Below are positions 1 through 64,000 of a stretch of 64,000 nt of DNA, piece after piece. Positions within the stretch are counted from its first letter, which is position 1, and every line of letters starts with the position of its first letter. The position numbers and the translations under genes are program-made. Below the pieces are notes generated by a model, which worked only from the letters and a program-made list of their open reading frames with translations, did no database searches and had not been told where the DNA came from. This DNA is from Albidovulum marisflavi (GTDB taxonomy: Bacteria > Pseudomonadota > Alphaproteobacteria > Rhodobacterales > Rhodobacteraceae): the NCBI RefSeq assembly GCF_025751435.1, contig NZ_JAOWKY010000001.1, positions 1,472,001 through 1,536,000 on the forward strand. The letters run 5' to 3'.

Positions 1-668
1 GGCGGGTCCTGAGGGCGGTGCTGTGGCAGATCACCGGAAGCCTTCCTGGCGCGACCCGCGCTGCCGTCAGGGTTTCGGTGCTTTGCGCGCTGGCGCTGAT
101 TGCGATCGGGTTCGTTTCGCTCTTTTCGGGGGCCTCGGTCGCCGGGGCCTGGCAGATCCTGATCGGAATATTCCTGCTTCTTGCCGCCCGCGGCGCGCAG
201 CAGCAACTGGCGATCCGTAACGCCCTGAGGGACAAGACGGTTTCGGCCCTGATGACCCGAAAGCTGCATGCGGCGGCGCCCGAGGACACGCTGTCGGAGA
301 CCGTGGACCGGATCATCCTGCGCCATTCGCGCAGCTTCCTGCCCGTGACCGAAGGCGAACACCTGCTTGGCTACGTGGACACCGCCCTGATCAGTTCGAT
401 CGATCAGGAAAACTGGGACGACACACATGTGGCGGACATCTATGTCGGCAGCAACGACGCCAACACAATCCCACCCAATCTGGCCATGACCACGTTGATG
501 CGCCGCATGACGATGGACGGGCGGCGCAAGTTCCTGGTGGCGGAGCAGGGCAGGCTCCTGGGCGTGATCACTCTGGCCGACCTTTCGGTTTACATCGCAG
601 TGCTTCAGGAACTGGAACTCTCGGACGATGGCGGGCGCGCGCTGACAGAGCGCTACTGCGGGAAATAG
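1..668 (+). CDS. Site-2 protease family (M50) protein with CBS domains, C-terminal part
   Basis: The reading frame is open from the left edge, so the start and catalytic half lie upstream. The first visible residues (RVLRAVLW) match the segment that follows the Asp-Gly metal-binding motif of SpoIVFB-type site-2 proteases, which carry the phrase GGRVLRA. A hydrophobic segment follows, then two CBS modules, the second ending in GVITLADLSVYI. The family is an intramembrane zinc protease whose CBS domains sense ligand or energy state. The visible part holds no catalytic residue. A GTG at base 18 could be mistaken for a start but sits inside the conserved segment. Substrate unknown. Stress-type genes downstream fit a membrane-stress role, which is inference. 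Confidence 0.8.
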   Translation, partial: RVLRAVLWQITGSLPGATRAAVRVSVLCALALIAIGFVSLFSGASVAGAWQILIGIFLLLAARGAQQQLAIRNALRDKTVSALMTRKLHAAAPEDTLSETVDRIILRHSRSFLPVTEGEHLLGYVDTALISSIDQENWDDTHVADIYVGSNDANTIPPNLAMTTLMRRMTMDGRRKFLVAEQGRLLGVITLADLSVYIAVLQELELSDDGGRALTERYCGK

Positions 669-750
669 AAGGCAAACTCCGAGCCGAGATTGACGCTGGC
701 GCCCCGAAGGGCGAGGTTGCAGGCATCGCAATCCTCAGGGAGCCTGTCCG

Positions 751-2289
751 ATGTCGAGCAAGACAGAAAGCACGGTCTTGCTTGACACCATCCTTTCGGC
801 GGCCGTGGACGCGATCGTGATCATCGATCGCCACGGCGGCATCGTTCAGGTGAACCCGGCCGCCTGCGCAATGTTCGGCTACGAGGCCGCCGAGCTGACG
901 GGCCAGCCGATCGACATGCTTGTTCCTGACGCTCCGGCCGGGATGCACCGCGACCTTATCTCGGAACATCTGATCACGGGCGGAGGCAAGGTTGTCGGCC
1001 AAGCCCGCGATCTGGACGCGCTTTGCAAGGATGGCAGCATCTGTCCGGTGCATCTGTCGGTCGGTCGGGGCGACGTGGACGGCGCGCCGGTCTTCGTCGG
1101 CATCTTCCGCGACCTGTCGGCGCGCAACGCAAGCCAAAGCGCGATGGAGGCCGCCAAGCGCATGGAACTGCTTGGCCAACTGACCGGCGGTGTCGCGCAC
1201 GACTTCAACAACATCCTGACGATCATCATCGGCAACCTCGAACTGCTGGAACAAGGGCTTGCCAAGCCCCAGCAACGCATACTTGTGGACGAGGCGCTGT
1301 CGGCCGCCGAACTGGGCACGAAGCTGATCGGCAAGCTGCTGGCGCATGGGCGGAACGGACACATCAGGCCGGTCAGGCTGAAGGTCAATCCCGCAATCAC
1401 GGAAACCCTGAAGCTGGTGGAACGCGTTCTTTCACCCAGGACGCGGCTGCGCTGCCTGTTCCGTTCCAGCGTCGATCACATCCACATCGATCCTGCAGGG
1501 TTCGAAAACGCGTTGATCAACCTTGTCATGAATGCGCAGGACGCCATGCCCGACGGCGGCGACATCGTGATCAGCACGTCGGATATCCTGATCGATGGCT
1601 ACGGGGTCGAGGAAACCCAGCTGACCCCCGGCCTGTATGTCCGGATATCGATCACCGACCACGGGCAGGGCATGTCGGACGAGGTGAAGGAGCACGCCTT
1701 CGAGCCATTCTTCACGACCAAGCCATCCGGTCGGGGGACCGGGCTGGGACTGGCAACGGTCTATGGCTTCGCCGTTCAGTCCGGTGGCAAGGTGACGCTT
1801 TACAGCGAGGTCGGCCTTGGCACGACGGTCAGCCTGTACTTTCCCGTGGATGCCTTGGACGCGCCCGCGCTGCCGGATGAGCCCGTCGCAAGCCCGAACG
1901 CAGGCGCCGCAAATGGCGGGCTGGTCCTTGTGGTCGAGGATGACCCCGCGATCAGGAAGCTGACCGTCAAACGGATCGAGGCGCTTGGATACCGCGCCGT
2001 CGCTGTCGCCGACGCCTCAGAGGCACTCGCGAAGCTTGAGCAGGAGCCCGACATCGCCGCGGTCTTTTCGGATGTGGTGATGCCGGGGCCGCTGAACGGC
2101 TTCGACCTGGCCCGCAAGGTGTTGAGCGAACGGCCGGACATTGCCGTCCTCATGACCTCGGGCTTTTCCGGTGACTTGCTGCAGCCAGCTGGCGATCCGC
2201 TGGAGGGGCTGCAGTTGCTGCAAAAACCCTACCGGCAAAGCGAGCTCGCGTCCAGCTTGCGGATACTAATGTCCAGCCGTGTCGGCTGA
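751..2289 (+). CDS. PAS-domain hybrid sensor histidine kinase with C-terminal receiver
   Basis: This 512-residue protein has no membrane segment, so it should be cytoplasmic. Order: PAS domain (about 10-125), HisKA with phosphoacceptor His150 in GGVAHDFNN, HATPase with N-box LVMNAQDAMP, G1 DHGQGM and G2 GRGTGLGLA, then a receiver whose acceptor is Asp441 (FSDVVMPG). The receiver lacks an output domain, so it probably tunes or relays phosphate. A GGGAG ribosome site lies 9 bases before the ATG. The OmpR-type regulator encoded convergently next door (stop at 2292) is the natural partner candidate. The signal sensed by the PAS domain cannot be read from sequence. Confidence 0.9.
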   Translation: MSSKTESTVLLDTILSAAVDAIVIIDRHGGIVQVNPAACAMFGYEAAELTGQPIDMLVPDAPAGMHRDLISEHLITGGGKVVGQARDLDALCKDGSICPVHLSVGRGDVDGAPVFVGIFRDLSARNASQSAMEAAKRMELLGQLTGGVAHDFNNILTIIIGNLELLEQGLAKPQQRILVDEALSAAELGTKLIGKLLAHGRNGHIRPVRLKVNPAITETLKLVERVLSPRTRLRCLFRSSVDHIHIDPAGFENALINLVMNAQDAMPDGGDIVISTSDILIDGYGVEETQLTPGLYVRISITDHGQGMSDEVKEHAFEPFFTTKPSGRGTGLGLATVYGFAVQSGGKVTLYSEVGLGTTVSLYFPVDALDAPALPDEPVASPNAGAANGGLVLVVEDDPAIRKLTVKRIEALGYRAVAVADASEALAKLEQEPDIAAVFSDVVMPGPLNGFDLARKVLSERPDIAVLMTSGFSGDLLQPAGDPLEGLQLLQKPYRQSELASSLRILMSSRVG

Positions 2290-2291
2290 TC

Positions 2292-3020
2292 CTAAAATCC
2301 GGACACCTCGGCCGCGAAGGTGTATCCGACACCGCGCACAGTCTTGATGAGCTTTGGCGCGCTTGGAACCGCCTCGATCTTCTTTCGAAGGCGCGCAACC
2401 TGATTGTCGATCGTCCGGTCCAGCGGCGTCCACTCTACGCCGTTCACGAGGTTCATGATCCGCTCACGCGATAGAACCTCGCGGGGGTGTTCCAGGAAAA
2501 CCGTCAGCAGGCGGAAATCACCGGCCGTAAGTTCGATCGGATGCCCCTGCGGATTGTAAAATTCCAGCGTGTCGGGAATGGCGCGAAAGCCGGCAAAGGT
2601 GAATTCGCGAAGCGCGCCTCCGGCGGCTTCCACCGGCTTTTGAAATGTGTCGCCCCCGACACGGCGCAGGACGGAGTGCACGCGCGCCAGGACCTCGCGA
2701 ACATGAAAGGGCTTGGTGATGTAGTCATCCGCCCCAAGTTCAAGTCCGGCCACGCGATCTATGACATCGCCGCGCCCCGTCACCATGACGATCGGCACGC
2801 TTGAAACCCTGCAGATCCGCCGTGCCACGTCGAAACCGTCGCTGCCGTTCAGGTTGAGATCAAGCGTGATCAGGTCGAAGTCTCGGCCCTGGACGAGTGT
2901 CAGGGCCTCGTCTCCTGTTGCGGCCTCGCAGACGTCGAAGCCGTCGCTGGCAAGGCAACGGCGCAGCAGCGTTCGCACCGCGGCATCATCGTCCACGACC
3001 AGAATAGCTTTGCCAGCCAC
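2292..3020 (-). CDS. OmpR/PhoB-family response regulator
   Basis: Receiver plus winged-helix DNA-binding regulator, 242 residues from the chosen GTG. Acidic pocket Asp10-Asp12, phosphoacceptor Asp54 (ITLDLNLNG), conserved Lys in YITKPFHVREVL, then a Trans_Reg_C domain ending RKKIEAVPSAPKLIKTVRG. The frame is open to 3152, but the extra N-terminal residues are unlike the family and precede the receiver. The GTG at 3020 has a GGGG ribosome site at good spacing. It lies tail-to-tail with the hybrid kinase, 2 bases apart, and divergently from the Crp/Fnr gene. Partner kinase and targets unknown. Confidence 0.88.
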   Translation of the reverse strand: MAGKAILVVDDDAAVRTLLRRCLASDGFDVCEAATGDEALTLVQGRDFDLITLDLNLNGSDGFDVARRICRVSSVPIVMVTGRGDVIDRVAGLELGADDYITKPFHVREVLARVHSVLRRVGGDTFQKPVEAAGGALREFTFAGFRAIPDTLEFYNPQGHPIELTAGDFRLLTVFLEHPREVLSRERIMNLVNGVEWTPLDRTIDNQVARLRKKIEAVPSAPKLIKTVRGVGYTFAAEVSGF

Positions 3021-3187
3021 GATCAAACCCCAACCAACACTCACGCATTCGTGACGAAATCCAATATTCAAAGCTGTGCATTGAATCGGCAAGGCGATAT
3101 TCGCTTCGCATACACTTTGATACAGAAGCAAAGATATTGCTGCGACATCCAAAAGTCATGATGGCCCAAGTGATCAAGGGGGCCGTC

Positions 3188-3868
3188 ATGTTTGAGAATG
3201 CATCCGGACATTTCCGTTCGGTCCATTCGGCATTGAAGCCGAAAACCGCACTCAAAAATGAGGGCGCCGACGGTTTCAGGCGATATCTGAGTCAGGGAGA
3301 GCACCTATTCTACGAAGCGGATCGCGCGGTTTTTGTATACGAAGTTGTTTTCGGCTCACTTCGGTTGACGCGCATTCAACAAGACGGCCGCCGACACGTG
3401 GTGGCTTTCGCTTTTCCCGGAGATATCGTCGGTCTTCCGGTCGACGGGCGCCACTCGACGGAATGCGTTGCGGTCGCGCCGGTCGAGGTCATCGCGCACC
3501 GCTACGATCCTGCCGCGCCCCCTGAACAGAAGCCTGGCCTTCACGCCCGCGTTCTGGCTGCCGCACTAGAGGAAATCCGGGCGCTTCAGGACCATTTCCT
3601 GATGCTTGGGCGCAGATCGGCGGCTGAAAAGGTCGCTGCGTTCATCCTTTGGCTTGAACATCGCATCGGCGAAGGTGCGGGGGCCTGCCGGCTGATCCGG
3701 CTTTCGATGAACCGCGCGGACATCGCCGATCACCTTGGGCTGACACCGGAAACCGTCAGTCGGACGATCACGCAGTTCCGCGAAAGCAGGCTGATCGCGC
3801 TGGACGGGGCGCAGACGATGCTCATCCTCGACATGCCACGAATGAAATCCGTCGCCGAGGGAGGGTGA
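3188..3868 (+). CDS. Crp/Fnr-family transcriptional regulator
   Basis: 226 residues: an N-terminal cyclic-nucleotide-binding-type beta roll (FPGDIVGLP turn) and a C-terminal Crp-type helix-turn-helix (ADIADHLGLTPETVSRTI). The N-terminus has no cysteine cluster, so it is not an oxygen-sensing iron-sulfur FNR; it resembles FixK/DNR-type members. The ATG at 3188 was chosen because AAGGGGG sits 5 bases ahead; upstream ATGs lack such a site. FNR-like palindromes found elsewhere in this window (5571, 41973, 45572, 47995) are possible targets of this or a related protein. Effector unknown. Confidence 0.88.
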   Translation: MFENASGHFRSVHSALKPKTALKNEGADGFRRYLSQGEHLFYEADRAVFVYEVVFGSLRLTRIQQDGRRHVVAFAFPGDIVGLPVDGRHSTECVAVAPVEVIAHRYDPAAPPEQKPGLHARVLAAALEEIRALQDHFLMLGRRSAAEKVAAFILWLEHRIGEGAGACRLIRLSMNRADIADHLGLTPETVSRTITQFRESRLIALDGAQTMLILDMPRMKSVAEGG

Positions 3869-3876
3869 TCACCGTT

Positions 3877-4308
3877 TCATGGTGCGGGCCACAGATCGCG
3901 TATGGGTTTGGGAAGCGCCGCCCTGACCTGCGCTATTTCGCCAGCCGAGATGCGGCCGTTCAACACGCGAAAAACCTCCGAGATATCCTCGGGGCCGGCG
4001 TATTCTGCCACCGATCCGACCTCGCTTTCGATCCGGGCGCGGAAGCCCTCGGCATCCCTCTCGGGCAACGGGGTACATGAGGGCCGCCAGCCCTCGAAGT
4101 ACATGCCCCGGATCAGCAGCGGCATCTGTGCCGCGAACTGGACAGCCTCGTCATGGGGCAGATGATCGCGGATGGCCGATATCGTCACCCGAAGCAAGCG
4201 CAGGGCGTCGCGATGGCTGGCCCAGGATGCCCTCCCTGTCAATTCGTTGATCCATTCGTGCGTCAATTGGACGGTGTGATCGATGACCTCTAGTCCCTTG
4301 GCGGACAT
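3877..4308 (-). CDS. DUF2267 domain protein
   Basis: 143 residues matching the DUF2267 layout: an N-terminal helical unit starting near HTVQLTHEWINEL, the phrase LRVTISAIRDHLPHDEAVQFAAQMPLL split over two helices, and a second half-unit. The family is small, soluble and helical, of unknown biochemical function, and often sits with stress and low-oxygen genes. An AAAGGAG site precedes the ATG. It lies 23 bases after the stop of the bactofilin-like gene and should be cotranscribed from its promoter. Confidence 0.85.
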   Translation of the reverse strand: MSAKGLEVIDHTVQLTHEWINELTGRASWASHRDALRLLRVTISAIRDHLPHDEAVQFAAQMPLLIRGMYFEGWRPSCTPLPERDAEGFRARIESEVGSVAEYAGPEDISEVFRVLNGRISAGEIAQVRAALPKPIRDLWPAP

Positions 4309-4331
4309 GGCATTCTCCTTTCAGGCTGGCG

Positions 4332-5519
4332 CTAGGCGCCTCTGCGCGCGCCGCCCAGCACCGTCGTGGCGCCCGCACCCCCAAGCGGTCCGCCGAACAA
4401 AGCTCGCGTCAGCGCGCCCGCGCCTAACAGGACGAGAGCGTAGTTGATCAGCCAGCCGATGACCGGCACCAGGTTCAATAGACAGGCAATCAACAGCGTC
4501 GCGGCAAACAGCCCCAGCTTGTGCCAAAGCCCCTCTTCGGGATCGACGCGGAAGAGCGGCCCCAAGCGCATGGCCAGGATATGAACCCCAAGCGCGTAGC
4601 CCAGCGTGCCGACCACGACGATGGCAAGCATCACGACCGGGACAAGCGGGATCCCCACGACCGTCAGCGCGCCGACAGGGGCAAGCCCGAACAGCATCGA
4701 CAGGCCCGCGATGCCGGCCAGCAATGTGAGCGCGGGCCTGCCGTCGGCCAGTTGGCGCAATCTGTCGACCTGCCGGGGAAAGGCGCTCAGACAGACTGCG
4801 GCAAGGCCGATCAGAAACGCGATCATCACGACGAAGCCGGCGAAGACCGACAGAAAGGCGGGAACCATCGGGTAGCCGTGATCCCGCCAGGCGTCCCTTG
4901 CCGTTTCAAGAACCCGCAGCCCCTCAAGCCTGCTGTAGGTGATGCGGTCGGCGGGAAGGACGGTGTCGGGAATGTCGATTTCGTCCGGCGCGGAATATGT
5001 CAGGCGTCCGCCGATGCGCGCCGCCTCACCAAAGGTGATGGTCCTTGCCGCCAGCCAGACATCACCCTCGATCGGCGCATCCAGGATGATCTCGGCCCCC
5101 GAGGCGACAAGCGCCCCGGAAACCGGCCCTTCGATGGTCATGGTTCCGCCCGCCAGGCGGGCGTTTCCGCCTGTCGTGGCCGTGGGGGCGGTGCGCACCG
5201 AAAACCCGACTGCGGAAAGATCGCCGCCGGTTTCGGCCCGGATCGTGATCGCGCCGCCTGCAGCGTAGAGATCGCCCTCCGTCCGCGTCTCGATTTCCAG
5301 GTCGAAGCCTGTTGCGTGCAAATCCTGCGCGACGGTCCCGTCCAGCCTGAGCGAAGCGCCTCCGGCAAAGACATCGCGATCCGCCTCGATCGAGCGGGCC
5401 GTGCCGGAGCCGCCGATGTAGAGATCCCCGCCAAGCGCCTCCGTTTCGGGACCGGCAAGCGCCTGCGATGCCGCGACGCAGGTCGCCAGAAGCGTAGTGA
5501 TCAAGATGCCGAACCGCAT
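4332..5519 (-). CDS. Exported bactofilin-like (polymer-forming) membrane protein
   Basis: 395 residues. A signal peptide (about 1-22, ending ALAG) is followed by a Gly-rich right-handed beta-helix-like region (about 25-175) with repeating short phrases such as GGDLYIGGSG and EGDLYAAGG, the pattern of bactofilin (polymer-forming cytoskeletal) folds. Several hydrophobic segments fill about 220-385. The combination suggests a periplasmic or surface-facing beta helix anchored by a C-terminal membrane domain. Function unknown. It is first in a two-gene unit with the DUF2267 gene. A CTGAC-N4-ATCAA FNR-like box lies 52 bases upstream. An AGGA ribosome site precedes the ATG. Confidence 0.75.
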   Translation of the reverse strand: MRFGILITTLLATCVAASQALAGPETEALGGDLYIGGSGTARSIEADRDVFAGGASLRLDGTVAQDLHATGFDLEIETRTEGDLYAAGGAITIRAETGGDLSAVGFSVRTAPTATTGGNARLAGGTMTIEGPVSGALVASGAEIILDAPIEGDVWLAARTITFGEAARIGGRLTYSAPDEIDIPDTVLPADRITYSRLEGLRVLETARDAWRDHGYPMVPAFLSVFAGFVVMIAFLIGLAAVCLSAFPRQVDRLRQLADGRPALTLLAGIAGLSMLFGLAPVGALTVVGIPLVPVVMLAIVVVGTLGYALGVHILAMRLGPLFRVDPEEGLWHKLGLFAATLLIACLLNLVPVIGWLINYALVLLGAGALTRALFGGPLGGAGATTVLGGARRGA

Positions 5520-5570
5520 GTCTGTCCTCCGCCAACCTTGTCCAGTCTAGCGCGGAAGGGGCGCGTCGCA

Positions 5571-5584
5571 CTGACCCCGATCAA
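5571..5584 (-). promoter_or_regulatory. Candidate FNR/FixK-type box
   Basis: CTGAC-N4-ATCAA, one base from TTGAC-N4-ATCAA, centred about 58 bases upstream of the bactofilin-like gene start on the minus strand. This spacing is usual for class II FNR/FixK activation if the transcript starts some 15 bases before the ATG. Assigned by eye only. Confidence 0.35.
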
Positions 5585-5768
5585 GCGTGAGTTTCCTTTC
5601 GCGATCGCGGCGCCCCGGCAGAAGAGTTGCGGGAAACAAGCATACTGATCCGGTTTGGTCCCGGAACCGCCGGCGCGCGGGCCAAGGACGCCGACCCGGA
5701 TTGATCGGCTTCACCTGCGGCGGTGCCCTGTTCCCTAAAGTCGCCGTGATCAACCAGAGGCTCAAGCG

Positions 5769-5922
5769 ATGGAACAGGACCGGATCATCAAACCCGATTC
5801 CACAAATGCACCTTGTCACGGCTCTTGCGGGGGCGCTGCACATCGACATCCCCGAGTCCGACCATCCGCAGATCGAAAGCTGCGAAGGGATGGTCGACTA
5901 TCTTTCAAGCCGCGCCGGATGA
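5769..5922 (+). pseudogene. Remnant of an acyl-carrier-protein-like gene
   Basis: An ATG at 5769 opens with MEQDRIIK, like the first helix of acyl carrier proteins. After about 12 codons the match stops, and the C-terminal part of such a protein reappears in another frame from 5806 (LVTALAGALHIDIPES, then EGMVDYLSSRAG to the stop at 5922). The centre, including the Asp-Ser-Leu phosphopantetheine site, is missing, so the gene would be non-functional. Reading: an internal deletion plus frameshift of a roughly 80-residue carrier protein. A new 38-residue peptide starting at 5806 is possible but no ribosome site is evident. Confidence 0.5.
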
Positions 5923-6031
5923 GTGGCGGCCAGCAGGGACCCCATGTCGCCGATCGCGCAGATTGCCGATTTACCCCCGGCCGATCGCATGTCATCCCTG
6001 TCGGCCCAGAGGCAAAGAACGGGAAGGCACC

Positions 6032-6874
6032 ATGAAACTGCTGCGCTACGGGTTCGCGGGACAGGAAAAGCCCGGCATGCTCGATTCCGAAGGGAATATC
6101 CGCGACCTTTCGGGCGTGTTCGAGGATATCTCGGGGGCGGTGCTGGGGGATGACCGGCTTGAGGCGCTTCGCGCTCTGGACCCGGATAAGCTGCCCCTGG
6201 TTTCGGGGAACTCCCGCATCGGGCCCTGCGTGGGGCATGTCGGCAAGTTCGTCTGCATCGGCCTGAACTACGCCGATCACGCCGCGGAAAGCGGAATGAA
6301 GCTTCCGGAGGAGCCGATCGTGTTCTTCAAGGCCACATCGGCGATCTGCGGACCCAACGACGCCGTGGAGATCCCGCGCACCTCGGTCAAGACCGATTGG
6401 GAGGTCGAACTGGGCGTCGTGATCGGCAAGACCGCCAAGTATGTCTCCGAGGAAGACGCGCTGAACCACGTCGCGGGCTACTGCGTCGTCAACGACCTAT
6501 CCGAACGGGATTTTCAGATGCACCGTTCGGGCCAGTGGGTGAAGGGCAAGTCCGCCGACACCTTCGGCCCGATCGGCCCCTGGCTGGTCACGCGCGACGA
6601 AGTGCCCGATCCGCAGAACCTGGCCATGTGGCTTGAGGTCAACGGCCACCGGTATCAGGACGGCTCAACCCGCACGATGCATTTCAGCGTGGCGACCGTG
6701 ATCTCGCACCTGTCCCAATTCATGAGCTTGCATCCGGGCGACATCATCGCCACCGGCACACCACCCGGCGTCGGAATGGGACAGTCGCCCGCGACCTACC
6801 TGAAACCGGGTGACGTGATGGAACTGGGCGTCGAGGGCCTGGGTCGCCAGAGGCTGGTGACCGTGGCAGGCTAG
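6032..6874 (+). CDS. Fumarylacetoacetate hydrolase family protein
   Basis: 280 residues of FAH fold. The metal site is visible as the Glu-x-Glu pair in WEVELGVVIG and an Asp in VVNDLSERDFQ; a catalytic His lies in GLNYADHAAESG; the C-terminal signature GTPPGVGMGQ is intact. Relatives hydrolyse C-C bonds of acylpyruvates or diketones, or decarboxylate oxaloacetate. The substrate cannot be fixed here. The ATG at 6032 has a GAAGG site and begins the FAH core directly. It converges with the aminotransferase gene (26-base gap) at the edge of the methyl-compound island and may process a ketoacid product of it. Confidence 0.88.
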   Translation: MKLLRYGFAGQEKPGMLDSEGNIRDLSGVFEDISGAVLGDDRLEALRALDPDKLPLVSGNSRIGPCVGHVGKFVCIGLNYADHAAESGMKLPEEPIVFFKATSAICGPNDAVEIPRTSVKTDWEVELGVVIGKTAKYVSEEDALNHVAGYCVVNDLSERDFQMHRSGQWVKGKSADTFGPIGPWLVTRDEVPDPQNLAMWLEVNGHRYQDGSTRTMHFSVATVISHLSQFMSLHPGDIIATGTPPGVGMGQSPATYLKPGDVMELGVEGLGRQRLVTVAG

Positions 6875-6899
6875 GCCGGGCCGGCCAAGTGGGCTTTCG

Positions 6900-8213
6900 C
6901 TAGTTCGCATTGGTGAAGGCCCGATCCAGCCCATCGGCCACCTTGTCCACATCCTCCATCGCCAGACACAGCGGCGGCACCATCCGAAGTGTCGACCGCG
7001 TGGGGCCTGATTTCGACAGGATAAGCCCGCTTTCGCGGCACTGTTCGAACACGGCGGCTGTGGTTTGCGGGTCGGGTTCCTTGGACTTGCGGTCGCGAAC
7101 CATCTCGATCGCCAGCATCAACCCGCGGCCCCTGACGTCGCCGATGACCGGATGACGCTGCTTCAGATCGTTCAACCGCTCAAGCAACGCACCGCCGACC
7201 TGCTTCGCGTTCTGCTGAAGCTTCTCTTCGCGCAGAACCTGCAGTACGGCGCGGCCAGCCGCGCAGCTTGTCGGATTGGCGCCATAGGTGTGGAACATGA
7301 ACTTTTCAGCCATTGGCGCGGCGATGCGCTTCTGCGCCACCACCGCGCCAAGGGGGAAGCCGTTGCCGATGCCCTTGGCCATGACCACGATATCGGGGAT
7401 CACGCCGTCGGCCTCGAACCCCCACATGTGATCGCCGGTGCGCCCGAAGCCCGATTGCACTTCGTCCGCGATGTAAAGTCCGCCCGCCGCACGCGCACGC
7501 TCGGCCGCGCCCGACATGTAACCGGGCGGCATTTCCACGATCCCGCCATAGCCCTGCACGGATTCCACGAAGATCCCTGCGACGCGGCCCGTGGTCGCCA
7601 CCGCGATGGTCCGCTCGATTTCGTCCAGATAGGGTTGGGCACCGGACCCGAAGATGCCGCGATACTGGTTCGGCTCGGCGACGAAGGCGACGTTTCCGGG
7701 CATGCCGGGGTGGCGGAACGCCGCGATCCCCGTGATCGACTGCGCCGCCGAGGTCGGACCGTGGTAGCCGTTCCTCAACGCCAGAAGGTCAAGGTTGCCG
7801 GTGTAGCTGCGCGCCATCACCATGGCGAGATCGATGGCCTCGGAGCCCGAGTTGGTGAAGTGCACGACCCATTCGATGTCGCCCTTCGGCCCCTTTGGCA
7901 TGGTCGCCGCCAGTTCCTCTGCCAGGTGCGCGGGCACGGGGTGGTAGAACATCGTCGTGCAATGGGTCAGTTCCGCCGCCTGGTCGGCCGCGGCCTTGAC
8001 GACCACGGGATGCGAATGGCCGACCGAGACACAGACGTTCATGCCCAGCAGATCGACATACTTCTTCCCCGCCTCGTCCCAGAGGTACTGCATCGACCCC
8101 TTGCGGAAGATCATCGGCTTTTCGAACGGAACGAACTTGCTCTGGCTCGCTGCATAGTAGCTGTCGCGGCGGCGCGCGGTGCCCTCAAGGCTCCAGTCGA
8201 CAGGCAGTGTCAT
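6900..8213 (-). CDS. Class III aminotransferase (AGXT2-like)
   Basis: 437 residues, PLP-dependent fold type I class III. The PLP lysine is Lys280 in VVMAKGIGNGFPLGA; the cofactor Asp is in ADEVQSGFGRTG; HPVVVKAA and NSGSEAIDLA are other family blocks. Closest recognisable types are alanine-glyoxylate aminotransferase 2 and beta-alanine or omega-amino acid:pyruvate transaminases. The start overlaps the MttB stop by 4 bases (ATGA), so the two are translationally coupled. Context suggests removal of an amino group from a demethylated product or glyoxylate/alanine balancing; this is inference. Confidence 0.88.
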   Translation of the reverse strand: MTLPVDWSLEGTARRRDSYYAASQSKFVPFEKPMIFRKGSMQYLWDEAGKKYVDLLGMNVCVSVGHSHPVVVKAAADQAAELTHCTTMFYHPVPAHLAEELAATMPKGPKGDIEWVVHFTNSGSEAIDLAMVMARSYTGNLDLLALRNGYHGPTSAAQSITGIAAFRHPGMPGNVAFVAEPNQYRGIFGSGAQPYLDEIERTIAVATTGRVAGIFVESVQGYGGIVEMPPGYMSGAAERARAAGGLYIADEVQSGFGRTGDHMWGFEADGVIPDIVVMAKGIGNGFPLGAVVAQKRIAAPMAEKFMFHTYGANPTSCAAGRAVLQVLREEKLQQNAKQVGGALLERLNDLKQRHPVIGDVRGRGLMLAIEMVRDRKSKEPDPQTTAAVFEQCRESGLILSKSGPTRSTLRMVPPLCLAMEDVDKVADGLDRAFTNAN

Positions 8214-9769
8214 GCGGTCTCTCCCTCTATCTCTCGGGTGCGGCGGGCGACGAAATCGTCAAGGCTTTCGCGCACGGCGATGTCCATCTGGGGCGCCTCG
8301 TAATCCTGCAAGAGCTTCCTGACCTTCAGCGCCGCACGCTCGTGTTCCCACAGCGCGCCCTCGGCGCTCCATTGTTCGTAGGTGCCGTTGTCGGACATGT
8401 CGCCCATCCAGAGCGCGGTTTCGAACAGCGCCTGCGTATGCGCGGCGCCCAGGAAATGTCCGCCGGGCGGCACCTCGTGAAACGCGTCCATGGCCTGCGC
8501 GGTCTCGGAAAAATCCACGCCCTGCACGAAGCGCATCATGGCGGAACAACGATCGGCATCCATCACGATCTTCTCGTAGCCCGTGGTCAGAAGCCCCTCC
8601 AGGCAGCCGGTCGCGTGGATGATGAAGTTGACGCCCGCCATTGCCGCGCCCATCAGCTGCGCCTGACTTTCGTACCCCGCCTGCGCGTCGGGCACCTTGG
8701 ATGCGGTCAGTGCGCCGACGGAATGAAACGGCAGACCCAGCCGGTCGGCCAGTGTCTTGGCACACATCTGGAACTGCGTGCCTTCGGGCGTGCCAAAGGT
8801 CGGCGCACCGGTCTTGAGCGATATGGGCGAAAAGAACGTCCCGAAGGCGGCGGGCGCACCCGGGCGGATCAGCTGGATCAGCGCGACCGAGGCCAGGACC
8901 TCGGCCAGGACCTGCGCAAGCGTACCGGCGATCGTGACGGGCGACATCGCGCCGCCAAGGACGAAGGGCGACACGACAGTGCATTGCCCGGCCTTCGCGT
9001 ATTCCTTCAGCGCCCACAGCATGGTTTCGTCCATCACCAGCGGGGCGTTGGTGTTGACGACGGAATAGAGCACGCAGTTGTTCTCGACGAACTCGGCACC
9101 CATCGCGAGCTTGCACATCTCGATCGTGTCGCGCGCCCGCTCGGGGGCGGTCACGGCCCCCATGAAGGGCTTGTCGTTCAGCGTCAGATGGGCGTGCGCC
9201 ATGTGCAGATGGCGCACGGGCACCGGCAGGTCTACGGGTTCGACCACCACGCCGCCCGAGTGATTGACCGCCGCAAGCTGGTGATGGATCTTCGTGATGT
9301 CGCGGAAATCCTGGATCGTCGCGTAGCGCCGACCGCGCTCGATATCGTAGACGAACGGGGGGCCGAAACTCGGGCAATAGACCTGCGCGTTGCCCCCGAC
9401 CTGGATCGACCGGGCGGGGTTCCGGGCGTGCTGGGTAAAGACGCGCGGGGCAGTTCTGATCTTGTCGCGACACCATCCGGGATCGAAGCGGACGCGTTCG
9501 CCATCGACGCGGGCGCCATGCCGCCGGAACAGATCCAGAGTCTCGGCGTCGCCGCGGAACTCCATCCCGATCTCGTCGAGAATCCGGTCGGCGTTGCGTT
9601 CGATGATCGCGATCGACTCATCGTCGATCAGGCTGACAAGGCCGATGCGCCTGATCGTATAGGGCGCTGCAATCGCGTTGCGCGCGGTCCGAGCCCTGAT
9701 CTTTTCGCTCCGGCCCTCCCGGCGGGTTCCGCGCCGGTCCTTGGCATCTTGATCGTGCTGCATCGGCAT
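8210..9769 (-). CDS. Trimethylamine methyltransferase (MttB/COG5598) family protein, copy 1, non-pyrrolysine
   Basis: 519 residues of the MttB TIM-barrel family. Characteristic phrases: GGAMSPVTIAGTLAQ, GAPTFGTPEGTQ, the HATGCLEGLLTTGYEK glycine-rich loop, and PPGGHFLGAAHT. The frame has no in-frame TAG, so it lacks pyrrolysine and belongs with glycine-betaine-type (MtgB-like) members that use other quaternary amines. Family chemistry is methyl transfer from N-methyl substrate to a corrinoid protein, but none is encoded in this window. Start at 9769 is preferred over 9841 because the second MttB copy also begins with a short basic tail; no strong ribosome site decides it. It heads a two-gene unit with the class III aminotransferase. 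Confidence 0.85.
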   Translation of the reverse strand: MPMQHDQDAKDRRGTRREGRSEKIRARTARNAIAAPYTIRRIGLVSLIDDESIAIIERNADRILDEIGMEFRGDAETLDLFRRHGARVDGERVRFDPGWCRDKIRTAPRVFTQHARNPARSIQVGGNAQVYCPSFGPPFVYDIERGRRYATIQDFRDITKIHHQLAAVNHSGGVVVEPVDLPVPVRHLHMAHAHLTLNDKPFMGAVTAPERARDTIEMCKLAMGAEFVENNCVLYSVVNTNAPLVMDETMLWALKEYAKAGQCTVVSPFVLGGAMSPVTIAGTLAQVLAEVLASVALIQLIRPGAPAAFGTFFSPISLKTGAPTFGTPEGTQFQMCAKTLADRLGLPFHSVGALTASKVPDAQAGYESQAQLMGAAMAGVNFIIHATGCLEGLLTTGYEKIVMDADRCSAMMRFVQGVDFSETAQAMDAFHEVPPGGHFLGAAHTQALFETALWMGDMSDNGTYEQWSAEGALWEHERAALKVRKLLQDYEAPQMDIAVRESLDDFVARRTREIEGETA

Positions 9770-9862
9770 CCCGGCTTCTGGCGCTGTCGGGGATAATCTA
9801 CGCAGCGGTTTTGCGCTCCGCCTAGTGGCGGCGTGAAGCATCGTATTTACTAATGATGCCGA

Positions 9863-10876
9863 TTAGTCTTGGGCCGGATCGGCCAGCGCGGGGAAATGAT
9901 AGTCCACTTCGCCCGCGATGGCAGGAAAGCGCATCGCGAAATGCGTCCGCAGGATCTGGGCGCATTGCCGGGCCAGGGCCTTGGCGATTTCCTCGTGTTC
10001 GCCGTTTCGCGTCACGACCTGGATCCGCCGCCGGAAACCGGGAAAGGGCAAGGGTTCGATCCGCAGCTTCATTCCCTCGGCAACGGCGTCGATCAGAAGC
10101 GAGGGGGTCAGGATCGCAAAGCACTTTCCCGTCACGACCCCGGCGACGACCATCGAGGAGCGGTCCGCCTCCATCGCGCGGGGGAAATGCAGACGGCAGC
10201 GCTGCAGATGCTGGTCGGTGCGCCGTCCCACGGGCGTCGCGACGCCGAAACGAACCAGCGACAGGCGTGCGGAGATTTCCTCGATATCCGCGGGGTCTCC
10301 GTCGTAAGACTCTGGCAGAACGAGGTAAAATGACTCGTCAAGAACAGGGATCACATGATCGTCGATGTCGCTCTGGACCAGTTCCGATGTCACGGCCAGA
10401 TCGATCTGGCGCGCGTTCAGCGCTGACCTGTGGTCTATGGCAAGGCCCGCCGACAGGATCAGTTCGGGAACGCCCAGCTCATTGACCGCGAAGTCGAAAA
10501 GGCCGGGTGTCAGCGTCGTCGCGATCGAGGCCAGCAGCCCCATGCGCAGGACCGGCAAAGTCGTGGCGTTCAGGCGACGGATGTTGGCCTTCAGATCCTC
10601 GATCTCGTTCAGGATGCGGAAACCGTGACGCTGCAGGATGCCGCCCGCGTGGGTCAGCGTGACCGGGCGGTGCGAGCGGTCGATGAATTTCACGCCGAAC
10701 GCGGTTTCCAGATTCTTCAGGTGTTGCGATGCGGCGGATTGCGTCATGCCAAGCGCCCGCGCCGCTGTTGTCACTTGCTGCATCTCGGCCACGGCCATGA
10801 AGATCTCGACCGCGCGAAACAGGTTGAAGTCGGGTGAGTGGCTTGATTTCACGTCAGAATTCTTTGAGTCCGGCAT
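9863..10876 (-). CDS. LysR-family transcriptional regulator
   Basis: 337 residues. N-terminal winged helix (about 20-80) with VTTAARALGMTQSAASQHLKN; substrate-binding domain follows (about 100-310). LysR proteins usually control a divergent promoter, here the 157-base gap to the first dehydrogenase gene at 11034. The adjacent MttB-aminotransferase pair points the same way downstream and may be read from the same transcript. GTGAGG precedes the ATG. The inducer is unknown, but position argues for control of the whole methyl-compound island. Confidence 0.9.
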   Translation of the reverse strand: MPDSKNSDVKSSHSPDFNLFRAVEIFMAVAEMQQVTTAARALGMTQSAASQHLKNLETAFGVKFIDRSHRPVTLTHAGGILQRHGFRILNEIEDLKANIRRLNATTLPVLRMGLLASIATTLTPGLFDFAVNELGVPELILSAGLAIDHRSALNARQIDLAVTSELVQSDIDDHVIPVLDESFYLVLPESYDGDPADIEEISARLSLVRFGVATPVGRRTDQHLQRCRLHFPRAMEADRSSMVVAGVVTGKCFAILTPSLLIDAVAEGMKLRIEPLPFPGFRRRIQVVTRNGEHEEIAKALARQCAQILRTHFAMRFPAIAGEVDYHFPALADPAQD

Positions 10877-11033
10877 TCTGCCTCACCTGATTGGGTAGGG
10901 GCGCCCGTGCCGGACGATTCCGAATCTGGCGAAGGCCCTGTTCTTCATTAGAAACTTTAATATTGTGCAGGCGGGCTTGATCAATGCCCCTTGCGCGGGA
11001 TCAGTGGTGCGGAAACTCACCATTGGGCGTCAG

Positions 11034-13427
11034 ATGCCAGAAACACTCATCATCGGCGGTGGCGCGATCGGCCTGAGCCTGGCCTATCATCTGACGTGCC
11101 TCGGCCAGCAGGGCGTCGTGCTGCTTGAGCGGAACCAGCTGACCTCGGGCACCAGCTGGCACGCGGCCGGAATCGTGGGACCGCTGCGTGCCACGCCCAA
11201 CCTCACGCGGCTTGCGATGTACGCGGGAGAGCTTTTCCCGCGCCTGGAGCAAGAGACCGGTCTGTCCACGGGCTATCGCCGGACGGGCGGATTTTGGCTT
11301 GCGCGCGAAGAGGCGCGTATGGACGAACTTTCGCGCATCGCGGCGCTTGGTCGGCATTTCGGACTGACCCCGACGGTCGTGCCGGGCGTGGACCTGCGCG
11401 TTCCGGGCCTGGATACGACCGGGATCGTGGGGGCGCTTCGGGTCGAAGAGGATGCGAACGTAAATCCCGTCGACCTGTGCATGGCCTATGCCAAGGCCGC
11501 GCGGGCGGCGGGGGCGGAGATACGCGAAAACACCGAAGTCGCGGCGCTGCTGGTCGAAGGCGGGCGCGCCAAGGGTGTGCGGCTGGCCGACGGGTCCGAG
11601 ATCCTGGCAGACCGCGTCGCGCTGTGCGCCGGGGCCTGGTCCAAGCGGCTGGCCGACGCGGCAGGCGTCGCGCTGCCGCTTCAAGCGGTCGAACACATGT
11701 ACATCGTGACCGAACCGATGCCCGGGTTGCCGCATCCCTACCCGGTCCTGCGCGATCTGGACCGGGGGATCTATGTCAAGGGCGATGCCGGTAAGCTGGT
11801 GATCGGCGGCTTCGAGCCCCACGCCAAGTGCTGGGATCCCCACGGGCCGGACGGGAGCAGACCGTTCCTTGAGTTCTCCGAGGATTGGGATCAGTTCGCG
11901 CCCTTCATGGACGCGGCCCTGTCGCTGATCCCCGCGCTGGAAAGCACAGGCATCCAGCATTTCATGAACGGGCCGGAAAGCTTTACCGTCGATTCAAAGC
12001 CCCTTATCGGGCAGACGAACGAAGTGGACGGATTGTTCGTCGCCGCCGGCATGAACTCGGTCGGTGTCATGTCCTCGGCCGGGATCGGGCGGGTGCTGGC
12101 GGACTGGATGATCGAGGGCGCCGCCCCCATCGACCTGTGGGAGGTCGACATCGCCCGCGTCGATCCGCTGACCGGCGCATCGGCCCACGTCCAGACCCGG
12201 ATGGAAGAGGCCGTGGCCGATGTCTTTGCCATTCACTGGCCCTTCAAGCAGCGCAAGGCGGGCCGCGGTCTGCGCAAGTCCGCCCTTCACGACCGTTGGG
12301 CTGCGGCGGGGGCGGTCTTTGGCCTGACGGCGGGGTGGGAACGCGGCCTGTGGTATGCGTCCGACGCGAGCGAGCGGCATCTGCCCTATTCGGTCGGCGA
12401 ACAGCCATGGCAAGAGATCGTGCACCGCGAGGCGGCCGTGATGGACACCGGAACCACGCTGGTCGACCTGTCGCCCTTCGGCAAGTTCGACGTTTCCGGC
12501 CCCGAAGCATTGTCCGCCCTGCAGTTTCTGGCCGCGGGAAACCTGGACGTTGAGGTGGGGCGTGCCGTCTACACCCCGCTCTTGAATGCCAAGGGGGGGA
12601 TCGAGGCGGATGTGACCATCTCGCGGTTCGGGCCCGACCGCTTTCGCGTGACCTCGGGCGCCGCGACGCGCTGGCGCGATCTGGCCTGGCTGCGCCGGTC
12701 CTGCGCCGGGCGCGGCGTGACGATCGGGGACGCGACCGAGGACGAGGTCGTGATCGGCGTGATGGGGGCGGGATCGCGCGACCTGCTAACCCGGCTTTCG
12801 CCCGACGATTGGCACGATTTCCCCTTTGCCGCCACGCGTGCGGTTACGGTGGTTGGCCATAACTGCCGCGCGACACGTGTCAGCTTCGTGGGCGAGCTTG
12901 GCTGGGAACTGTCCGTTCCGGTCGCCAGCCGCGTGCCCGTCTTCGACGCCCTCTTCGCTCTTGGTGCTCGTCCCATGGGGCACTATGCCCTCGATGCCTG
13001 CCGCATCGAGAAAGGCTATCGCCACTGGGGACACGACCTTGGGCCAGAGATCACGCCGCTTGAGGCAGGGCTTTCGTTCACCGTGGACTGGACCAAGGAC
13101 TTCTTGGGCAAACCCGCGCTAGAACGGCAGAGGGCAGAGGGACTGAAGCGCCGACTGCATCTGTTCGAGGTCGAAGGCGATCCCTTGATGCTGCACGACG
13201 AACCGATCCGCGAAGATGGCGCGGTCGTCGGCATGACGACCTCGGGCGCACGGGGCGCCCGTACCCGCAAGACGCTGGCCCTTGGCATGATCGCGGTCAG
13301 TGCCGGCGAACGACCCGCCGACACGGCGGCAAGGAACTTTGAAATCGAGATCGCGGGGCGGCTTTGCCCGGCCAGGGTGCTGGAAAGGCCGCCGTTCGAT
13401 CCCGCAGGCGAACGGATGCGCGCATGA
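11034..13427 (+). CDS. FAD-dependent demethylating dehydrogenase with GcvT domain (dimethylglycine/sarcosine dehydrogenase-like), copy 1
   Basis: 797 residues in two parts. The N-terminal DAO-type oxidoreductase (about 1-420) has GGGAIGLSLAYHL for FAD and His43 in SGTSWHAAG, which corresponds to the covalent FAD histidine of dimethylglycine dehydrogenase. The C-terminal half (about 430-797) is a GcvT/aminomethyltransferase domain with GELGWELSVP and RIEKGYRHWGHDL, which binds tetrahydrofolate. Known chemistry: oxidative N-demethylation, with the methyl group passed to tetrahydrofolate as methylene. ATG 11034 starts directly at the FAD strand; upstream codons are not conserved. First gene of a five-gene plus-strand operon; its stop overlaps the next start by 4 bases. 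Confidence 0.88.
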   Translation: MPETLIIGGGAIGLSLAYHLTCLGQQGVVLLERNQLTSGTSWHAAGIVGPLRATPNLTRLAMYAGELFPRLEQETGLSTGYRRTGGFWLAREEARMDELSRIAALGRHFGLTPTVVPGVDLRVPGLDTTGIVGALRVEEDANVNPVDLCMAYAKAARAAGAEIRENTEVAALLVEGGRAKGVRLADGSEILADRVALCAGAWSKRLADAAGVALPLQAVEHMYIVTEPMPGLPHPYPVLRDLDRGIYVKGDAGKLVIGGFEPHAKCWDPHGPDGSRPFLEFSEDWDQFAPFMDAALSLIPALESTGIQHFMNGPESFTVDSKPLIGQTNEVDGLFVAAGMNSVGVMSSAGIGRVLADWMIEGAAPIDLWEVDIARVDPLTGASAHVQTRMEEAVADVFAIHWPFKQRKAGRGLRKSALHDRWAAAGAVFGLTAGWERGLWYASDASERHLPYSVGEQPWQEIVHREAAVMDTGTTLVDLSPFGKFDVSGPEALSALQFLAAGNLDVEVGRAVYTPLLNAKGGIEADVTISRFGPDRFRVTSGAATRWRDLAWLRRSCAGRGVTIGDATEDEVVIGVMGAGSRDLLTRLSPDDWHDFPFAATRAVTVVGHNCRATRVSFVGELGWELSVPVASRVPVFDALFALGARPMGHYALDACRIEKGYRHWGHDLGPEITPLEAGLSFTVDWTKDFLGKPALERQRAEGLKRRLHLFEVEGDPLMLHDEPIREDGAVVGMTTSGARGARTRKTLALGMIAVSAGERPADTAARNFEIEIAGRLCPARVLERPPFDPAGERMRA

Positions 13428-15841
13428 CGCTGAACGCACAGGTACTGATTATCGGCGGCGGTGCGATGGGCGTGTCGCTGATGTACCACCTGGTCAAGGC
13501 AGGCTGGACGGATGTCGTCCTGACCGAAAAGAACGACCTGACGCATGGCTCCACCTGGCATGCGGCGGGTCTGTGCACGCACTTCGCACACAACGCCACA
13601 ATCCAGGAACTGCGCGCCACCTCGGTTCGGCTATACCGTGACATCTTGCCCGAAGAGACGGGGGGGACCTGCGGCTTCCATCGCTCGGGCGCGATGCGCA
13701 TCACGTCAAACCCCGACCGGATGGACGAATTCGCCCATGTCGCGGGGCTTTCCAAATTCACCGGCTACGACCTGCGCCTTCTGACCTCGCCGGATGAGGT
13801 TGCGGCGCTGCATCCGCTGGCACGGACCGACGGCATCCTGGGCGGTATCTATGAGCCCGATGACGGCCATGTGGACCCGACGCTGGCGACAAACGCCATG
13901 GCGAAGGTCTCTCGGGAAAGGGGGGCGGCGATTCTGCGCCGTAATCCTGTCCTCGCGATCCGACGCGAGAGCGACCATTGGCGGGTCGAGACCGGGCGGG
14001 ACGTGATCAACGCCCGCCACATCGTCAATGCTGCCGGCACCTGGGGGTGGGAAGTCGGGCAAATGATGGGGCTCAACATCCCCTCGGTCCCGGTCCTGCA
14101 CCAGTATCTTGTCACCGACACCATCCCCGCGGTGGCCGACCGCATCGCGGCGGGCCTGCCGGAACTGCCCATGATCCGCGACCCGGAGGAAAGCTGGTAT
14201 GTTCGCCAGGAACGTGACGGACTGATCCTTGGCCCCTACGAAAGGGACGCCCAGCCCTGGTCGATCGACGGCGTGCCGCCCGAGTTCGGGGCCGAACTGA
14301 TGCCGCCCGATCTGGACAGGGTGGAGCACATCATCGCGGCGGCGATGGCGCGGATACCGGCGCTGGAAACGGGGGGCGTGAAATCGGTCGTGAACGGGCC
14401 CATAACCTTCACTCCCGACGCCAACCCGCTGATCGGGCCGGCGCACGGGCTGGCGAACGCCTGGCTGCTCACCGGGTCCTCGATGGGGGTGATGGAGGGC
14501 GGCGGCGCCGGCTGGTTCCTGGCTCATTGGATGACGCACGGCGCGCCGCCCATGGATGCGCTGGCCGTCGACAGTCGCCGGTTCGGGTCCTGGGCCGACC
14601 GCGACTACAGGGTCAAGAAGGCGATCGAATGCTTTGGGCTGCAGTTCGGCGTCCACTATCCACATGAGGAGCGGCCCGCCGCGCGCGGCAAGCGGCTTTC
14701 GGCCCTGCATGACCGGATGCTTGCGCGCGGCGCGGTAATGGGGGCCGCGCACGGCTGGGAGAGGCCGAACTGGTTTTCCGACCGGTCGGGCGACCAGGCC
14801 GTGCCGACCTTTCGCCGCGCCAATTGGTTTCCCTATGTCGCGAACGAGGTCAGGACAGTGGCACAGGCCGCGGGCCTTGCCGACCTGTCCGTCTTTTCCA
14901 AGTTCGAGGTGTCGGGCGCCGACGCGCGCGCCTTCGTCGACGCCCTGGGCGCCAATCGCGCACCCAACGTCGGGCGAATCGGCCTGACCCATGCGTTGAC
15001 GCCCGCAGGCGGGACCGCGTGCGAATTCACCGTATCCGCGCTGGCCGAAGACCTTTTCTACCTGACCTCCGCCGCCGCGGCCGAGGAAATGGACGAAGAC
15101 CTGTTGCGCGCGCGCGCGGCGGGCTTCGAAGTCCGCCTTTCCAATGTGACCGAGGAAATGGGCGTGATCGCGCTGATGGGGCCGAAGTCGCGCGCGATCC
15201 TTTCCTCGCTCACAAACGCCGACCTGGGACCCGGATTTCCCTGGCTCGCTGTGCGGGACATCACCGTCGCAGGCGTCGCAGTCCGTGCCCTGCGCGTTTC
15301 GTACATTGGCGAGCTTGGGTGGGAGCTTCACGCCGGGCGCGCCGATTGTCCCGCGCTCTTCGACGCGCTGGAGGCGGCGGGCAAACCGCACGGGATCGGA
15401 TTTTTCGGCGCCTACGCCATGAATTCCATGCGGCTGGAAAAGGGTTACCGGGCGTGGGGGAGCGACTTCACGACCGAACGCACCCCGGCCGAAACCGGCG
15501 CGGGCGGCCTGATCCGGCCGGAGGGACGGGATTTCATCGGGAAAGAGGCGCTCTTGCGGCGCAAGGCCGAGCCGGGCCGCTGGGAAATGGTGTTGCTTTC
15601 GGTCGAAACCGACAGTGTCGATCCGTTCTACAGCCACACGCTGTTCCACCAAGACAGGCCGGTGGGCGTCGTCACCTCTGGCGCGTGGGGTCACCGGACG
15701 GGGCAGGCGCTGGCGTTGGCCTATCTGCGCGAACGGGGCTTGCGGGATGGTCTGAGCGTTGAGATCCTGGGTCGGCGGCAGCCGGTCCGCGTGCTGGAAA
15801 CCGCGCCCTACGATCCGGCCAACACAAGGATGAAGGCATGA
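13424..15841 (+). CDS. FAD-dependent demethylating dehydrogenase with GcvT domain, copy 2
   Basis: 805 residues with the same two-domain plan as the preceding gene: FAD strand GGGAMGVSLMYHL, candidate covalent FAD residue His46 in HGSTWHAAG, then a GcvT domain with GELGWELHAGR and RLEKGYRAWGSDF. The two copies are clearly diverged (different loops after the covalent His: GIVGPLRAT versus GLCTHFAHN), so they probably act on different N-methylated intermediates, for instance a dimethyl and then a monomethyl amine. ATGA overlaps couple it on both sides, to copy 1 and to the sulfotransferase-like gene. Confidence 0.88.
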   Translation: MTLNAQVLIIGGGAMGVSLMYHLVKAGWTDVVLTEKNDLTHGSTWHAAGLCTHFAHNATIQELRATSVRLYRDILPEETGGTCGFHRSGAMRITSNPDRMDEFAHVAGLSKFTGYDLRLLTSPDEVAALHPLARTDGILGGIYEPDDGHVDPTLATNAMAKVSRERGAAILRRNPVLAIRRESDHWRVETGRDVINARHIVNAAGTWGWEVGQMMGLNIPSVPVLHQYLVTDTIPAVADRIAAGLPELPMIRDPEESWYVRQERDGLILGPYERDAQPWSIDGVPPEFGAELMPPDLDRVEHIIAAAMARIPALETGGVKSVVNGPITFTPDANPLIGPAHGLANAWLLTGSSMGVMEGGGAGWFLAHWMTHGAPPMDALAVDSRRFGSWADRDYRVKKAIECFGLQFGVHYPHEERPAARGKRLSALHDRMLARGAVMGAAHGWERPNWFSDRSGDQAVPTFRRANWFPYVANEVRTVAQAAGLADLSVFSKFEVSGADARAFVDALGANRAPNVGRIGLTHALTPAGGTACEFTVSALAEDLFYLTSAAAAEEMDEDLLRARAAGFEVRLSNVTEEMGVIALMGPKSRAILSSLTNADLGPGFPWLAVRDITVAGVAVRALRVSYIGELGWELHAGRADCPALFDALEAAGKPHGIGFFGAYAMNSMRLEKGYRAWGSDFTTERTPAETGAGGLIRPEGRDFIGKEALLRRKAEPGRWEMVLLSVETDSVDPFYSHTLFHQDRPVGVVTSGAWGHRTGQALALAYLRERGLRDGLSVEILGRRQPVRVLETAPYDPANTRMKA

Positions 15842-16620
15842 CAGACCACCCGATCATCGCGCTTTGGTCCCATCCCCGGTCGATGTCCACCGCAATGGAA
15901 CGGATCATGCGTGAACGCGGTGATCTGGACAGCCTGCACGAACCCTTCATGTACGATTACTACGTTCACCGCCGGGTCCGCATCATGCCGCATTTCGAGG
16001 TGCAGAAGGACCATCCGACAAGCTATGAGGCGATCCGCGACATGATCCTGGACCGCGCCCGAAAGGCGCCGGTCTTTTTCAAGGATATGTCCTACTATGT
16101 CTATCCGCACATCCTGGCCGACACGGACTTTTCGGCCCGGTTGACCAATGTCTTTCTTGTGCGCGACCCGATCGCCTCGATCCCCTCCTACCACAAGCTC
16201 GACCCCGATCTTACGCTGGAAGAGATCGGGCTTGAGGCGCAGGCCCACCATTTCGATGCCCTTGCGGCCAGGGGGCAGACGCCCCCGGTGATCGTGGCCG
16301 ACGACGTGCGCGCCGACCCCGAAGGCGTGATCGGGGCGCTGTGGCAGCGGATCGGCCTGAAGCACGTTTCCGCGGCTTTCGATTGGCAGCGCGAGCCTCC
16401 AAAGGACTGGGCGCAGGTCGGTGGCTGGCATGGGGATGTCAGCCGCGCCAGCGGTATCCGGCCGCTGAGCCCCGAGGAGATCGCCCAGCAGGAACGCAAG
16501 TTCGACGATCTCGCGCGGACCGAACCGCGCCTGCGCGCGCTTCTGGATCATCACCGTCCGTTCTACCGCCACCTCGCAGCCCATGCGATCGGTCCGGGCG
16601 GTGCTGAGCGGCTGTCCTGA
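15838..16620 (+). CDS. Sulfotransferase-like P-loop protein
   Basis: 260 residues. The N-terminal ALWSHPRSMSTAMER matches the 5'-phosphosulfate-binding loop of PAPS sulfotransferases and their bacterial relatives, and VFLVRDPIASIPSY matches the 3'-phosphate-binding block. It is of a family often labelled sulfotransferase or mis-labelled branched-chain aminotransferase-like. Donor and acceptor unknown. It overlaps the dehydrogenase stop by 4 bases, so it is translationally coupled to demethylation enzymes, which is unusual for a biosynthetic sulfotransferase. It could have another nucleotide-dependent role. Confidence 0.7.
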   Translation: MTDHPIIALWSHPRSMSTAMERIMRERGDLDSLHEPFMYDYYVHRRVRIMPHFEVQKDHPTSYEAIRDMILDRARKAPVFFKDMSYYVYPHILADTDFSARLTNVFLVRDPIASIPSYHKLDPDLTLEEIGLEAQAHHFDALAARGQTPPVIVADDVRADPEGVIGALWQRIGLKHVSAAFDWQREPPKDWAQVGGWHGDVSRASGIRPLSPEEIAQQERKFDDLARTEPRLRALLDHHRPFYRHLAAHAIGPGGAERLS

Positions 16621-16753
16621 GGCCCGGCCGCATTCCGCCGCTGATGGCACGGTCTTTCCGTCCGTAACCGCGGCTTGCGCTCCCACGGCCGATTTGCATC
16701 GACATCCGAAGCCCGTGCGTCGTACCAAGGCTGTACCAATCCGGAGCAAGAAA

Positions 16754-17725
16754 ATGAAACACGGCAAGCCAGTGGTGCTTTTGCACACCGACCTGCCAGA
16801 CGCGGCGCGGTCGATCGTGGTCTCGCATCATCCCGACCTGACCATCGCGACCTGCGAAAGCTACGACGGGCTGTCGGCGGCATTGGCCGAAAGCGGCGCC
16901 GATGTCGTCTATTCCGTGCGCTTCGGGGGCGGTCCCGGCTTTCCCCGCGCGGCTCTTGTGGAAAGCCCCAAGGTTCGATGGGTTTCGGTGGGCGGGTCGG
17001 GATGCGATCACCTGATGCCCTGGAAGCCCGAGCATGTGACGGTGACCAACGCCGCCGGCGTCGCTGCGGACATGATGGCAGAATATGTACTGGGCACCGC
17101 GCTGGCGTTTTCGCTGGACCTGAAAGGCTTTGCCCGCGCGCAGGCCGAACGGCGCTGGATCGACGGCAGGGTTACGCCGATCGGGGGGCGCACGCTTCTC
17201 GTGCTGGGGTTGGGCAAGACAGGGCAGGCGGCGGCCATGCGGGCCAAGGCCATGGGGATGTCGGTCCTGGGCGTCCGCGCGCGTCCACAGCCCACGCCCA
17301 ATTTCGACGAAGTGCATGGGCTGGACGCGCTTTCGCGGCTCTGGCCGCGCGCCGACTTCATCCTGGTCTGCGTACCCCTTCTGCCCTCGACGCGCGGGCT
17401 GGTCGACGCCGCGGCATTCGGCGCGATGAAGACCGGCGCCGTTCTGATCGACGTTTCCCGCGGGGGAGTGTGCGATGAGGCGGCGCTGATCGAAGCACTT
17501 CGGACCGGACGGCTGAAGGGCGCGGCGCTGGACGTCTTTGCCCAGGAACCGCTGCCGCAGGAAAGCCCGCTCTGGGCGATGGAGAATGTGATCCTGACCC
17601 CGCACTGTTCGTCGGTTTATGACGGTTGGGCGGAGAAATCGGTCAAGATGTTTTGCGAAAACCTGAAACGTTACCGGAGTGGTGAGGCACTGACCAACGT
17701 GGTCGACCCCGTGCGGGGTTACTGA
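16754..17725 (+). CDS. D-2-hydroxyacid dehydrogenase (NAD(P)-dependent)
   Basis: 323 residues. Rossmann motif LGLGKTGQAAAMRAKA, catalytic Arg in DVSRGGV, Glu in DVFAQEPLP and His in LTPHCSSVYDGW are all present, so the enzyme should be active. Family members reduce 2-ketoacids such as glyoxylate, hydroxypyruvate or phenylpyruvate. The ATG at 16754 follows GGAG; the frame is open to 16583 but that extension has no family match. It follows the sulfotransferase-like gene by 133 bases and precedes MttB copy 2 by 13 bases. It probably handles a ketoacid or hydroxyacid from the same pathway. Confidence 0.88.
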   Translation: MKHGKPVVLLHTDLPDAARSIVVSHHPDLTIATCESYDGLSAALAESGADVVYSVRFGGGPGFPRAALVESPKVRWVSVGGSGCDHLMPWKPEHVTVTNAAGVAADMMAEYVLGTALAFSLDLKGFARAQAERRWIDGRVTPIGGRTLLVLGLGKTGQAAAMRAKAMGMSVLGVRARPQPTPNFDEVHGLDALSRLWPRADFILVCVPLLPSTRGLVDAAAFGAMKTGAVLIDVSRGGVCDEAALIEALRTGRLKGAALDVFAQEPLPQESPLWAMENVILTPHCSSVYDGWAEKSVKMFCENLKRYRSGEALTNVVDPVRGY

Positions 17726-17738
17726 AGGAACGAAGGGC

Positions 17739-19274
17739 ATGAGCGAAGAAAGACGCGGCGGGCGTAGACAGAAGTCATCCCGCGGCGGGGCCGGGATAGC
17801 GCAGCTTCCGTGGCGTGCGGTGGAAAACCCCTACGCGAGCCTGCAAATGGCGACCGAAGAGGAGGTGGAGGCGATCCACCGCACCTCGATGCGGATCCTG
17901 TCGGAGCTTGGCATCCGTGTCATGGGCGGGCGGGTCCTTGACCTGTTCGAAGCCGCGGGCGCGATCGTGGACCGGTCCGAAAGCACCATCCGCATCGACG
18001 AGGGAATGGTTGACGCGGCCCTTGCGACGGTGCCATCCAGTTTCACGCTGACCTCGCGCAACCCGTCGCGGCGGCTGACCATCGGGGGACGGAACATCAC
18101 CTTCGGCCTGGTGGCCGGTCCCCCGAACGTCCACGACTGCGTGAATGGACGCCGCGCGGGCAACATGCGCGATTATGAGAACTTCATCCGGCTCGCGCAT
18201 CATTTCAACGCGATCCACATCATCGGAAACCAGGTGACCGCGCCGCAGGAGCTGCCCGCGAACAACCGCCACCTGGATACCTATCGCGCCAACCTGACGC
18301 TTTCGGACCTGTCCTTCCACTGCACGGCGATCGGACGCGGGCGCGCGATGGACGGGATCAACATGATGGCCATCGCCCGCGGCATCACGGTCGATCAGAT
18401 GGCGAAGGATCCTGGCGTCATAACCATCATCTCGGTCAACTCGCCGCGGCTGTTCGACGATTCGATGGGCGACGGGTTGATGGCCATGGCCGAACACGGC
18501 CAGCCGGTGACGGTGACCCCCTTCACGCTGATGGGCGCGATGACGCCGGTGACCTTGGCCGCGGCGCTTGCCCAGCAGAACGCAGAGGCGCTGTTCGGGA
18601 TCGTGCTGACCCAGCTCGTGAACCCCGGTGCACCGGTCATGTACGGGGCGTTCACCTCGAATGTCGACATGCGGTCGGGGGCGCCAGCCTTCGGCACGCC
18701 GGAAAACACCAAGGCAAACATCGTGTCGGGCCAGCTTGCGCGGCGCTACCGTCTGCCCTACCGCACTTCGAACGCCAATGCCTCGAACGTGGTCGATCTG
18801 CAGGCCGCGTATGAGACCGGCATGGCCACCTGGGGCGCGGTCATGGGTGGGGCGAACATGGTCTATCACGCCGCTGGCTGGCTTGAGGGCGGCCTGACCG
18901 CGTCCTATGAAAAGCTGGTTCTGGACGTCGAGATCCTTCAAAACATGATGGAAATCCTGCGCCCGATCGACTTTTCCGATGCAGAACTTGGCTTCGACGC
19001 GATTGCCTCGGTTCCGACGGGGGGGCACTTCTTCGGCGCCGAACATACGATGGCCCGGTACGAAAGCGCTTTCTACCGTCCGATGCTGTCCGATTGGACC
19101 AACTACGGCGGATGGGAAGCGGCGGGCGCCAAGGATGCGCTGACGCGCGCAACCGCCATCTGGCAGCAGGCGCTTCGGGATTACGAAGAGTCTGTCATGG
19201 ACCCCGCGATCCGCGAAGAGCTCGACGCCTATGTCGCCCGCCGGAAAGAGGAAATCGGCGCGGGCGAACCCTGA
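17739..19274 (+). CDS. Trimethylamine methyltransferase (MttB/COG5598) family protein, copy 2, non-pyrrolysine
   Basis: 511 residues; basic N-terminal tail then MttB barrel with LMGAMTPVTLAAALAQ, GAPAFGTPENTK, YHAAGWLEGGLTASYEK and PTGGHFFGAEHT. No in-frame amber codon. Relative to copy 1 the central loop differs (TSNANASNVVDLQ versus SVGALTASKVPDAQ), which in this family lies near the active site, so a different substrate is likely. Last gene of the plus-strand operon and convergent with the racemase gene (44-base gap). GAAGGAA precedes the ATG. No corrinoid methyl carrier is visible anywhere in the window. Confidence 0.86.
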   Translation: MSEERRGGRRQKSSRGGAGIAQLPWRAVENPYASLQMATEEEVEAIHRTSMRILSELGIRVMGGRVLDLFEAAGAIVDRSESTIRIDEGMVDAALATVPSSFTLTSRNPSRRLTIGGRNITFGLVAGPPNVHDCVNGRRAGNMRDYENFIRLAHHFNAIHIIGNQVTAPQELPANNRHLDTYRANLTLSDLSFHCTAIGRGRAMDGINMMAIARGITVDQMAKDPGVITIISVNSPRLFDDSMGDGLMAMAEHGQPVTVTPFTLMGAMTPVTLAAALAQQNAEALFGIVLTQLVNPGAPVMYGAFTSNVDMRSGAPAFGTPENTKANIVSGQLARRYRLPYRTSNANASNVVDLQAAYETGMATWGAVMGGANMVYHAAGWLEGGLTASYEKLVLDVEILQNMMEILRPIDFSDAELGFDAIASVPTGGHFFGAEHTMARYESAFYRPMLSDWTNYGGWEAAGAKDALTRATAIWQQALRDYEESVMDPAIREELDAYVARRKEEIGAGEP

Positions 19275-19318
19275 GGTCACAAGCAGGCAGCGGATCGGGT
19301 GATCTGCCGCAGCTACGC

Positions 19319-20056
19319 TCAAAGCAGGTCGAAAATCCGTCCCGGTGCGGCCTTGGGACGGGGCAGGGACAGCGCGCGGCAAAGCGCGAACATCATCGCC
19401 TGGTTCGAGGTGACGACCGGCTTTCCCGTCGCGGCCTCGATCCGCTCGACGGCCTCGACCGAGCGCATGTCGGTGCACGACAGCACGATCGCCTGGACCT
19501 GCGGCTTGTTCACGCGCATGGCAAGATCGAACACCTCGTCCGGGGACAGTTCACCCTGGCCGTAGTTGCCAAGGTCTCGCCCGATGTCCGCGCGGGACAC
19601 GGTCTCGATCCTCTCATCGGCCAGGAAGGCGACGGCCTGATCGTTGATCTGCCCGACATAGGGCGAAGAGAAGCCGATCTTCGTGGCCCCTAGCGCCCGG
19701 ATCGCAGCGACCACGGAACCGGCGGCGGTCAGCGACACGGCCCCCGACCGTTCCCTGATCCTGGCCGACAGGTCGCGATCGAAGCCCGCCCCATGCGTCA
19801 GTGTGGCCGAGGTGCAGCCGTAAAGGACCGCCCGTGGCCGGACGCCGCAGATCAGCCTCAGCGTCTCGGTGATGTCCGATGCGCCAAGCCGAGCCATCTG
19901 GTCCGCGCCGGGGATGGCATCGACGTCGTAGTCCCCCAACCGCTCGAAATGAAGCGAAACGCCCTCGGGGCGCATGAGCATCATGTCGGGTTCAAGATTC
20001 GTGTTGGTGTAGGGAACAAGAACCCCGATCTTGATGGCGCGGGGATCAGCGGTCAT
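19319..20056 (-). CDS. Asp/Glu racemase / maleate isomerase / arylmalonate decarboxylase family protein
   Basis: 245 residues with the two catalytic cysteines typical of the superfamily: one in LYGCTSATLTHG, one in VLSCTDMRSVEA. Both present argues for racemase or isomerase rather than decarboxylase chemistry (arylmalonate decarboxylase keeps only one). The start at 20056 was chosen because AAGGAG lies 7 bases ahead; ATG 20062 would be too close to it. It overlaps the end of the upstream aminotransferase by 11 bases. Last gene of the hydantoinase operon, where a racemase of hydantoin or carbamoyl-amino acid stereocentres makes sense. Confidence 0.82.
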   Translation of the reverse strand: MTADPRAIKIGVLVPYTNTNLEPDMMLMRPEGVSLHFERLGDYDVDAIPGADQMARLGASDITETLRLICGVRPRAVLYGCTSATLTHGAGFDRDLSARIRERSGAVSLTAAGSVVAAIRALGATKIGFSSPYVGQINDQAVAFLADERIETVSRADIGRDLGNYGQGELSPDEVFDLAMRVNKPQVQAIVLSCTDMRSVEAVERIEAATGKPVVTSNQAMMFALCRALSLPRPKAAPGRIFDLL

Positions 20057-21122
20057 GACCATGCTCCTTGAAGGTGGCAAGAATCTCGGCAGCGCGCGCC
20101 ATGTGCTTGGGCGCGGCGATGGTCGCGCGCAGGCAATGGGACAGGCCGTAGCCGCCCATGCCGCGCATCAGAAGCCCGGCGTCGCGCAGGCGCGTGTCGG
20201 CGGCTTGCGCGGCATCGGCGTTGGCGAAGGGGATCAGGACGAAGTTCGCGTGGCTGTGAGGAAGGTCATAGCCTGCCGCTTTCAGCTGCAAGGCGAACCT
20301 GGCCCTGATTTCCACCGTTCCGGCGACTGTCGCGCGCATGTGCCCCTGATCGCGCATAGCCGCCTCTGCCATGGCCTGGCTGACGGCCGAAACGTTGTTT
20401 GGGTTCAGTAGTTTGCGAACCGACGCGCCGATTGCCTCCGGAAACAGGCCCCAACCCGTGCGCGCACCGGCCAGCCCATAGGCCTTGGACAGGGTGCGCA
20501 GAACGACCGTACCGCCGCGACCGGTCAGGGCGAAGATCGAAGCCGGGTCCTGATCGTCGAACTCCCCGTAAGCCTGATCGACGATGAGCAGCACGTCGCC
20601 CGGAAGATCGTCGCGCAGTGCCTCGATCTGGGCGTTCGGGATGCGCGTCCCCGTCGGGTTGCCGGGATTGCACAGGAACACGATCCGCGTGCGCGGCGTG
20701 ACCCGGTCGCGCAGCGCGTCGGTGGACAAGGTAAAGCCAGCCTCGGGTGCGGCGACGAAGGAAGCGCCAGCCTGTTGGCAGGCCGTTTTCGTGAACAGGT
20801 ATCCGTACTGGCTGCCCAGAACTTCATCCCCCGGCCCGGCGAAGGCGCGGATCAGACAGCCGATCAACTCCATCGACCCGGCGCCGCACAGGATCTGCTG
20901 CGCGTCCAGCCCATGTACCTCGCTGATCGCGGCGCGAAGTCCGGTCCACTCCGGATCTGGATAAAGCCCCGACTGCGCGAGCGCCGCCTGTCCGGCGGCG
21001 ATCGCCATCGGACTGGGGCCGAACGCGCTTTCATTCTGCGCAAGCGAGATGGCGCCAGCAGGTCCCTGGTCGGCAAGCGCGTAGGGGGCCATGGAAGCCA
21101 CGCTCGGAACCGGCGCGATCAT
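20046..21122 (-). CDS. Class I/II aminotransferase (HisC-like)
   Basis: 358 residues of PLP fold type I. PLP lysine in RTLSKAYGLAGARTGWG; substrate Asn/Pro block CNPGNPTGT; Asp/Tyr pair in VDQAYGEF. It resembles histidinol-phosphate aminotransferase but no histidine genes are nearby, so a catabolic amino acid transaminase is likelier. ATG 21122 overlaps the stop of hydantoinase B by 4 bases; the longer open frame to 21341 runs inside hyuB and is not coding. Its amino acid would be released by the hydantoinase step upstream in the operon. Confidence 0.85.
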   Translation of the reverse strand: MIAPVPSVASMAPYALADQGPAGAISLAQNESAFGPSPMAIAAGQAALAQSGLYPDPEWTGLRAAISEVHGLDAQQILCGAGSMELIGCLIRAFAGPGDEVLGSQYGYLFTKTACQQAGASFVAAPEAGFTLSTDALRDRVTPRTRIVFLCNPGNPTGTRIPNAQIEALRDDLPGDVLLIVDQAYGEFDDQDPASIFALTGRGGTVVLRTLSKAYGLAGARTGWGLFPEAIGASVRKLLNPNNVSAVSQAMAEAAMRDQGHMRATVAGTVEIRARFALQLKAAGYDLPHSHANFVLIPFANADAAQAADTRLRDAGLLMRGMGGYGLSHCLRATIAAPKHMARAAEILATFKEHGHDR

Positions 21123-22771
21123 GCCTTCGCCCCGTAAAGAGCCGCGGCCGCGTGATCCGATATCAGTCCGCAGGCGACATCTTGCGCAAGCGCCGCTGGA
21201 TCGCGGCCGCCGGGGTCGCCAAAGCCGCCGCCACCAGGCGTGTCGAATATCAACCGCTCGCCGGGTTCGACGCGCAGTTCGCACTTGCCCGCGATGTCGG
21301 CATCGCGCCCGGTGACCCTGATCCGCCCCGGCGCGCCGCAAAGCCCGCCCGCGCGACCCTTCGCGGCGTTGCGCAAACGTTCAACCGACAGGAAGACAAG
21401 GAAGGGTTCGCCCACCGCCGAGGTTATCTCGATCCTCTGACCAAGGCCGCCGCGGAACCGTCCCGCGCCGCCCGAATCCGGCAGAAGTTCGCGACGCCAG
21501 ATCGTCACAGGGGCCACGGCTTCGGTCATCTCGACCTGAGAGCCGAAAACGCCGGATGGGTAGGCGGTGGCGGACAGGCCATCGGCCATCGGTCGCGCCC
21601 CGGTTCCGCCGTTGTGCACCAGTTCGACCGCAAAGCGGCGCCCGCCGTTGTGGACGGCTTCCGGCGTGTGGCGCATCGGCAGATCGTACATGCACGACGC
21701 CCCTTCAGCTGGAACGCGGTCCGGCAACGCCTGTGAGAGGCAGCCCAGAACAAGGTCCGGCGTCATTTGTCCCAGCGTGTGGCGCATCGCGACCGGGGCG
21801 GGGCGCTGTGCGTTCAGGATGCACCCTGCGGGTCCCGTCACCTCGAATGGCTCCAGCGAGCCGGCGTTGTTGGGAATGTCCGGCCCGATGATGCAGCGCA
21901 TGGCGAACACGGAATAGGCCGTGGCGTAGTTCAGCGGCACGTTGATGCCCTTCTTCGAGCAGCCTGACGTGCCGGAAAAATCCAGGTGCAGCCGGTCCTT
22001 GGTCACCGTCAGTGTGGCGTGCAGGTCAAGCTCGTTTTCATAGCCGTCGACGGTCAGGACATTGCGGTAAACCCCTTCGGGCACCTCGGCGATCGCGGCA
22101 AGCGTGCCGCGCCGCGACGTGTCGATGATGTGGTCGGCAAGGTCGTTCAGGTCGTCCAGCCCGAAGTCCTCCATCATCGTGACCAGCCGGGCGGCACCAG
22201 ATTCGCAACAGGCGATCAGGGCGTAGATGTCGCCCTCGTTCGCGATGGGTTCGCGCGAATTGGCCTTGACGATGTCCAGCAGCAGGGCGTTCACCTCGCC
22301 ACGCTCGACAAGTTTGCACGGCGGGATCAGCAGCCCTTCGTCGTAGATGTCCGACCCTTCGGGACCCATGCCAAGCCCGCCAAGGTCGACCAGATGCGAG
22401 GTGCAGGAGGTGAAGCCGACCACGCGACCGTCCTTGAACGCGGGCATCATCAGAAGGAAGTCGTTCAGATGCCCCGAGGCCAGCCAGGGATCGTTGGTCA
22501 GGTAGATGTCGCCCGGCGCCATGTTCCGGACCGGGAAACGCTCGCGAAGTGTCTTGACGGCCTCGGCCATGGTGTTGATGTGGCCCGGTGTACCGGTGAC
22601 GGCCTGGGCAAGCATGCGGCCCTGGATGTCGAAGATGCCGGCCGATATGTCGCCGCATTCGCGCACGATCGGCGAAAAGGCCGCGCGGATCAGGGTCTGG
22701 CCCTGCTCTTCCACGACCGCCAGAAGCCGGTTCCACATGACCTGAAGCCGCGCCGGGGAAAGATCGCTCAT
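21119..22771 (-). CDS. hyuB: Hydantoinase B / 5-oxoprolinase C-terminal family subunit
   Basis: 550 residues of the HyuB family. Recognisable blocks: QGQTLIRAAFSPIVRECGDIS near the N-terminus, MLAQAVTGTPGHINTM, YLTNDPWLASGHLNDF, and a C-terminal glycine-rich PGGGGFGDP. With HyuA it forms an ATP-dependent amidase/cyclic imide hydrolase; known relatives are N-methylhydantoinase, 5-oxoprolinase and, more distantly, acetone carboxylase. It starts 3 bases after the hyuA stop and overlaps the aminotransferase start by 4 bases. Next to N-demethylating enzymes an N-methylhydantoin- or creatinine-type substrate is attractive but unproven. Confidence 0.9.
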   Translation of the reverse strand: MSDLSPARLQVMWNRLLAVVEEQGQTLIRAAFSPIVRECGDISAGIFDIQGRMLAQAVTGTPGHINTMAEAVKTLRERFPVRNMAPGDIYLTNDPWLASGHLNDFLLMMPAFKDGRVVGFTSCTSHLVDLGGLGMGPEGSDIYDEGLLIPPCKLVERGEVNALLLDIVKANSREPIANEGDIYALIACCESGAARLVTMMEDFGLDDLNDLADHIIDTSRRGTLAAIAEVPEGVYRNVLTVDGYENELDLHATLTVTKDRLHLDFSGTSGCSKKGINVPLNYATAYSVFAMRCIIGPDIPNNAGSLEPFEVTGPAGCILNAQRPAPVAMRHTLGQMTPDLVLGCLSQALPDRVPAEGASCMYDLPMRHTPEAVHNGGRRFAVELVHNGGTGARPMADGLSATAYPSGVFGSQVEMTEAVAPVTIWRRELLPDSGGAGRFRGGLGQRIEITSAVGEPFLVFLSVERLRNAAKGRAGGLCGAPGRIRVTGRDADIAGKCELRVEPGERLIFDTPGGGGFGDPGGRDPAALAQDVACGLISDHAAAALYGAKA

Positions 22772-22774
22772 GTG

Positions 22775-24865
22775 TCAGCCTCCGATGCGGTCGCGTGTCA
22801 GGACAAGGTTCCCGCGCGCATCGACGCGGGCGGTGAAATCCGCGCCGACGAAGGTCGTCGTCTGCGGCTCGGCAATCAGGGCGGGGCCGGTGATCCGGCT
22901 ACCCGGCGCCAGATTTTCGCGTGGGACAAAGGCGGCATCGCGGGGCTTGCCTGACAGGTCGCAGATGATGGTCCGCTTGCTGTCGGGTGCGAGCGTCGAC
23001 TCCGGTGGTTCTGCCGAAGAAGCGGCAGGCGCTTCGGCGCGCGTCGCGACGCGGACCGACCAGTTCAGGATCTCGATGCTCATCCCTGGCACCGGACGGG
23101 AAAATTGCCGCGAATAGGCCGTCTCGAACGCTGTCGTGAGGGGCCCGATGTCGTCTGGCTGCAGGTCCCGGTCGGGAAGCGGGATCTCGATCTCGTGGCC
23201 CTGGCCGTGGTAGCGCATGAACGCGGTCCGGCCGACTGCCGTATCAGCCGCAGGCGCACCTTGACGCACGACGCCCGTCGCCTCGGCCACCATGCCGGAC
23301 AAAAGCGCGTTGATCCCACCGAGATCAAGCGTCTCAAGCAGCGAATACCTGCTTCGGACGATTTCGTAGGAAACCGGGGCGAACAGGAAGCCCACCGCCG
23401 ATCCGACGCCCGGATTTGCGGGGATCAGTATCCGGGAAATGCCGGCGGCCCGCGCCACGCGGCAGGCGTGAAGCGGGCCGTTGCCGCCAAAGGCGATCAT
23501 GGTTCTGGCGCCCAGGTCCTTGCCAGATTCAACGGCATGCATCCGTGCCGCGCTTGCCATGTTCTCATCCACGATGCGGCTGACGCCGTCGGCCGCCCCC
23601 GGCGCGCCGGTGCTAAGCCTTTCGCCGAGCGTTTCCGCAAGGGTCGCTGCCGCCGGTGCCGGATCTATTGTGAATTGACCCTCCGCGAAGGTTTCCGGCC
23701 GGATATAGCCCAGCACGATGTCGGCGTCCGAGACCGTGGGCTGGGTGCCCCCTCGGCCAAAGGCGACCGGTCCGGGTTCCGATCCCGCGCTTTGCGGTCC
23801 GACGGTGAGGCGCCCCAGCCGGTCGATGGCCGCGATTGATCCGCCGCCCGCCCCGATTTCGATCATCTCGATCACGGGGATGCGGACCGGCATTCCCGAC
23901 CCTTTGATGAACCGCGCCGCCCGCGCAATCTCGAATGCACGAGAGGTCTGCGGGGAACCGCCGTCGATCAGGCAAAGCTTGGCTGTCGTCCCGCCCATGT
24001 CGAAGGAAAGCACGTTTTCCAGCCCGCATTCCGAGGCAATGCGTGCCGCCAGTATGGCTCCGCCCGCAGGCCCGGATTCGACCAGCCGGATCGGAAACGC
24101 GGCGGCTGTCCTGACGGTCGTCATACCGCCACCCGCTGTCATCATCAGGATCGGGCAAGCCAGGCCCTCGACCGCGAAACGCGCCTCGAACGCGCTGAGA
24201 TAGCGTGCCATCAGCGGCTGGATATAGGCATTGGCGAGCGTGGTGCAGAGCCGGTCGAACTCCCGTGCTTCGGGGCTGACCTCGGACGAGATCGAGATGG
24301 AAAGCCCCGGCCGGGCGCTTGCGATCGCTTCGCGCAGGCGCTGTTCATGCAAGGGATTCGCGTAGGAATGCAGCAGGCATATCGCGATCGCTTCCGCGCC
24401 GGCCGCGTCGATCTGCGCCACAAGGTCCGGGATCGCGCCTTCATCCAGCGGGATCAGGACCTGACCGTCCGCCGACATGCGTTCGCGGATCGTCAGGGAG
24501 CGGTCACGCCCCACCAGCAGGTCGGCCTTGCGCAGGTTGATATCGTATTGGCTGTAGCGACGCTCATACCCGATCTCGAGAATGTCGCGAAACCCCTCGG
24601 TGGTGACGGTGACGACGCGCGCCCCGCGCTTCTCGATCAGCGCGTTGGTGGCAAGCGTCGTTCCATGGATAAAGCCCGTCACCTCACCCAGTCCGCGGTC
24701 CGAGGCGGACAGCGCCCTGCGAACGCCCTCTATCGCGCCATCCGCGGGATTCTGGTGCGTGGTGAGCGTCTTGGTCGAGGCGACGATCCGGTCGGCATCC
24801 TCGATCAGGACGGTATCGGTGAAGGTTCCGCCAATGTCGACGGCGAGCCGCAAGCTTTGTTGCAT
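22775..24865 (-). CDS. hyuA: Hydantoinase A / 5-oxoprolinase N-terminal family subunit
   Basis: 696 residues, ASKHA-type ATPase. Nucleotide motifs: DIGGTFTDTVLI at the N-terminus, SFDMGGTTAKLCLIDGG centrally, and IAFGGNGPLHA. It supplies ATP-driven activation of the cyclic amide while HyuB completes the site. First gene of a four-gene minus-strand operon (hyuA, hyuB, aminotransferase, racemase). Its upstream region of 330 bases to the next gene should contain the operon promoter. Substrate is undetermined; 5-oxoproline, N-methylhydantoin and other hydantoins are all possible. Confidence 0.9.
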   Translation of the reverse strand: MQQSLRLAVDIGGTFTDTVLIEDADRIVASTKTLTTHQNPADGAIEGVRRALSASDRGLGEVTGFIHGTTLATNALIEKRGARVVTVTTEGFRDILEIGYERRYSQYDINLRKADLLVGRDRSLTIRERMSADGQVLIPLDEGAIPDLVAQIDAAGAEAIAICLLHSYANPLHEQRLREAIASARPGLSISISSEVSPEAREFDRLCTTLANAYIQPLMARYLSAFEARFAVEGLACPILMMTAGGGMTTVRTAAAFPIRLVESGPAGGAILAARIASECGLENVLSFDMGGTTAKLCLIDGGSPQTSRAFEIARAARFIKGSGMPVRIPVIEMIEIGAGGGSIAAIDRLGRLTVGPQSAGSEPGPVAFGRGGTQPTVSDADIVLGYIRPETFAEGQFTIDPAPAAATLAETLGERLSTGAPGAADGVSRIVDENMASAARMHAVESGKDLGARTMIAFGGNGPLHACRVARAAGISRILIPANPGVGSAVGFLFAPVSYEIVRSRYSLLETLDLGGINALLSGMVAEATGVVRQGAPAADTAVGRTAFMRYHGQGHEIEIPLPDRDLQPDDIGPLTTAFETAYSRQFSRPVPGMSIEILNWSVRVATRAEAPAASSAEPPESTLAPDSKRTIICDLSGKPRDAAFVPRENLAPGSRITGPALIAEPQTTTFVGADFTARVDARGNLVLTRDRIGG

Positions 24866-25195
24866 CGAATGAGTACCTGGTGGTGCTGGAGGGAACGCGG
24901 ACGGCGAACAGCCTTCCGGTCAACAGGGAACCAGGTCACAGCCGGTCGTCCGGCGATTCATGATGTCCAGAACCACGATGCGCGACATGCGCCGCTCCGC
25001 ACAGGCGCCCCGAAACAGGTGCGCGGGCCGAGTATGGCTGATTCCGGGAATTTGGGAAGCCCCGGCATTTCGGGATGCCCCGCGCTGACGGGGTGATCAG
25101 GACATTCGGCACGGGGCTGGCGCAAAGTGACGCACCCTTGGCCGGTGTCGTGTGGGCATCTTGCAAAGCGCCGCGACCGGTCACACGTTAAAGCA
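24866..25195. other. Intergenic region, divergent promoters expected
   Basis: 330 bases between hyuA (leftward) and a small exported protein gene (rightward). I see no gene, no tRNA and no strong promoter match. One inverted repeat stands out: GGCAT-N6-ATGCC at 25064-25079 within a run of C- and G-tracts. It could be an operator or a weak hairpin. Confidence 0.4.
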
Positions 25196-25561
25196 ATGAT
25201 TGATGCCCTGCACTCACGTCTGACCGGCCTTGCTATGGTGGCAATGCTTGCCTTGGCCTTCGTGGCCCTGGGCGCCGGGCACCGCGTGGCATCCGCAGAC
25301 GAGGCGGCGGTCGAGGCTCTGGCGCTGGCCGGGGCGGATGTGTCGGCCCTGTGTGGCGGCTCAGATGTCGATGGCAAGCTGTCAAAGGGCGATTGCGCCG
25401 CCTGTCACATCGCAGGGGGCACGCTTCTTTCCGATCCGTGGGGCGAGGTCGCGGCTGCCGACCTGGTGGTTGCCGCTGTCGTGGCGCCGCCACGCGAAAG
25501 CCGCGCCCCGCGTGCCGCGCGTGACCCCGCGCATGGGTTGCGCGCACCTCCGACGGTCTGA
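25196..25561 (+). CDS. Small exported/membrane protein, DUF2946-like, with C-x2-C-H motif
   Basis: 121 residues. One strong hydrophobic segment near the N-terminus (LAMVAMLALAFVALGAG) acts as signal or anchor; then an Ala-rich stretch and the phrase GDCAACHIAGGTLL, a CxxCH pair like that in DUF2946-type proteins linked to copper handling. Only one CxxCH is present, so a c-type haem attachment is possible in principle, but the surroundings do not resemble a cytochrome. The C-terminus RAPP is typical of DUF2946. The ATG at 25196 starts just before the hydrophobic stretch; no clear ribosome site. Function unknown; not obviously linked to its neighbours. Confidence 0.5.
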   Translation: MIDALHSRLTGLAMVAMLALAFVALGAGHRVASADEAAVEALALAGADVSALCGGSDVDGKLSKGDCAACHIAGGTLLSDPWGEVAAADLVVAAVVAPPRESRAPRAARDPAHGLRAPPTV

Positions 25562-25846
25562 TCCCTTCGCGTCGCAGGCCGGTCGTGCAATCGGCTCTGC
25601 GTCATGCCGCCGTCTTCGGTGGCAGAACTCTGACCTTGGAAAATTGACGGTGGCTTGGCACCGATACCCTTTGCGCCGCCACCCTCACCAATCCCTGCCG
25701 GCTTTGTCCCGATGCCGGTCAGGGTGCGACCCGGACCCTTTCCCAATCCGGTCCGGGCCAGTGCTCGCCCCGCCTCTCCCACATCGGCGGGGCGAGCCTG
25801 AACCGACCGGGCGGGGCTCCGTAGGGTTGGCGGTCGTCCCGGCAGA

Positions 25847-26854
25847 TCAGTCCGCCGATTTCGCGAAGACGAACTGGGTGTGCTGGTTGTAGGTCTCTCC
25901 CGGCCTCAGGATCGGCTGCGGCCAGTTGGGGTGATGGATCGCGTCCGGCCACACCTGCGGTTCCAGCGCGATGCCCGCGTAGGCGCCCATCCTGCGCCCG
26001 TCCAACCCCGGCGCCTCCGCCACGATCGGCGCGCCGTCGAACACCTGAAGGCCGGGTTCGGTCGTCCTGATCTGCATCCGCACGTCGCCGCCCCTCAGTT
26101 CCCCGACAGTCCGAAGGGGGCTCCTGTCTTGTCCGATGCAAAGGTTGTGGTCGATCGCCGATCGGCTGCACACATCGCCAAGACGCTGGCCGTCACGTAA
26201 GTCAAGGCAGGTCCCCGCGACCCGGGCCACGCGCCCGGTGGGGATCAGTTCGTGGTCCACAGGCAGATAGTGATCAGCAAATATCTGCAACCGGTGGTCC
26301 AGGATGTCGGGCGCGCCCGAAAGGTTGAAGTAGCTGTGATGCGCCAGGTTGCAAAGGGTGGCCTGGTCCGTCGTGGCGGTCATCCGGATGTCCAAAACGC
26401 CACCGGCGAGCAGGGCAAAGGAAACCCGCGTGGTCAGTACGCCGGGATAGCCCATGTGCCCGTCGCCAAGCACAAGGCCCAGGGTGGCGTGATCGGGGCC
26501 GACATCCTCGAACGACCAGAGTTGATTGGCCATGCCAGAGTTGCCGCCGTGCAGGTGGTGTTTGCCAAGGAAGTTGGCATCCAGCCGATGGACGGCGCCG
26601 TCCAGTTCAAAGCAGGCGCCGGCGATCCTGTTGGCGCAGCGGCCCACGGTTGTCCCGAAACAGAACGGGCTGGAAAGGTAGTCCTCGAACCGCGCGAAGC
26701 CCAGGACGAGCGCGGACGCATGTCCGTCCAGCCGCAGGTCCTGAAGGATCGCGCCGTGGCTGAGCACCGACGCGGTCAGCCCGCCGCCCCGCAGCAGGAC
26801 CCGTTCGACGGGGCTTCCGTCCGGAAGGTTTGCCACCTGCTCGATCCTGGTCAC
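25847..26854 (-). CDS. Aldose 1-epimerase (mutarotase) family protein
   Basis: 335 residues with the galactose mutarotase pattern: GRCANRIAGACFELDG, the HHLHGG-type substrate block (KHHLHGGNSG), AHHSYFNLSG and a C-terminal LRPGETYNQHTQFVF with the catalytic Glu. Interconverts alpha and beta aldoses. Starts with GTG; an ATG just upstream runs into a stop after one codon. It lies downstream of the TRAP operon terminator, so it probably has its own promoter. No sugar catabolic genes are visible nearby. Confidence 0.88.
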   Translation of the reverse strand: MTRIEQVANLPDGSPVERVLLRGGGLTASVLSHGAILQDLRLDGHASALVLGFARFEDYLSSPFCFGTTVGRCANRIAGACFELDGAVHRLDANFLGKHHLHGGNSGMANQLWSFEDVGPDHATLGLVLGDGHMGYPGVLTTRVSFALLAGGVLDIRMTATTDQATLCNLAHHSYFNLSGAPDILDHRLQIFADHYLPVDHELIPTGRVARVAGTCLDLRDGQRLGDVCSRSAIDHNLCIGQDRSPLRTVGELRGGDVRMQIRTTEPGLQVFDGAPIVAEAPGLDGRRMGAYAGIALEPQVWPDAIHHPNWPQPILRPGETYNQHTQFVFAKSAD

Positions 26855-26880
26855 GGCATCCGATCCTTTGCCTGCAAACG

Positions 26881-26922
26881 AAAACCCCGGCGCGGCAACC
26901 AGTCCGCACCGGGGTGTTTTCC
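26881..26922 (-). terminator. Rho-independent terminator of the TRAP operon
   Basis: On the minus strand a GC-rich hairpin (outer stem of 7 pairs, inner GCGG stem of 4 pairs) ends in TTTTCGTTT. It follows the dctM stop by about 35 bases and precedes the aldose epimerase start. It is A-rich on the other side as well and could work in both directions. Confidence 0.65.
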
Positions 26923-26957
26923 CTTATCGCCGGGTCATTGACAATCGCGCCCTTGAC

Positions 26958-28313
26958 CTAGCCGTAGACGAGATTTGGCAGGAACGTGATGACCTCTGGG
27001 AAGAACATGCAGATCAGCAGTCCCACGATCTGCAGCAGCAGGAAGGGGATGGCCGAGCGGAAGATGTCGCTCATCGGGATCGAGTCCGGGGCGACGCCGC
27101 GCAGATAGAAAAGCGCGTAGCCGAAGGGCGGCGACAGAAAGCTCATCTGCATGTTCACGAGGTACAGCACACCGAACCACAGAACCAGGTCGTCGGTGTT
27201 GTCGAAACCGAAGGCGGCGGCGCCAAGCGACTTGATGATCGGCACGAAGATCGGCACGCAGAGCAGCAGGATCCCCACCCAGTCCAGGAACATGCCCAGC
27301 ACGATCAGGATGATCTGCATCACGATCAGGATGCCCCAGGGGCCTAGGCCCATGCCCTGCATGGTCTCCTGCACGAACTCCTGCCCGCCTTCCAGCACAT
27401 AGAGCCCGACGAAGATGGTCGCGCCGAACATGATCCAGATGACCATGGCGCTGGCCTTGAGCGTGGTCAGGCAGGCCTCGCGGATGGTGGGCCAGTCAAG
27501 CCGGCGGTGGATGGCCGCGACGATGAAGGCGCCGAAGGTGCCGATGCCTGCGGCCTCGACCGGTGTCGCCACGCCCGAGAAGATCACGCCCAGAACCACG
27601 ACGATCAGGCTGATCGGCGCCGACATCTTGCCGAGCAGGTGCAGCTTTTCCCGCGTGCTGACCCGCTCCTCTATCGGGATCGGCGGGCCGAGGCGCGGGT
27701 TGATGTAGCTGCGGACGGTCACGTAGAGGATGTAGAGCCCCGAAAGCATCAGGCCCGGTATGACGGCGCCGATGAACAGTTCGCCCACCGATTGCTCGGC
27801 GACGACCGCGTAGATGATCGCCAGGATCGACGGCGGGATCAGGATGCCCAGCGTTCCGCCCGCCATGATCGCGCCCATGGCGATCTTGGGGTCGTAGCCG
27901 CGCTTCAGCATGGCCGGCAGGGCGATGATGCCCATGGTCACGACTGCGGCGCCGATCACGCCTACCATCGCCGCAAGGATCGTCGAGGCGATGATCGTGG
28001 CCGACGCCAGCCCGCCCTTCACGCCGCCAAGCACCTTGTAGATCACGTCGAACATGTCGTTGATGATCCCGGCTCGCTCCAGCATGGCGGCCATGAATAT
28101 GAACAACGGGATCGCCGACAGCTGATAGTTCGTCATCAGCGGGAAGATGCGGCTTGGCACGATGTTCAGCGCGCGTGCGTCCCCCAGGATGAACAGGAAG
28201 ACGCAGGCCAGACCGCCGGTGACGAAGGCAAGGGGAAGCCCCGCCATCAGGAGCACCAGCAGCGAGCCGAACATGATGAGCGTGAGCAGCTCGATTGAAA
28301 TGTCCAGTCCCAT
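26958..28313 (-). CDS. TRAP transporter large permease (DctM)
   Basis: 451 residues, hydrophobic throughout with about 12 membrane segments. Family blocks: VTGGLACVFLFILGD, GGTLGILIPPSILAIIYAV and a C-terminal SPPFGYALFYLRGVAPD. It is the main sodium-coupled transport subunit of a TRAP system. It starts 3 bases after the dctQ stop. With a substrate-binding protein resembling 2-oxoacid binders, uptake of keto acids or related carboxylates is plausible. Confidence 0.93.
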   Translation of the reverse strand: MGLDISIELLTLIMFGSLLVLLMAGLPLAFVTGGLACVFLFILGDARALNIVPSRIFPLMTNYQLSAIPLFIFMAAMLERAGIINDMFDVIYKVLGGVKGGLASATIIASTILAAMVGVIGAAVVTMGIIALPAMLKRGYDPKIAMGAIMAGGTLGILIPPSILAIIYAVVAEQSVGELFIGAVIPGLMLSGLYILYVTVRSYINPRLGPPIPIEERVSTREKLHLLGKMSAPISLIVVVLGVIFSGVATPVEAAGIGTFGAFIVAAIHRRLDWPTIREACLTTLKASAMVIWIMFGATIFVGLYVLEGGQEFVQETMQGMGLGPWGILIVMQIILIVLGMFLDWVGILLLCVPIFVPIIKSLGAAAFGFDNTDDLVLWFGVLYLVNMQMSFLSPPFGYALFYLRGVAPDSIPMSDIFRSAIPFLLLQIVGLLICMFFPEVITFLPNLVYG

Positions 28314-28316
28314 GCG

Positions 28317-29642
28317 TCAGGCCCCTTTCGCGATAACGCGGATGTCTTTGGAAAGCTTGGATATGCCTTGCAGGACCAGCAGCGCGCCGCCCACGAACAT
28401 CATCCATTTCATCGGCCAGAGCGGCACTTCCCATTCATTGAAGCTGATTTCGCCCCAGCGGATCGACGGATCGGTCCAGTCGCCCAGCGAGAGGGCCCCC
28501 AGCATCTGCCAAAAGCCGATCTGGCCGCGCGCCCATTCGGACACGACGGAGTTGCCCGAGGGCACCGCGATGGCGTCCATGGCAAAGATGTAGGACGTCA
28601 CCAGAAGCGTTCCGGCGAAGATGAAGAAGAAGATCGAAGTGAAGAGGTCGGTCCAGGCCTTGCGTCGCGGCGACATCGACGCATAGAAGATGTCGACCCG
28701 GACATGGCCTTCGGTCAGCATCGCGTATGCACCGGCGATCAGGTACTGCATGCCGAACATCAGATACATCGATTCATGCGCCCAGCTCGTGGGAGAGTTG
28801 AACACGTAGCGGCTGATGACCTCGAAGTAGTAGACGAAGACAGCGATCACCGCCCAGTAGCTGACGAATTCGCCGGCATGAAGCGACAGCTTGTCGATCC
28901 AGTTTTGCGCCCATTCGTGGTCCGGCTTGCGGGCGTCCGGGTCGATCTGCGCGGCTTTGGCTGCCGTTTCGGCGTCGATGAAGGTTTCCTCTGGCAGTTC
29001 CAGCGCCAGGCTTTCGTTGGCCTTGCGCACAAGGCCAGGGATCAGCAGCGCATCGATCGCCATCAGTGCGAGGATCAGGTAGAACGCATAGCGCGCCGCG
29101 TTGGCCCAGAACGCCCGCTTTTCCGTTGCAGCGTCCGCGACAGGTTGTGCCTGCGACAGGTCGGCCTCGGCCGTGGCAATCCGATCGCGACCAGAGGTCA
29201 TCGCGTCCTCGGCCCGCTTCAGCCGGCGCTCGGCGCTTTTCTTGGCAAAGGACTCCGGCTCGGCCGCCGCCACTTCCGCCCTCAGCGCGTCGATGTCGGC
29301 CTCGGCCGCCTCGATGCGGGGGGCTTCGCGTTCGACCACACGCTCGGCCACCCTGACCAGGTTGATCGCATCCGACAGTTCCGCGCGGGCATCGCGTTCC
29401 GCCGCATTGCTCCAAAGCACGAACAGGAAGATGGGAATGTAGAGAAGCCCCAGCAGGCTTCTCAGATAGAAGCGGTGCAATCCGAGGATCCCGCCCGTCA
29501 CCAGGATCAGATAGGCAAGCGCGGCGCTGTAGCTGGTCTGCTTCGGGCGCGCGCGGCGCGCCAGGATCATTCCCACGACTGGGAATAGCAGCAGCCCGAG
29601 CCAATAAGCCCAATGGGGCAGGGTGAAGTCGATGTTGGGCAT
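28317..29642 (-). CDS. TRAP transporter small permease (DctQ), enlarged with N-terminal TM2-like and coiled-coil region
   Basis: 441 residues, about twice the usual DctQ length. Residues 1-80 hold hydrophobic helices with GGILGLHRFYLRSLLGLLYI, matching the TM2-domain pattern (short loop with HRFY between two helices). Residues about 85-165 are Glu/Ala/Arg-rich and should form a coiled coil. A further membrane helix (about 170-195) leads to the normal four-helix DctQ core (about 255-435) with YFEVISRYVFNSPTSWAHE and LTEGHVRVDIFY. The start at 29642 was preferred to 29687 because it begins the hydrophobic domain. Role of the extra part unknown; it may sense or scaffold. Confidence 0.85.
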   Translation of the reverse strand: MPNIDFTLPHWAYWLGLLLFPVVGMILARRARPKQTSYSAALAYLILVTGGILGLHRFYLRSLLGLLYIPIFLFVLWSNAAERDARAELSDAINLVRVAERVVEREAPRIEAAEADIDALRAEVAAAEPESFAKKSAERRLKRAEDAMTSGRDRIATAEADLSQAQPVADAATEKRAFWANAARYAFYLILALMAIDALLIPGLVRKANESLALELPEETFIDAETAAKAAQIDPDARKPDHEWAQNWIDKLSLHAGEFVSYWAVIAVFVYYFEVISRYVFNSPTSWAHESMYLMFGMQYLIAGAYAMLTEGHVRVDIFYASMSPRRKAWTDLFTSIFFFIFAGTLLVTSYIFAMDAIAVPSGNSVVSEWARGQIGFWQMLGALSLGDWTDPSIRWGEISFNEWEVPLWPMKWMMFVGGALLVLQGISKLSKDIRVIAKGA

Positions 29643-29676
29643 TGCGGTGTCCTGATGATGTGCCGCCTCATGGCGA

Positions 29677-29709
29677 GGCCGGGCCATGGCGATTACGCCA
29701 GGCCCGGCC
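29677..29709 (-). other. Strong intra-operon hairpin between dctP and dctQ
   Basis: A perfect 9-pair stem GGCCGGGCC / GGCCCGGCC encloses a further TGGCG / CGCCA stem and an ATTA loop. It sits just after the dctP stop and has no T-tract. Such hairpins after binding-protein genes typically protect the upstream message from 3' decay, giving more binding protein than permease. That role is inferred. Confidence 0.7.
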
Positions 29710-29723
29710 GATTTGCTTTGCGG

Positions 29724-30824
29724 TCAGAGGTCCAGGGTAAGGCCTTCGATCTGCTCCGGCGTGACGTAGCCAAGCGAGCCTGACATCATGTAGTCCAGTT
29801 GGATCTTGAAGACCCGCGCGGCGTCCTTGTCGCGGTTGGCGTACTTGAACCAGATCGGCACGGCGACTTCGGTCAGAAGCTCGACATCGTCCTGCGTCAA
29901 ACGCGTGATCTCGGTGCCGTCGGCCTCGAACTTGGCCCAGGCTTCCTGGTCGGCCTTCTGGATCGCCGCATGGTGCATGTCCGAATATGCGTGCGTCTCC
30001 AGTTCCACGAACTGCTTCATCTCGGGCGACAGCGCATCCCAGGACGATTGGGACACGGTGATGTCCATGATGTCGACCGGCTGGTAGACCGACATGAAGC
30101 CCGGAGGCCCCATCGAGATGTAGTTCGTCACCTGGCTGAAGCCGAGCGCGTAGTTCACGGCCGGTCCCACGTAGTCGGCCACGTCGATCGTGCCCTTTTC
30201 CAGCGCCGGGAAGATTTCCGATCCCGGAAGAACGGTGGTTTCGGCCCCGATCTCGGTGAAGACCTCGGCGACCATACCGCCGGGAAGGCGCATCTTGCGG
30301 CCCCGGAAGTCGTCGATCGAGCGGATCGGCACCTTGGAGTGGATGATGTTCGGCCCGTGGTGCACCGGTCCCACGAAATACATGCCCTGCGCCGCGTAAA
30401 GTTCGCGCGCGATCTCAAGCCCGCCAAGGCCGTAGTAGAACACGTCGAATTCATGCGGGTTGCGCAGGCCAAGCGGATAGGACGTCAGGAACGTCGCCGC
30501 CGGAATGATGCCCTGAGCGTAGATCGTGAACGGGTTCACCGCATCCAGAACGCCGTTCTTGACGGCATCGTACAGCTGGAAGTCGCCCACGACGTCATTC
30601 GCGCCGAAGGGCTGGAACGCAAGCTCCCCGCCGGTTTTCTCAACGATGGTGGCACACCAGTCCTTGAAGATCTGAAGGCCGGCGCCGCCAGGCCAGGATG
30701 TCTGGATCTTCCATGTCGTGCCGTTTGCTTGCGCCGAAGCGATGTGCGGCGCTGCAAGGGTCGATGCGCCTGCCGCAGCAAAAGCCCTGAGAGCGCCCCT
30801 GCGCGTGGTGGTCTTGGTCGTCAT
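29724..30824 (-). CDS. TRAP transporter substrate-binding protein (DctP), TakP-like
   Basis: 366 residues. A twin-arginine-like start (RRGALRAFAAAGAS) with cleavage near AHIASAQA suggests export, possibly by Tat. The mature protein starts TWKIQTSWPGGAGLQIFKD, and Arg-rich binding blocks RKMRLPGG and a GPAVNYALG-type segment follow. The pattern resembles the 2-oxoacid-binding subgroup exemplified by TakP of Rhodobacter sphaeroides; this is from memory of the family, not a search. AGGAG precedes the ATG. First gene of the dctPQM operon. Confidence 0.9.
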   Translation of the reverse strand: MTTKTTTRRGALRAFAAAGASTLAAPHIASAQANGTTWKIQTSWPGGAGLQIFKDWCATIVEKTGGELAFQPFGANDVVGDFQLYDAVKNGVLDAVNPFTIYAQGIIPAATFLTSYPLGLRNPHEFDVFYYGLGGLEIARELYAAQGMYFVGPVHHGPNIIHSKVPIRSIDDFRGRKMRLPGGMVAEVFTEIGAETTVLPGSEIFPALEKGTIDVADYVGPAVNYALGFSQVTNYISMGPPGFMSVYQPVDIMDITVSQSSWDALSPEMKQFVELETHAYSDMHHAAIQKADQEAWAKFEADGTEITRLTQDDVELLTEVAVPIWFKYANRDKDAARVFKIQLDYMMSGSLGYVTPEQIEGLTLDL

Positions 30825-31136
30825 TCATTCTCCTCCCGATATTGTCTTGCAGGTTTGGGTCTTTCGAAAAGCCTCCAGCTTCTGTTCGCCCGCATATTGG
30901 TAACATTTCTTTACCATCTGTCCACCACTCAAATTCCGAAAAGGGCATCTTTTGCGGTCGGCACGGGCAAGTCGCCTGTGGCGCGCTACGCCATGAGGCG
31001 TTGAGCGACGGTTGCATGATGGCTGCTCAAAGCCGCGCCCTTGTGAAGCGCGTTCGCTTTCCCCGGAGACACTGGGCGTGCCTCCTGCCTGTCAGTCCGT
31101 GACAGCAAGCATGCGGGTTTCAACCGCGCGAAGGCC
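30825..31136. other. Promoter region of the TRAP operon
   Basis: 312 bases between dctP (leftward) and the 3' end of the LuxR-type regulator gene (also leftward). No open frame looks coding. It includes the inverted repeat at 30898 and is the only room for the TRAP promoter. Confidence 0.5.
30898..30916 (-). promoter_or_regulatory. Inverted repeat operator candidate upstream of dctP
   Basis: TGGTAA-N7-TTACCA, a perfect 6-base inverted repeat centred about 83 bases before the dctP start. It is the clearest symmetric site in the 312-base gap and a candidate site for the LuxR-type regulator encoded at 31137-31745. Confidence 0.45.
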
Positions 31137-31745
31137 TTAGAAAGCGAGGATGCCGCGATCCCTGGCGATCATCGCCGCATGCGTCCTGTTGTTCGCTTCA
31201 AGCTTTCGGCAGATGTTCTTGACGTGCGCCTTGATCGTCACTTCCTGAACGCCAAGCTCTTGCGCGATCACCTTGTTGGGTTTGCCGTCGCAGACGCATC
31301 TGAGAACGCTGAGCTCGCGCGGTGAAAACAGGCCGCTCGTGTCCTCGCTTTCACGCGTCATGAACTCGAAAGGGGCATAGATTTCGCCTGTCGCCATGAA
31401 GCGTATGGCCTGGACAAGCGACTTGGCGCTCAGGGTCTTGGGGACGAATCCCGCCGCTCCGGCCGAAATCGCCTGTTCGACGGTCCTGCGCGCCACGTTG
31501 CCCGACATCAGCGCGACCGCGCCGCCAGCATTCGCCTCAAGGACACGCTGCAGCCCCTCAAGGCCGTTTGCTCCGGGCATGTTGTAGTCAAGCAGGATGC
31601 AGTCGAACGCGCCTTCGTTACCGATCAGTTCCAGCGTCGCGTCAAGATTGGCCGCCGACCGGACATCCATGTCGGGATGGGTGGCGATGAATGCCACAAG
31701 TGTTTCCAGCACAAGCGCGTGGTCGTCGGCGACGATGATCTTCAT
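31137..31745 (-). CDS. LuxR/NarL-family response regulator
   Basis: 202 residues: receiver with acidic Asp7-Asp8, phosphoacceptor Asp53 (ILLDYNMPG), then a C-terminal LuxR helix-turn-helix (SPRELSVLRCVCDGKPNKVI, followed by VTIKAHVKNICRKL). It lies between the TRAP operon (same direction) and the divergent exported sulfite-oxidase-fold gene and hybrid kinase. Position makes it the likely output of that kinase and the regulator of dctPQM. Target sites not proven. Confidence 0.9.
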   Translation of the reverse strand: MKIIVADDHALVLETLVAFIATHPDMDVRSAANLDATLELIGNEGAFDCILLDYNMPGANGLEGLQRVLEANAGGAVALMSGNVARRTVEQAISAGAAGFVPKTLSAKSLVQAIRFMATGEIYAPFEFMTRESEDTSGLFSPRELSVLRCVCDGKPNKVIAQELGVQEVTIKAHVKNICRKLEANNRTHAAMIARDRGILAF

Positions 31746-31956
31746 GGATTAGGTTCTTGTTGCTTCAAAGCGCGAAATGTCCAACTTGACGGGTACAATG
31801 AGCCTTTTTCGCGGGCTGGCGCAAGCCGGTCGGCAGGAAATTTGCCAATTCGCCGGGCGGACGGGCTATGCTAAAAAGGTCTTGCGGTTGTCCTGGGAAC
31901 ATGTACCGCGATCTGAAACGATGTGAGTTCTCCAGTCTCGAAGGGAGAAGCCGGAA

Positions 31957-32481
31957 ATGCCCATCGACGTCCCGCGCGTCTTTCTTTGTGTGATTGGCTC
32001 GGGTTTTCTGGGTCTGGCCGCCGCCGCGCAGCAGCCGCTGCCGCTGCCGCCTCCGACGGGTGAGGTCGTGCTGCGGGTTTGCGGTGAGATCGAGGTGCGC
32101 AACGAAGAGGATTGCGCGGTCTTCGACATGGACAGCCTGCGTGCCATCGGGCACGTCCATCTGAAAACCTCGACGATCTGGACCGAAGGTGTCCAGGAAT
32201 TCGAAGGGATCCGCCTGAAGCATCTTCTCGACCGGGTGGGGGTGCAGGGGGAACTCATCTGGGCAAGTGCCGCGAACGACTACGGCGCGGACATTCCGGT
32301 CAGCGATGCGACGGAAGACGGGCCGATCCTTGCCTACATGATGAACGAAGAGCTGATGTCGCTGCGCGAAAAGGGGCCGCTTTGGATCGTGTATCCCTTC
32401 GATGACGACAGCAGCTATCGGACCGATCTGATCTATTCGCGCAGCGTCTGGCAACTTGTCAGCCTGGATATCCGCAACTAG
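31957..32481 (+). CDS. Exported molybdopterin/sulfite-oxidase-fold protein, probable accessory sensor
   Basis: 174 residues with an N-terminal signal peptide (about 1-24, ending AAAA-Q). The rest follows the oxidoreductase molybdopterin-binding fold: VVLRVCGEIEV near the start, IWTEGVQEFEGIRLKHLLDRVGV, then the Tyr/Asp-rich GPLWIVYPFDDD. The cysteine that coordinates molybdenum in sulfite oxidases is not found at its expected place (LKTSTIW here), so catalysis is doubtful. GGGAG precedes the ATG. It sits 35 bases before the hybrid kinase gene in one operon, so a periplasmic signal-binding partner role is inferred. Confidence 0.75.
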   Translation: MPIDVPRVFLCVIGSGFLGLAAAAQQPLPLPPPTGEVVLRVCGEIEVRNEEDCAVFDMDSLRAIGHVHLKTSTIWTEGVQEFEGIRLKHLLDRVGVQGELIWASAANDYGADIPVSDATEDGPILAYMMNEELMSLREKGPLWIVYPFDDDSSYRTDLIYSRSVWQLVSLDIRN

Positions 32482-32516
32482 GCTCGAAGCTTCGGGACCA
32501 TGGGGCGAGGGAGGCT

Positions 32517-35171
32517 ATGGACCGGGCCGCCGTGGACATGAAAAATCTGGTTGTCACTGGCATCTCCAGGGCAGCAACACGCATATTTCGCGTAGGCCTC
32601 GCCTGTTTCACGAATGCGACGTGGTGGGCGGTCCTGGTCTTCATCCTGTGCGGCGTCGGAAGCGCCTTCCTGATCCAGAGCGTCGTGCTGGACCTGGAAG
32701 AGCACCGGTCCGCGGTTGAGGACCGCGTCCTGTGGAACATCTCGCAGGCCGAGGTTGAGCTGACCACCCTGCAGATCGCCATCGCGAACAGTATGGAATC
32801 CCCCGACGCCGCGCAGCTGACAAGGATCAGGCGCTCGTTCGACATCTTCTTCAGCCGTGTCTCGACGATCGAGGAAGGCACCGGGTTCAGCGGCCTGCGG
32901 CAGGAAGAGCGCTTTGCGCGCGGACTTGCGGACGTTCGCATTTACCTGGACGAAGCGGTGACCCTGATCGACTCCCCCGATCCCGTCCTTGCAGCGACAT
33001 TGCCGCAGCTCAAGAAATTGACACAAGCCGCGCGCGGAGCGGTGCGCCAGATGTCGCTGGATACCGTGCGCAACCGCACCTTGTTCGCCGACGGGCTCCG
33101 GGAACAGCTGGTTACGACCCTGCTTCGGCTTGGCGCGCTGGCCGTTCTTCTGATCCTTGCCCTGATGCTCAGCACGCTGTTCGTTCTCCGACTGTCCAAA
33201 AGCGCGGAGTTGCGCGCCCAACGCATCGGCGAGACGAATTCCCGGATCGAGGAAATCCTTTCGCGCACCAACCGCGCCGTCATCACCGTCGACAGCTTCG
33301 GCGCGATCCTCGACTACAACCGGGCTGCCGAAGAGATGTTCGAGCTGCCAAGGGACGGCGTCCTTGGAAAGCTTCTCAAGGACGTGCCGCTGGATCCCGG
33401 CATCAAGAACGCCATCGAACGTCTGATGTCCGGGTCCCGGCACGAGACCGAGATCGCGGAACACCTGGCGGAAAGCATCAAGTACGCAAGCCGAAGCGAC
33501 GGAAGCCAATTCCCGGTCGAGGTGTCGATGTCCGTCATCAACGGCCCCGCTGGCAGAAGCGTGCTGGTGTGGGTCGCGGACATAACCCCAAGGCTTGTTC
33601 GTGAGCAGGAGTTGAACGAAGCCCTTGAACGCGCGGTGGCCGGTGAAACCACCAAGGCGCGGATGCTCAACGTGATGAGCCATGAAATCCGCACGCCGCT
33701 GAATGGCCTGCTTGGTGCGCTGCAGGTGCTTTCCGACACCGAGCTTACGGCGCGTCAGCAAAAGATCGTTCAGGCGATGAACACGTCGAGCGATATCCTG
33801 CTGAGCCATGTGAACTCGGTGCTTGAGATATCCCAGCTTGATGCGGGCAGCATCGAGTCCGCACGCGAGCCCTTCGATCTCAAGGAGGTTGCGGAACAGG
33901 TTGTCGAGAACCAGATTCACGCGGCGCGGCAACGTGGCAACGCGTTGATCGTCGAAGAGGTGGGCGCAAGGTCCACGCCCCTTCTTGGCGACCCCAGGCG
34001 CATTCGCCAGATCCTTATCAATCTGGTCAGCAACGCCAACAAGTTCACGCAGTCTGGTGAAATCAGGATTCGCCTTTGCGAGGACGATGCCCTCGAATTC
34101 GCCCGGATCGAGGTGTGCGACACCGGCATCGGCATCGCCGAGGAAAACCTTGAGCGCATCTTCGAAGATTTCGTCACGATCGACACAAGCTATGAGCGTC
34201 GCGCCGAAGGGACCGGGCTGGGTTTGGGTCTTTGCCGCCGCCTGGCCGAGATGATGGGCGGGACCCTGACGGTCGAAAGCCGGATCGGGGGCGGCAGCGT
34301 GTTCCGGCTGAGCCTGCCGCTGCGCCGAACCGGAGTTGAGGAGCGCGCGGAGGCCGCGGAAGCTCAGATCCGGGCCGGTCAGCCCAACGTCGTGACCGCG
34401 CAGCGAACGCTCAGGATACTCCTGGCCGAGGACAACAGCATCAATCTGGAGATCATGACGGACATGCTGACTGCGGACGGTCACCGGGTCTATTGCGCGC
34501 TTGACGGTGAACAGGCTGTCGCGCGCGCGCAGGCCGAGCCGTTCGACGTCATCCTGATGGATATAAGCATGCCCCGGCAGAACGGCGTGGAGGCCACCCG
34601 GAAGATCCGCGCGGGCACCGGACCCTGCCGCGACGTGCCCATTCTGGCTGTGACTGCGCATGCGCAGAAATCGGAGATCGACAAGTTTCTCATGGCGGGC
34701 ATGACTGGCGCGATCGTGAAGCCGGTTTCCAGGGGGCGGCTGCGGGAAATGCTGGCCGACCCGAGCATTCGAAGCCAGGCGCGCCCGCAGCCGGAGCACG
34801 CGCCGATGGACATGACCACCCTTGGCGACCTGATCGAGGCACTTGGGCGGGAAAAGATCGCAAGGATCCTGGGCGAGGTCGACAATGGCGTCGAAAGCTT
34901 CGCCGAAATGCTGTCGCAGGGGATCCAGGCCGGGACGCGGATGGACAGCCTGCCGATGGAGGCGCACAAGCTTGCCGGTGCGGTTGCGCTTCTGGGCGCG
35001 ACGTCCCTGCGCGAGGATCTTGTCGGGCTGGAACATCTGTTGCGAGAGCCCGGCAGTGCCAGGGATATCCGCGCGCTTGCCCGGGACATGCGCGCCGATT
35101 GGCGGGCGGCGAAGTCGATGATCGAGGATGCGATTTCCGCGACGAACGAAGGGCGGGCAAGAAGCGCCTAG
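32517..35171 (+). CDS. Membrane tripartite hybrid histidine kinase (PAS-HisKA-HATPase-REC-Hpt)
   Basis: 884 residues. Membrane helices at about 36-58 and 203-226 flank a periplasmic domain of about 145 residues. Then PAS (about 245-355), HisKA with His389 in MSHEIRTPLNG, HATPase with NLVSNANKFT, DTGIGIAEENLERIFEDF and GTGLGLGLC, receiver with Asp682 (ILMDISMPRQNG), and Hpt with His817 (EAHKLAGAVALLGA). This is the ArcB/BvgS-type phosphorelay His-Asp-His, which needs a separate regulator: the divergent LuxR-type protein fits. GGGAGG lies just before the ATG. Confidence 0.92.
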   Translation: MDRAAVDMKNLVVTGISRAATRIFRVGLACFTNATWWAVLVFILCGVGSAFLIQSVVLDLEEHRSAVEDRVLWNISQAEVELTTLQIAIANSMESPDAAQLTRIRRSFDIFFSRVSTIEEGTGFSGLRQEERFARGLADVRIYLDEAVTLIDSPDPVLAATLPQLKKLTQAARGAVRQMSLDTVRNRTLFADGLREQLVTTLLRLGALAVLLILALMLSTLFVLRLSKSAELRAQRIGETNSRIEEILSRTNRAVITVDSFGAILDYNRAAEEMFELPRDGVLGKLLKDVPLDPGIKNAIERLMSGSRHETEIAEHLAESIKYASRSDGSQFPVEVSMSVINGPAGRSVLVWVADITPRLVREQELNEALERAVAGETTKARMLNVMSHEIRTPLNGLLGALQVLSDTELTARQQKIVQAMNTSSDILLSHVNSVLEISQLDAGSIESAREPFDLKEVAEQVVENQIHAARQRGNALIVEEVGARSTPLLGDPRRIRQILINLVSNANKFTQSGEIRIRLCEDDALEFARIEVCDTGIGIAEENLERIFEDFVTIDTSYERRAEGTGLGLGLCRRLAEMMGGTLTVESRIGGGSVFRLSLPLRRTGVEERAEAAEAQIRAGQPNVVTAQRTLRILLAEDNSINLEIMTDMLTADGHRVYCALDGEQAVARAQAEPFDVILMDISMPRQNGVEATRKIRAGTGPCRDVPILAVTAHAQKSEIDKFLMAGMTGAIVKPVSRGRLREMLADPSIRSQARPQPEHAPMDMTTLGDLIEALGREKIARILGEVDNGVESFAEMLSQGIQAGTRMDSLPMEAHKLAGAVALLGATSLREDLVGLEHLLREPGSARDIRALARDMRADWRAAKSMIEDAISATNEGRARSA

Positions 35172-35222
35172 CGGGGGCCAGGGCCTTGGCCTGCGGTCGG
35201 GCATCTAGCGGCTATCGCCGTC

Positions 35223-37097
35223 TCAGGCGCTTTCGATGGCGGCCTGCGGTTCCGTTACCCCCTGCGGTGAGATGCGCAGCGCGCGCAGCGCGTTCAGGAT
35301 CACAGCCACGTCGATGACCTCTTGGATCACCGCGCCCTCGACCGGCGTGAGATAGCCGAAGGCTGCTGCGATCATGCCCATCACGGACAGGCCGATGCCG
35401 GCGACCACGCTTTGAATGGCAATGTGTCGCGCCTGTTGGGCGATTTCTATGCCCGGCCCCAGGCGGTCGATCCGATCCACCAGAAGCACCACGTCTGCCG
35501 CTTCGGCCGAGGCGGCGGCGCCGCGGGCCCCCATGGCGACACCGACATCTGCCGCTGCCAGCGCCGGCGCGTCGTTGACGCCATCGCCCACCATCATGAC
35601 CGGGCTGTCGGTCCGCTCGGTCAGGACCAGAAGCACCTTCTGGTCGGGGGTCAATCCAGCGCGCACACCGTCCAGCGACAGCCCGCTGCTCACGCTTTCG
35701 GCGACCTCCGCCCTGTCGCCGGTCGCAAGCAGGATCCGGCCGATGCCCCGCCTGCGCAGGCGCAGCAGCATGTCGGGCGCTTCCGTGCGCAGCGGGTCCG
35801 ACATGACCAGGCGACCGGCCAGGCGCCCATCGACCGCGACGGCGACGTGGACCGAGCCCGCCGAAAGCGGCGCAGCAGTTCCCGGCGGCTCGCTTGCGTG
35901 GCGGCTGACGAACTCATCGCCGCCAACCATGATCTCTTGCCCGTCGACCGTGCCGATGACGCCTTCACCCGGGATCTCGGTGATCCTGGTCGGCACTGGC
36001 AGGTCAAGTCGCTTCAGGCGTGCGGCCGCGACAAGGGCTTGGGCGACGGGGTGCTTGGAAGCCTGATCAAGCGCCGCCGCGAACCGCAGGATGTCGTCGT
36101 CCGCATGGTCGCCCCGGCTTTCTATCGAAACGATTTGCGGGCGCCCGTCCGTCAGGGTTCCGGTCTTGTCCAGGATCAGGGTGCGGATACGCGCCATTGC
36201 TTCCAGCGGCTTCGCCCCCTTTATCAGTACGCCGAAATGGGCGGCGCGCGATAGGCCGGCGACAAGCGCCACCGGCACGGCAAGGATCAGCGGGCAGGGT
36301 GTCGCCACGACAAGCACGGCGACCGCCCGGATCGGATCGCCGGTGGCCCACCATGCCGCCAGCGCGATGGAGACCGAGATCGCCAGGAGCCCCAGCGACC
36401 AGCGGTCGGCGAGCCGCGACATCGGCGCCTTGGACCGCTGCGCCGCCTCGACCAGCCTGACGATGCCGGCATAGGTGCTGTCCTTGGCGATGCGGGTCGC
36501 GACAAGGTCGAACGCCTCGCCCGCGTTCGTCGAGCCGCTCATGGCGTCCTCGCCTTCGGTCAGGCGTGCGGGAAGCGATTCACCTGTCAGGGCTGATGTG
36601 TCCAGGTAGGCGACGTCCGATGCGACGCGCCCGTCAACCGGGACGGTATCGCCTTGCCGGATCAGCAGCCTGTCGCCAGGGGCGATCTGATCCAGCGCCA
36701 CCTCTTCAAGCGCGCCATCGCGGTGCCGGGTCGCCTTGCGCGGGATGCGCGACAGAAGATCGTGCATTTCCCGCCGCGCGCTGCGCTCGGCGTAGCTTTC
36801 AAGGAACGTGCCGCCAGAATACATGACCGCGACGACGGCGGCCGCCAATGTCTCGCCGAAGGTCAGGGCCGCGGTCATCGACAGTGCTGCGACGATGTCC
36901 AGCCCGACTTCCCCGCTTCGAAGGCTTTGCACGATCTCGACCACAAGCGCGGCCAGGATCGGCAGGACGCCCAACGTCCAGACAAGATCGGCTGCTCTCG
37001 CTTGCCCGGCTGACCAAAGCACAAGCCCGGCCAGAAGGCCCGTCAGTCCCACCAGCAGGAAAGCCGTCTTGAAGCGGTCGCTGTTCAAGCGGTCCAT
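35223..37097 (-). CDS. Heavy-metal P-type ATPase with TPC motif, no N-terminal metal-binding domain
   Basis: 624 residues. Catalytic DKTGTLTDG, phosphatase loop LTGESLPA, hinge GDGVNDAPALAAADVGVAMG and the SEHP-type HPVAQAL are present. The transmembrane metal-site motif is TPC (ATPCPLILAVPVALV) instead of CPC, and there is no N-terminal CxxC domain or His-rich tail. TPC-type members are grouped apart from Cu and Zn/Cd pumps and their ions are less certain. Convergent with the hybrid kinase (51-base gap). Metal specificity not assignable. Confidence 0.88.
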   Translation of the reverse strand: MDRLNSDRFKTAFLLVGLTGLLAGLVLWSAGQARAADLVWTLGVLPILAALVVEIVQSLRSGEVGLDIVAALSMTAALTFGETLAAAVVAVMYSGGTFLESYAERSARREMHDLLSRIPRKATRHRDGALEEVALDQIAPGDRLLIRQGDTVPVDGRVASDVAYLDTSALTGESLPARLTEGEDAMSGSTNAGEAFDLVATRIAKDSTYAGIVRLVEAAQRSKAPMSRLADRWSLGLLAISVSIALAAWWATGDPIRAVAVLVVATPCPLILAVPVALVAGLSRAAHFGVLIKGAKPLEAMARIRTLILDKTGTLTDGRPQIVSIESRGDHADDDILRFAAALDQASKHPVAQALVAAARLKRLDLPVPTRITEIPGEGVIGTVDGQEIMVGGDEFVSRHASEPPGTAAPLSAGSVHVAVAVDGRLAGRLVMSDPLRTEAPDMLLRLRRRGIGRILLATGDRAEVAESVSSGLSLDGVRAGLTPDQKVLLVLTERTDSPVMMVGDGVNDAPALAAADVGVAMGARGAAASAEAADVVLLVDRIDRLGPGIEIAQQARHIAIQSVVAGIGLSVMGMIAAAFGYLTPVEGAVIQEVIDVAVILNALRALRISPQGVTEPQAAIESA

Positions 37098-37191
37098 CAG
37101 TCATGTCCCCCGCCAGGCCCCGTTCGGGACCGTGCGACGACTATGCACAGGAGCGTTGCCGACAACACCACCAAATCACGCCCAAGCGGTG

Positions 37192-37758
37192 CTATTCGGC
37201 GTTGCGCCGGACAACCTCCTGCATGAACCGATGGCGGATCACGGCCGGGTCAAGGTCAATGACCGGCACCGGGACGTTGCCGCTGTCGCACTTTGCCACG
37301 ATCACCGTCATCCGCCCGCCGTCCAACGCGTCGCGAAGTGTCCTTGCGGTGTCCTCGGCCCTGCATTCGACGACGTGGTTGCATCCGCAGGCCCGCGCCA
37401 CGGCGGCAAGAGAGGTCTTTTGTCCGGCGTAGGTCGGCTGGTCGCCGGTCGATCCGTAGCTGCCGTTGTCGATGATCAGCAGGGTGAAGTTGCTCGCCAC
37501 GTTGTTGGCGATCGTGGGCAGAGTGCCAAGGTTCGTCAGGACCGAGCCGTCACCGTCGATGCCCACCACCGGCGCCTTTTGCGCCAAGGCCAGCCCCAGC
37601 CCGATTGATGAGGCAAGACCCATCGTTCCCAGCATGTAGAAATTCGCCGGACGGTCGCCGTGAAGGAACAGCTCCTGGCTGGGAAGGCCGATGTTGCACA
37701 CGACCAGCGCGTCGTCGATGACCGGCAGGATCGACCTGATGATGTCGCTGCGGATCAT
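37192..37758 (-). CDS. comE: ThDP-dependent decarboxylase beta subunit (sulfopyruvate decarboxylase type)
   Basis: 188 residues corresponding to the ThDP-pyrophosphate-binding half of the enzyme: GLASSIGLGLALAQ, then GDGSVLTNLGTL and IIDNGSYGSTGDQ, the GDG...N metal/ThDP motif. ComE pairs with ComD to decarboxylate sulfopyruvate to sulfoacetaldehyde; phosphonopyruvate decarboxylases are homologous single chains. Start 37758 overlaps the comD stop by 4 bases. The longer open frame to 38094 is inside comD and not coding. Substrate in this operon is uncertain because no sulfoacetaldehyde or sulfolactate gene is nearby. Confidence 0.85.
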   Translation of the reverse strand: MIRSDIIRSILPVIDDALVVCNIGLPSQELFLHGDRPANFYMLGTMGLASSIGLGLALAQKAPVVGIDGDGSVLTNLGTLPTIANNVASNFTLLIIDNGSYGSTGDQPTYAGQKTSLAAVARACGCNHVVECRAEDTARTLRDALDGGRMTVIVAKCDSGNVPVPVIDLDPAVIRHRFMQEVVRRNAE

Positions 37759-38255
37759 TTCGCGCCTCCCCAGAAGCTTGCGTCCATCAGGATGGCGACG
37801 GGCTTCCTCGCCATGAAGCAGTGGGCCAGGATCCCGTCCAGTTCCTCGGCGTCGTCGGGTCGGTGGAAGTGATAGGTCGGGATCCCCAACTGCGCCAGAA
37901 GCCCCTTGGTGTGTACGGCCATCTCGACCTGGCAGGCGACCTTTTCGCCGACTTCGCCGCGATAGCTGATCAGCATCGGCAGCGGGATGTTGTAGTACTG
38001 GATCAGCGTGACAAGAGCGTTGATCGTGACCCCGATGGCGGTGTTCTGCATGATGATGCCGGCGCGCTTGCCGCCCATGTAGGCGCCCGCGCACAGGCCC
38101 ATCCCCTCATCCTCCTTGTTTGCGGGGACATGAAGGAACCGGTCATCCGATGTCAGCAGATCAATCACCCCGGCAAGCTGCTTGCAGGGCACGGTCGTGA
38201 CGAACTCCACCCGGTTGCGGGCCAGGCTGTCAGTGATCTTCCTGTGTATGCTCAT
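37755..38255 (-). CDS. comD: ThDP-dependent decarboxylase alpha subunit (sulfopyruvate decarboxylase type)
   Basis: 166 residues matching the PYR half of ThDP decarboxylases: VEFVTTVPCKQLAGVIDLL, the catalytic Glu region NKEDEGMGLCAGAYMGGKR, and QNTAIGVTINALVTL. Forms a heteromer with ComE. ATG 38255 was chosen because the protein then begins like ComD; the extra upstream frame overlaps the racemase gene. There is a 76-base gap after the racemase stop, so it could have a separate ribosome start within the same transcript. Confidence 0.85.
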   Translation of the reverse strand: MSIHRKITDSLARNRVEFVTTVPCKQLAGVIDLLTSDDRFLHVPANKEDEGMGLCAGAYMGGKRAGIIMQNTAIGVTINALVTLIQYYNIPLPMLISYRGEVGEKVACQVEMAVHTKGLLAQLGIPTYHFHRPDDAEELDGILAHCFMARKPVAILMDASFWGGAK

Positions 38256-38331
38256 CTGTGTTTCGACTGCCTTTCCAAGGGCGGGTTCGACCCGGTTTCG
38301 CGATCGGTGCCGGTCGCAGACCTTGCCGCCG

Positions 38332-39081
38332 TCAGAGCGTCTGCAGCAGCCGTCCCGGCGCGTCCTTGGCCAGCGTTGCGCCCGTGCTGCGCGCCATGTG
38401 CCAGGCCAGAACCTGATTGCTGCTGAGCACCGGGATGCCAAGCTCTGATTCCAGATCATCGATCACGTCCAGCGTACGCAGGTTCGTGCAGGACAGGAAC
38501 AGGGCTTCGACACCTTCCGAACCGGCGACCTCGCGCGCGGCGGCGCGGATTGACTCGGGCGCGATGCGTGCCACCCGCGCCTCTGCTTCTTCCCCGAAGG
38601 TGACCGCGGCCGCGACGGGGAAGCCCGCCGCCTCGAACGCATCGCGAACCGGCGCGGCGATGTTTTCCACATAGGGCGTCACCAGCCCGATGTGCTTCAC
38701 GCCAAGGGCTGCCAGGGCCGCCAGCGCCGCCGTCAGCGGATCGGTCACCACCGGCGTTTCGACGCCGCGCCGCACCATCCTGGCGACGGCTTCGGCCCCG
38801 ATCAGCGTGGTGCCGGAGGTGCAGCCGTACCCCAGGGCGTCAAAGCGCGCGGCACGTGGCAGAAGCCGTGCCCCCCGCGGCAGTTCCGCCTCCATCGCAG
38901 CGATGGAGTCAGTCGAAAGCTCTTCGCCCGAAGGGATGCGGCTGACGTAGAGCGCGACATCCCGGTCGGGAAACAGCCGCCGGAAATCCTGTTCCAGCGT
39001 CTCGTCGGCCTGCAGCACGATCAGACCCAAAGTGGCCTTGGCACCGATTGGACCGACGAGATCGAAACCGACAGTCTTCAT
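38332..39081 (-). CDS. Asp/Glu racemase / maleate isomerase family protein (EutA-like)
   Basis: 249 residues with both superfamily cysteines (GYGCTSGTTLIG and LFLSCTNLRTLDV). Related to maleate cis-trans isomerase and to EutA of ectoine utilisation clusters. It overlaps the M24 gene stop by 4 bases (ATGA), so is translationally coupled. It differs from the other family member at 19319. Likely acts as a racemase or epimerase on a two-carbon-branched or hydroxy/amino acid made by the upstream enzymes. Confidence 0.82.
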   Translation of the reverse strand: MKTVGFDLVGPIGAKATLGLIVLQADETLEQDFRRLFPDRDVALYVSRIPSGEELSTDSIAAMEAELPRGARLLPRAARFDALGYGCTSGTTLIGAEAVARMVRRGVETPVVTDPLTAALAALAALGVKHIGLVTPYVENIAAPVRDAFEAAGFPVAAAVTFGEEAEARVARIAPESIRAAAREVAGSEGVEALFLSCTNLRTLDVIDDLESELGIPVLSSNQVLAWHMARSTGATLAKDAPGRLLQTL

Positions 39082-40244
39082 TCGTGGATCTCCGGCAGTT
39101 CGGAGGGCGCGCGCCGCGACAGAAGCTCTGGGCCGTTTGCCCTCAGGACGATGTTTTCCTCGTGGACAAGGATGCGGCCGGGGACGATCTCCACACCCGG
39201 TTCAAGCGTCAGGACCATCCCCTCGCGAAGCACGGTCGTGTCCTTGGGCGTGAACGATGGCCATTCGGTCAGCGTCAGGCCAAGGCCATGGCCAAGCCGC
39301 CCCCCGCCCGGTGTCGCGCCCTCGGCGCGAAGCGCGTCGGTCAGGATCCGATGCGCGTCACAGGCCAACATGCCGGGGCGCAGCCGATCCAGTGCGACTT
39401 CGGTCGTGGCGTAAAGCGCCGCATGGGCACGGCGCGCATCGTCGGGCGCGCGGCCGATGGCGTAGTTGCGGTCGAAGTCGCAGAAGTAGCCGTCCCGCAC
39501 GGCGCCGGTGTCCAGCATCAGGATGTCGCCCGGGGTCAGGGGGCGGTCATCCGCAGGTGATATGACATCGCCGTAGCCGCCAGGCCCCGCGCCACCCGCG
39601 ACATAGCTGACCCAGTCCGCGCCCTCTTGCAGAAGTGCCACCTGAAATTCCCTGAAAACCCGCGCAAGCGGCACGCCGGGGCGGGCAAATTCTGGCACTC
39701 GTTCATAGGCTGCGTCGGCGATCGCGCAGGCGGCGCGGATCTTTTCGACCTCCGCCTCTGACTTGATCTCGCGCACGCGATGGATGGCTGCGGTCCCGTC
39801 GGCAAATTCGCGGGGCTGAAGACGCGCCTGCAGCCGCGCAAAGTCGGCGACGGGCATGCGAAGATGCGTCTCAAGGCCCATGGGCAGACCAATTCTTGCC
39901 CTTTGCGGAGTGATCGAGGCCACGGTGTCGGCAAGAAGGCTCACGCCGTCGTCGTGCGGGTCGGGCGCATCCCAGGTGCGGATATCGTCGATCCAGCACC
40001 GCCCCATCAGTTCCGCCCCGATCGCGGGAATGACCGCCACCGGGTCGCCCTTGGCCGGAACGACGATGAACCAGGGCCGCGCAGGGCTTTCCCAGAAGCG
40101 GGTCAGGAAGCCGGTCACGTAGAACACATCGGGCGGCGTCGTCAGAAGAAGCGCGTCAAGCCCGTGACGCGCCATTTCCGACTGCAGGGCGGCAGTCCGG
40201 CGGCGATATTCACCCGCCGGGAATATCAAGGACGCTTCACCCAT
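39078..40244 (-). CDS. M24 family metallohydrolase (Xaa-Pro dipeptidase/creatinase/ectoine-hydrolase type)
   Basis: 388 residues: creatinase-like N-domain and a pita-bread catalytic domain. The metal ligands are visible: Asp in LMLDTGAV, Asp in YFCDFDRN, His in LGHGLGL, Glu in LTLEPGVEI and Glu in VHEENIVL. Members include proline dipeptidases, ectoine hydrolase DoeA/EutD and the DMSP lyase DddP; the sequence alone does not choose. The frame is open further upstream but ATG 40244 starts the domain and overlaps the preceding gene by 8 bases. Racemase and PLP lyase neighbours recall eutABD clusters. Confidence 0.85.
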   Translation of the reverse strand: MGEASLIFPAGEYRRRTAALQSEMARHGLDALLLTTPPDVFYVTGFLTRFWESPARPWFIVVPAKGDPVAVIPAIGAELMGRCWIDDIRTWDAPDPHDDGVSLLADTVASITPQRARIGLPMGLETHLRMPVADFARLQARLQPREFADGTAAIHRVREIKSEAEVEKIRAACAIADAAYERVPEFARPGVPLARVFREFQVALLQEGADWVSYVAGGAGPGGYGDVISPADDRPLTPGDILMLDTGAVRDGYFCDFDRNYAIGRAPDDARRAHAALYATTEVALDRLRPGMLACDAHRILTDALRAEGATPGGGRLGHGLGLTLTEWPSFTPKDTTVLREGMVLTLEPGVEIVPGRILVHEENIVLRANGPELLSRRAPSELPEIHE

Positions 40245-41280
40245 TCGCGGGCCCCTCGCTGATGATGCACAGCACATGCGCGTCGCGCCCGACACCGTCA
40301 ATCCCTGCCAGAAGCGCCGCAACGCCAGCCCCGCCCGAGGGCGTCGTTTCCAGCCCCGCCGCGGCAAGCGCGTCCGTGCCCGCCTTTGCCTCGTCTTCGG
40401 ACAGGATCGTGAAACGGTCCGCATCGCAGGCAAGGTCCGCAAGCGCCAGTAGCGACGGCGTCTTGCAGTCCAGACGACCCATGCAGGACGCCGGGCCGGT
40501 GGTGGTGACCGGCCGGCCCGAACGGATGCTTTCGTAAAGCGCAGGCGCAACGTCGGGTTCGACGACGATCATCTGGGGCGCCGAACCCCAGGTTTCGCGC
40601 AACTCGGCAGCGATCGCGGCGGCAAGTCCGCCGACGCCTGCCTGCAACAGGACATGCGACGGAGGCTCTTGCATCTGGCTGGCGATCTCGACGGCCATCT
40701 GGCGGTAGCCTTCCATGACGTGGAAGGGGAGCTCAGTGTAGCCTGGCCAGGAACTGTCCGACAGCAACGTCCAGCCGTTTTCCTCGGCGGCGCGCGCCGC
40801 GGCCTCCATGCTTTGCTCGTAATCCGAGCCCGCCCGAACGACGCGCGCGCCACGTGCTGCCAGCCGGTCGGCAAAAGCCTGCGGAACCGCTTCGGACAGG
40901 TAGACGACCGCGGCCGCGCCGAACACGCGCGCGCCCGCCGCGACCGAAAGGCCATGGTTGCCGGCGCTGGCGGTCACATAGGTCCGGCCGGACAGCGCCT
41001 TGCTCAGGTCTCCTCCAGCCTTTGCGGCCTCGCGCGCGATGGCATGGGCCGCACCCAACGCCTTGAAGCTGCCCAGTCCCATCCGGCCGCGTTCGTCCTT
41101 GAGCGTGAGGCGGGCGACCTGCGCCTGTGCCGCCAGGTCGGGGCTGTCCACAAGCGGCGTGATCCTGTGCGCCGGGCACAGCGCCAACAGGGCGGCCACG
41201 GCGCGCGTGTCCGCCCCCTTGGCGCGCGGAAGATCCGGCATGCCCTTGCCGCGGAAAGGATTGTCGATCACCTGCGTCAT
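40237..41280 (-). CDS. PLP-dependent lyase, diaminopropionate ammonia-lyase / threonine dehydratase-like
   Basis: 347 residues of fold type II. PLP lysine in LGSFKALGAAHA, phosphate loop and glycine block VTASAGNHGLSVA, and a C-terminal ETTPSGGAGVAAL. Nearest families are DpaL (2,3-diaminopropionate ammonia-lyase, usually about 400 residues) and EutB-type hydroxy-amino-acid dehydratases. First gene of the five-gene operon, divergent from the Lrp/AsnC regulator. It should make a 2-ketoacid plus ammonia, the kind of substrate that ComDE would decarboxylate. Confidence 0.82.
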   Translation of the reverse strand: MTQVIDNPFRGKGMPDLPRAKGADTRAVAALLALCPAHRITPLVDSPDLAAQAQVARLTLKDERGRMGLGSFKALGAAHAIAREAAKAGGDLSKALSGRTYVTASAGNHGLSVAAGARVFGAAAVVYLSEAVPQAFADRLAARGARVVRAGSDYEQSMEAAARAAEENGWTLLSDSSWPGYTELPFHVMEGYRQMAVEIASQMQEPPSHVLLQAGVGGLAAAIAAELRETWGSAPQMIVVEPDVAPALYESIRSGRPVTTTGPASCMGRLDCKTPSLLALADLACDADRFTILSEDEAKAGTDALAAAGLETTPSGGAGVAALLAGIDGVGRDAHVLCIISEGPANG

Positions 41281-41454
41281 GCGTGCGCTCCGCTTCTGTT
41301 TGACCGGAAGCTAACCGGAACGGGGGCTGCACTTCCCGGACAAGTTGGCTGCCATCGGTCCGATATTCGGCCGTGATATGGTCGTTTGGGCGTGAAACCG
41401 GCTGATTGGCTGTTCTTTGCTTGGAGCTGGGCGCGTTTTCGGACAGAACGGGGC

Positions 41455-41919
41455 ATGGACAGATTCGATGCCCTCATTCTTGAAGCCATCCAGGCGAACA
41501 ACCGGCTGACCGCCGAGGCGCTGTCGCAGATCGTCTGCCTGTCGCCTGACGCCTGCCGCAAGCGATTGGCCAAGCTGCGCGCCGAGGGCTATGTCGAGGC
41601 GGATATCTCGATTCTTGACCCGCAGAAGCTTGGGCGGGGCCTGATGCTGATCGTCGAGGTCACGCTGAACTCGGAACGGCCAGCGGACCTGGACCTTTTC
41701 CGCAGCCGGATGCGCGACGCCCCGGAAGTGATGCAGTGCTACTACGTCACCGGCAACAGCGACTTCATCCTGATCCTTTCCGCCGTCGATATGGCTGACT
41801 ACGAGCGTTTCACGCGGCGCCATTTCTTCGCCGAGGATAACATCACGCGCTTCAAGACGAGCGTGGTCATGGATAGGGTGAAGGTGGGTTTTTCGTTTCC
41901 GTTGGAAACCAAGGGCTGA
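41455..41919 (+). CDS. Lrp/AsnC-family transcriptional regulator
   Basis: 154 residues: helix-turn-helix (RLTAEALSQIVCLSPDACRKRL) and RAM ligand-binding domain (CYYVTGNSDFILILSAVD). Amino-acid-responsive regulators of this family usually control the adjacent divergent operon, here the PLP-lyase/M24/racemase/comDE genes across a 174-base gap. The start at 41455 begins right at the DNA-binding helix; the open frame to 41386 has no family match. Ligand unknown, presumably the amino acid degraded. Confidence 0.9.
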   Translation: MDRFDALILEAIQANNRLTAEALSQIVCLSPDACRKRLAKLRAEGYVEADISILDPQKLGRGLMLIVEVTLNSERPADLDLFRSRMRDAPEVMQCYYVTGNSDFILILSAVDMADYERFTRRHFFAEDNITRFKTSVVMDRVKVGFSFPLETKG

Positions 41920-41972
41920 TCGCGGTTCTGCCGAAAAAAACCTGCCTGTGGCTGGTGCGGAGGCTGGCGGAC

Positions 41973-41986
41973 TTAACGCGCGATAA
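41973..41986 (+). promoter_or_regulatory. Candidate FNR/FixK-type box upstream of the YbhB-like gene
   Basis: TTAAC-N4-GATAA, centred about 66 bases before the ATG at 42046. Similar in form and distance to the boxes at 45572 and 47995. By-eye assignment. Confidence 0.3.
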
Positions 41987-42045
41987 TGCGCGGCGGGGCC
42001 GGCTGGTCTTGGCTTGTGCCTGCGCGACCACCGCAGGAGGTGAAG

Positions 42046-42507
42046 ATGATCATTCTGACCAGCCCCGACTTCAATCCGGGGGAAACCATTCCTGTCCGCC
42101 ACACCTGCGACGGTGAAAATGTCTCTCCGGCGTTTCGGTGGGAAAATCTGCCGGAGGGCACGAAGGAGCTCTTGCTGGTCTGCGACGATCCGGATGCCCC
42201 GAACGGGGTGTTTCACCACTGGGCGGCTTGGGGGATCGCTCCGGACAGCGGATACCTGCGCGCCGGTTTCGGGCCTGAAACGAAGGAACCGGGATTCAGC
42301 CAGGCGATCAACGACTTTGGACAACCGGGCTATGCGGGGCCATGTCCGCCAAAGGGCGACGCACCCCACAGCTATCACTTCCGTCTGAGCGCTCTGAGCG
42401 ACAGGATCACCGCCGCCGCACCCGGCGCGACCTGCACCGAGCTGATCGCGCTGGCCCAGCCCATCGTGATCGAGTTCACGGAACTGGTGGGCATCTACGG
42501 ACGCTGA
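42046..42507 (+). CDS. YbhB/YbcL-family (PEBP) protein
   Basis: 153 residues of the phosphatidylethanolamine-binding-protein fold: HTCDGENVSPAFRWENLPEGTKE, LLVCDDPDAPNGVFHHWAAWGI and CPPKGDAPHSYHFRL are the classic PEBP ligand-pocket blocks. No signal peptide, so cytoplasmic like YbhB. Biochemical role in bacteria unknown. CAGGAGG precedes the ATG by 6 bases, a very strong ribosome site. Stop lies 14 bases from the convergent Fpg gene. Confidence 0.9.
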   Translation: MIILTSPDFNPGETIPVRHTCDGENVSPAFRWENLPEGTKELLLVCDDPDAPNGVFHHWAAWGIAPDSGYLRAGFGPETKEPGFSQAINDFGQPGYAGPCPPKGDAPHSYHFRLSALSDRITAAAPGATCTELIALAQPIVIEFTELVGIYGR

Positions 42508-42521
42508 CCGTTTGGCGCGCA

Positions 42522-43319
42522 TTAGCCCGCTTGTCCATGGTGCTGGCTTCGCGGGCAGAACCACGCCGTGCGCCCGCTGATCCGCTTGCGTTCAAGGGGT
42601 TCGCCGCAGTCCGGGCACTTTCCGTCCTTGCCGCGGTGGGGCGTCAGCCAATCGTCCGGCAAGTCCTTGCCCGTGGCGATCCTGTTGATTGCCGTTTCCA
42701 ACACCATGCGCATCTGGCCGTGAAGCCTTTCCAGCTGGCCGTCGTCAAGCGCCTGGCCCTTCGCATCCGGTCGAATGCCTGCCTGATAGAGGATCTCGTC
42801 CGAATAGACGTTCCCGATACCCGAAAGCTTGGACTGGTCCATCAGCGCCGGCTTCACCTGTCCGCGCGTGCAGCCGATGATCCGCCTGAAGCGGTGTTCG
42901 CAGACGCCAAGGGCGTCGGGTCCGATGTCGTTCCGCTCAAGGTAGATTTCGACATCCGCGGCCAGTTCGACGGAGCCGAACTTGCGCTGGTCGTCGAAGG
43001 CCATGCGTCCCCCGTCGTTGAAGCCGAACATGATCCTGGTGTGATCGGGCGGATCTCCATCAGGTTCCAGCATCGCAATCCTGCCGGTCATGCCGAAGCG
43101 AAACACGACCCAGGTGCCGCCGTTCGTCCGGGCGAACAGCAGCTTGCCGTGACGCAGGACCTTGCAGAAGGCATCGCCCGCGGTTGCCTGGCGTAGTTCC
43201 CTGGCGGAGCGGCCAGCCAGTACCGGTTCATCCGCCACATCCACAGAGTCCACCCTTCGCCCGATCGCGGAGGTATCGAACTGCCTTCGGAAGGCTTCGA
43301 TTTCCGGCAGCTCCGGCAT
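42522..43319 (-). CDS. Fpg/Nei-family DNA glycosylase with altered zinc finger
   Basis: 265 residues. Catalytic Pro2 and Glu3 after Met removal (PELPEIE), beta-F Lys59 in LRHGKLLF, H2TH block SKLSGIGNVYSDEIL and the C-terminal finger. The finger reads CPDC then WFCPRS, so the fourth cysteine is replaced by Ser with two His following (SQHH). The finger Arg (SGRTAWF) remains. Excises oxidised bases and cuts the strand by AP lyase action. Not part of an obvious operon. Because other loops also differ from MutM, a Fpg-like paralogue rather than the housekeeping MutM is likely. Confidence 0.88.
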   Translation of the reverse strand: MPELPEIEAFRRQFDTSAIGRRVDSVDVADEPVLAGRSARELRQATAGDAFCKVLRHGKLLFARTNGGTWVVFRFGMTGRIAMLEPDGDPPDHTRIMFGFNDGGRMAFDDQRKFGSVELAADVEIYLERNDIGPDALGVCEHRFRRIIGCTRGQVKPALMDQSKLSGIGNVYSDEILYQAGIRPDAKGQALDDGQLERLHGQMRMVLETAINRIATGKDLPDDWLTPHRGKDGKCPDCGEPLERKRISGRTAWFCPRSQHHGQAG

Positions 43320-43409
43320 GGCGGAAGTTTCCTCTTGCCGGGAAAAAGGGCCCAAGTTTCGCCAGCAGGACTGTGTTTCGCTGCCCTGTCGGACCGGCCC
43401 TTGTCTCGG

Positions 43410-44846
43410 TCAGCCTTCGTCGCAGTCCACCGGCGTTTCCTTGCAGCGGACCAGTTCGATTTCGGGCACGTCAACGTCGCATTTCTTCAGTGTCGCGCGC
43501 AGTGCGCGGCGCAGGACCTCCTCGTGCGTCGGGTGGTAGGCAGGCATGCGCAGAAGCGCACTCAGATCGTCTTCATGTTCGATCGCCGAAGCGATCAGGT
43601 GGCCCAGATGTTCGGCCTCGGGGGCAAGGATCGCCGCGCCAAGCAGCCGCGCTGTCGCCCGCTCCGCGTAGACCCGCAGGGCGCCGCCGCTTTCCCGCTG
43701 CAACTGGATGCGACCTGCGCGGTCAAAGGACGCCTCGCCGATCACGATCTCTTCCCCGCGCGCCTCAAGTTCATCCCATGTCGCGCCGGCCAAGGCGATC
43801 TGCGGCTCGCAAAACACGATCGCAAGTGGAACGCGCCTGCGGAACAGGGCGTCCTGATCGCGGGCGGCAAAGTATCCTGCGACGTGTCCTTCGTCGGAGG
43901 CTTCGTGCAGCAGGGCGGGGCCCCGGCCGGAGTCGCCCGCAAAGTAGACCCGCGTGCCGGGCGGATTGAGCTGCCCCTGCGAAAGATCCGGCAGACCGTC
44001 CTCGGCCAGGTCAATCCCGAGATGGCTCAGCCCCAGGTCGCCCAGTTCTGGTTTGCGGCCCATCGCAGCCAGCACGCAGTCGACCTCGGCTTCCCCTTCG
44101 TCCCACTGCACCTTGATCGCGCCGTCCTTGCCTTCGCTCAGATCGACCTGCGCCCGCACGATCACCATTTCCGCATCCAGGCTTTCGCGCAGCCGATCTT
44201 GCAGAACCGGGTCGGCAAGCCCGCCGATCGTGGCAGAGGGATCGAACCCCATCACCTCGACGCCGAGCCGGGCCATGGCTTGCCCAAGTTCCAGACCGGC
44301 CGCGCCAAGCCCGACGACGGCGATGCGGCGGGGCAGGTTCTCGAGTTCGAAGAAATCATCTGTCGTGAGGATCCGCTCTCCGAACCGATCGTACCAGTCC
44401 TGCGGGACGACAGGGCGAGAGCCCGTTGCGACGATCGTCGCGCGCGCCAGATAGCTGGTGTCGTCGGCCTGAAGGCTTCCGTCGGCACTGAACCTCGGCG
44501 CGCATTGCACCAGATGGGTTTGACGCCAATCCTCCATCCCCTGCTTCACGCCTTCGACCAGCCTGTCGCGGATCTTGCGGGTCGCCCCGAGAACACCGGC
44601 GCCGTCGGCGCGCAAATGTTCGGCACCCGTTATGCCAAGATCATCGAAGGTCCTGCGCCGGTGAAAATCGTGGGCCGACTGCAGGAACGCCTTGGATGGC
44701 ATGCAGGCGGTCCTTGCGCAGGTCGTGCCGTAGGGGCCGGGGTCGAAGACCATGTAGCTGTCCGTGCGCTTCGCCACTTCTGCCCGGGCCGAAAGACCCG
44801 CGGTGCCCGCGCCGATGATGGCGACGTCGACGGCCCAGACAGTCAT
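43410..44846 (-). CDS. Dihydrolipoyl dehydrogenase-like pyridine nucleotide-disulfide oxidoreductase
   Basis: 478 residues. FAD motif GAGTAGLSA, redox disulfide Cys43 and Cys48 ([13 protein letters not shown]), NAD(P) motif [13 protein letters not shown], second FAD block YFAGDSGRG and catalytic His-Glu in HPTHEEVL. The active site is complete. Not beside 2-oxoacid dehydrogenase genes, so it probably serves another disulfide or lipoyl/mercuric-type role in a stress setting. Start overlaps the hibernation-factor stop by 4 bases. Confidence 0.88.
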
Positions 44847-45436
44847 CGACGGCTTCCTTTCGGTGTCGGATCGAACTCAAGCGCCCCGATGCGCCGGACC
44901 GTGCTGGCCTGTGGTCCTATCTCGCTTTCGTCGCTCCGCACGACCAGTTCTACGGGATCGCGGGGCCTAAGTTCGTCGAAGCTGCCGTCGACCACGCTGT
45001 TCCTGTGGAAGTAGACCAGCCGCTGATCGGTCGCGATGATCTGGCCATAGTCCTCATCGCGGTGGATTTCCGTCACACGGCCTTGCAGGGGGCCGTCGTG
45101 GGCCTTGACCTCACCCTTGACCTGATCCTTCCAGCGCTTCAGTTCCTTGTCCATTGCCGCGAAGGCATCGCGCACTGCGACGCGAAGATGCTCATGCTCG
45201 GGCACATCTTTCTTGTGGTGGTGCACCACGAGTTCGCTGCCCGGCACCCGGACCTCGACCGTGACCTCGAACAGGTTTCCCTGGCGCTGGCTTTGGTGGG
45301 GCGCGCTGATGTAGACGTGGCAGCTGGTTATTCCGCCGTAGACACCGTCCAGACTTGCGACCTTCTCTGCAACCAGCGCCTTGATCTCGTCCGAGGGGGC
45401 TACGTGCATGAAGGCGATTTCGAGGGGCGACTGCAT
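44843..45436 (-). CDS. Ribosome hibernation factor (S30AE/HPF) with C-terminal cold-shock-like domain
   Basis: 197 residues. The N-terminal S30AE/sigma-54-modulation domain (about 1-115) includes [14 protein letters not shown] and [13 protein letters not shown]; the C-terminal part (about 125-180) reads [16 protein letters not shown] then YFHRNSV, a cold-shock/OB-type RNA-binding domain. The usual long HPF carries a dimerisation tail instead. It should bind the 30S subunit during stasis, with an additional RNA contact. AAGGAG precedes the ATG. Transcribed with the dihydrolipoyl-dehydrogenase-like gene; divergent from the L35 paralogue. Confidence 0.85.
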
Positions 45437-45520
45437 CAGGGCTCCTTGTTGCGCGATGGACAAAGGGTGGCCGGCAGGGTCAGTTCGCGAACGAAGTGCG
45501 CCCCGACCCGGCAGGGATCG

Positions 45521-45537
45521 CATGACTTGACGTCATG
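45521..45537. promoter_or_regulatory. Inverted repeat between hibernation factor and L35 genes
   Basis: CATGAC-N5-GTCATG, a perfect 6-base inverted repeat in the 216-base divergent region, 85 bases from the hibernation-factor start and about 116 from the L35 start. Candidate operator shared by both promoters. Confidence 0.4.
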
Positions 45538-45571
45538 CCTTCAGAATGCTCCGCCGGGCGGCATGAATGCC

Positions 45572-45585
45572 TTAACGCTGGTTAA
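45572..45585 (+). promoter_or_regulatory. Candidate FNR/FixK-type box upstream of the L35 paralogue
   Basis: TTAAC-N4-GTTAA, a perfect 5-4-5 palindrome, centred about 74 bases before the ATG at 45653. It differs from TTGAC-N4-GTCAA by a symmetric G-to-A change. The most symmetric of the four boxes noticed. Confidence 0.4.
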
Positions 45586-45652
45586 TTCGCCCTGCTCGCT
45601 GGCTGCTATTCTTGCCCCGATACGCCCAATGCCCGGAATGGAAGGGGGTGGC

Positions 45653-45856
45653 ATGACCAAGATGAAAACCAAGAGTTCCGCCAAGAAGCGCTTCAAGGTA
45701 ACCGCCACCGGCAAGGTCCTGCGCGCGCATGCGGGCAAGCGGCACGGGATGATCAAGCGCACCAACAAGCAGATCCGGAACAAGCGCGGCATGGTCGTGA
45801 TGGCCGAAGCCGATGCCAGGATCGTCCGCAAGCATCAGCTGCCCTACGCGACATAG
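45653..45856 (+). CDS. rpmI: 50S ribosomal protein L35, solitary paralogue
   Basis: 67 residues with the full L35 pattern: [20 protein letters not shown], then [20 protein letters not shown] and a C-terminal HQLPYAT. Normally rpmI sits between infC and rplT; here neither is present and the neighbours are the hibernation factor and a P-type ATPase remnant. So this is probably a second copy used under particular conditions. GAAGGGGGTGG just before the ATG is a strong ribosome site. If the genome has no other rpmI, it would simply be relocated. Confidence 0.88.
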
Positions 45857-45892
45857 TCGCCGTGCCCCGCGACGCCCGCACGGTCCGGCGGA

Positions 45893-46657
45893 TCAGCGCG
45901 CGGCGGGTGCTGTCCTGCATCCCCCTTGTCCGACGCTTTCCCGTGCCGTCACTATCCAGAGTTGTCCCAGTGCCAGCGGCACCAGGCTTGAACCGAAGGC
46001 AAGCGCCAGGCCAGGCGGTTCAAGCGGCGCAAGCCTGAGCAGCCCCGCAAGGAGCGGATGCCAGAGCGCAAGCGCGACAAGGGCGATGCACAGCGCCACC
46101 GCCCCCCAGACATAGGGATTGCGAGTGACGTCATTCCTGAAAAAACCCGCCTCCGGGTCGCGCAGATTGTAGACGTTCCAGGTTTGCGCAAGCGCGAGCG
46201 TCACGAAAGCCACAGTGACCGAGGGGCCGGTTCCAAGGCCCAGCCAGAACAGCGACAGGGCGAATGCGCCAAGCGTGGCAAGCGTTATCGCGCCGCCCAG
46301 CACGCCCATCAGGACCCAGTGCCTGCGCGTGACGAAAGGGTCCTTGGGGTCGCGCGGCGGCTTTCGCATGATGTTCTCATCCCCCCGGCCGAGGCCAAGG
46401 GCGAAGGCCGGGAACACGTCCGTCACCAGGTTCAGATAAAGTATCTGCAAGGGCAGCAGTGGCGCTGGCAGGCCACACGCCACGGCAAGGCCGACCACAA
46501 GGACTTCGCTCACGTTGCAGGACATCAGGTAGACCACGAACCTGCGGATGTTCTCGAATATTACGCGGCCCTGGCGCATTGCGACGATGATCGTCGAAAA
46601 GGCGTCATCGCGCAGGACCATGTGCGCGGATTGCTTGGCGACCTCTGTGCCGCGCTG
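45893..46657 (-). pseudogene. C-terminal remnant of a cation-transporting P-type ATPase
   Basis: From about 46657 leftward the frame encodes RGTEVAKQSAHMVLRDDAF, FENIRRFVVYLMSCNVSE and the C-terminal transmembrane block with LQILYLNLVTDVFPAFALG, as in Ca/Mg-type (PMR1/MgtA-like) ATPases of about 900 residues. Everything before it is gone: no phosphorylation DKTGT, no nucleotide domain, and even the GDGVNDAP hinge that should directly precede RGTEVAK is replaced by unrelated sequence. About 250 residues remain. A deletion of the 5' two thirds is the simplest reading. A membrane-only product is unlikely to pump. Confidence 0.8.
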
Positions 46658-46742
46658 CCGCGCATCGGCCCGTTCAAAAGCGACAGGCCGAAAGACGCTC
46701 TGAACTCCTGATGTCGACAGAGGGGCAGGGGGCTGATGCCGC

Positions 46743-47129
46743 TTAGACACCCTGAGCGACCGAGGCCGGGTTCTGAAGCAACCAAGCCTCGGCATTGGCC
46801 TCCTCGCTTACCGGGAAATATCGCATCTCGGCCTTGGTGAATGGCTTGGAAAGGATCGTTCCCCATTTCTCCAACGCGTTCTCGCCCACGACGGCGATCC
46901 TGCGGAACGAACTCCAGTGCTTGTAGTCGAATTTCAGATCGCGCCAAAGAGCCTCGATTTCCCAACCTCTGAAATCCTCCAGCTTGATCATGACACGAAG
47001 CGGACCCTCGGACAATTCCAGGGCATGCTCCAACTCTGGCACACCAAGTTCGTAGTCCCGCGCCGTCAATGTGCCCGTCGCGCGGATGACGATCAGGTTG
47101 TTGTACCTGCTGTGTTCGATGCTGATCAT
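46743..47129 (-). CDS. SpoIIAA-like (STAS-fold) protein
   Basis: 128 residues matching the SpoIIAA-like family of Gram-negative bacteria: NLIVIRATGTLTARDYE near the start, VMIKLEDFRGWEIEALWRDL, and FTKAEMRYFPVSEEANAEAW at the C-terminus. Fold related to anti-anti-sigma factors but lacking a clear phosphorylatable Ser context; some relatives bind lipids. Function unknown. ATG 47129 follows GGGG; the longer frame upstream has no match. Belongs to the stress cluster. Confidence 0.85.
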   Translation of the reverse strand: MISIEHSRYNNLIVIRATGTLTARDYELGVPELEHALELSEGPLRVMIKLEDFRGWEIEALWRDLKFDYKHWSSFRRIAVVGENALEKWGTILSKPFTKAEMRYFPVSEEANAEAWLLQNPASVAQGV

Positions 47130-47218
47130 CTTTGCCCCCTTGGTCTTGTCGAACGACGCCAGCGTGCGCGCTTCCGGGCCACGCAGGGCAGCAGGGGCCG
47201 GTCGCGGGAAACGTCGGC

Positions 47219-47515
47219 TCAGGAACTCTTGTCGACCCGCTCGATCGCCTTGGAAACAGACGTGGCGAAGTCGTCCAGAACCTTTTCGATTCCGTGCGTC
47301 ATCTCTTTCCACGCATCGCTGCTGGCCTTGTTCATCTCCTCCAGCTTTTCCTGCACTTCGGTCTGCCGCTTGCGCAAGTGCACGATGAGGTTTCTGACCT
47401 CCGAGCGCGTGTCGACATTCGCCACGGCCATCTGAGCTTCCAGCTTGTCAATTTCGGCCCGCCACCTGTCGAGCTTCGCTTCGAGCTTCTGGCGGTATGC
47501 AGTCTTGTCATCCAT
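47219..47515 (-). CDS. Small coiled-coil protein
   Basis: 98 residues, nearly all charged amphipathic helix: KLEAKLDRWRAEIDKLEAQ then HLRKRQTEVQEKLEEM with heptad spacing. No membrane segment or signal. Similar short coiled-coil proteins accompany SpoIIAA-like and phasin-like genes in stress clusters, but I cannot assign a function. Lies between those two genes in the same direction, 44 bases after the phasin-like gene. Confidence 0.75.
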   Translation of the reverse strand: MDDKTAYRQKLEAKLDRWRAEIDKLEAQMAVANVDTRSEVRNLIVHLRKRQTEVQEKLEEMNKASSDAWKEMTHGIEKVLDDFATSVSKAIERVDKSS

Positions 47516-47559
47516 ATTGCAGAGCTTTCGTTGTGGTGGTGTGGCGGGGTGTCCGGCCT

Positions 47560-47934
47560 TCAGTCAGCGCCTTTCCTCGATGCAGTCGTGTCGTCCGCAA
47601 ATCTGCTGGCGCAGCGGCTGCACAGATCCAGCCACTGCTGCATGTCCTCTGTCATCCGCTGCATCGAATGCTGTTGCCAGCCGATCATCACTTGCAGCGC
47701 CGCCGCGTGGTCTGCGGCCTCTCCGTTCGCCTCGCGTACAGCTTCAAGCGCGCTCTGCGCAGCCTGGTGGCGCCGCGCGAACCAGTTCCTTGAATATACC
47801 TCAGCGTCTTCCAGGATGCGGTCCTGGGCGCGCCAGAACTGCTCTATCTGCGGCGTGGCCAGCCGCGTGGGCAAGAGCGAGTCCTGAGCCTGCTTCATCA
47901 GTTCGCTGACGGTCGTCTTCGATTTCGTTACCAT
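47560..47934 (-). CDS. Phasin-like helical protein
   Basis: 124 residues, predicted helical; FWRAQDRILEDAEVYSRNWFARRHQA and MQRMTEDMQQWLDLCSR resemble phasin/granule-associated helical proteins. AAAGGAG just before the ATG is a strong ribosome site, supporting 47934 over the longer frame. No PHA synthesis gene lies in the window, so granule binding is only one option. A FNR-like box lies about 68 bases upstream. Probably leads the operon with the coiled-coil and SpoIIAA-like genes. Confidence 0.65.
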   Translation of the reverse strand: MVTKSKTTVSELMKQAQDSLLPTRLATPQIEQFWRAQDRILEDAEVYSRNWFARRHQAAQSALEAVREANGEAADHAAALQVMIGWQQHSMQRMTEDMQQWLDLCSRCASRFADDTTASRKGAD

Positions 47935-47994
47935 CTTGAACTCCTTTGGGCTGAAGGGTTGGTTGCACATGATCCCAGTACCCAAACCGTCGCA

Positions 47995-48008
47995 TTAACC
48001 TGGGTCAA
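47995..48008 (-). promoter_or_regulatory. Candidate FNR/FixK-type box upstream of the phasin-like gene
   Basis: Read on the minus strand, TTGAC-N4-GTTAA, one half matching the FNR half-site TTGAC exactly. Centred about 67 bases before the phasin-like ATG. Confidence 0.4.
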
Positions 48009-48089
48009 TCAGCCACCCTGTGCCTAGGCGGCTATTGGCCGCACCAGCCCGTATTGTCATGAAATCTTCACTGGACGAGATCGAAAATA

Positions 48090-48111
48090 TCCGTATTTCA
48101 GGAAATATGGA
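48090..48111 (+). promoter_or_regulatory. Candidate ArsR operator
   Basis: A 10-base inverted repeat with one mismatch (arms TCCGTATTTC and GAAATATGGA around AG) overlapping the ArsR-ArsC start codon. Dyads of this size are typical of ArsR-family operators. It would repress the arsenic operon by blocking polymerase or initiation. Confidence 0.5.
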
Positions 48112-48955
48112 AAGTAATAGAGCCTCCCTTGCCTTCGCGACGCTCGGCCACCCCGGCCGGTTGGCGGTGTTTCGGCTTCTGATGCGTTTCGCGCCCGGCG
48201 GCGTCCGCCCGACCGAAATCGCAGAGGCGCTGCAACTGAAGCAGAACACGTTATCGCATCATCTGTCCGACTTGGCCTCTGCCGGCCTGGTCCGGGTCGA
48301 GCGAAAGGGCCGGTCGCTATACTACGCGGCCGACATCGGCGCGACGGAAGCCCTGATCGGCTACCTGGCGCTGGATGTCGGGCGGGCGCGCCCGGATATT
48401 CTGTCGCCACTCTTTCGCACCCATGAAGGTTCCACCGCCATGCGCGATACCGACTTCGCCGTTCTGTTCATCTGCACCGGCAACTCTGCCCGTTCGATCT
48501 TCGCCGAGGCGCTTCTGCGCGACCTGGGACAGGGCAAGTTCCGATCCTTCTCGGCCGGTGTGCGACCGAACACCGCGCTGAACCCCTTCGCGCTGGAGGT
48601 CCTGCGGCGCAACGGCCATGATGTCGCGGAACTGCGTTCGAAGCACATGTCCGAGTTTCAGCAGCCCGATTCCGAAGCCATGGATTTCGTGTTCACCGTC
48701 TGCGACACCGCCGCGGCCGAGGAATGCCCGCCCTGGCCGGGTCAACCGATCACCGGGCACTGGGGGCTGCCGGACCCGGTGAAGGCCACCGGCACCGATG
48801 CGGAAAAGGCGCTGGTCTTCGCGCAGACCTACGCCGCGCTGCGACGCCGGATCGCGGCCTTTGTCGAATTGCCGTTCGCAAGCCTTGGCCGCATGTCGCT
48901 TCAATCACGCGTCGATGCCATCGGCCGGGACGCCAAAACCGCCCAGAAAGGCTGA
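48107..48955 (+). CDS. ArsR regulator fused to LMW-phosphatase-type arsenate reductase (ArsR-ArsC)
   Basis: 282 residues. Residues 1-105 are a winged-helix ArsR domain ([21 protein letters not shown]); residues about 115-265 are a low-molecular-weight phosphatase/arsenate reductase with the CX5R loop Cys123-Arg129 (CTGNSAR), distal Cys pair in [15 protein letters not shown] and catalytic Asp in GLPDP. The ArsR domain contains no cysteine, so the usual arsenite thiolate site is missing. ATG 48107 follows AGGA; ATG 48059 is an alternative that would add 16 residues. First gene of the arsenic operon. Confidence 0.85.
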
Positions 48956-48959
48956 TCGA

Positions 48960-49967
48960 ATGACCAGAATTGCAGTGAACGGTCTTGGCCGGATCGGAAA
49001 ACTCCTGCTGCGGGACCTGATAGACACGGGCGCGGGCGGCCAGGTCGTCCTTCTGAACGACCCCATCGGGGACGCAGCGCAACATGCGCTTCTGATGGAG
49101 TTCGACAGCGTTCACGGTCGCTGGCGCACGCCGGTGGATCATCGGGACGGGGCGCTGGTGCTGAACGGGCAGGAGATCCGCCTGACGCATGAAAAGGCGA
49201 ACGAGGCGCTGCCGCTGGTCGAATTGGGCGTCGATCTGGTGATCGACTGCACGGGCGTGTTCAAGACCGCGGCAAAGATCGCGCCCTATTACGCGGCGGG
49301 GGTAAGAAAGGTCGTGGTCAGCGCGCCGGTCAAGGACGAAGGGGCGCTGAACCTGGTCTACGGCGTCAATCACCAGCTTTACGACGGCAGCCAGAACCTG
49401 ATCACAGCCGCGTCCTGCACGACGAACTGTCTGGCTCCGGTGGTCAAGGTCATCCATGAATCGCTTGGGATCCGGCATGGGTCGATCACCACGATCCATG
49501 ACGTGACAAACACCCAGACCATCGTGGACCGGCCCGCCAAGGACATGCGCCGCGCGCGCTCGGCCCTGATGAACCTGATCCCGACGACCACGGGCAGCGC
49601 CACCGCGATCACCCTGATCTATCCGGAACTTAAGGGCCGGTTGAACGGCCACGCCGTTCGTGTGCCGCTTCTGAACGCCTCGCTGACCGATTGCGTGTTC
49701 GAGGTCGAACGCGCGACCACGGTCGAAGAGGTCAATTCGTTGTTCCGCGCCGCGGCCGACGGGCCGCTGAAGGGCGTGCTGGGGTATGAGGCCCGTCCGC
49801 TGGTGTCCTGCGATTTCACCAATGACCCCCGATCCTCGATCGTCGACGGGCCGTGCACAATGGTCGTCAACGGCACCCAGGTGAAGATCTACGCCTGGTA
49901 TGACAACGAATGGGGCTATGCCTGCCGGCTTGGCGACATCGCGCGCATGGTCGCGGGGTCGATGTGA
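48960..49967 (+). CDS. Glyceraldehyde-3-phosphate dehydrogenase, ArsJ-linked
   Basis: 335 residues, complete type I GAPDH: NAD motif [12 protein letters not shown], catalytic Cys153 in [11 protein letters not shown], the catalytic His in TIHDVTNTQ and the C-terminal [15 protein letters not shown]. Beside ArsJ, the known role is to form 1-arseno-3-phosphoglycerate from glyceraldehyde-3-phosphate and arsenate, which ArsJ exports. It follows the ArsR-ArsC stop by a few bases and its stop overlaps the ArsJ GTG start. Confidence 0.9.
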
Positions 49968-51223
49968 CGAACGCGGCGGCTGCTCCGAATCCGATCCGCG
50001 CCTACGCCGCCGTGACGGCTGCCTATTGGGCGTTCATGCTGTCGGACGGCGCGCTGCGGATGCTGGTGCTGCTGCACTTCAACACGCTTGGCTTTTCGCC
50101 GGTGCAGTTGGCGTGGCTGTTCCTGCTTTACGAGGTTGCGGGGATCGCGACCAATCTTGGCGCCGGATGGTTGGCCGCGCGCTTCGGGCTTGCGGCGACG
50201 CTTTACGGCGGACTTGCGTTGCAGATCGCGGCGCTTGCGGCCCTGGCGCAACTTGACCCAGCCTGGGGCGTCGCGGCCTCGGTCGCCTTCGTCATGGCGG
50301 TGCAGGGGGTTTCGGGCGTGGCCAAGGACCTGACCAAGATGTCGTCGAAATCCGCGGTCAAGTTGCTGGCGCCGGCCGAGGATGGCGGCCTTTTCCGATG
50401 GGTCGCCGCCCTGACCGGATCGAAGAACGCGGTGAAGGGCGCGGGTTTCTTCCTTGGCGCCGCGCTGTTGGGGCTTGCCGGGTTCAAGGCGGCGATATGG
50501 GGCATGGCGGCCGTTCTGGCTGCAATCCTGGTGTCCGTCGTCCTGTTCCTGCCCGCGGGCCTGCCCGGCCGGATGAAGGCGGCCGAGCGGTGGGGTGGTT
50601 GGCGCTCTGGCGATGCGCGCGTCAACCGGCTCAGCCTTGCGCGGATGTTCCTGTTCGGCGCGCGGGATGTCTGGTTCGTCGTCGGTATCCCGGTCTATTT
50701 CCACGCGGTTCTGACCGACGGCACAGCCGAAGGGCGGCGTGAGGCTTTCTTTCTTGTCGGCGGATTCATGGCGCTTTGGATCATCGCCTATGGCGCGGTG
50801 CAGGCCGCTGCCCCCATGCTTCTGGGTGCCCGCAGCCAGTCACAGGCGCAGACCGTGCACAAGGCGATCCTCTGGTCCGGTCTGCTGGTGCCGATCCCCT
50901 TCGTTCTGTCCGCCGTGGTCTGGGCCGCCGGAGAGCCTTCGGTCTGGCTGACGGCGACGCTGGCCGCCGGGCTGATCCTTTTCGGCTTCGTCTTTGCCGT
51001 GAATTCATCGGTCCATTCCTACCTGATCCTTGCCTTCGGTTCGGCCGAGCGCATCACCCGCGATGTGGGCTTCTACTACATGGCCAACGCGGCCGGTCGG
51101 CTGATCGGCACCTTGCTGTCCGGTCTGAGCTACCAGTGGGGCGGGCTTTCGCTGTGTCTTGCGACCGCCGGTCTTATGGCCCTAGCGAGCTGGCTTGCCG
51201 CGCGACGGCTGGTCGCGCGCTGA
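49964..51223 (+). CDS. arsJ: ArsJ organoarsenical efflux permease (MFS)
   Basis: 419 residues with about 12 membrane segments. N-terminal [19 protein letters not shown] and the cytoplasmic [12 protein letters not shown]-type phrase after KDLTK are typical of ArsJ. Exports 1-arseno-3-phosphoglycerate made by the adjacent GAPDH, giving arsenate resistance. Starts at a GTG overlapping the GAPDH stop by 4 bases, so the two products are coupled. Last gene of the operon. Confidence 0.88.
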
Positions 51224-51280
51224 AGCCGGCGGCCCCGTCAGCCGCCGCTCGCCCCGGTGCAGCGGCTTTGATCCATGTCC

Positions 51281-51318
51281 CGAAACCATTGAAACATGCG
51301 CCGCAATTCCGCTGAAAC
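51281..51318 (+). promoter_or_regulatory. Three-part TGAAAC motif, osmC promoter
   Basis: CGAAAC at 51281 and TGAAAC at 51290 (9-base offset), then 17 bases, then TGAAAC at 51313. After 10 more bases comes TAGACC, a possible -10-like element. The gap is one helical turn shorter than at the four sister sites. 77 bases from the last hexamer to the osmC ATG. Confidence 0.6.
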
Positions 51319-51394
51319 GAAGGGCGCCTAGACCTCCTGTCCATCGGGCGAACGGATCGCCCGGACCATTCAAACCGACAGACAGGAGACTACC

Positions 51395-51976
51395 ATGACC
51401 GTTATGACCACCGAAAAACCCGCGAAAGTCGCGATGAACGGCGTCGATGTGCCGACCTTCATCGCCACGCTTGGCGTCGTGGGCCAGCAGCCAGACATCG
51501 CGAAGTTCACCTTCCGCGCGAATGGCGAATGGCTTTCCGGCACCCATTCCCGGACCGCCTTTCCGGGCTACTTCGGCGCCATGGCCGAACAGCAGCACCG
51601 CCAGGAATATTCCATCGACGGCGATCACCCGCAGGTCCTGTGCGGCACGGACAACGGCGTCACGCCGGTCGAGATGCTGCTTGCCGGCCTGTCGGCCTGT
51701 ATCACCGCCGGGATCGGCAACATCGCGTCGATCCGCCAGGTGAAGCTGCATTCGGTCGAGACGACCGTCGAGGGCGACATCAACCTCAACGGTATCCTTG
51801 GTCTCGACAAGGGCGTGCGCAACGGCTTCGCGGGCATCCGCGCGACGTTCAAGATCAAGGGCGACGCGGATGACGAGGTGCTTGAGCAGATCGTCCAGCA
51901 GTCCGTCGCGCGCTCTGCCGTGTTCGACGTGCTGACCAACGGCGTCCCGGTGACGGTCGCGGCCGTCGCGAACTGA
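51395..51976 (+). CDS. OsmC/Ohr-family protein
   Basis: 193 residues. OsmC fold with LCGTDNGVTPVEMLLAGLSACITAGIG split across the core helix: first Cys in VLCGTD, second in LSACITAG. Members are thiol peroxidases that remove organic hydroperoxides or handle stress; the spacing of the two Cys here is shorter than in classical Ohr, so peroxidase activity should be tested before assuming it. CAGGAGA precedes the ATG. Preceded by the three-part TGAAAC motif. Confidence 0.85.
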   Translation: MTVMTTEKPAKVAMNGVDVPTFIATLGVVGQQPDIAKFTFRANGEWLSGTHSRTAFPGYFGAMAEQQHRQEYSIDGDHPQVLCGTDNGVTPVEMLLAGLSACITAGIGNIASIRQVKLHSVETTVEGDINLNGILGLDKGVRNGFAGIRATFKIKGDADDEVLEQIVQQSVARSAVFDVLTNGVPVTVAAVAN

Positions 51977-52027
51977 GATGGCGGGGCCTGTCCCCGCCAT
52001 CCATCAACACAGCGAACGCAAGGAACA

Positions 52028-52192
52028 ATGAAAATGTCCAAGACCCCGCAATTCCCGACCTACGGCCAGGGCTTCAGTCACATGGAAACCAGAGAAACCT
52101 TTCGCGACTTCATCGCCTGGTGGAACGAACGAAGCCACTTTCCCTTCGACGCGATGGAAGAGAAGCGCCAGGACTGGCCCATGGCTGCCTGA
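52028..52192 (+). CDS. 54-residue protein of unknown function
   Basis: Begins MKMSKTPQFPTYGQGFSHME and ends DWPMAA; two Trp in FIAWWNERSH. AGGAAC precedes the ATG and a strong terminator follows 22 bases after the stop, so it looks like a real last gene of the osmC transcript. Aromatic-rich, mildly amphipathic, no membrane segment, no cysteine. I do not recognise the family. Confidence 0.65.
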   Translation: MKMSKTPQFPTYGQGFSHMETRETFRDFIAWWNERSHFPFDAMEEKRQDWPMAA

Positions 52193-52213
52193 GCCTGCGC
52201 GCCGGCCCGGCTG

Positions 52214-52248
52214 AACGCCCGCAGTGAAAGCTGCGGGCGTTTTCGTTT
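52214..52248 (+). terminator. Rho-independent terminator after osmC and the 54-residue gene
   Basis: An 11-pair stem AACGCCCGCAG / CTGCGGGCGTT with loop TGAAAG, followed by TTCGTTT. Ends the osmC transcript before the next TGAAAC promoter. Confidence 0.85.
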
Positions 52249-52288
52249 GCGTCGGAAATCGTGCCCTGTCCGTGCCGGCAGACGGGCC

Positions 52289-52336
52289 GGACACAAATGA
52301 AACGCGATGCGCGGCCCGGCGAAGTCGGGCTGAAAC
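52289..52336 (+). promoter_or_regulatory. Three-part TGAAAC motif, flavin monooxygenase promoter
   Basis: GGACAC at 52289 and TGAAAC at 52298 (9-base offset), 27 bases, then TGAAAC at 52331; CAGATT follows after 10 bases. Same geometry as at 55208 and 59420. 48 bases from the last hexamer to the ATG at 52384. Confidence 0.6.
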
Positions 52337-52383
52337 ACCGCACCGTCAGATTGCCCGGGAACGCAGGATTCAGGAGCAAACCC

Positions 52384-53625
52384 ATGTCGACGCGCAGGGA
52401 TGCCATCATCATCGGTGCAGGGCCAGCCGGCCTTGCCATGAGCCGGTCGCTGATCCAGCGCGGCATCGATCACGCCGTGCTTGAGCGCGGCAGGATCGGC
52501 GAGCGCTGGCATTCCGAGCGCTGGCCCGGTCTGCGGCTTCTGACACCAAACTGGATGAACGCGTTGCCGGGCATGGGCGCGATCGAAGCGCCGGATGCCT
52601 TCATGGCGGCCAGCCGGTTCGCGCACTTGCTTGGCGCTTACGGCAATGGGATCGCGGCGCCGGTCATCACGGAATGCGACGTGCTGTCGGTGATGCGCGC
52701 CGGGCGCGGGTTCCGCGTCGTCTCCACCAACGGTGAGTGGACCTGCCGCTCCGTCGTCCTGGCGACGGGCGCGTGCGACCGCTCCGCTGTCCCCGCCTGG
52801 GCGGGGGGCCTGCCGGACCGGCTTTGCCAACTGACCCCGTCAAGCTACCGGGGGCCGGACGCGCTGCCATCGGGCGGCGTTCTGGTTGTCGGCGCATCCG
52901 CCACCGGAGTTCAACTGGCCGCAGAAATCCGGGCCAGCGGCCGGCCTGTGACGATTTCGACCGGACGGCACGTGCGTGCGCCGCGCCGCTACCGCGGGCG
53001 GGATCTGTTCCACTGGCTCGATGCCAGCGGCTTCCTGTATGAACCCCGGTCGCGCAGCAGGTCCCGACCGGTGGCCTTGCCCTCTCTGCAGCTGATCGGC
53101 AGCCCGGAGAGCCATGAAATCAGCCTTGCCGCGCTGGCGGGGCAGGGCGTTCGGATCGCGGGCCGCACCTCCGGATTGTCGGGGGATTGCCTGCGCTTCG
53201 CTCCCACCCTCGCGATGGAATGCGCGGCAGCCGAGGTTCGTCGGCGCAAGCTGATGTCAGTAATCGACGGGCACATCCTGTCGTCCGGCATCGACGCGCC
53301 CGCAGATGCGCAGGCGTGGACAGTGCAAGTCCCGCCGACATCGCACTTCGCCGCATCCAGTCTTTCGACGGGGGAGTTCGCGACGGTGATCTGGGCCACG
53401 GGTTTCCGACGCAGCTATCCCTGGCTGCAGGTTCCCGTCCTTGATGCCTCGGGCGAGGTCATGAGCGATGGCGGCCACACGCCAGTGGCCGGGTTCTACA
53501 CGCTTGGCCTGCCGTTCATGCGGCACCGCAGCTCTGCCTTCATCTACGGCTTCGGCCCCGACGCCGAGGCCATCGCAGCATCCGTATCCCGCCACCTTGA
53601 CCAAGGCGCCGCGCGCGCCGCCTGA
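52384..53625 (+). CDS. FAD/NAD(P)-binding monooxygenase (CzcO/FMO-like)
   Basis: 413 residues. FAD motif GAGPAGLAMSRSL, NAD(P) motif VVGASATGVQLAAEI preceded by SSYRGPDAL, and a C-terminal ATGFRRSYPWL like the ATGF block of class B flavoprotein monooxygenases. Substrate unknown. CAGGAGC precedes the ATG at 52384; the frame is open to 52261 but those codons cross the TGAAAC motifs. Followed after 11 bases by a second flavoprotein gene, forming a two-gene operon under the motif at 52289. Confidence 0.82.
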   Translation: MSTRRDAIIIGAGPAGLAMSRSLIQRGIDHAVLERGRIGERWHSERWPGLRLLTPNWMNALPGMGAIEAPDAFMAASRFAHLLGAYGNGIAAPVITECDVLSVMRAGRGFRVVSTNGEWTCRSVVLATGACDRSAVPAWAGGLPDRLCQLTPSSYRGPDALPSGGVLVVGASATGVQLAAEIRASGRPVTISTGRHVRAPRRYRGRDLFHWLDASGFLYEPRSRSRSRPVALPSLQLIGSPESHEISLAALAGQGVRIAGRTSGLSGDCLRFAPTLAMECAAAEVRRRKLMSVIDGHILSSGIDAPADAQAWTVQVPPTSHFAASSLSTGEFATVIWATGFRRSYPWLQVPVLDASGEVMSDGGHTPVAGFYTLGLPFMRHRSSAFIYGFGPDAEAIAASVSRHLDQGAARAA

Positions 53626-53636
53626 AAGGACAGAAC

Positions 53637-54794
53637 ATGACCACGAAACAGAATACGACCCACTATGACGCCATCATCGTCGGTGCCCGCTGCGCCGGGG
53701 CCGCGACCGCGCTGCTGCTTGCCCGGCAGGGGGCCAAGGTCCTTGTCGTCGATCACGATCAGCCCGGAACCGACACGATGTCGACGCACGCGCTCATGCG
53801 GGGCGCGGTGTTCCAGTTGAAGAAGTGGGGCCTGCTCGACACCATCATCAAGGCCGGGACGCCCGCCATCCGCCGCACCAGCTTTCTTTACGAGGATCAG
53901 GTGTTCGACGTCGACATCAAGGCCGAACACGGCGTCGACGCACTTTACGCCCCGCGGCGGAGCCTTCTGGACGCGACGATCGCAAACGCCGCGATCCGCG
54001 CCGGCGCCGAGTTCCGCTACGGCACCGGCTGCAGCGGCCTCGTGTTCGATGACGACCGCCGTGTCCGCGGCGTCACGCTGCGCGCCGCGTCGCGTGCGAA
54101 CGAATTCGTCGGGGCCGATCTGGTCATCGGCGCGGACGGCCGCCGCTCCGCCATCGCGCGGCATGTCGGCGCGGGCATCAACCGGCAGGCACACAATTCC
54201 ATCGCCTGTGTCTACAGCTACATGAGCGGGCTGCCCAACCGCGGGTATCGCTGGCATTTCGCACCCGGCGCCGCCGGCGGCATCATCCCGACGAACGATG
54301 GCCTGGCCTGCGTTTTCGTGGCCGTCGCACCTGCCGTTCTGGCTCGGTCCCGGGCCACCGGCAGCGCCGCGCAGGAAACTTTGATCCAGCGCCATCTTCC
54401 GGTTCTGGCGCAGGAAATCGCCGGGGCGGTTCCCGTCGAACGCCCCGTGACGTTTCCGGGCGCCCTTGGCTATTTCCGGCAGTCCGTCGGTCCGGGATGG
54501 GCACTGGTCGGCGATGCGGGCTATTTCCGCGACCCGTTGACCGCGCACGGGATCACCGACGCGCTGCGCGACGCCGAGCTGCTGGCGGGGGCGATCATGC
54601 GGGGCCGCCTTGGCGAATACCCCGTGCTGCGCGATACGATGTCGTCGGACTTCTTCGGGATCACCGATCAGATCGCCTCTCTCGAGTGGTCGATGGAGGC
54701 GATCCAGGGCCATCACCGCAGGTTGAACAAGGCGATGAAGGCCAATCAGGACGGCATCGCCGAACTGGGCGCATCGCTGCAACTGGCCGCCTGA
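53637..54794 (+). CDS. FAD-dependent oxidoreductase of the group A hydroxylase / geranylgeranyl reductase type
   Basis: 385 residues. FAD-binding GARCAGAATALLLA (with Arg-Cys in place of the usual Gly-Pro), DG motif IGADGRRSAIARH and GD motif LVGDAGYFRDPLTAHGITDAL. This pattern is shared by aromatic hydroxylases and geranylgeranyl-reductase-like proteins; substrate not assignable. Second gene of the operon; followed 20 bases later by a strong terminator. No NAD(P) Rossmann domain, as expected for the group. Confidence 0.82.
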   Translation: MTTKQNTTHYDAIIVGARCAGAATALLLARQGAKVLVVDHDQPGTDTMSTHALMRGAVFQLKKWGLLDTIIKAGTPAIRRTSFLYEDQVFDVDIKAEHGVDALYAPRRSLLDATIANAAIRAGAEFRYGTGCSGLVFDDDRRVRGVTLRAASRANEFVGADLVIGADGRRSAIARHVGAGINRQAHNSIACVYSYMSGLPNRGYRWHFAPGAAGGIIPTNDGLACVFVAVAPAVLARSRATGSAAQETLIQRHLPVLAQEIAGAVPVERPVTFPGALGYFRQSVGPGWALVGDAGYFRDPLTAHGITDALRDAELLAGAIMRGRLGEYPVLRDTMSSDFFGITDQIASLEWSMEAIQGHHRRLNKAMKANQDGIAELGASLQLAA

Positions 54795-54813
54795 GTAACT
54801 TCTGGATCCAACG

Positions 54814-54838
54814 AAAGCCCGCCGTTCGGCGGGCTTTT
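54814..54838 (+). terminator. Rho-independent terminator after the two flavoprotein genes
   Basis: 10-pair stem AAAGCCCGCC / GGCGGGCTTT with a tetraloop GTTC, running into TTTT. 20 bases after the stop. Confidence 0.85.
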
Positions 54839-54883
54839 CCTGTCCGGGCATCACCGCGCGCGGAAACCATCGTCAGCATCCAC

Positions 54884-54913
54884 AAAAAAAAGACCCGCCG
54901 GCAAGGGCGGGTC
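54884..54913 (-). terminator. Rho-independent terminator of the 49-residue gene
   Basis: Minus strand: stem GACCCGCC / GGCGGGTC followed by an uninterrupted run of eight T. Lies 34 bases after the stop at 54947. The quality of this terminator is good evidence that the tiny gene is transcribed. Confidence 0.85.
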
Positions 54914-54946
54914 AGTCAGGGAGGAAGTCCGGGAACCGGCTGGCGA

Positions 54947-55096
54947 TCAAAAGCGATGCGCAAGGCGCGCCGTGTGATCGAGATGCAGGCCGATGTCGCG
55001 CGCCAACCAGGGTTCAAGGTGGCGTGTGGCGCGGTAGAGTGTTCGCGCCTCCTTGCGGCTCATCAGCGCGCAGTGAAGGTCGTTCAGGGCTTTCAT
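54947..55096 (-). CDS. 49-residue protein, DUF1127-like
   Basis: Begins MKALNDLHCALMSRKEARTL and ends ARLAHRF; basic and helical, with HLEPWLARDIGLH resembling the LxxRxLxDIGL phrase of DUF1127 small proteins, some of which bind RNA or tune phosphate and carbon metabolism. Too short for most gene finders, but it has a GGAG site 6 bases before the ATG, an upstream TGAAAC motif on the same strand and a near-perfect terminator. Divergent from the truncated haemoglobin gene. Confidence 0.65.
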   Translation of the reverse strand: MKALNDLHCALMSRKEARTLYRATRHLEPWLARDIGLHLDHTARLAHRF

Positions 55097-55143
55097 GTCT
55101 GTCTCCATTCATCGTTTCGATGCAGTGAATATCGCCCCACACC

Positions 55144-55191
55144 GTTTCAGCCGAATGTCCTCGGACCGGTCGGCGTGCTTCATTTGCTGCG
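55144..55191 (-). promoter_or_regulatory. Three-part TGAAAC motif, promoter of the 49-residue gene
   Basis: Read on the minus strand: CGCAGC (weak) at 55191 and TGAAGC at 55182 with 9-base offset, 27 bases, TGAAAC at 55149, then 10 bases to GATATT, the best -10-like box of the set. Exact spacing match to the plus-strand sites despite weaker upstream hexamers. Confidence 0.5.
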
Positions 55192-55207
55192 GCGCGCGGC
55201 GAATGGC

Positions 55208-55255
55208 TGAAACATTTGAAACGAAGCGGGGTGCCGCGAGACACAGAGATGAAAC
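55208..55255 (+). promoter_or_regulatory. Three-part TGAAAC motif, truncated haemoglobin promoter
   Basis: TGAAAC at 55208 and 55217 (two perfect hexamers, 9-base offset), 27 bases, TGAAAC at 55250. The clearest copy. 64 bases from the last hexamer to the haemoglobin ATG at 55320. Confidence 0.65.
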
Positions 55256-55319
55256 AACTGCGCGGAATGCTGGTCGCGAAGACCGACCGAAACGCTTGCC
55301 ACATGGGCCCGGTTTGATC

Positions 55320-55745
55320 ATGCTCGATGTCACAAAGCACAGGAACATCGGTGACCAGACGGCCCCCACGGGCCAGAAAGGGGTTCACTTGGCAAGGACA
55401 CTGTTCGACAAGTACGGTGGATTTTCCGTTGTCAGCAAGATCGTTCTGGATCTCTATGACCGGCTTCTGGACGACGATGAAGTCGGCCCCTTCTTCGACG
55501 ACGTCGAGATGGCGCGCATCGTGGACCATCAGACCAAATTCGTGTCTTCGCTGATGGGGGGGCCGGCGTCCTACACGGACGACCAGATCGAGAAGATGCA
55601 CGCGCGACTGACGATCACAAACGCGCATTTCGACACGCTCAAGGGCATCCTTTGCCGGACCCTGCTGGATCACGGCGTCAGCGAAGAGGACGCGGAGACC
55701 GTGGTTGCCGGTTTCGAGGCGCGTCGGAAACTGGTGGTGGAGTAG
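55320..55745 (+). CDS. Group I truncated haemoglobin
   Basis: 141 residues; a 2-on-2 globin core begins near residue 27 (RTLFDKYGGF), with the B-helix Tyr in LDLYDRLL, the E-helix HQTKF, GGP-containing loop, and the proximal His94 in KMHARLTIT. Binds haem and O2, NO or CO. The 26-residue N-terminal extension is polar. Start 55320 is the only ATG close to the core. Its stop is 4 bases before the TTG of the cyclase-like gene whose ribosome site lies inside this gene, so the two are translationally coupled. That suggests haem-gas input to the cyclase-like protein. Confidence 0.88.
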   Translation: MLDVTKHRNIGDQTAPTGQKGVHLARTLFDKYGGFSVVSKIVLDLYDRLLDDDEVGPFFDDVEMARIVDHQTKFVSSLMGGPASYTDDQIEKMHARLTITNAHFDTLKGILCRTLLDHGVSEEDAETVVAGFEARRKLVVE

Positions 55746-55749
55746 ACGA

Positions 55750-56799
55750 TTGTCGATAGCCGCGATCAACGAACAGCTATTGCGCGCGATCGGCGTTGGC
55801 GTCGCGCTGCTGGACCTCGAGACGCTGCGGCTCCGGTTCTGCAACGATACATTCAAGGAATGGTTCGGTGACATCGAGGTGGGCCAGCACCTGACCGATC
55901 TTTTCGCGGGCTTCGACACCGAGGCGCTCAAAGCCGCCCTGGCCGGTGAGGGGCGCCATACGACGGAAACGACCTTTCGCCTGCGACGGCGTACGATGAC
56001 GGTCGCGCTGGCATTCAACCGGGCGCTGGAAAGCGACGAGGCGATCGCGGTCCTGGTCTGTCAGAACATCTCGCGGATCAAGGAACTGGAATCGATGATC
56101 GACTCTTACTCGATGATGGTCGAGCGCAATACGCGCGAGATCAAGCGCGAGAAGGAGCAGGTCGAAAAGCTGCTGCTGAACATGATGCCGCGCTCGGTCT
56201 ACGAGGAGTACAAGACCTTCGGCATCGTGACCCCGCGCCTCTACGATCCGGTCGCGGTTCTTTGCCTCGACTTCATCGGGTTCGCCGAGATGGTCACCGC
56301 CCACGACCCCGGCGTCATCGTCAGCGAGCTTAACGACATCTACACCGCCTTCGACCGGATCGGAGAACAGTTCGGCTGTGCGCGCATCCGCGCGGTGGGC
56401 GACTTCTATATCGCAATGGCCGGCATGCCGGACCCGGCAGAGGATTTCGCACAGTCGGCGGCGAATGCAGCCGTCCGCTTCATCCGCTACCTGAAGCAGC
56501 GCAACGAGACGCATCCGATCAAGTGGACCTGCCGCATCGGGATCGCCGCTGGCCCGGTGGTGGGATCCGTCGTGGGGGTTCAGAAATACATCTATGACGT
56601 CTTCGGCGCGGCGGTCATCCACGCCAGCCGCTTGCGGTACTTCGCCAACCCCATGTGCATCGTCGCGAACCGCATGATGACCGAGCAGCTCGATGACGGG
56701 TTCGTCGCCCTTTCCCAAGGCAAGATCGAACTGACCGACGCGGAACCCGAAGAGGTCTTCCGGATCGAGGCCGACGTACACGCCGCCGAGGGGACCTGA
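55750..56799 (+). CDS. PAS-coiled coil-class III nucleotidyl cyclase-like protein, altered active site
   Basis: 349 residues from a TTG start with GGAG 8 bases ahead. Residues 1-110 look like a PAS/HNOBA-type sensor; 115-150 a coiled coil ending EKLLLNMMPRSVYEEY, the signalling helix seen in soluble guanylate cyclases; 165-345 the class III catalytic domain. Metal Asp174 and Asp218 are present and Arg294 is kept, but the transition-state Asn is Ile290 (FGAAVIHASR) and the purine-selecting Lys position is Arg214. Activity is doubtful or altered. Coupled to the truncated haemoglobin and followed after 2 bases by the PAS kinase. Confidence 0.82.
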   Translation: MSIAAINEQLLRAIGVGVALLDLETLRLRFCNDTFKEWFGDIEVGQHLTDLFAGFDTEALKAALAGEGRHTTETTFRLRRRTMTVALAFNRALESDEAIAVLVCQNISRIKELESMIDSYSMMVERNTREIKREKEQVEKLLLNMMPRSVYEEYKTFGIVTPRLYDPVAVLCLDFIGFAEMVTAHDPGVIVSELNDIYTAFDRIGEQFGCARIRAVGDFYIAMAGMPDPAEDFAQSAANAAVRFIRYLKQRNETHPIKWTCRIGIAAGPVVGSVVGVQKYIYDVFGAAVIHASRLRYFANPMCIVANRMMTEQLDDGFVALSQGKIELTDAEPEEVFRIEADVHAAEGT

Positions 56800-56801
56800 C
56801 G

Positions 56802-58727
56802 ATGGCGGTGCGTTTCGATCCATCGGTGCCCGACACGCACCGCAATGACGGCATTCCCGAACGTGCCGCGGACATGCTGGACGAAGTGATCGACGCCCTG
56901 TCCGAGGGGCTCGCGGTTTTCGACGAGGAAGCGATACTGATCCGGCTGAACGCCGGATTCCGCACCATGAACCCGCAGATCGCCGACCTGCTGCACCCGG
57001 GCCTGAGCTGGGACATCCTTTTGCGCGAATGGGTCGGCCGGGGGGGCTTACCTGGAACCGCACGGGAGAGGCTGGCCTGGATGGAGGCACGCCTGGCCAA
57101 TGGCGAGCGCGGCGCCATGCCCGTCGAGTTCGACGCGAACGGCCGCGTCTACCAGGTGCTGATGCGGGCCACTGCGACGGGCGGTTTCGTCCTGGTCCAG
57201 AACGACATCACCGAACGCCTGAGCTTCGAGGAGAACGAACGCGAGGCGGACATGCTGCTTCGTCAGGTTCTGGAGGCCTGCCCGGCCAACATCGTCATGA
57301 CCCGTGTCGGCGACGGCGAGGTGATCTATCGCACCCCCGCCGCCGCCAAGCTGCTTGGAACAGGCAAGCGCCCGAACGGCGTCTTCGCCTCGCGCGAGGA
57401 GCGCGCGGATTTCATCACCGCCCTTCTGCCCGACGGTCGGGTGGACGACATGACCGTGATGGGGGTCCGGGCCGACGGCGCGCGCTTTCCCTGCATGATC
57501 TCGGCCCGCCTGATCGACTATCGTGGCGAGGACGTGATCGTTTCCACGACCGTCGACATCAGCAAGGAGGTCGAACTTCGCCGCACGCTGGCCGAGCAGC
57601 GCGAACAGATATTCCAGGCGGAGAAGATGTCGGCCCTGGGCGAGCTTCTGGCCGGTGTCGCGCACGAACTGAACAATCCGCTGTCCGTCGTCGTCGGACA
57701 CGCGCTGATGCTGCGCGACGAAAACATCGCGCCCGAAACGCTGCGCCGCGTCGAAAAGATCAGTGAGGCCGCCGAGCGCTGCGCCAAGATCGTGAAGTCC
57801 TTCCTGGCGATGGCCCGGCAGCAGCCCGCGCGGCTGGTGCCTATCGACGTGACCGATACGCTCGAAATAGCCATCGACGCGCTGCTGAACGGGGCTGACG
57901 GCATCTCGACCCGTATCGAAGCCGATTTCGACCCGGATCTGCCACCGATCAGAGGGGACGCGCACCAGATCGCGCAGATCCTGATCAACCTCGTGACCAA
58001 TGCCGATCAGGCGATCAGCGAAAGCGGCAGGGGGGACCTTATCCGCATCACGGCGCGGCACGACGCCAGCGCCGGAATGCTTGAAATCACCGTGGCCGAC
58101 AATGGCCCCGGCATCCCGGACGAGATCCAGAGCCGCATCTTCGACCCGCTGTTCACGACCAAGCCCGTGGGCTCTGGCACCGGGATCGGACTTGCGCTTT
58201 GCCACCGGATCGCGACGGCCCATGCGGGGCAGATCCGGGTGATGCCCGACAGCGGCAAGGGCGCCGTGATCGTGGTTCGGTTGCCCTCGACGACGGAGGC
58301 CGATCCAGGCGTCATGGCCCGGCAGGCGGATGAGGCGAACCAGTCCAGGGGCCGAATTCTGGTCGTCGACGATGAAGAGGACGTATCCGATCTGATCCGC
58401 GAAATCCTGGTCAGGGACGGGTTCGACGTTGCGATTGCCAATACCGCCGAGGCGGCGCTGAAAATGACCGATGACCAGGACTTCACCCTGATCCTGACAG
58501 ACCTGAATATGCCCGGCATGGGCGGGCGCGGGTTCTACGAGACCCTGCTTCGCAAGCGCCCTTCGCTTGCACGGCGCGTCGGTTTCGTGACCGGTGACAC
58601 GATGAGCCCCCAGGCACGCGGCTTCCTTGACGGCGCGGGCCGCCCCTTCCTTGAAAAACCCATCGCACCGGCCGAGCTTCGCAAGCTTGCGCAGTCCATG
58701 CTGGGGAAACGGCGGGGGTCGGCGTGA
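56802..58727 (+). CDS. Double-PAS hybrid histidine kinase
   Basis: 641 residues, cytoplasmic. PAS-like domains at about 25-140 and 150-260, HisKA with His288 in LAGVAHELNNPLS, HATPase with NLVTNADQAISE, DNGPGIP and GTGIGLALC, and a C-terminal receiver (about 505-635) with acceptor Asp in LILTDLNMPGMGG. The first PAS resembles the sensory part of the preceding cyclase-like protein in its opening phrase (about LSEGLAVFDEEAILIRLN). The stop overlaps the GTG of the response regulator by 4 bases, a classic kinase-regulator pair. Confidence 0.9.
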   Translation: MAVRFDPSVPDTHRNDGIPERAADMLDEVIDALSEGLAVFDEEAILIRLNAGFRTMNPQIADLLHPGLSWDILLREWVGRGGLPGTARERLAWMEARLANGERGAMPVEFDANGRVYQVLMRATATGGFVLVQNDITERLSFEENEREADMLLRQVLEACPANIVMTRVGDGEVIYRTPAAAKLLGTGKRPNGVFASREERADFITALLPDGRVDDMTVMGVRADGARFPCMISARLIDYRGEDVIVSTTVDISKEVELRRTLAEQREQIFQAEKMSALGELLAGVAHELNNPLSVVVGHALMLRDENIAPETLRRVEKISEAAERCAKIVKSFLAMARQQPARLVPIDVTDTLEIAIDALLNGADGISTRIEADFDPDLPPIRGDAHQIAQILINLVTNADQAISESGRGDLIRITARHDASAGMLEITVADNGPGIPDEIQSRIFDPLFTTKPVGSGTGIGLALCHRIATAHAGQIRVMPDSGKGAVIVVRLPSTTEADPGVMARQADEANQSRGRILVVDDEEDVSDLIREILVRDGFDVAIANTAEAALKMTDDQDFTLILTDLNMPGMGGRGFYETLLRKRPSLARRVGFVTGDTMSPQARGFLDGAGRPFLEKPIAPAELRKLAQSMLGKRRGSA

Positions 58728-59422
58728 GTGATCACATCCTCATTTGCGACGACGAGCGCGAACTGCGCGATATGCTGGCCGAATATCTGGGAAAGCGCGG
58801 CTTCCGGACGACCCTTGCAGCGCACGCGGAAGAGCTGCGCGCGGCCATCGGCAAGCAGAAGCCCGATCTGATCCTGCTGGACATCAACATGCCCGGAGAG
58901 GACGGCCTGTCGGTCCTCAGAAGCCTGCAGGGGCCGGACGCGCCGCTTGTCATCATGCTAACGGCGGCGGGCGAGGTGGTCGACAGGGTGGTCGGGCTGG
59001 AAATGGGCGCGGACGATTACCTGGCCAAGCCCGTGGACCTGCGCGAACTGGCGTCCCGCATCAAGGCCGTGCTGCGCCGCCGCGTAACGGCAACGGCCGA
59101 ACCCGCGACCGAGCGCGCGCGCTTTCGCTTCGGCAAGACCTGGCTTGACCTCGACGCGGCGAAGCTTCTCGACGAAGAGGGGAACGAGGTGCCGCTGACC
59201 TCGATGGAGTTCAACCTGCTCAAGCTGTTCGCCAGGAACCGCGGCCGAGTGCTCAATCGCGATCAGATCCTAGAGGGGGCGCATGATCGCAACTGGGATC
59301 CCTTCGACCGGTCGATCGACATCCGGATCTCGCGCATACGCAAGAAGATCGAGATCAATCCGCAAAAGCCCGAGGTCATTCGCACCGTGCGCGGTGTGGG
59401 ATACATCTACGATCCCTCCTGA
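58724..59422 (+). CDS. OmpR/PhoB-family response regulator, candidate regulator of the TGAAAC regulon
   Basis: 232 residues from GTG. Acidic Asp9-Asp10, phosphoacceptor Asp53 (LILLDINMPGEDG), Lys in DYLAKPVDLRELA, then winged helix ending ISRIRKKIEINPQKPEVIRTV. OmpR-type dimers bind direct repeats, as seen in the TGAAAC arrays around it. Translationally coupled to the kinase. The next TGAAAC array begins at 59420 and overlaps the end of this gene. Assignment as regulator of the arrays is inference. Confidence 0.9.
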   Translation: MSDHILICDDERELRDMLAEYLGKRGFRTTLAAHAEELRAAIGKQKPDLILLDINMPGEDGLSVLRSLQGPDAPLVIMLTAAGEVVDRVVGLEMGADDYLAKPVDLRELASRIKAVLRRRVTATAEPATERARFRFGKTWLDLDAAKLLDEEGNEVPLTSMEFNLLKLFARNRGRVLNRDQILEGAHDRNWDPFDRSIDIRISRIRKKIEINPQKPEVIRTVRGVGYIYDPS

Positions 59423-59467
59423 AACAATCGAAACGCTGAAGGGGCCGGGGCGACAAAGCGCTGAAAC
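59420..59467 (+). promoter_or_regulatory. Three-part TGAAAC motif, second globin promoter
   Basis: TGAAAC at 59420 and CGAAAC at 59429 (9-base offset), 27 bases, TGAAAC at 59462, then CAAGTT 10 bases later. Lies from the response-regulator stop codon into the 92-base gap before the globin gene. Confidence 0.6.
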
Positions 59468-59514
59468 GGTCCGAAGGCAAGTTGGCGGCATCAACCGGAA
59501 GGAAGGATGCCACC

Positions 59515-59949
59515 ATGACCCTCAGCCCCGAAGACGTCACCGCCATCCGCCAGAGCTGGACCGCCCTGTCGATGGACCCGGAAACCCTGACGCAGCGCTT
59601 TTACGCGGAACTCTTCCGCATCGCGCCTGAAGTAAGGCCGATGTTTGCCGGCTCCGACCTGCAATCGCAACGCCGCAAGCTTGCCGCCGCGATCGGAATG
59701 GTCGTTCACCACGCCGACAGGCTGGCCGCCGTTGTCCCCGCCCTGGAAGACCTTGGCCGCCGCCACGTCGGCTATGGCGTCACCGATGCGCACTACGATG
59801 CCGTCGGACGGGCGCTGATCCATGCCATCGCCGAAATCCACGGCCCCTCTTTCACTCCCAAGATCCGCAACGCCTGGCTTGCCGCATACACGGCGGTCGC
59901 CGCGACGATGCAGGCGGGCGCCGCCACCGCGTTCCGCAAAAGCGCCTGA
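59515..59949 (+). CDS. Single-domain globin (flavohaemoglobin-type globin domain)
   Basis: 144 residues, 3-on-3 globin. Phe/Tyr-rich N-terminus with RFYAELFRIAPEVRPMF, distal Gln52 in SQRRKL and proximal His84 in LGRRHVGYGV. It lacks the FAD/NAD reductase half of flavohaemoglobin, so it needs an external reductant or serves as sensor or scavenger of NO/O2. GGAAGGA precedes the ATG at 59515; the in-frame ATG at 59482 is within the motif region. Leads an operon with the 58-residue, cysteine synthase-glutaredoxin and MFS genes. Confidence 0.88.
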   Translation: MTLSPEDVTAIRQSWTALSMDPETLTQRFYAELFRIAPEVRPMFAGSDLQSQRRKLAAAIGMVVHHADRLAAVVPALEDLGRRHVGYGVTDAHYDAVGRALIHAIAEIHGPSFTPKIRNAWLAAYTAVAATMQAGAATAFRKSA

Positions 59950-59975
59950 TCCCCATCCCCGAAAGGAAAAACAGC

Positions 59976-60152
59976 ATGCCCCCCCAGACCTTCACATCCC
60001 CGCAAATGCACGCGCCCAAGCCCGACATCATCGGACCCTACAGCCACTGGCCGCGCCGGACGTCGAAGCGCGCAGCGCGCACCTACGCGCTCGCGGGTTC
60101 GGCAGCCACGGCTGCCGCCGTCTTCGCCCACTGCGTCGTCCCCCTGATCTGA
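59976..60152 (+). CDS. 58-residue protein with C-terminal membrane segment
   Basis: Begins MPPQTFTSPQMHAPKPDIIG, has a basic centre (RRTSKRAARTY) and a hydrophobic tail (ALAGSAATAAAVFAHCVV). Probably a small tail-anchored inner-membrane protein. GAAAGGA precedes the ATG and its stop is 12 bases before the next gene, so it is embedded in the operon. Family not recognised. Confidence 0.6.
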   Translation: MPPQTFTSPQMHAPKPDIIGPYSHWPRRTSKRAARTYALAGSAATAAAVFAHCVVPLI

Positions 60153-60164
60153 GGAGCCGTCACG

Positions 60165-61670
60165 ATGAATGCCCCCCACACCTCCATCCTTGGCACCGTC
60201 GGCAACACCCCGATCGTGCGCATCAACAAGCTCGCCCCGGAAGGTATAGAGCTTTACGTCAAGCTCGAGGCCTTCAACCCGATGGGCTCCGTCAAGGACC
60301 GCCTTGCCCTCGGCATCATCGAGGCCGCCGAACGCGATGGAACGCTGAAGCCCGGCCAGACCGTGATCGAGGCCACCTCGGGCAACACCGGTATCGGCCT
60401 GGCCATGGTCTGCGCGGCCAAGGGCTATCCGCTGGTCGTCACCATGGCCGAAAGTTTTTCGGTGGAACGGCGCAAGCTCATGCGCTTTCTGGGCGCGCGC
60501 GTCATCCTGACGCCGGCCTCCGAAAAGGGGTCGGGCATGCTTGCCAAGGCCAAGGAACTGGCAGATCAGCACGGATGGTTCCTTGCCCGCCAGTTCGAAA
60601 ACGAGGCCGGGCCGGACATCCACTCCCGCACGACTGCGCGCGAAATCCTGGATGCCTTTGGCCACAAGCCGCTGGATTACTGGGTTTCCGGCTTTGGTAC
60701 CGGCGGCACGATGAAGGGCGTCGCCCGCGTCATCAAGGCCGAAAGCCCCGCAACCCACGTCGTTGCGGCCGAACCCGACAACTCGGCTCTGCTGGGATCG
60801 GGGATCGCGCAGGCCTTTGCGGATGACGGCACACCGGCCGCCAGCCACCCCGCCTTCCGTCCGCACCTGATGCAGGGTTGGACGCCGGACTTCATTCCAA
60901 AGCTGGCGGCGGACGTGGTTGAGGCCGGCCACATCGATCGGATACAGCCGGTGGATGGCGGTGCGGCGCTGAAATGTGCCCGCGATCTTGCCCGGCACGA
61001 GGGCATCCTGTGCGGTACGTCAGGCGGGGCGACCTTTGCCGCGGCACTTGAGGTCGCACGCCACGCGCCCAAGGGATCGCGCATCTTGGCGATGCTGCCC
61101 GATACGGGCGAGCGTTACCTGTCGACGCCGCTCTTCGCCGACATCGACGAAACCATGAGCGACGAGGAAAACGCGATCGCGGCGTCGACCCCGCGCTTCA
61201 GGTTCGATGCGGCGTCTGCGCCCGCGCCAGCGCCCGCCGCTCGGTCCGCTGCGCCTGCGCCGACGGTCGCCGCCGTCGATCATGTCGATGCGATCCTGGC
61301 CGACACGGAACAACCGGTCGTCCTTTTCGCACTTGAGTGGTGTGAATTCTGCTGGTCGGTGCGCAAGCTTTTTGCCGCCGCGGGCATCCTGTACCGCTCG
61401 GTCGACCTGGATGCGGGGGAATACCGCGAAAACGACTGGGGCGGCGCCGTTCGCAAGGCGCTGGCCGGCAAGACCGGCGCCGTGACGATCCCGCAGATCT
61501 TCGTCGGCGGGACGCACGTCGGAGGTGCGACCGAGACATTCGACGCGCACAACAGCGGCGCCTTGCAGAAGCTGGTCAAGGCGGCCGGCGTTGAGCTGCC
61601 AGAAACCGCTGCCGGGGACGCCTATCGCTTCCTTCCCGGCTGGCTTCATCCCCGCAAGTCCGCGGCCTGA
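60165..61670 (+). CDS. Cysteine synthase-glutaredoxin fusion protein
   Basis: 501 residues. Residues 1-345 are O-acetylserine sulfhydrylase: PLP Lys44 in GSVKDR, EATSGNTGIG for substrate binding, VSGFGTGGTMKG for the phosphate and a C-terminal CGTSGGA. An Ala/Pro linker (about 345-375) leads to a glutaredoxin domain with active-site Cys393 and Cys396 (WCEFCWSV) and the TIPQIFVGG glutathione block. The fusion would couple cysteine formation to thiol redox, for example deglutathionylation. Operon with the globin. Function of the fusion unproven. Confidence 0.9.
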   Translation: MNAPHTSILGTVGNTPIVRINKLAPEGIELYVKLEAFNPMGSVKDRLALGIIEAAERDGTLKPGQTVIEATSGNTGIGLAMVCAAKGYPLVVTMAESFSVERRKLMRFLGARVILTPASEKGSGMLAKAKELADQHGWFLARQFENEAGPDIHSRTTAREILDAFGHKPLDYWVSGFGTGGTMKGVARVIKAESPATHVVAAEPDNSALLGSGIAQAFADDGTPAASHPAFRPHLMQGWTPDFIPKLAADVVEAGHIDRIQPVDGGAALKCARDLARHEGILCGTSGGATFAAALEVARHAPKGSRILAMLPDTGERYLSTPLFADIDETMSDEENAIAASTPRFRFDAASAPAPAPAARSAAPAPTVAAVDHVDAILADTEQPVVLFALEWCEFCWSVRKLFAAAGILYRSVDLDAGEYRENDWGGAVRKALAGKTGAVTIPQIFVGGTHVGGATETFDAHNSGALQKLVKAAGVELPETAAGDAYRFLPGWLHPRKSAA

Positions 61671-61701
61671 GGCGCGGTCCAGATCCAAGAGGAGTATTCA
61701 G

Positions 61702-62934
61702 ATGACCCCGATGTCAGACGCCCCGAGCCGCTACCGGTGGGTCGTCGTCGCGATCGCCGCCGCGATGCTTGCCATTGCCATGGGCCAGCTCGTGAACGGC
61801 CTGTCGGCCTTTTTCAGCCCGCTCGAACAGGAGTTCGGCTGGGGGCGTGGCGACATCGCCTTCATCAATACGGCCGGACTCGTGGGAATATCCCTTGGCG
61901 GGATTTTCATGGGGTTTGCCGCGGACCGGTTGAACATCCGGCTGGTGGTGCTGCTTGGCGCCGCCATGACCTCTGGCAGCATGATCGCGGCATCCTGGGC
62001 GGCGGAACTCTGGCAGCTTTATGCGATCTTCTTCGTGGCGGGCGCCCTGGGGGGCGGTGCGCTGTTCGCGCCGCTGTTCGCGCTGGTTGGCGGGTGGTTC
62101 AGGACCGGGGCGGGGCTTGCTATTGGCATCGTCGCCGCCGGCCAGGCAATCGGGCAGGGCGGCATCCCGTTCGCCAACGCGATCCTGATCGACGCCCTGG
62201 GCTGGCGCGGCGCCCTGCTTGCGCTTGGCGTTTTCTCCCTTGTCTCGCTTGTCCCGCTTGCGCTGCTAGTGCGCAAGCCCGAACCGGCGCCCGCCGCCGT
62301 TGGGCGGGCCATCGCCGAACCCTCTCCGTCGATTCCTTTGCCGCATGTCGTCGTGTTGATGAGCGCCGCTGTCCTGTTCTGCTGCAGTCTCATGTCGGTG
62401 CCGCTGATGCACCTGGTCCCGCTGATCCAAGGCTGTGGTGTCCCGGCCCCCGAGGCAGGCAGCGTCGTGTTCGTCATGATGATCGCCGCGATCTTCGGGC
62501 GCGTGGCGTTTGGGCGGCTTTCCGACATGATCGGCGCGGTGCCGGCCTACCTGGCGGCCTCTGCCTGGCAGACCGCGCTGGTCTTCGTCTTCACCACGAT
62601 CGACGACCTTGGCCTGTTCTACCTTTTCGCGCCGATCTACGGCTTCGGATATGCGGGCGTCATGACCGGTGTCCTGACCTCGATCCGGGCGTTGACCCCG
62701 GCCGAAAGCAGGGCGGGCGCAACCGGCATCATCCTGGCCTTCGCCTGGGCCGGTCACGGACTGGGCGGGTACCTGGGCGGGCTGTTCTTCGATCTCAGCG
62801 GGACCTACGTTCTCACCTTCGCGGTCGCGGTCGGCGCAGGCGTCGTGAACCTTGTGCTTGTCACGACGCTGTTCCTGATGGTCAGGAAAGGCACGCGGCA
62901 AGCGATGCCCGCCCTGGTTCAGGTGGCCGGATAG
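61702..62934 (+). CDS. MFS transporter
   Basis: 410 residues with about 12 membrane helices. Central phrase GRVAFGRLSDMIGAVP is the loop 8-9 copy of the MFS motif A, and GISLGGIFMGFAADRLNIR is the loop 2-3 copy. It resembles the oxalate/formate or monocarboxylate exchanger group. Substrate unknown; placed after the cysteine synthase-glutaredoxin gene, export of a sulfur or carboxylate compound is possible. GAGGAG precedes the ATG at 61702. Confidence 0.85.
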   Translation: MTPMSDAPSRYRWVVVAIAAAMLAIAMGQLVNGLSAFFSPLEQEFGWGRGDIAFINTAGLVGISLGGIFMGFAADRLNIRLVVLLGAAMTSGSMIAASWAAELWQLYAIFFVAGALGGGALFAPLFALVGGWFRTGAGLAIGIVAAGQAIGQGGIPFANAILIDALGWRGALLALGVFSLVSLVPLALLVRKPEPAPAAVGRAIAEPSPSIPLPHVVVLMSAAVLFCCSLMSVPLMHLVPLIQGCGVPAPEAGSVVFVMMIAAIFGRVAFGRLSDMIGAVPAYLAASAWQTALVFVFTTIDDLGLFYLFAPIYGFGYAGVMTGVLTSIRALTPAESRAGATGIILAFAWAGHGLGGYLGGLFFDLSGTYVLTFAVAVGAGVVNLVLVTTLFLMVRKGTRQAMPALVQVAG

Positions 62935-62945
62935 TGCCAGGGACG

Positions 62946-62972
62946 CGCTTGCCCGACGGCGCCGGGCAAGCG
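62946..62972. terminator. Hairpin between convergent genes
   Basis: A perfect 10-pair stem CGCTTGCCCG / CGGGCAAGCG with a 7-base loop between the MFS and DUF2182 genes. T-tracts are weak, so termination efficiency is uncertain. Confidence 0.5.
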
Positions 62973-62982
62973 TGGTCTGCTG

Positions 62983-63792
62983 CTAGACAGAGCCAACCAG
63001 TATGTAGCCGCCCCAAAGGACAAGCGCCGCGCCGGCAAGCTTCGCCAAGGTCCCGCCGAAGGGTGTCAGCTTCTCGACCGCGACAAAGGCCGCAATCCCG
63101 ACGATCCAGAAAAGGTTCATGATTCCGCCGACGAAGAGCAGCGCCATCAGGAACCAGCAGCACCCCAGGCAATAGGCGCCATGTTCAAGACCCATGACGA
63201 AGGCGCCCGTGGCGCCGGGGCGCCTTCTGCGGGTGATGAACTCGGCCGGGGCGCGGCAGTGCCGCAGGCATGCGCCCTTCAGCGGCGTGAACTGAAATAA
63301 ACCGGCCAGGATAAGGACCAGTGCCCCCGGAACCGTGTCGATCAGCGTCATCATGGTGGCCGAGACATATCCCGTCGCCTCAAGCGCCCATTGCGTCGAC
63401 GCGGCGATGGCGCTGAAAACGGCCCAGACGGTCAGGTAGCCCCCAAGAAAGACCATCGCGATCTGCGGGATCCCGTCCTTGGACCCGCCTTGTCTGAGCA
63501 GCGCGGAATAGAGAAGGACCGTGGGCGACACGCTGGGAAGCATCATCGCGATCATCATCACCCACCACATCAGGAAGATCAGGATTGCATAGACCGCCGT
63601 CCAGTCGCCAGGCGCGCTTGCGCCGGGCATGTCCCGCATCGCGCGCATCGCGGTCATTCTGAGCGCGGTCATGTTCATGCCGATGCCGTAGGCGGTGTAA
63701 AGTCCGGTAAGCATGAACAGAACGCCGATCGCCGCGATCAGCACGGCCTTGTCACGCCGGAGCAATCGCTCCGCCATTCCTGCGCTGGTCAT
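62983..63792 (-). CDS. DUF2182 membrane protein
   Basis: 269 residues with about six or seven membrane segments. Family marks: MMIAMMLPSVSPTVLL and the Cys/His-rich GLEHGAYCLGCCWFLMALLF. The CxxCC-like site and Met-rich start suggest metal contact, but no function is established. It starts 14 bases after the end of the DUF1326 gene, the usual pairing for this family. Confidence 0.85.
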   Translation of the reverse strand: MTSAGMAERLLRRDKAVLIAAIGVLFMLTGLYTAYGIGMNMTALRMTAMRAMRDMPGASAPGDWTAVYAILIFLMWWVMMIAMMLPSVSPTVLLYSALLRQGGSKDGIPQIAMVFLGGYLTVWAVFSAIAASTQWALEATGYVSATMMTLIDTVPGALVLILAGLFQFTPLKGACLRHCRAPAEFITRRRRPGATGAFVMGLEHGAYCLGCCWFLMALLFVGGIMNLFWIVGIAAFVAVEKLTPFGGTLAKLAGAALVLWGGYILVGSV

Positions 63793-63806
63793 GATCCTGC
63801 ACTCCG

Positions 63807-64000
63807 TCAGGCGGCCTCGACGACACCTTTGTGCGACAGGTGAATCTCGACCATGTGGACATGGGTGTCGTTATTGTTGGGCAGATTGATCGCCCCATGG
63901 GTGCGTGTCGTCCCCTTCGCCATTTCCGCGATGCGGAACTCGAACCCGTGGGGCAGGTTTATCCGCGCGCGATGCTCGGCGCCGGTCACGGGGTTGAGGA
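63807..64000 (-). CDS. DUF1326 domain protein, C-terminal part
   Basis: The frame is open to the right edge; only about 64 residues are visible, starting LNPVTGAEHRARINLPHGFEF and ending HLSHKGVVEAA. The NPVTG and HxxRIxLPxGFE phrases are characteristic of DUF1326, a family found next to DUF2182. Function unknown. Confidence 0.75.
   Translation of the reverse strand, partial: LNPVTGAEHRARINLPHGFEFRIAEMAKGTTRTHGAINLPNNNDTHVHMVEIHLSHKGVVEAA

Follow-up and report, generated by a model that had tools for sequence, protein, structure and literature searches.

The five enzyme genes at positions 37192 to 41280 of the window (the whole 64,000-nucleotide stretch of Albidovulum marisflavi DNA analyzed here) probably form two independent modules arranged head to tail: a catabolic trio encoding a PLP-dependent lyase, an M24 metallo-hydrolase and an EutA-like protein, and a separate ComDE sulfopyruvate decarboxylase that would serve a distantly encoded Xsc. 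The first-pass annotation had joined all five into one pathway of hydrolysis, racemization, deamination to a 2-oxoacid and decarboxylation to an aldehyde. Its first three reactions are still the likeliest logic for the trio. Decarboxylation of the trio product by ComDE was not borne out: ComDE was present in 0 of 80 EutA-like loci, sits on an extra segment relative to a near relative, has relatives tied to sulfonate genes and Xsc, and belongs to a mostly stand-alone lineage. Since ComDE appears to be a separate pair slotted in behind the trio, what was taken for a five-gene pathway is most likely a pair of neighboring modules.

Organization of the locus

The five enzyme genes and the Lrp/AsnC gene named in the first-pass annotation are all present, with intact reading frames:

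35223..37097, minus strand: heavy-metal P-type ATPase, flanking gene that marks the insertion site and lies outside both modules (TIGR01525, 505 bits; synteny)
37184..38327, no strand: comDE-bearing segment, presumed inserted cassette (no counterpart in the near relative L032 by blastn)
37192..37758, minus strand: ComE, probable sulfopyruvate decarboxylase beta subunit, 188 aa (TIGR03846, 234 bits, cut-off 221.5)
37755..38255, minus strand: ComD, probable sulfopyruvate decarboxylase alpha subunit, 166 aa (TIGR03845, 156 bits, cut-off 148)
38332..39081, minus strand: EutA-like Asp/Glu-racemase-superfamily protein, 249 aa (158 bits to EutA)
39078..40244, minus strand: M24 metallo-hydrolase, prolidase/ectoine-hydrolase-like, 388 aa (Peptidase_M24, 121 bits; Creatinase_N, 57 bits)
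40237..41280, minus strand: PLP-dependent lyase, diaminopropionate ammonia-lyase-like, 347 aa (PALP, 206 bits; 253 bits to NF006058)
41359..41371, no strand: candidate Lrp-type operator (TCCG, AT-rich core, CGG) between the Lrp and lyase genes (by-eye consensus)
41455..41919, plus strand: Lrp/AsnC-family regulator, divergent from the trio (Pfam AsnC_trans_reg, 68.7 bits)

The earlier description of overlapping genes holds inside the trio (8 bases between the lyase and M24 genes, 4 between the M24 and EutA-like genes) and inside the ComDE pair (4 bases), but not between the EutA-like gene and comD, which are separated by a 76-base gap; overlap coupling is therefore limited to the trio and, separately, to the ComDE pair. 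Against the two-module reading, the five genes lie on one strand and a gap of this size is compatible with co-transcription. No sigma-70-like promoter was found in 36900-42000, where the sigma-70 model is uninformative for this organism. The G+C content of ComDE is 0.62-0.64 versus 0.67-0.69 for the trio and 0.65 for the window (third positions, 0.85 versus 0.77-0.81), a mild contrast that is not diagnostic.

An Lrp relative lies divergently upstream in 19 of the 80 EutA-like loci, one of which (L091) has no trio. The candidate operator is the only window match at one mismatch or fewer to a weak and partly circular consensus that was read by eye from Lrp-lyase intergenic regions; at two mismatches or fewer the window holds 17 matches against 16.4 expected, which is chance level. 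Co-regulation of ComDE by Lrp was considered and rejected, as no match at two mismatches or fewer was found near comD, although the motif is weak and at chance level window-wide.

Conservation of the trio

The neighborhood search proposed with the first-pass annotation was run on 80 fetched EutA-like loci. In 62 of them, more than chance would give, the lyase and M24 genes lie directly upstream of the EutA-like gene, which supports the view that the three genes form a conserved unit, with Lrp in some genomes. ComDE, presumed to belong to the same neighborhood, was in none of the 80, of which 75 have 1.2 kb or more of downstream sequence, and relatives of slcD, hpsP, Xsc and CuyA were not found in these loci either. 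One trio locus (L069), the only such locus among the 80, carries a gene with 83% identity to the TRAP binding protein of DHPS type, an observation that counts against the two-module reading. The surroundings of the trio are otherwise diverse. Leaving the trio aside, the most frequent gene groups are ABC ATPases (20 of the 80 loci) and Lrp (19, including the window), and none exceeds 20 loci; most groups were named by eye. Of 198 genomes sampled from the family, 91 have an EutA-like racemase gene (E at most 1e-50). The trio is probably a widespread, uncharacterized catabolic operon of alphaproteobacteria, many of them marine.

Catalytic residues of the trio

As judged from the alignments, the trio retains its catalytic residues except the second acid of the lyase. 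Five M24 positions (D, D, H, E, E), placed by alignment to prolidases and taken by us to be the metal ligands, are invariant in 67 of 67 aligned rows, and the two catalytic cysteines of the EutA-like protein (Cys87 and Cys198) occur in 70 of 70. The lyase is nearer to diaminopropionate ammonia-lyase (253 bits to NF006058, below the cut-off of 276) than to EutB (89 bits, cut-off 413). Its catalytic Lys73 is found in 59 of 60 aligned rows (one gap) and Asp175 of the SW-GY motif in all 60. The second acid is Ala in the window and Ala in 58, Ser in one and Asp in one of the 60 rows; this position is presumably Asp120 of the E. coli diaminopropionate ammonia-lyase, and we take the second catalytic Asp to be the base acting on the D-isomer in that enzyme. 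The prevalence of Ala suggests that the window lyase acts on the L-isomer only, unlike YgeX. Lyases of this fold remove a beta-leaving group, yielding pyruvate or 2-oxobutyrate from diaminopropionate, serine or threonine-type substrates; cysteate would lose sulfite rather than ammonia, so the lyase would be unable to make sulfopyruvate.

ComDE and the inserted segment

ComDE is most likely a sulfopyruvate decarboxylase, judging from its match to both curated NCBIfam models above their cut-offs (156 vs 148 and 234 vs 221.5 bits). It is 64-77% identical to 60 compared ComDE places, some entered twice under two locus numbers, within and outside DHPS operons. In blastn against L032 the aligned blocks stop at 38328 and 37183, and their ends are 12 bases apart in L032; a 1,144-base window segment with ComDE thus corresponds to 12 bases in the relative, where the P-type ATPase gene directly follows the EutA-like gene. 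The segment appears to have been inserted recently, rather than lost from L032. A repeat search for mobile-element traces at the cassette returned only direct repeats, short and chance-like, and two imperfect inverted repeats (86%). The longer inverted repeat, of 21 bases with arms at 38305-38325 (the upstream end of the segment) and 37251-37271 (inside comE), is not distinguishable from chance.

Two ComDE pairs from the same genus (L193 and L194) are embedded in complete DHPS operons, as are all three annotated plasmid relatives inspected. Among 19 further ComDE neighborhoods, hpsN is present in nine, slcD in three more and a trio gene in none. In genome G032 comE lies ∼4.5 kb from an EutA-like gene; this candidate link between comDE and the trio was rejected, as it consists of a DHPS operon (hpsN, hpsO, hpsP, slcD, comDE) beside an opposite-strand cluster. 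The ComDE tree places the window pair in a clade of support 0.98 whose six other members are five cases of comDE alone and one of comDE-slcD (support 0.78 and 0.92 at the nodes nearest the window; 0.58, 0.52 and 0.07 at the remaining nodes). The window lineage has long branches, and a shift of specificity is therefore possible.

The statement that no Xsc accompanies these genes is correct for the neighborhood and incorrect for the genome, which encodes Xsc at C4:314595-316325 (934 bits, cut-off 676). Where a close ComE is present, 37 of 40 genomes have Xsc, versus 18 of 40 where it is not (Fisher p 7e-6). EutA-like and ComE genes occur together in 32 of 198 genomes (odds ratio 3.3, p 7e-4, kinship ignored), a co-occurrence that counts against the two-module reading. 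Searches of this genome gave no close hpsN, slcD or CuyA, the best matches reaching 49%, 41% and 34% identity, respectively (the last over 84 residues), while the same queries gave 77-96% for hpsN and 59-82% for slcD in the 19 ComDE neighborhoods; this absence of a close sulfopyruvate source also counts against two modules.

Possible functions

The trio probably degrades a small diamino-acid-like compound. As to substrates and the direction of the pathway, we infer that the M24 metalloenzyme would hydrolyze an amide or cyclic amidine C-N bond in a small compound taken up by the cell, the racemase with its two cysteines would invert the alpha-carbon to make both isomers usable, and the L-directed PLP lyase would remove the beta substituent, forming first an enamine and from it ammonia and a 2-oxoacid, which would be pyruvate for a 2,3-diaminopropionate core, all presumably under Lrp control. 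ComDE, by this account a recent arrival between the racemase and P-type ATPase genes, would make sulfoacetaldehyde for the Xsc encoded elsewhere, and we infer no functional link between it and the trio. A more specific proposal, which we regard as speculative and rather doubtful, is that the Lrp-controlled trio handles a marine nutrient or osmolyte, so far unrecognized, with a 2,3-diaminopropionate skeleton (e.g., a five-membered-ring ectoine analogue), whose ring M24 would open, with the racemase handling both isomers and an L-only lyase releasing pyruvate and ammonia.

It is unlikely that the trio is instead a variant of hydroxyectoine catabolism with analogues of EutA, EutB and EutD. The same three superfamilies and an AsnC/Lrp regulator are described for eut clusters (PMC5924519), the window Lrp shares 34% identity with an Lrp in the S. 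meliloti pSymB stretch, and the L210 relative of the EutA-like gene lies near Ehu-annotated transporters. The Eut cut-offs, however, are widely missed (158 of 318 bits for EutA, 89 of 413 for EutB and 68 of 575 for EutD/DoeA). On pSymB, an unannotated record in which eutA and eutD were assigned by similarity and place only, identities are 33% (EutA-like) and 25% (M24), the lyase has no match at the presumed eut genes (E 1e-4), and of the five metal-ligand residues kept by the window M24 the presumed EutD is missing at least four. By eye, no deacetylase, aminotransferase or semialdehyde dehydrogenase was recognized beside the trio.

The original five-step pathway, in which M24 frees an amino acid, the EutA-like protein racemizes it, the lyase forms a 2-oxoacid and ComDE an aldehyde, now seems very unlikely. 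A single strand, short spacing, intact genes and the above-expectation co-occurrence of EutA-like and ComE genes fit it, but the 0 of 80 loci, the extra segment relative to L032 and the ties of ComDE relatives to DHPS genes and Xsc do not, nor was an aldehyde-processing gene recognized by eye next to ComDE. Also very unlikely is a cysteate module. There, M24 would release cysteate from its amide, the EutA-like protein would be the missing racemase CuyB, the lyase would act as a cysteate sulfo-lyase, and the fraction transaminated to sulfopyruvate would go to ComDE. Cysteate resembles aspartate in shape, and this is the substrate type of the Asp/Glu racemase superfamily; the genome has Xsc and no close CuyA; the gene for the R. 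pomeroyi cysteate racemase is reported as unknown (PMC11382572). Yet the lyase carries diaminopropionate-lyase motifs and has no significant similarity to R. pomeroyi CuyA (17 bits, E 0.55), on which ground the module was rejected, and slcD, comDE, Xsc and CuyA relatives are absent from the 80 loci, with L069 alone carrying the TRAP binding protein gene.

With two modules as the preferred reading, the sulfonated-amide pathway, attractive but probably false, is removed from consideration, and attention shifts to a widespread uncharacterized operon whose small enzymes should lend themselves to assay. comDE emerges as a unit able to occur by itself and depend on a distant Xsc gene, and sulfonate pathway calls made from neighboring genes alone would miss such cases.

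Comparison with known systems

The eutABCDE genes for ectoine and hydroxyectoine utilization in S. meliloti and R. pomeroyi (PMC5924519, PMC13188858) share with the trio a racemase, a threonine-dehydratase-fold PLP enzyme, an M24 hydrolase and an AsnC/Lrp regulator. The trio had been called ectoine-utilization-like, a likeness that is sound for the superfamilies and loose beyond them: every enzyme falls under its Eut cut-off, the lyase is nearer to diaminopropionate lyase, and by eye no eutC, eutE or transporter gene was recognized among the adjacent ORFs. Canonical eut identity was rejected on these scores and the weak pSymB comparison. YgeX/DpaL, which occurs, e.g., in the reductive uric acid pathway (PMC12507026), shares with the window lyase the catalytic Lys and the Asp of the S/T-W-x-G-Y motif; the window enzyme is ∼50 residues shorter than its E. 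coli counterpart and lacks the second acid. Sulfopyruvate decarboxylase ComDE is part of the DHPS-Xsc pathway of alphaproteobacteria (PMC11382572), and the window resembles it in having both subunits above equivalog cut-offs and Xsc in the genome, but here ComDE lies behind an unrelated trio without adjoining hpsNOP or slcD.

On plasmids, related lyases are joined to M24 and/or M20 hydrolases, often near transporters, and several modules have an Lrp gene with an Ehu-like, BCCT or amino-acid ABC transporter. Five modules have lyase and M24 genes (R. pelagicus L210, A. crassostreae L217, V. cortegadensis L218, A. pusense L221 and S. alkalisoli L224). Their M24 proteins are 45-52% identical to that of the window, four of the five have an Lrp gene (directly adjoining the lyase gene in L221 and L224), and L210 and L217 have an EutA-like gene. 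They differ in that each carries an amidohydrolase, M20 or Zn-dependent hydrolase gene by annotation (M20 confirmed by Pfam in L217, L218 and L221), with transporter genes nearby in L210, L218, L221 and L224 and RidA in L218. Their lyases are 392-399 residues long and keep the second Asp in four of five, whereas the window lyase has 347 aa and Ala at this position.

Gene layout and family assignment

The window belongs to a genome of 3.8 Mb in 10 contigs (G000); genome G399 is one of this genome's genus mates, and NCBI taxonomy places Defluviimonas under Albidovulum, Paracoccaceae. The gene calls of the first-pass annotation were good, and the trio of PLP lyase, M24 hydrolase and EutA-like racemase merits attention. 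In transcription order, the enzyme genes and the regulator gene are:

40237-41280 (-), PLP enzyme, first
39078-40244 (-), M24 hydrolase, second
38332-39081 (-), EutA-like protein, third
37755-38255 (-), ComD, fourth
37192-37758 (-), ComE, fifth
41455-41919, Lrp/AsnC gene, divergent from the five enzyme genes

The overlap claimed for these genes is present inside the trio (PLP/M24, 8 bases; M24/EutA-like, 4 bases) and between ComD and ComE (4 bases), but the ComD start follows the EutA-like stop only after a gap of 76 bases. By curated family models, ComD (156 bits vs a cut-off of 148) and ComE (234 vs 221.5) are assigned to sulfopyruvate decarboxylase; the Pfam match of ComD falls under its cut-off (24 vs 26.8). 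None of the trio proteins reaches a curated cut-off: the PLP enzyme scores 253 bits for diaminopropionate ammonia-lyase (cut-off 276) and only 89 for EutB (413), the M24 protein 86 for archaeal PepQ (630) and 68 for ectoine hydrolase (575), and the EutA-like protein 158 for EutA (318). For the trio and the Lrp protein, Pfam gives the same superfamilies.

Conservation of the trio and the ComDE segment

A pattern scan of public genomes with the EutA-like query gave at least 106 confirmed loci, and the best 80 were compared with the window proteins by tblastn (E 1e-6 for ComD and ComE). In these best 80 loci, upstream of the EutA-like gene lie the lyase gene in 64, M24 in 73, both in 62, and a divergent Lrp relative in 19. 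ComD or ComE was detected in 0/80 at that threshold; in 75 loci the sequence extends 1.2 kb or more downstream past the EutA-like gene. Nor did the best 80 yield any relative of slcD, hpsP, Xsc or CuyA; weak HpsN-like (one locus) and HpsO-like (six loci) matches did not exceed 36% identity. For the DHPS-type TRAP binding protein, the sole relative in this set (83% identity) is encoded in the stretch around the EutA-like gene of L069 (Palleronia salina). ComDE was also not found in 48 further short EutA-like loci (flanks of ∼1.5 kb or less, the window's own excluded), not all of which carry the trio and one of which, L174, duplicates the L032 locus.

L032, from the near relative Defluviimonas sp. 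WL0075, encodes an EutA-like protein 90% identical to that of the window. Its DNA aligns with the window in two blocks (window coordinates 41891-38328 and 37183-35257), between which lie 1,144 bases in the window and 12 bases in L032. Besides ComDE, the extra segment has 72 upstream bases and 8 downstream bases, and the downstream neighbor in both is the same P-type ATPase. Of the two readings, insertion in the window or loss from L032, insertion is the simpler, since ComDE adjoins none of the other EutA-like loci fetched in these sets. The M24 gene of L032 (7834-9004) is seemingly split across two reading frames, by a frameshift or a sequencing error. Judged from these alignments, the trio is an old unit of which ComDE is not a part. 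The neighborhood search suggested in the first-pass annotation bore out the trio and not the single five-gene pathway proposed there; the trio-ComDE adjacency most likely arose through a chance insertion. A literature search, with subscription journals mostly outside its reach, found no paper treating sulfopyruvate decarboxylase, ectoine and a racemase together, and no description of the trio in titles or abstract beginnings among the matches listed; one paper mentions diaminopropionate ammonia-lyase as well as roseobacter.

Genomic context of ComDE

A ComE match at E 1e-20, in some cases distant, occurs in 95 of 394 sampled family genomes. Within the genus, some match at E 0.001 is present in 8/22 genomes, and a close ComE (at least 74% identity) in 5/22, the window's own counted. 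We examined 19 ComDE neighborhoods from 17 family genomes: nine contain hpsN, three slcD without hpsN, and seven neither (one being a short contig); trio genes were found in 0/19. The four genus-mate ComDE places comprise two complete DHPS operons, one short contig with hpsP, and one with no DHPS gene above 30% identity near ComDE. The order TRAP-hpsN-hpsO-hpsP-usp-comDE-slcD was seen in all three annotated plasmid relatives examined (a subset of the 87 plasmid records that matched), the gene names being assigned here after the R. pomeroyi list (PMC4334477). PMC11382572 describes this pathway.

ComD and ComE were concatenated for a FastTree tree, where the window falls into a clade (support 0.98) together with L133, L122, L135, L115, L129 and L112. 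The nodes nearest the window have supports of 0.78 (with L133) and 0.92 (with L133 and L122), and the others in the clade 0.58, 0.52 and 0.07. In larger stretches around the six clade mates, five have comDE without hps or slcD and one has comDE-slcD, a 28% HpsO match being disregarded. L216 (genome G271), outside the tree, also has comDE-slcD.

Xsc and co-occurrence across genomes

The reported absence of Xsc is true of the locus and not of the genome, which encodes one far away at C4:314595-316325 (934 bits), beside an acetate-kinase-like ORF and a MocR-like regulator (both putative, by eye). A search of this genome gave no ortholog of hpsN, slcD or CuyA (best matches 49%, 41%, and 34% over 84 residues, respectively). 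Transamination of cysteate, a possible source of sulfopyruvate, requires no dedicated gene. On contig C6 (L212, 8534-11675), an HpsN-like dehydrogenase (48%) and an SDR gene, accompanied by genes (by eye) for a LacI-type regulator and an ABC sugar transporter, possibly form another polyol or sulfonate pathway.

We surveyed Xsc in two sets of family genomes, 80 in all. One comprises the first 40, in list order, of the 47 that have a close ComE, the other the first 40 that lack any ComE match; G004 was excluded for its weak match. Xsc was found in 37/40 genomes with ComE (36 over the cut-off) vs 18/40 without (Fisher p 7e-6, or 3e-5 if only Xsc over the cut-off is counted; kinship ignored). The three ComE genomes in which it was not found are G032, G043 and G086. 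Of 198 genomes, an EutA-like match (E 1e-50) occurs in 91, a close ComE in 47 and the two together in 32 (odds ratio 3.3, p 7e-4; kinship ignored). This co-occurrence speaks against full independence of the two modules, and part of it may reflect a shared lifestyle: in the set of 40 lacking ComE, Xsc occurs in 9/13 genomes with an EutA-like gene vs 9/27 without, and in the set of 40 with ComE no such trend is seen (23/26 vs 14/14). In only two of the 32 genomes, the window's own and G032, do the two genes lie less than 10 kb apart on one contig (determined by hand; draft contigs are limiting). In G032 (L211, 7378-18025) a DHPS operon (slcD, comDE, hpsO, hpsP, hpsN) adjoins a different EutA-like cluster, 40% identical and on the opposite strand.

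Other genes of the window

A second EutA/arylmalonate-decarboxylase-like gene, its product 26-29% identical to the first EutA-like protein, follows hydantoinase A, hydantoinase B and aminotransferase genes at 19319-24865 (-). With the TRAP transporter upstream of the hydantoinase genes on the same strand (26958-30824), they likely constitute a hydantoin or oxoproline utilization operon. At 8210-9841 (-), 10965-15841 (+) and 17739-19274 (+), two MttB-family methyltransferase genes, neither with an in-frame stop, flank two genes for dimethylglycine-dehydrogenase-like flavoproteins (DAO + GCV_T); this cluster probably serves methylated-amine or betaine demethylation.

Catalytic residues and plasmid relatives of the trio

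Each window protein was aligned with the members of its gene group that remained after filtering by length: 59 of 60 lyases, 66 of 74 M24 proteins and 69 of 75 EutA-like proteins. The lyase Schiff-base lysine is kept in 59/59 rows having a letter there (60 rows) and the aspartate of the SW-GY motif in 60/60; a further position is Ala in 58 rows, Ser in one and Asp in one. We take the residue roles and numbering to be those of E. coli diaminopropionate lyase, where this position is the second acid. In M24, none of the five metal-ligand positions varies across the 67 rows, and both racemase cysteines are kept in 70/70. A lyase of this kind expels the beta substituent, and cysteate would yield sulfite; it therefore cannot provide sulfopyruvate for ComDE.

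A few annotated plasmid clusters were selected by hand from hundreds of matching records. In them, genes for diaminopropionate lyase and M24 proteins recur, jointly or separately, in the company of Lrp, M20 hydrolase and EutA-like genes and of Ehu-annotated or amino-acid ABC transporters. Pfam agrees with the M20 identity in 4/4 plasmid proteins tested. The Vibrio cortegadensis cluster has a BCCT transporter and RidA, whose substrate is 2-aminoacrylate, the enamine from beta-elimination. The second-acid position is Ala in lyases of ∼340-355 residues (L146, L220, L222 and the window) and, in six of ∼390-400 residues, Asp in five and Ala in one. These contexts support, without naming the substrate, a small zwitterionic compound that the trio would hydrolyze, racemize and then eliminate.

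Comparison with known systems

E. coli YgeX reportedly acts on L- and D-diaminopropionate equally (PMC12507026). The window lyase differs from it by having no second acid, which suggests action on the L form only, and the presence of a racemase fits such a preference. The window M24 protein is likely a metal-dependent hydrolase, unlike the presumed ectoine hydrolase EutD of S. meliloti pSymB, because the latter has other residues at four of the five metal-ligand positions in both alignments and at the fifth in one. On S. meliloti pSymA (L209, 7836-10529), an EutA-like gene directly precedes genes annotated as L-2-aminothiazoline-4-carboxylate hydrolase and M20 hydrolase, and its product is a candidate racemase for the cysteine-from-aminothiazoline route; the likeness to the trio is that a racemase of the EutA-like group adjoins ring- or amide-opening hydrolases.
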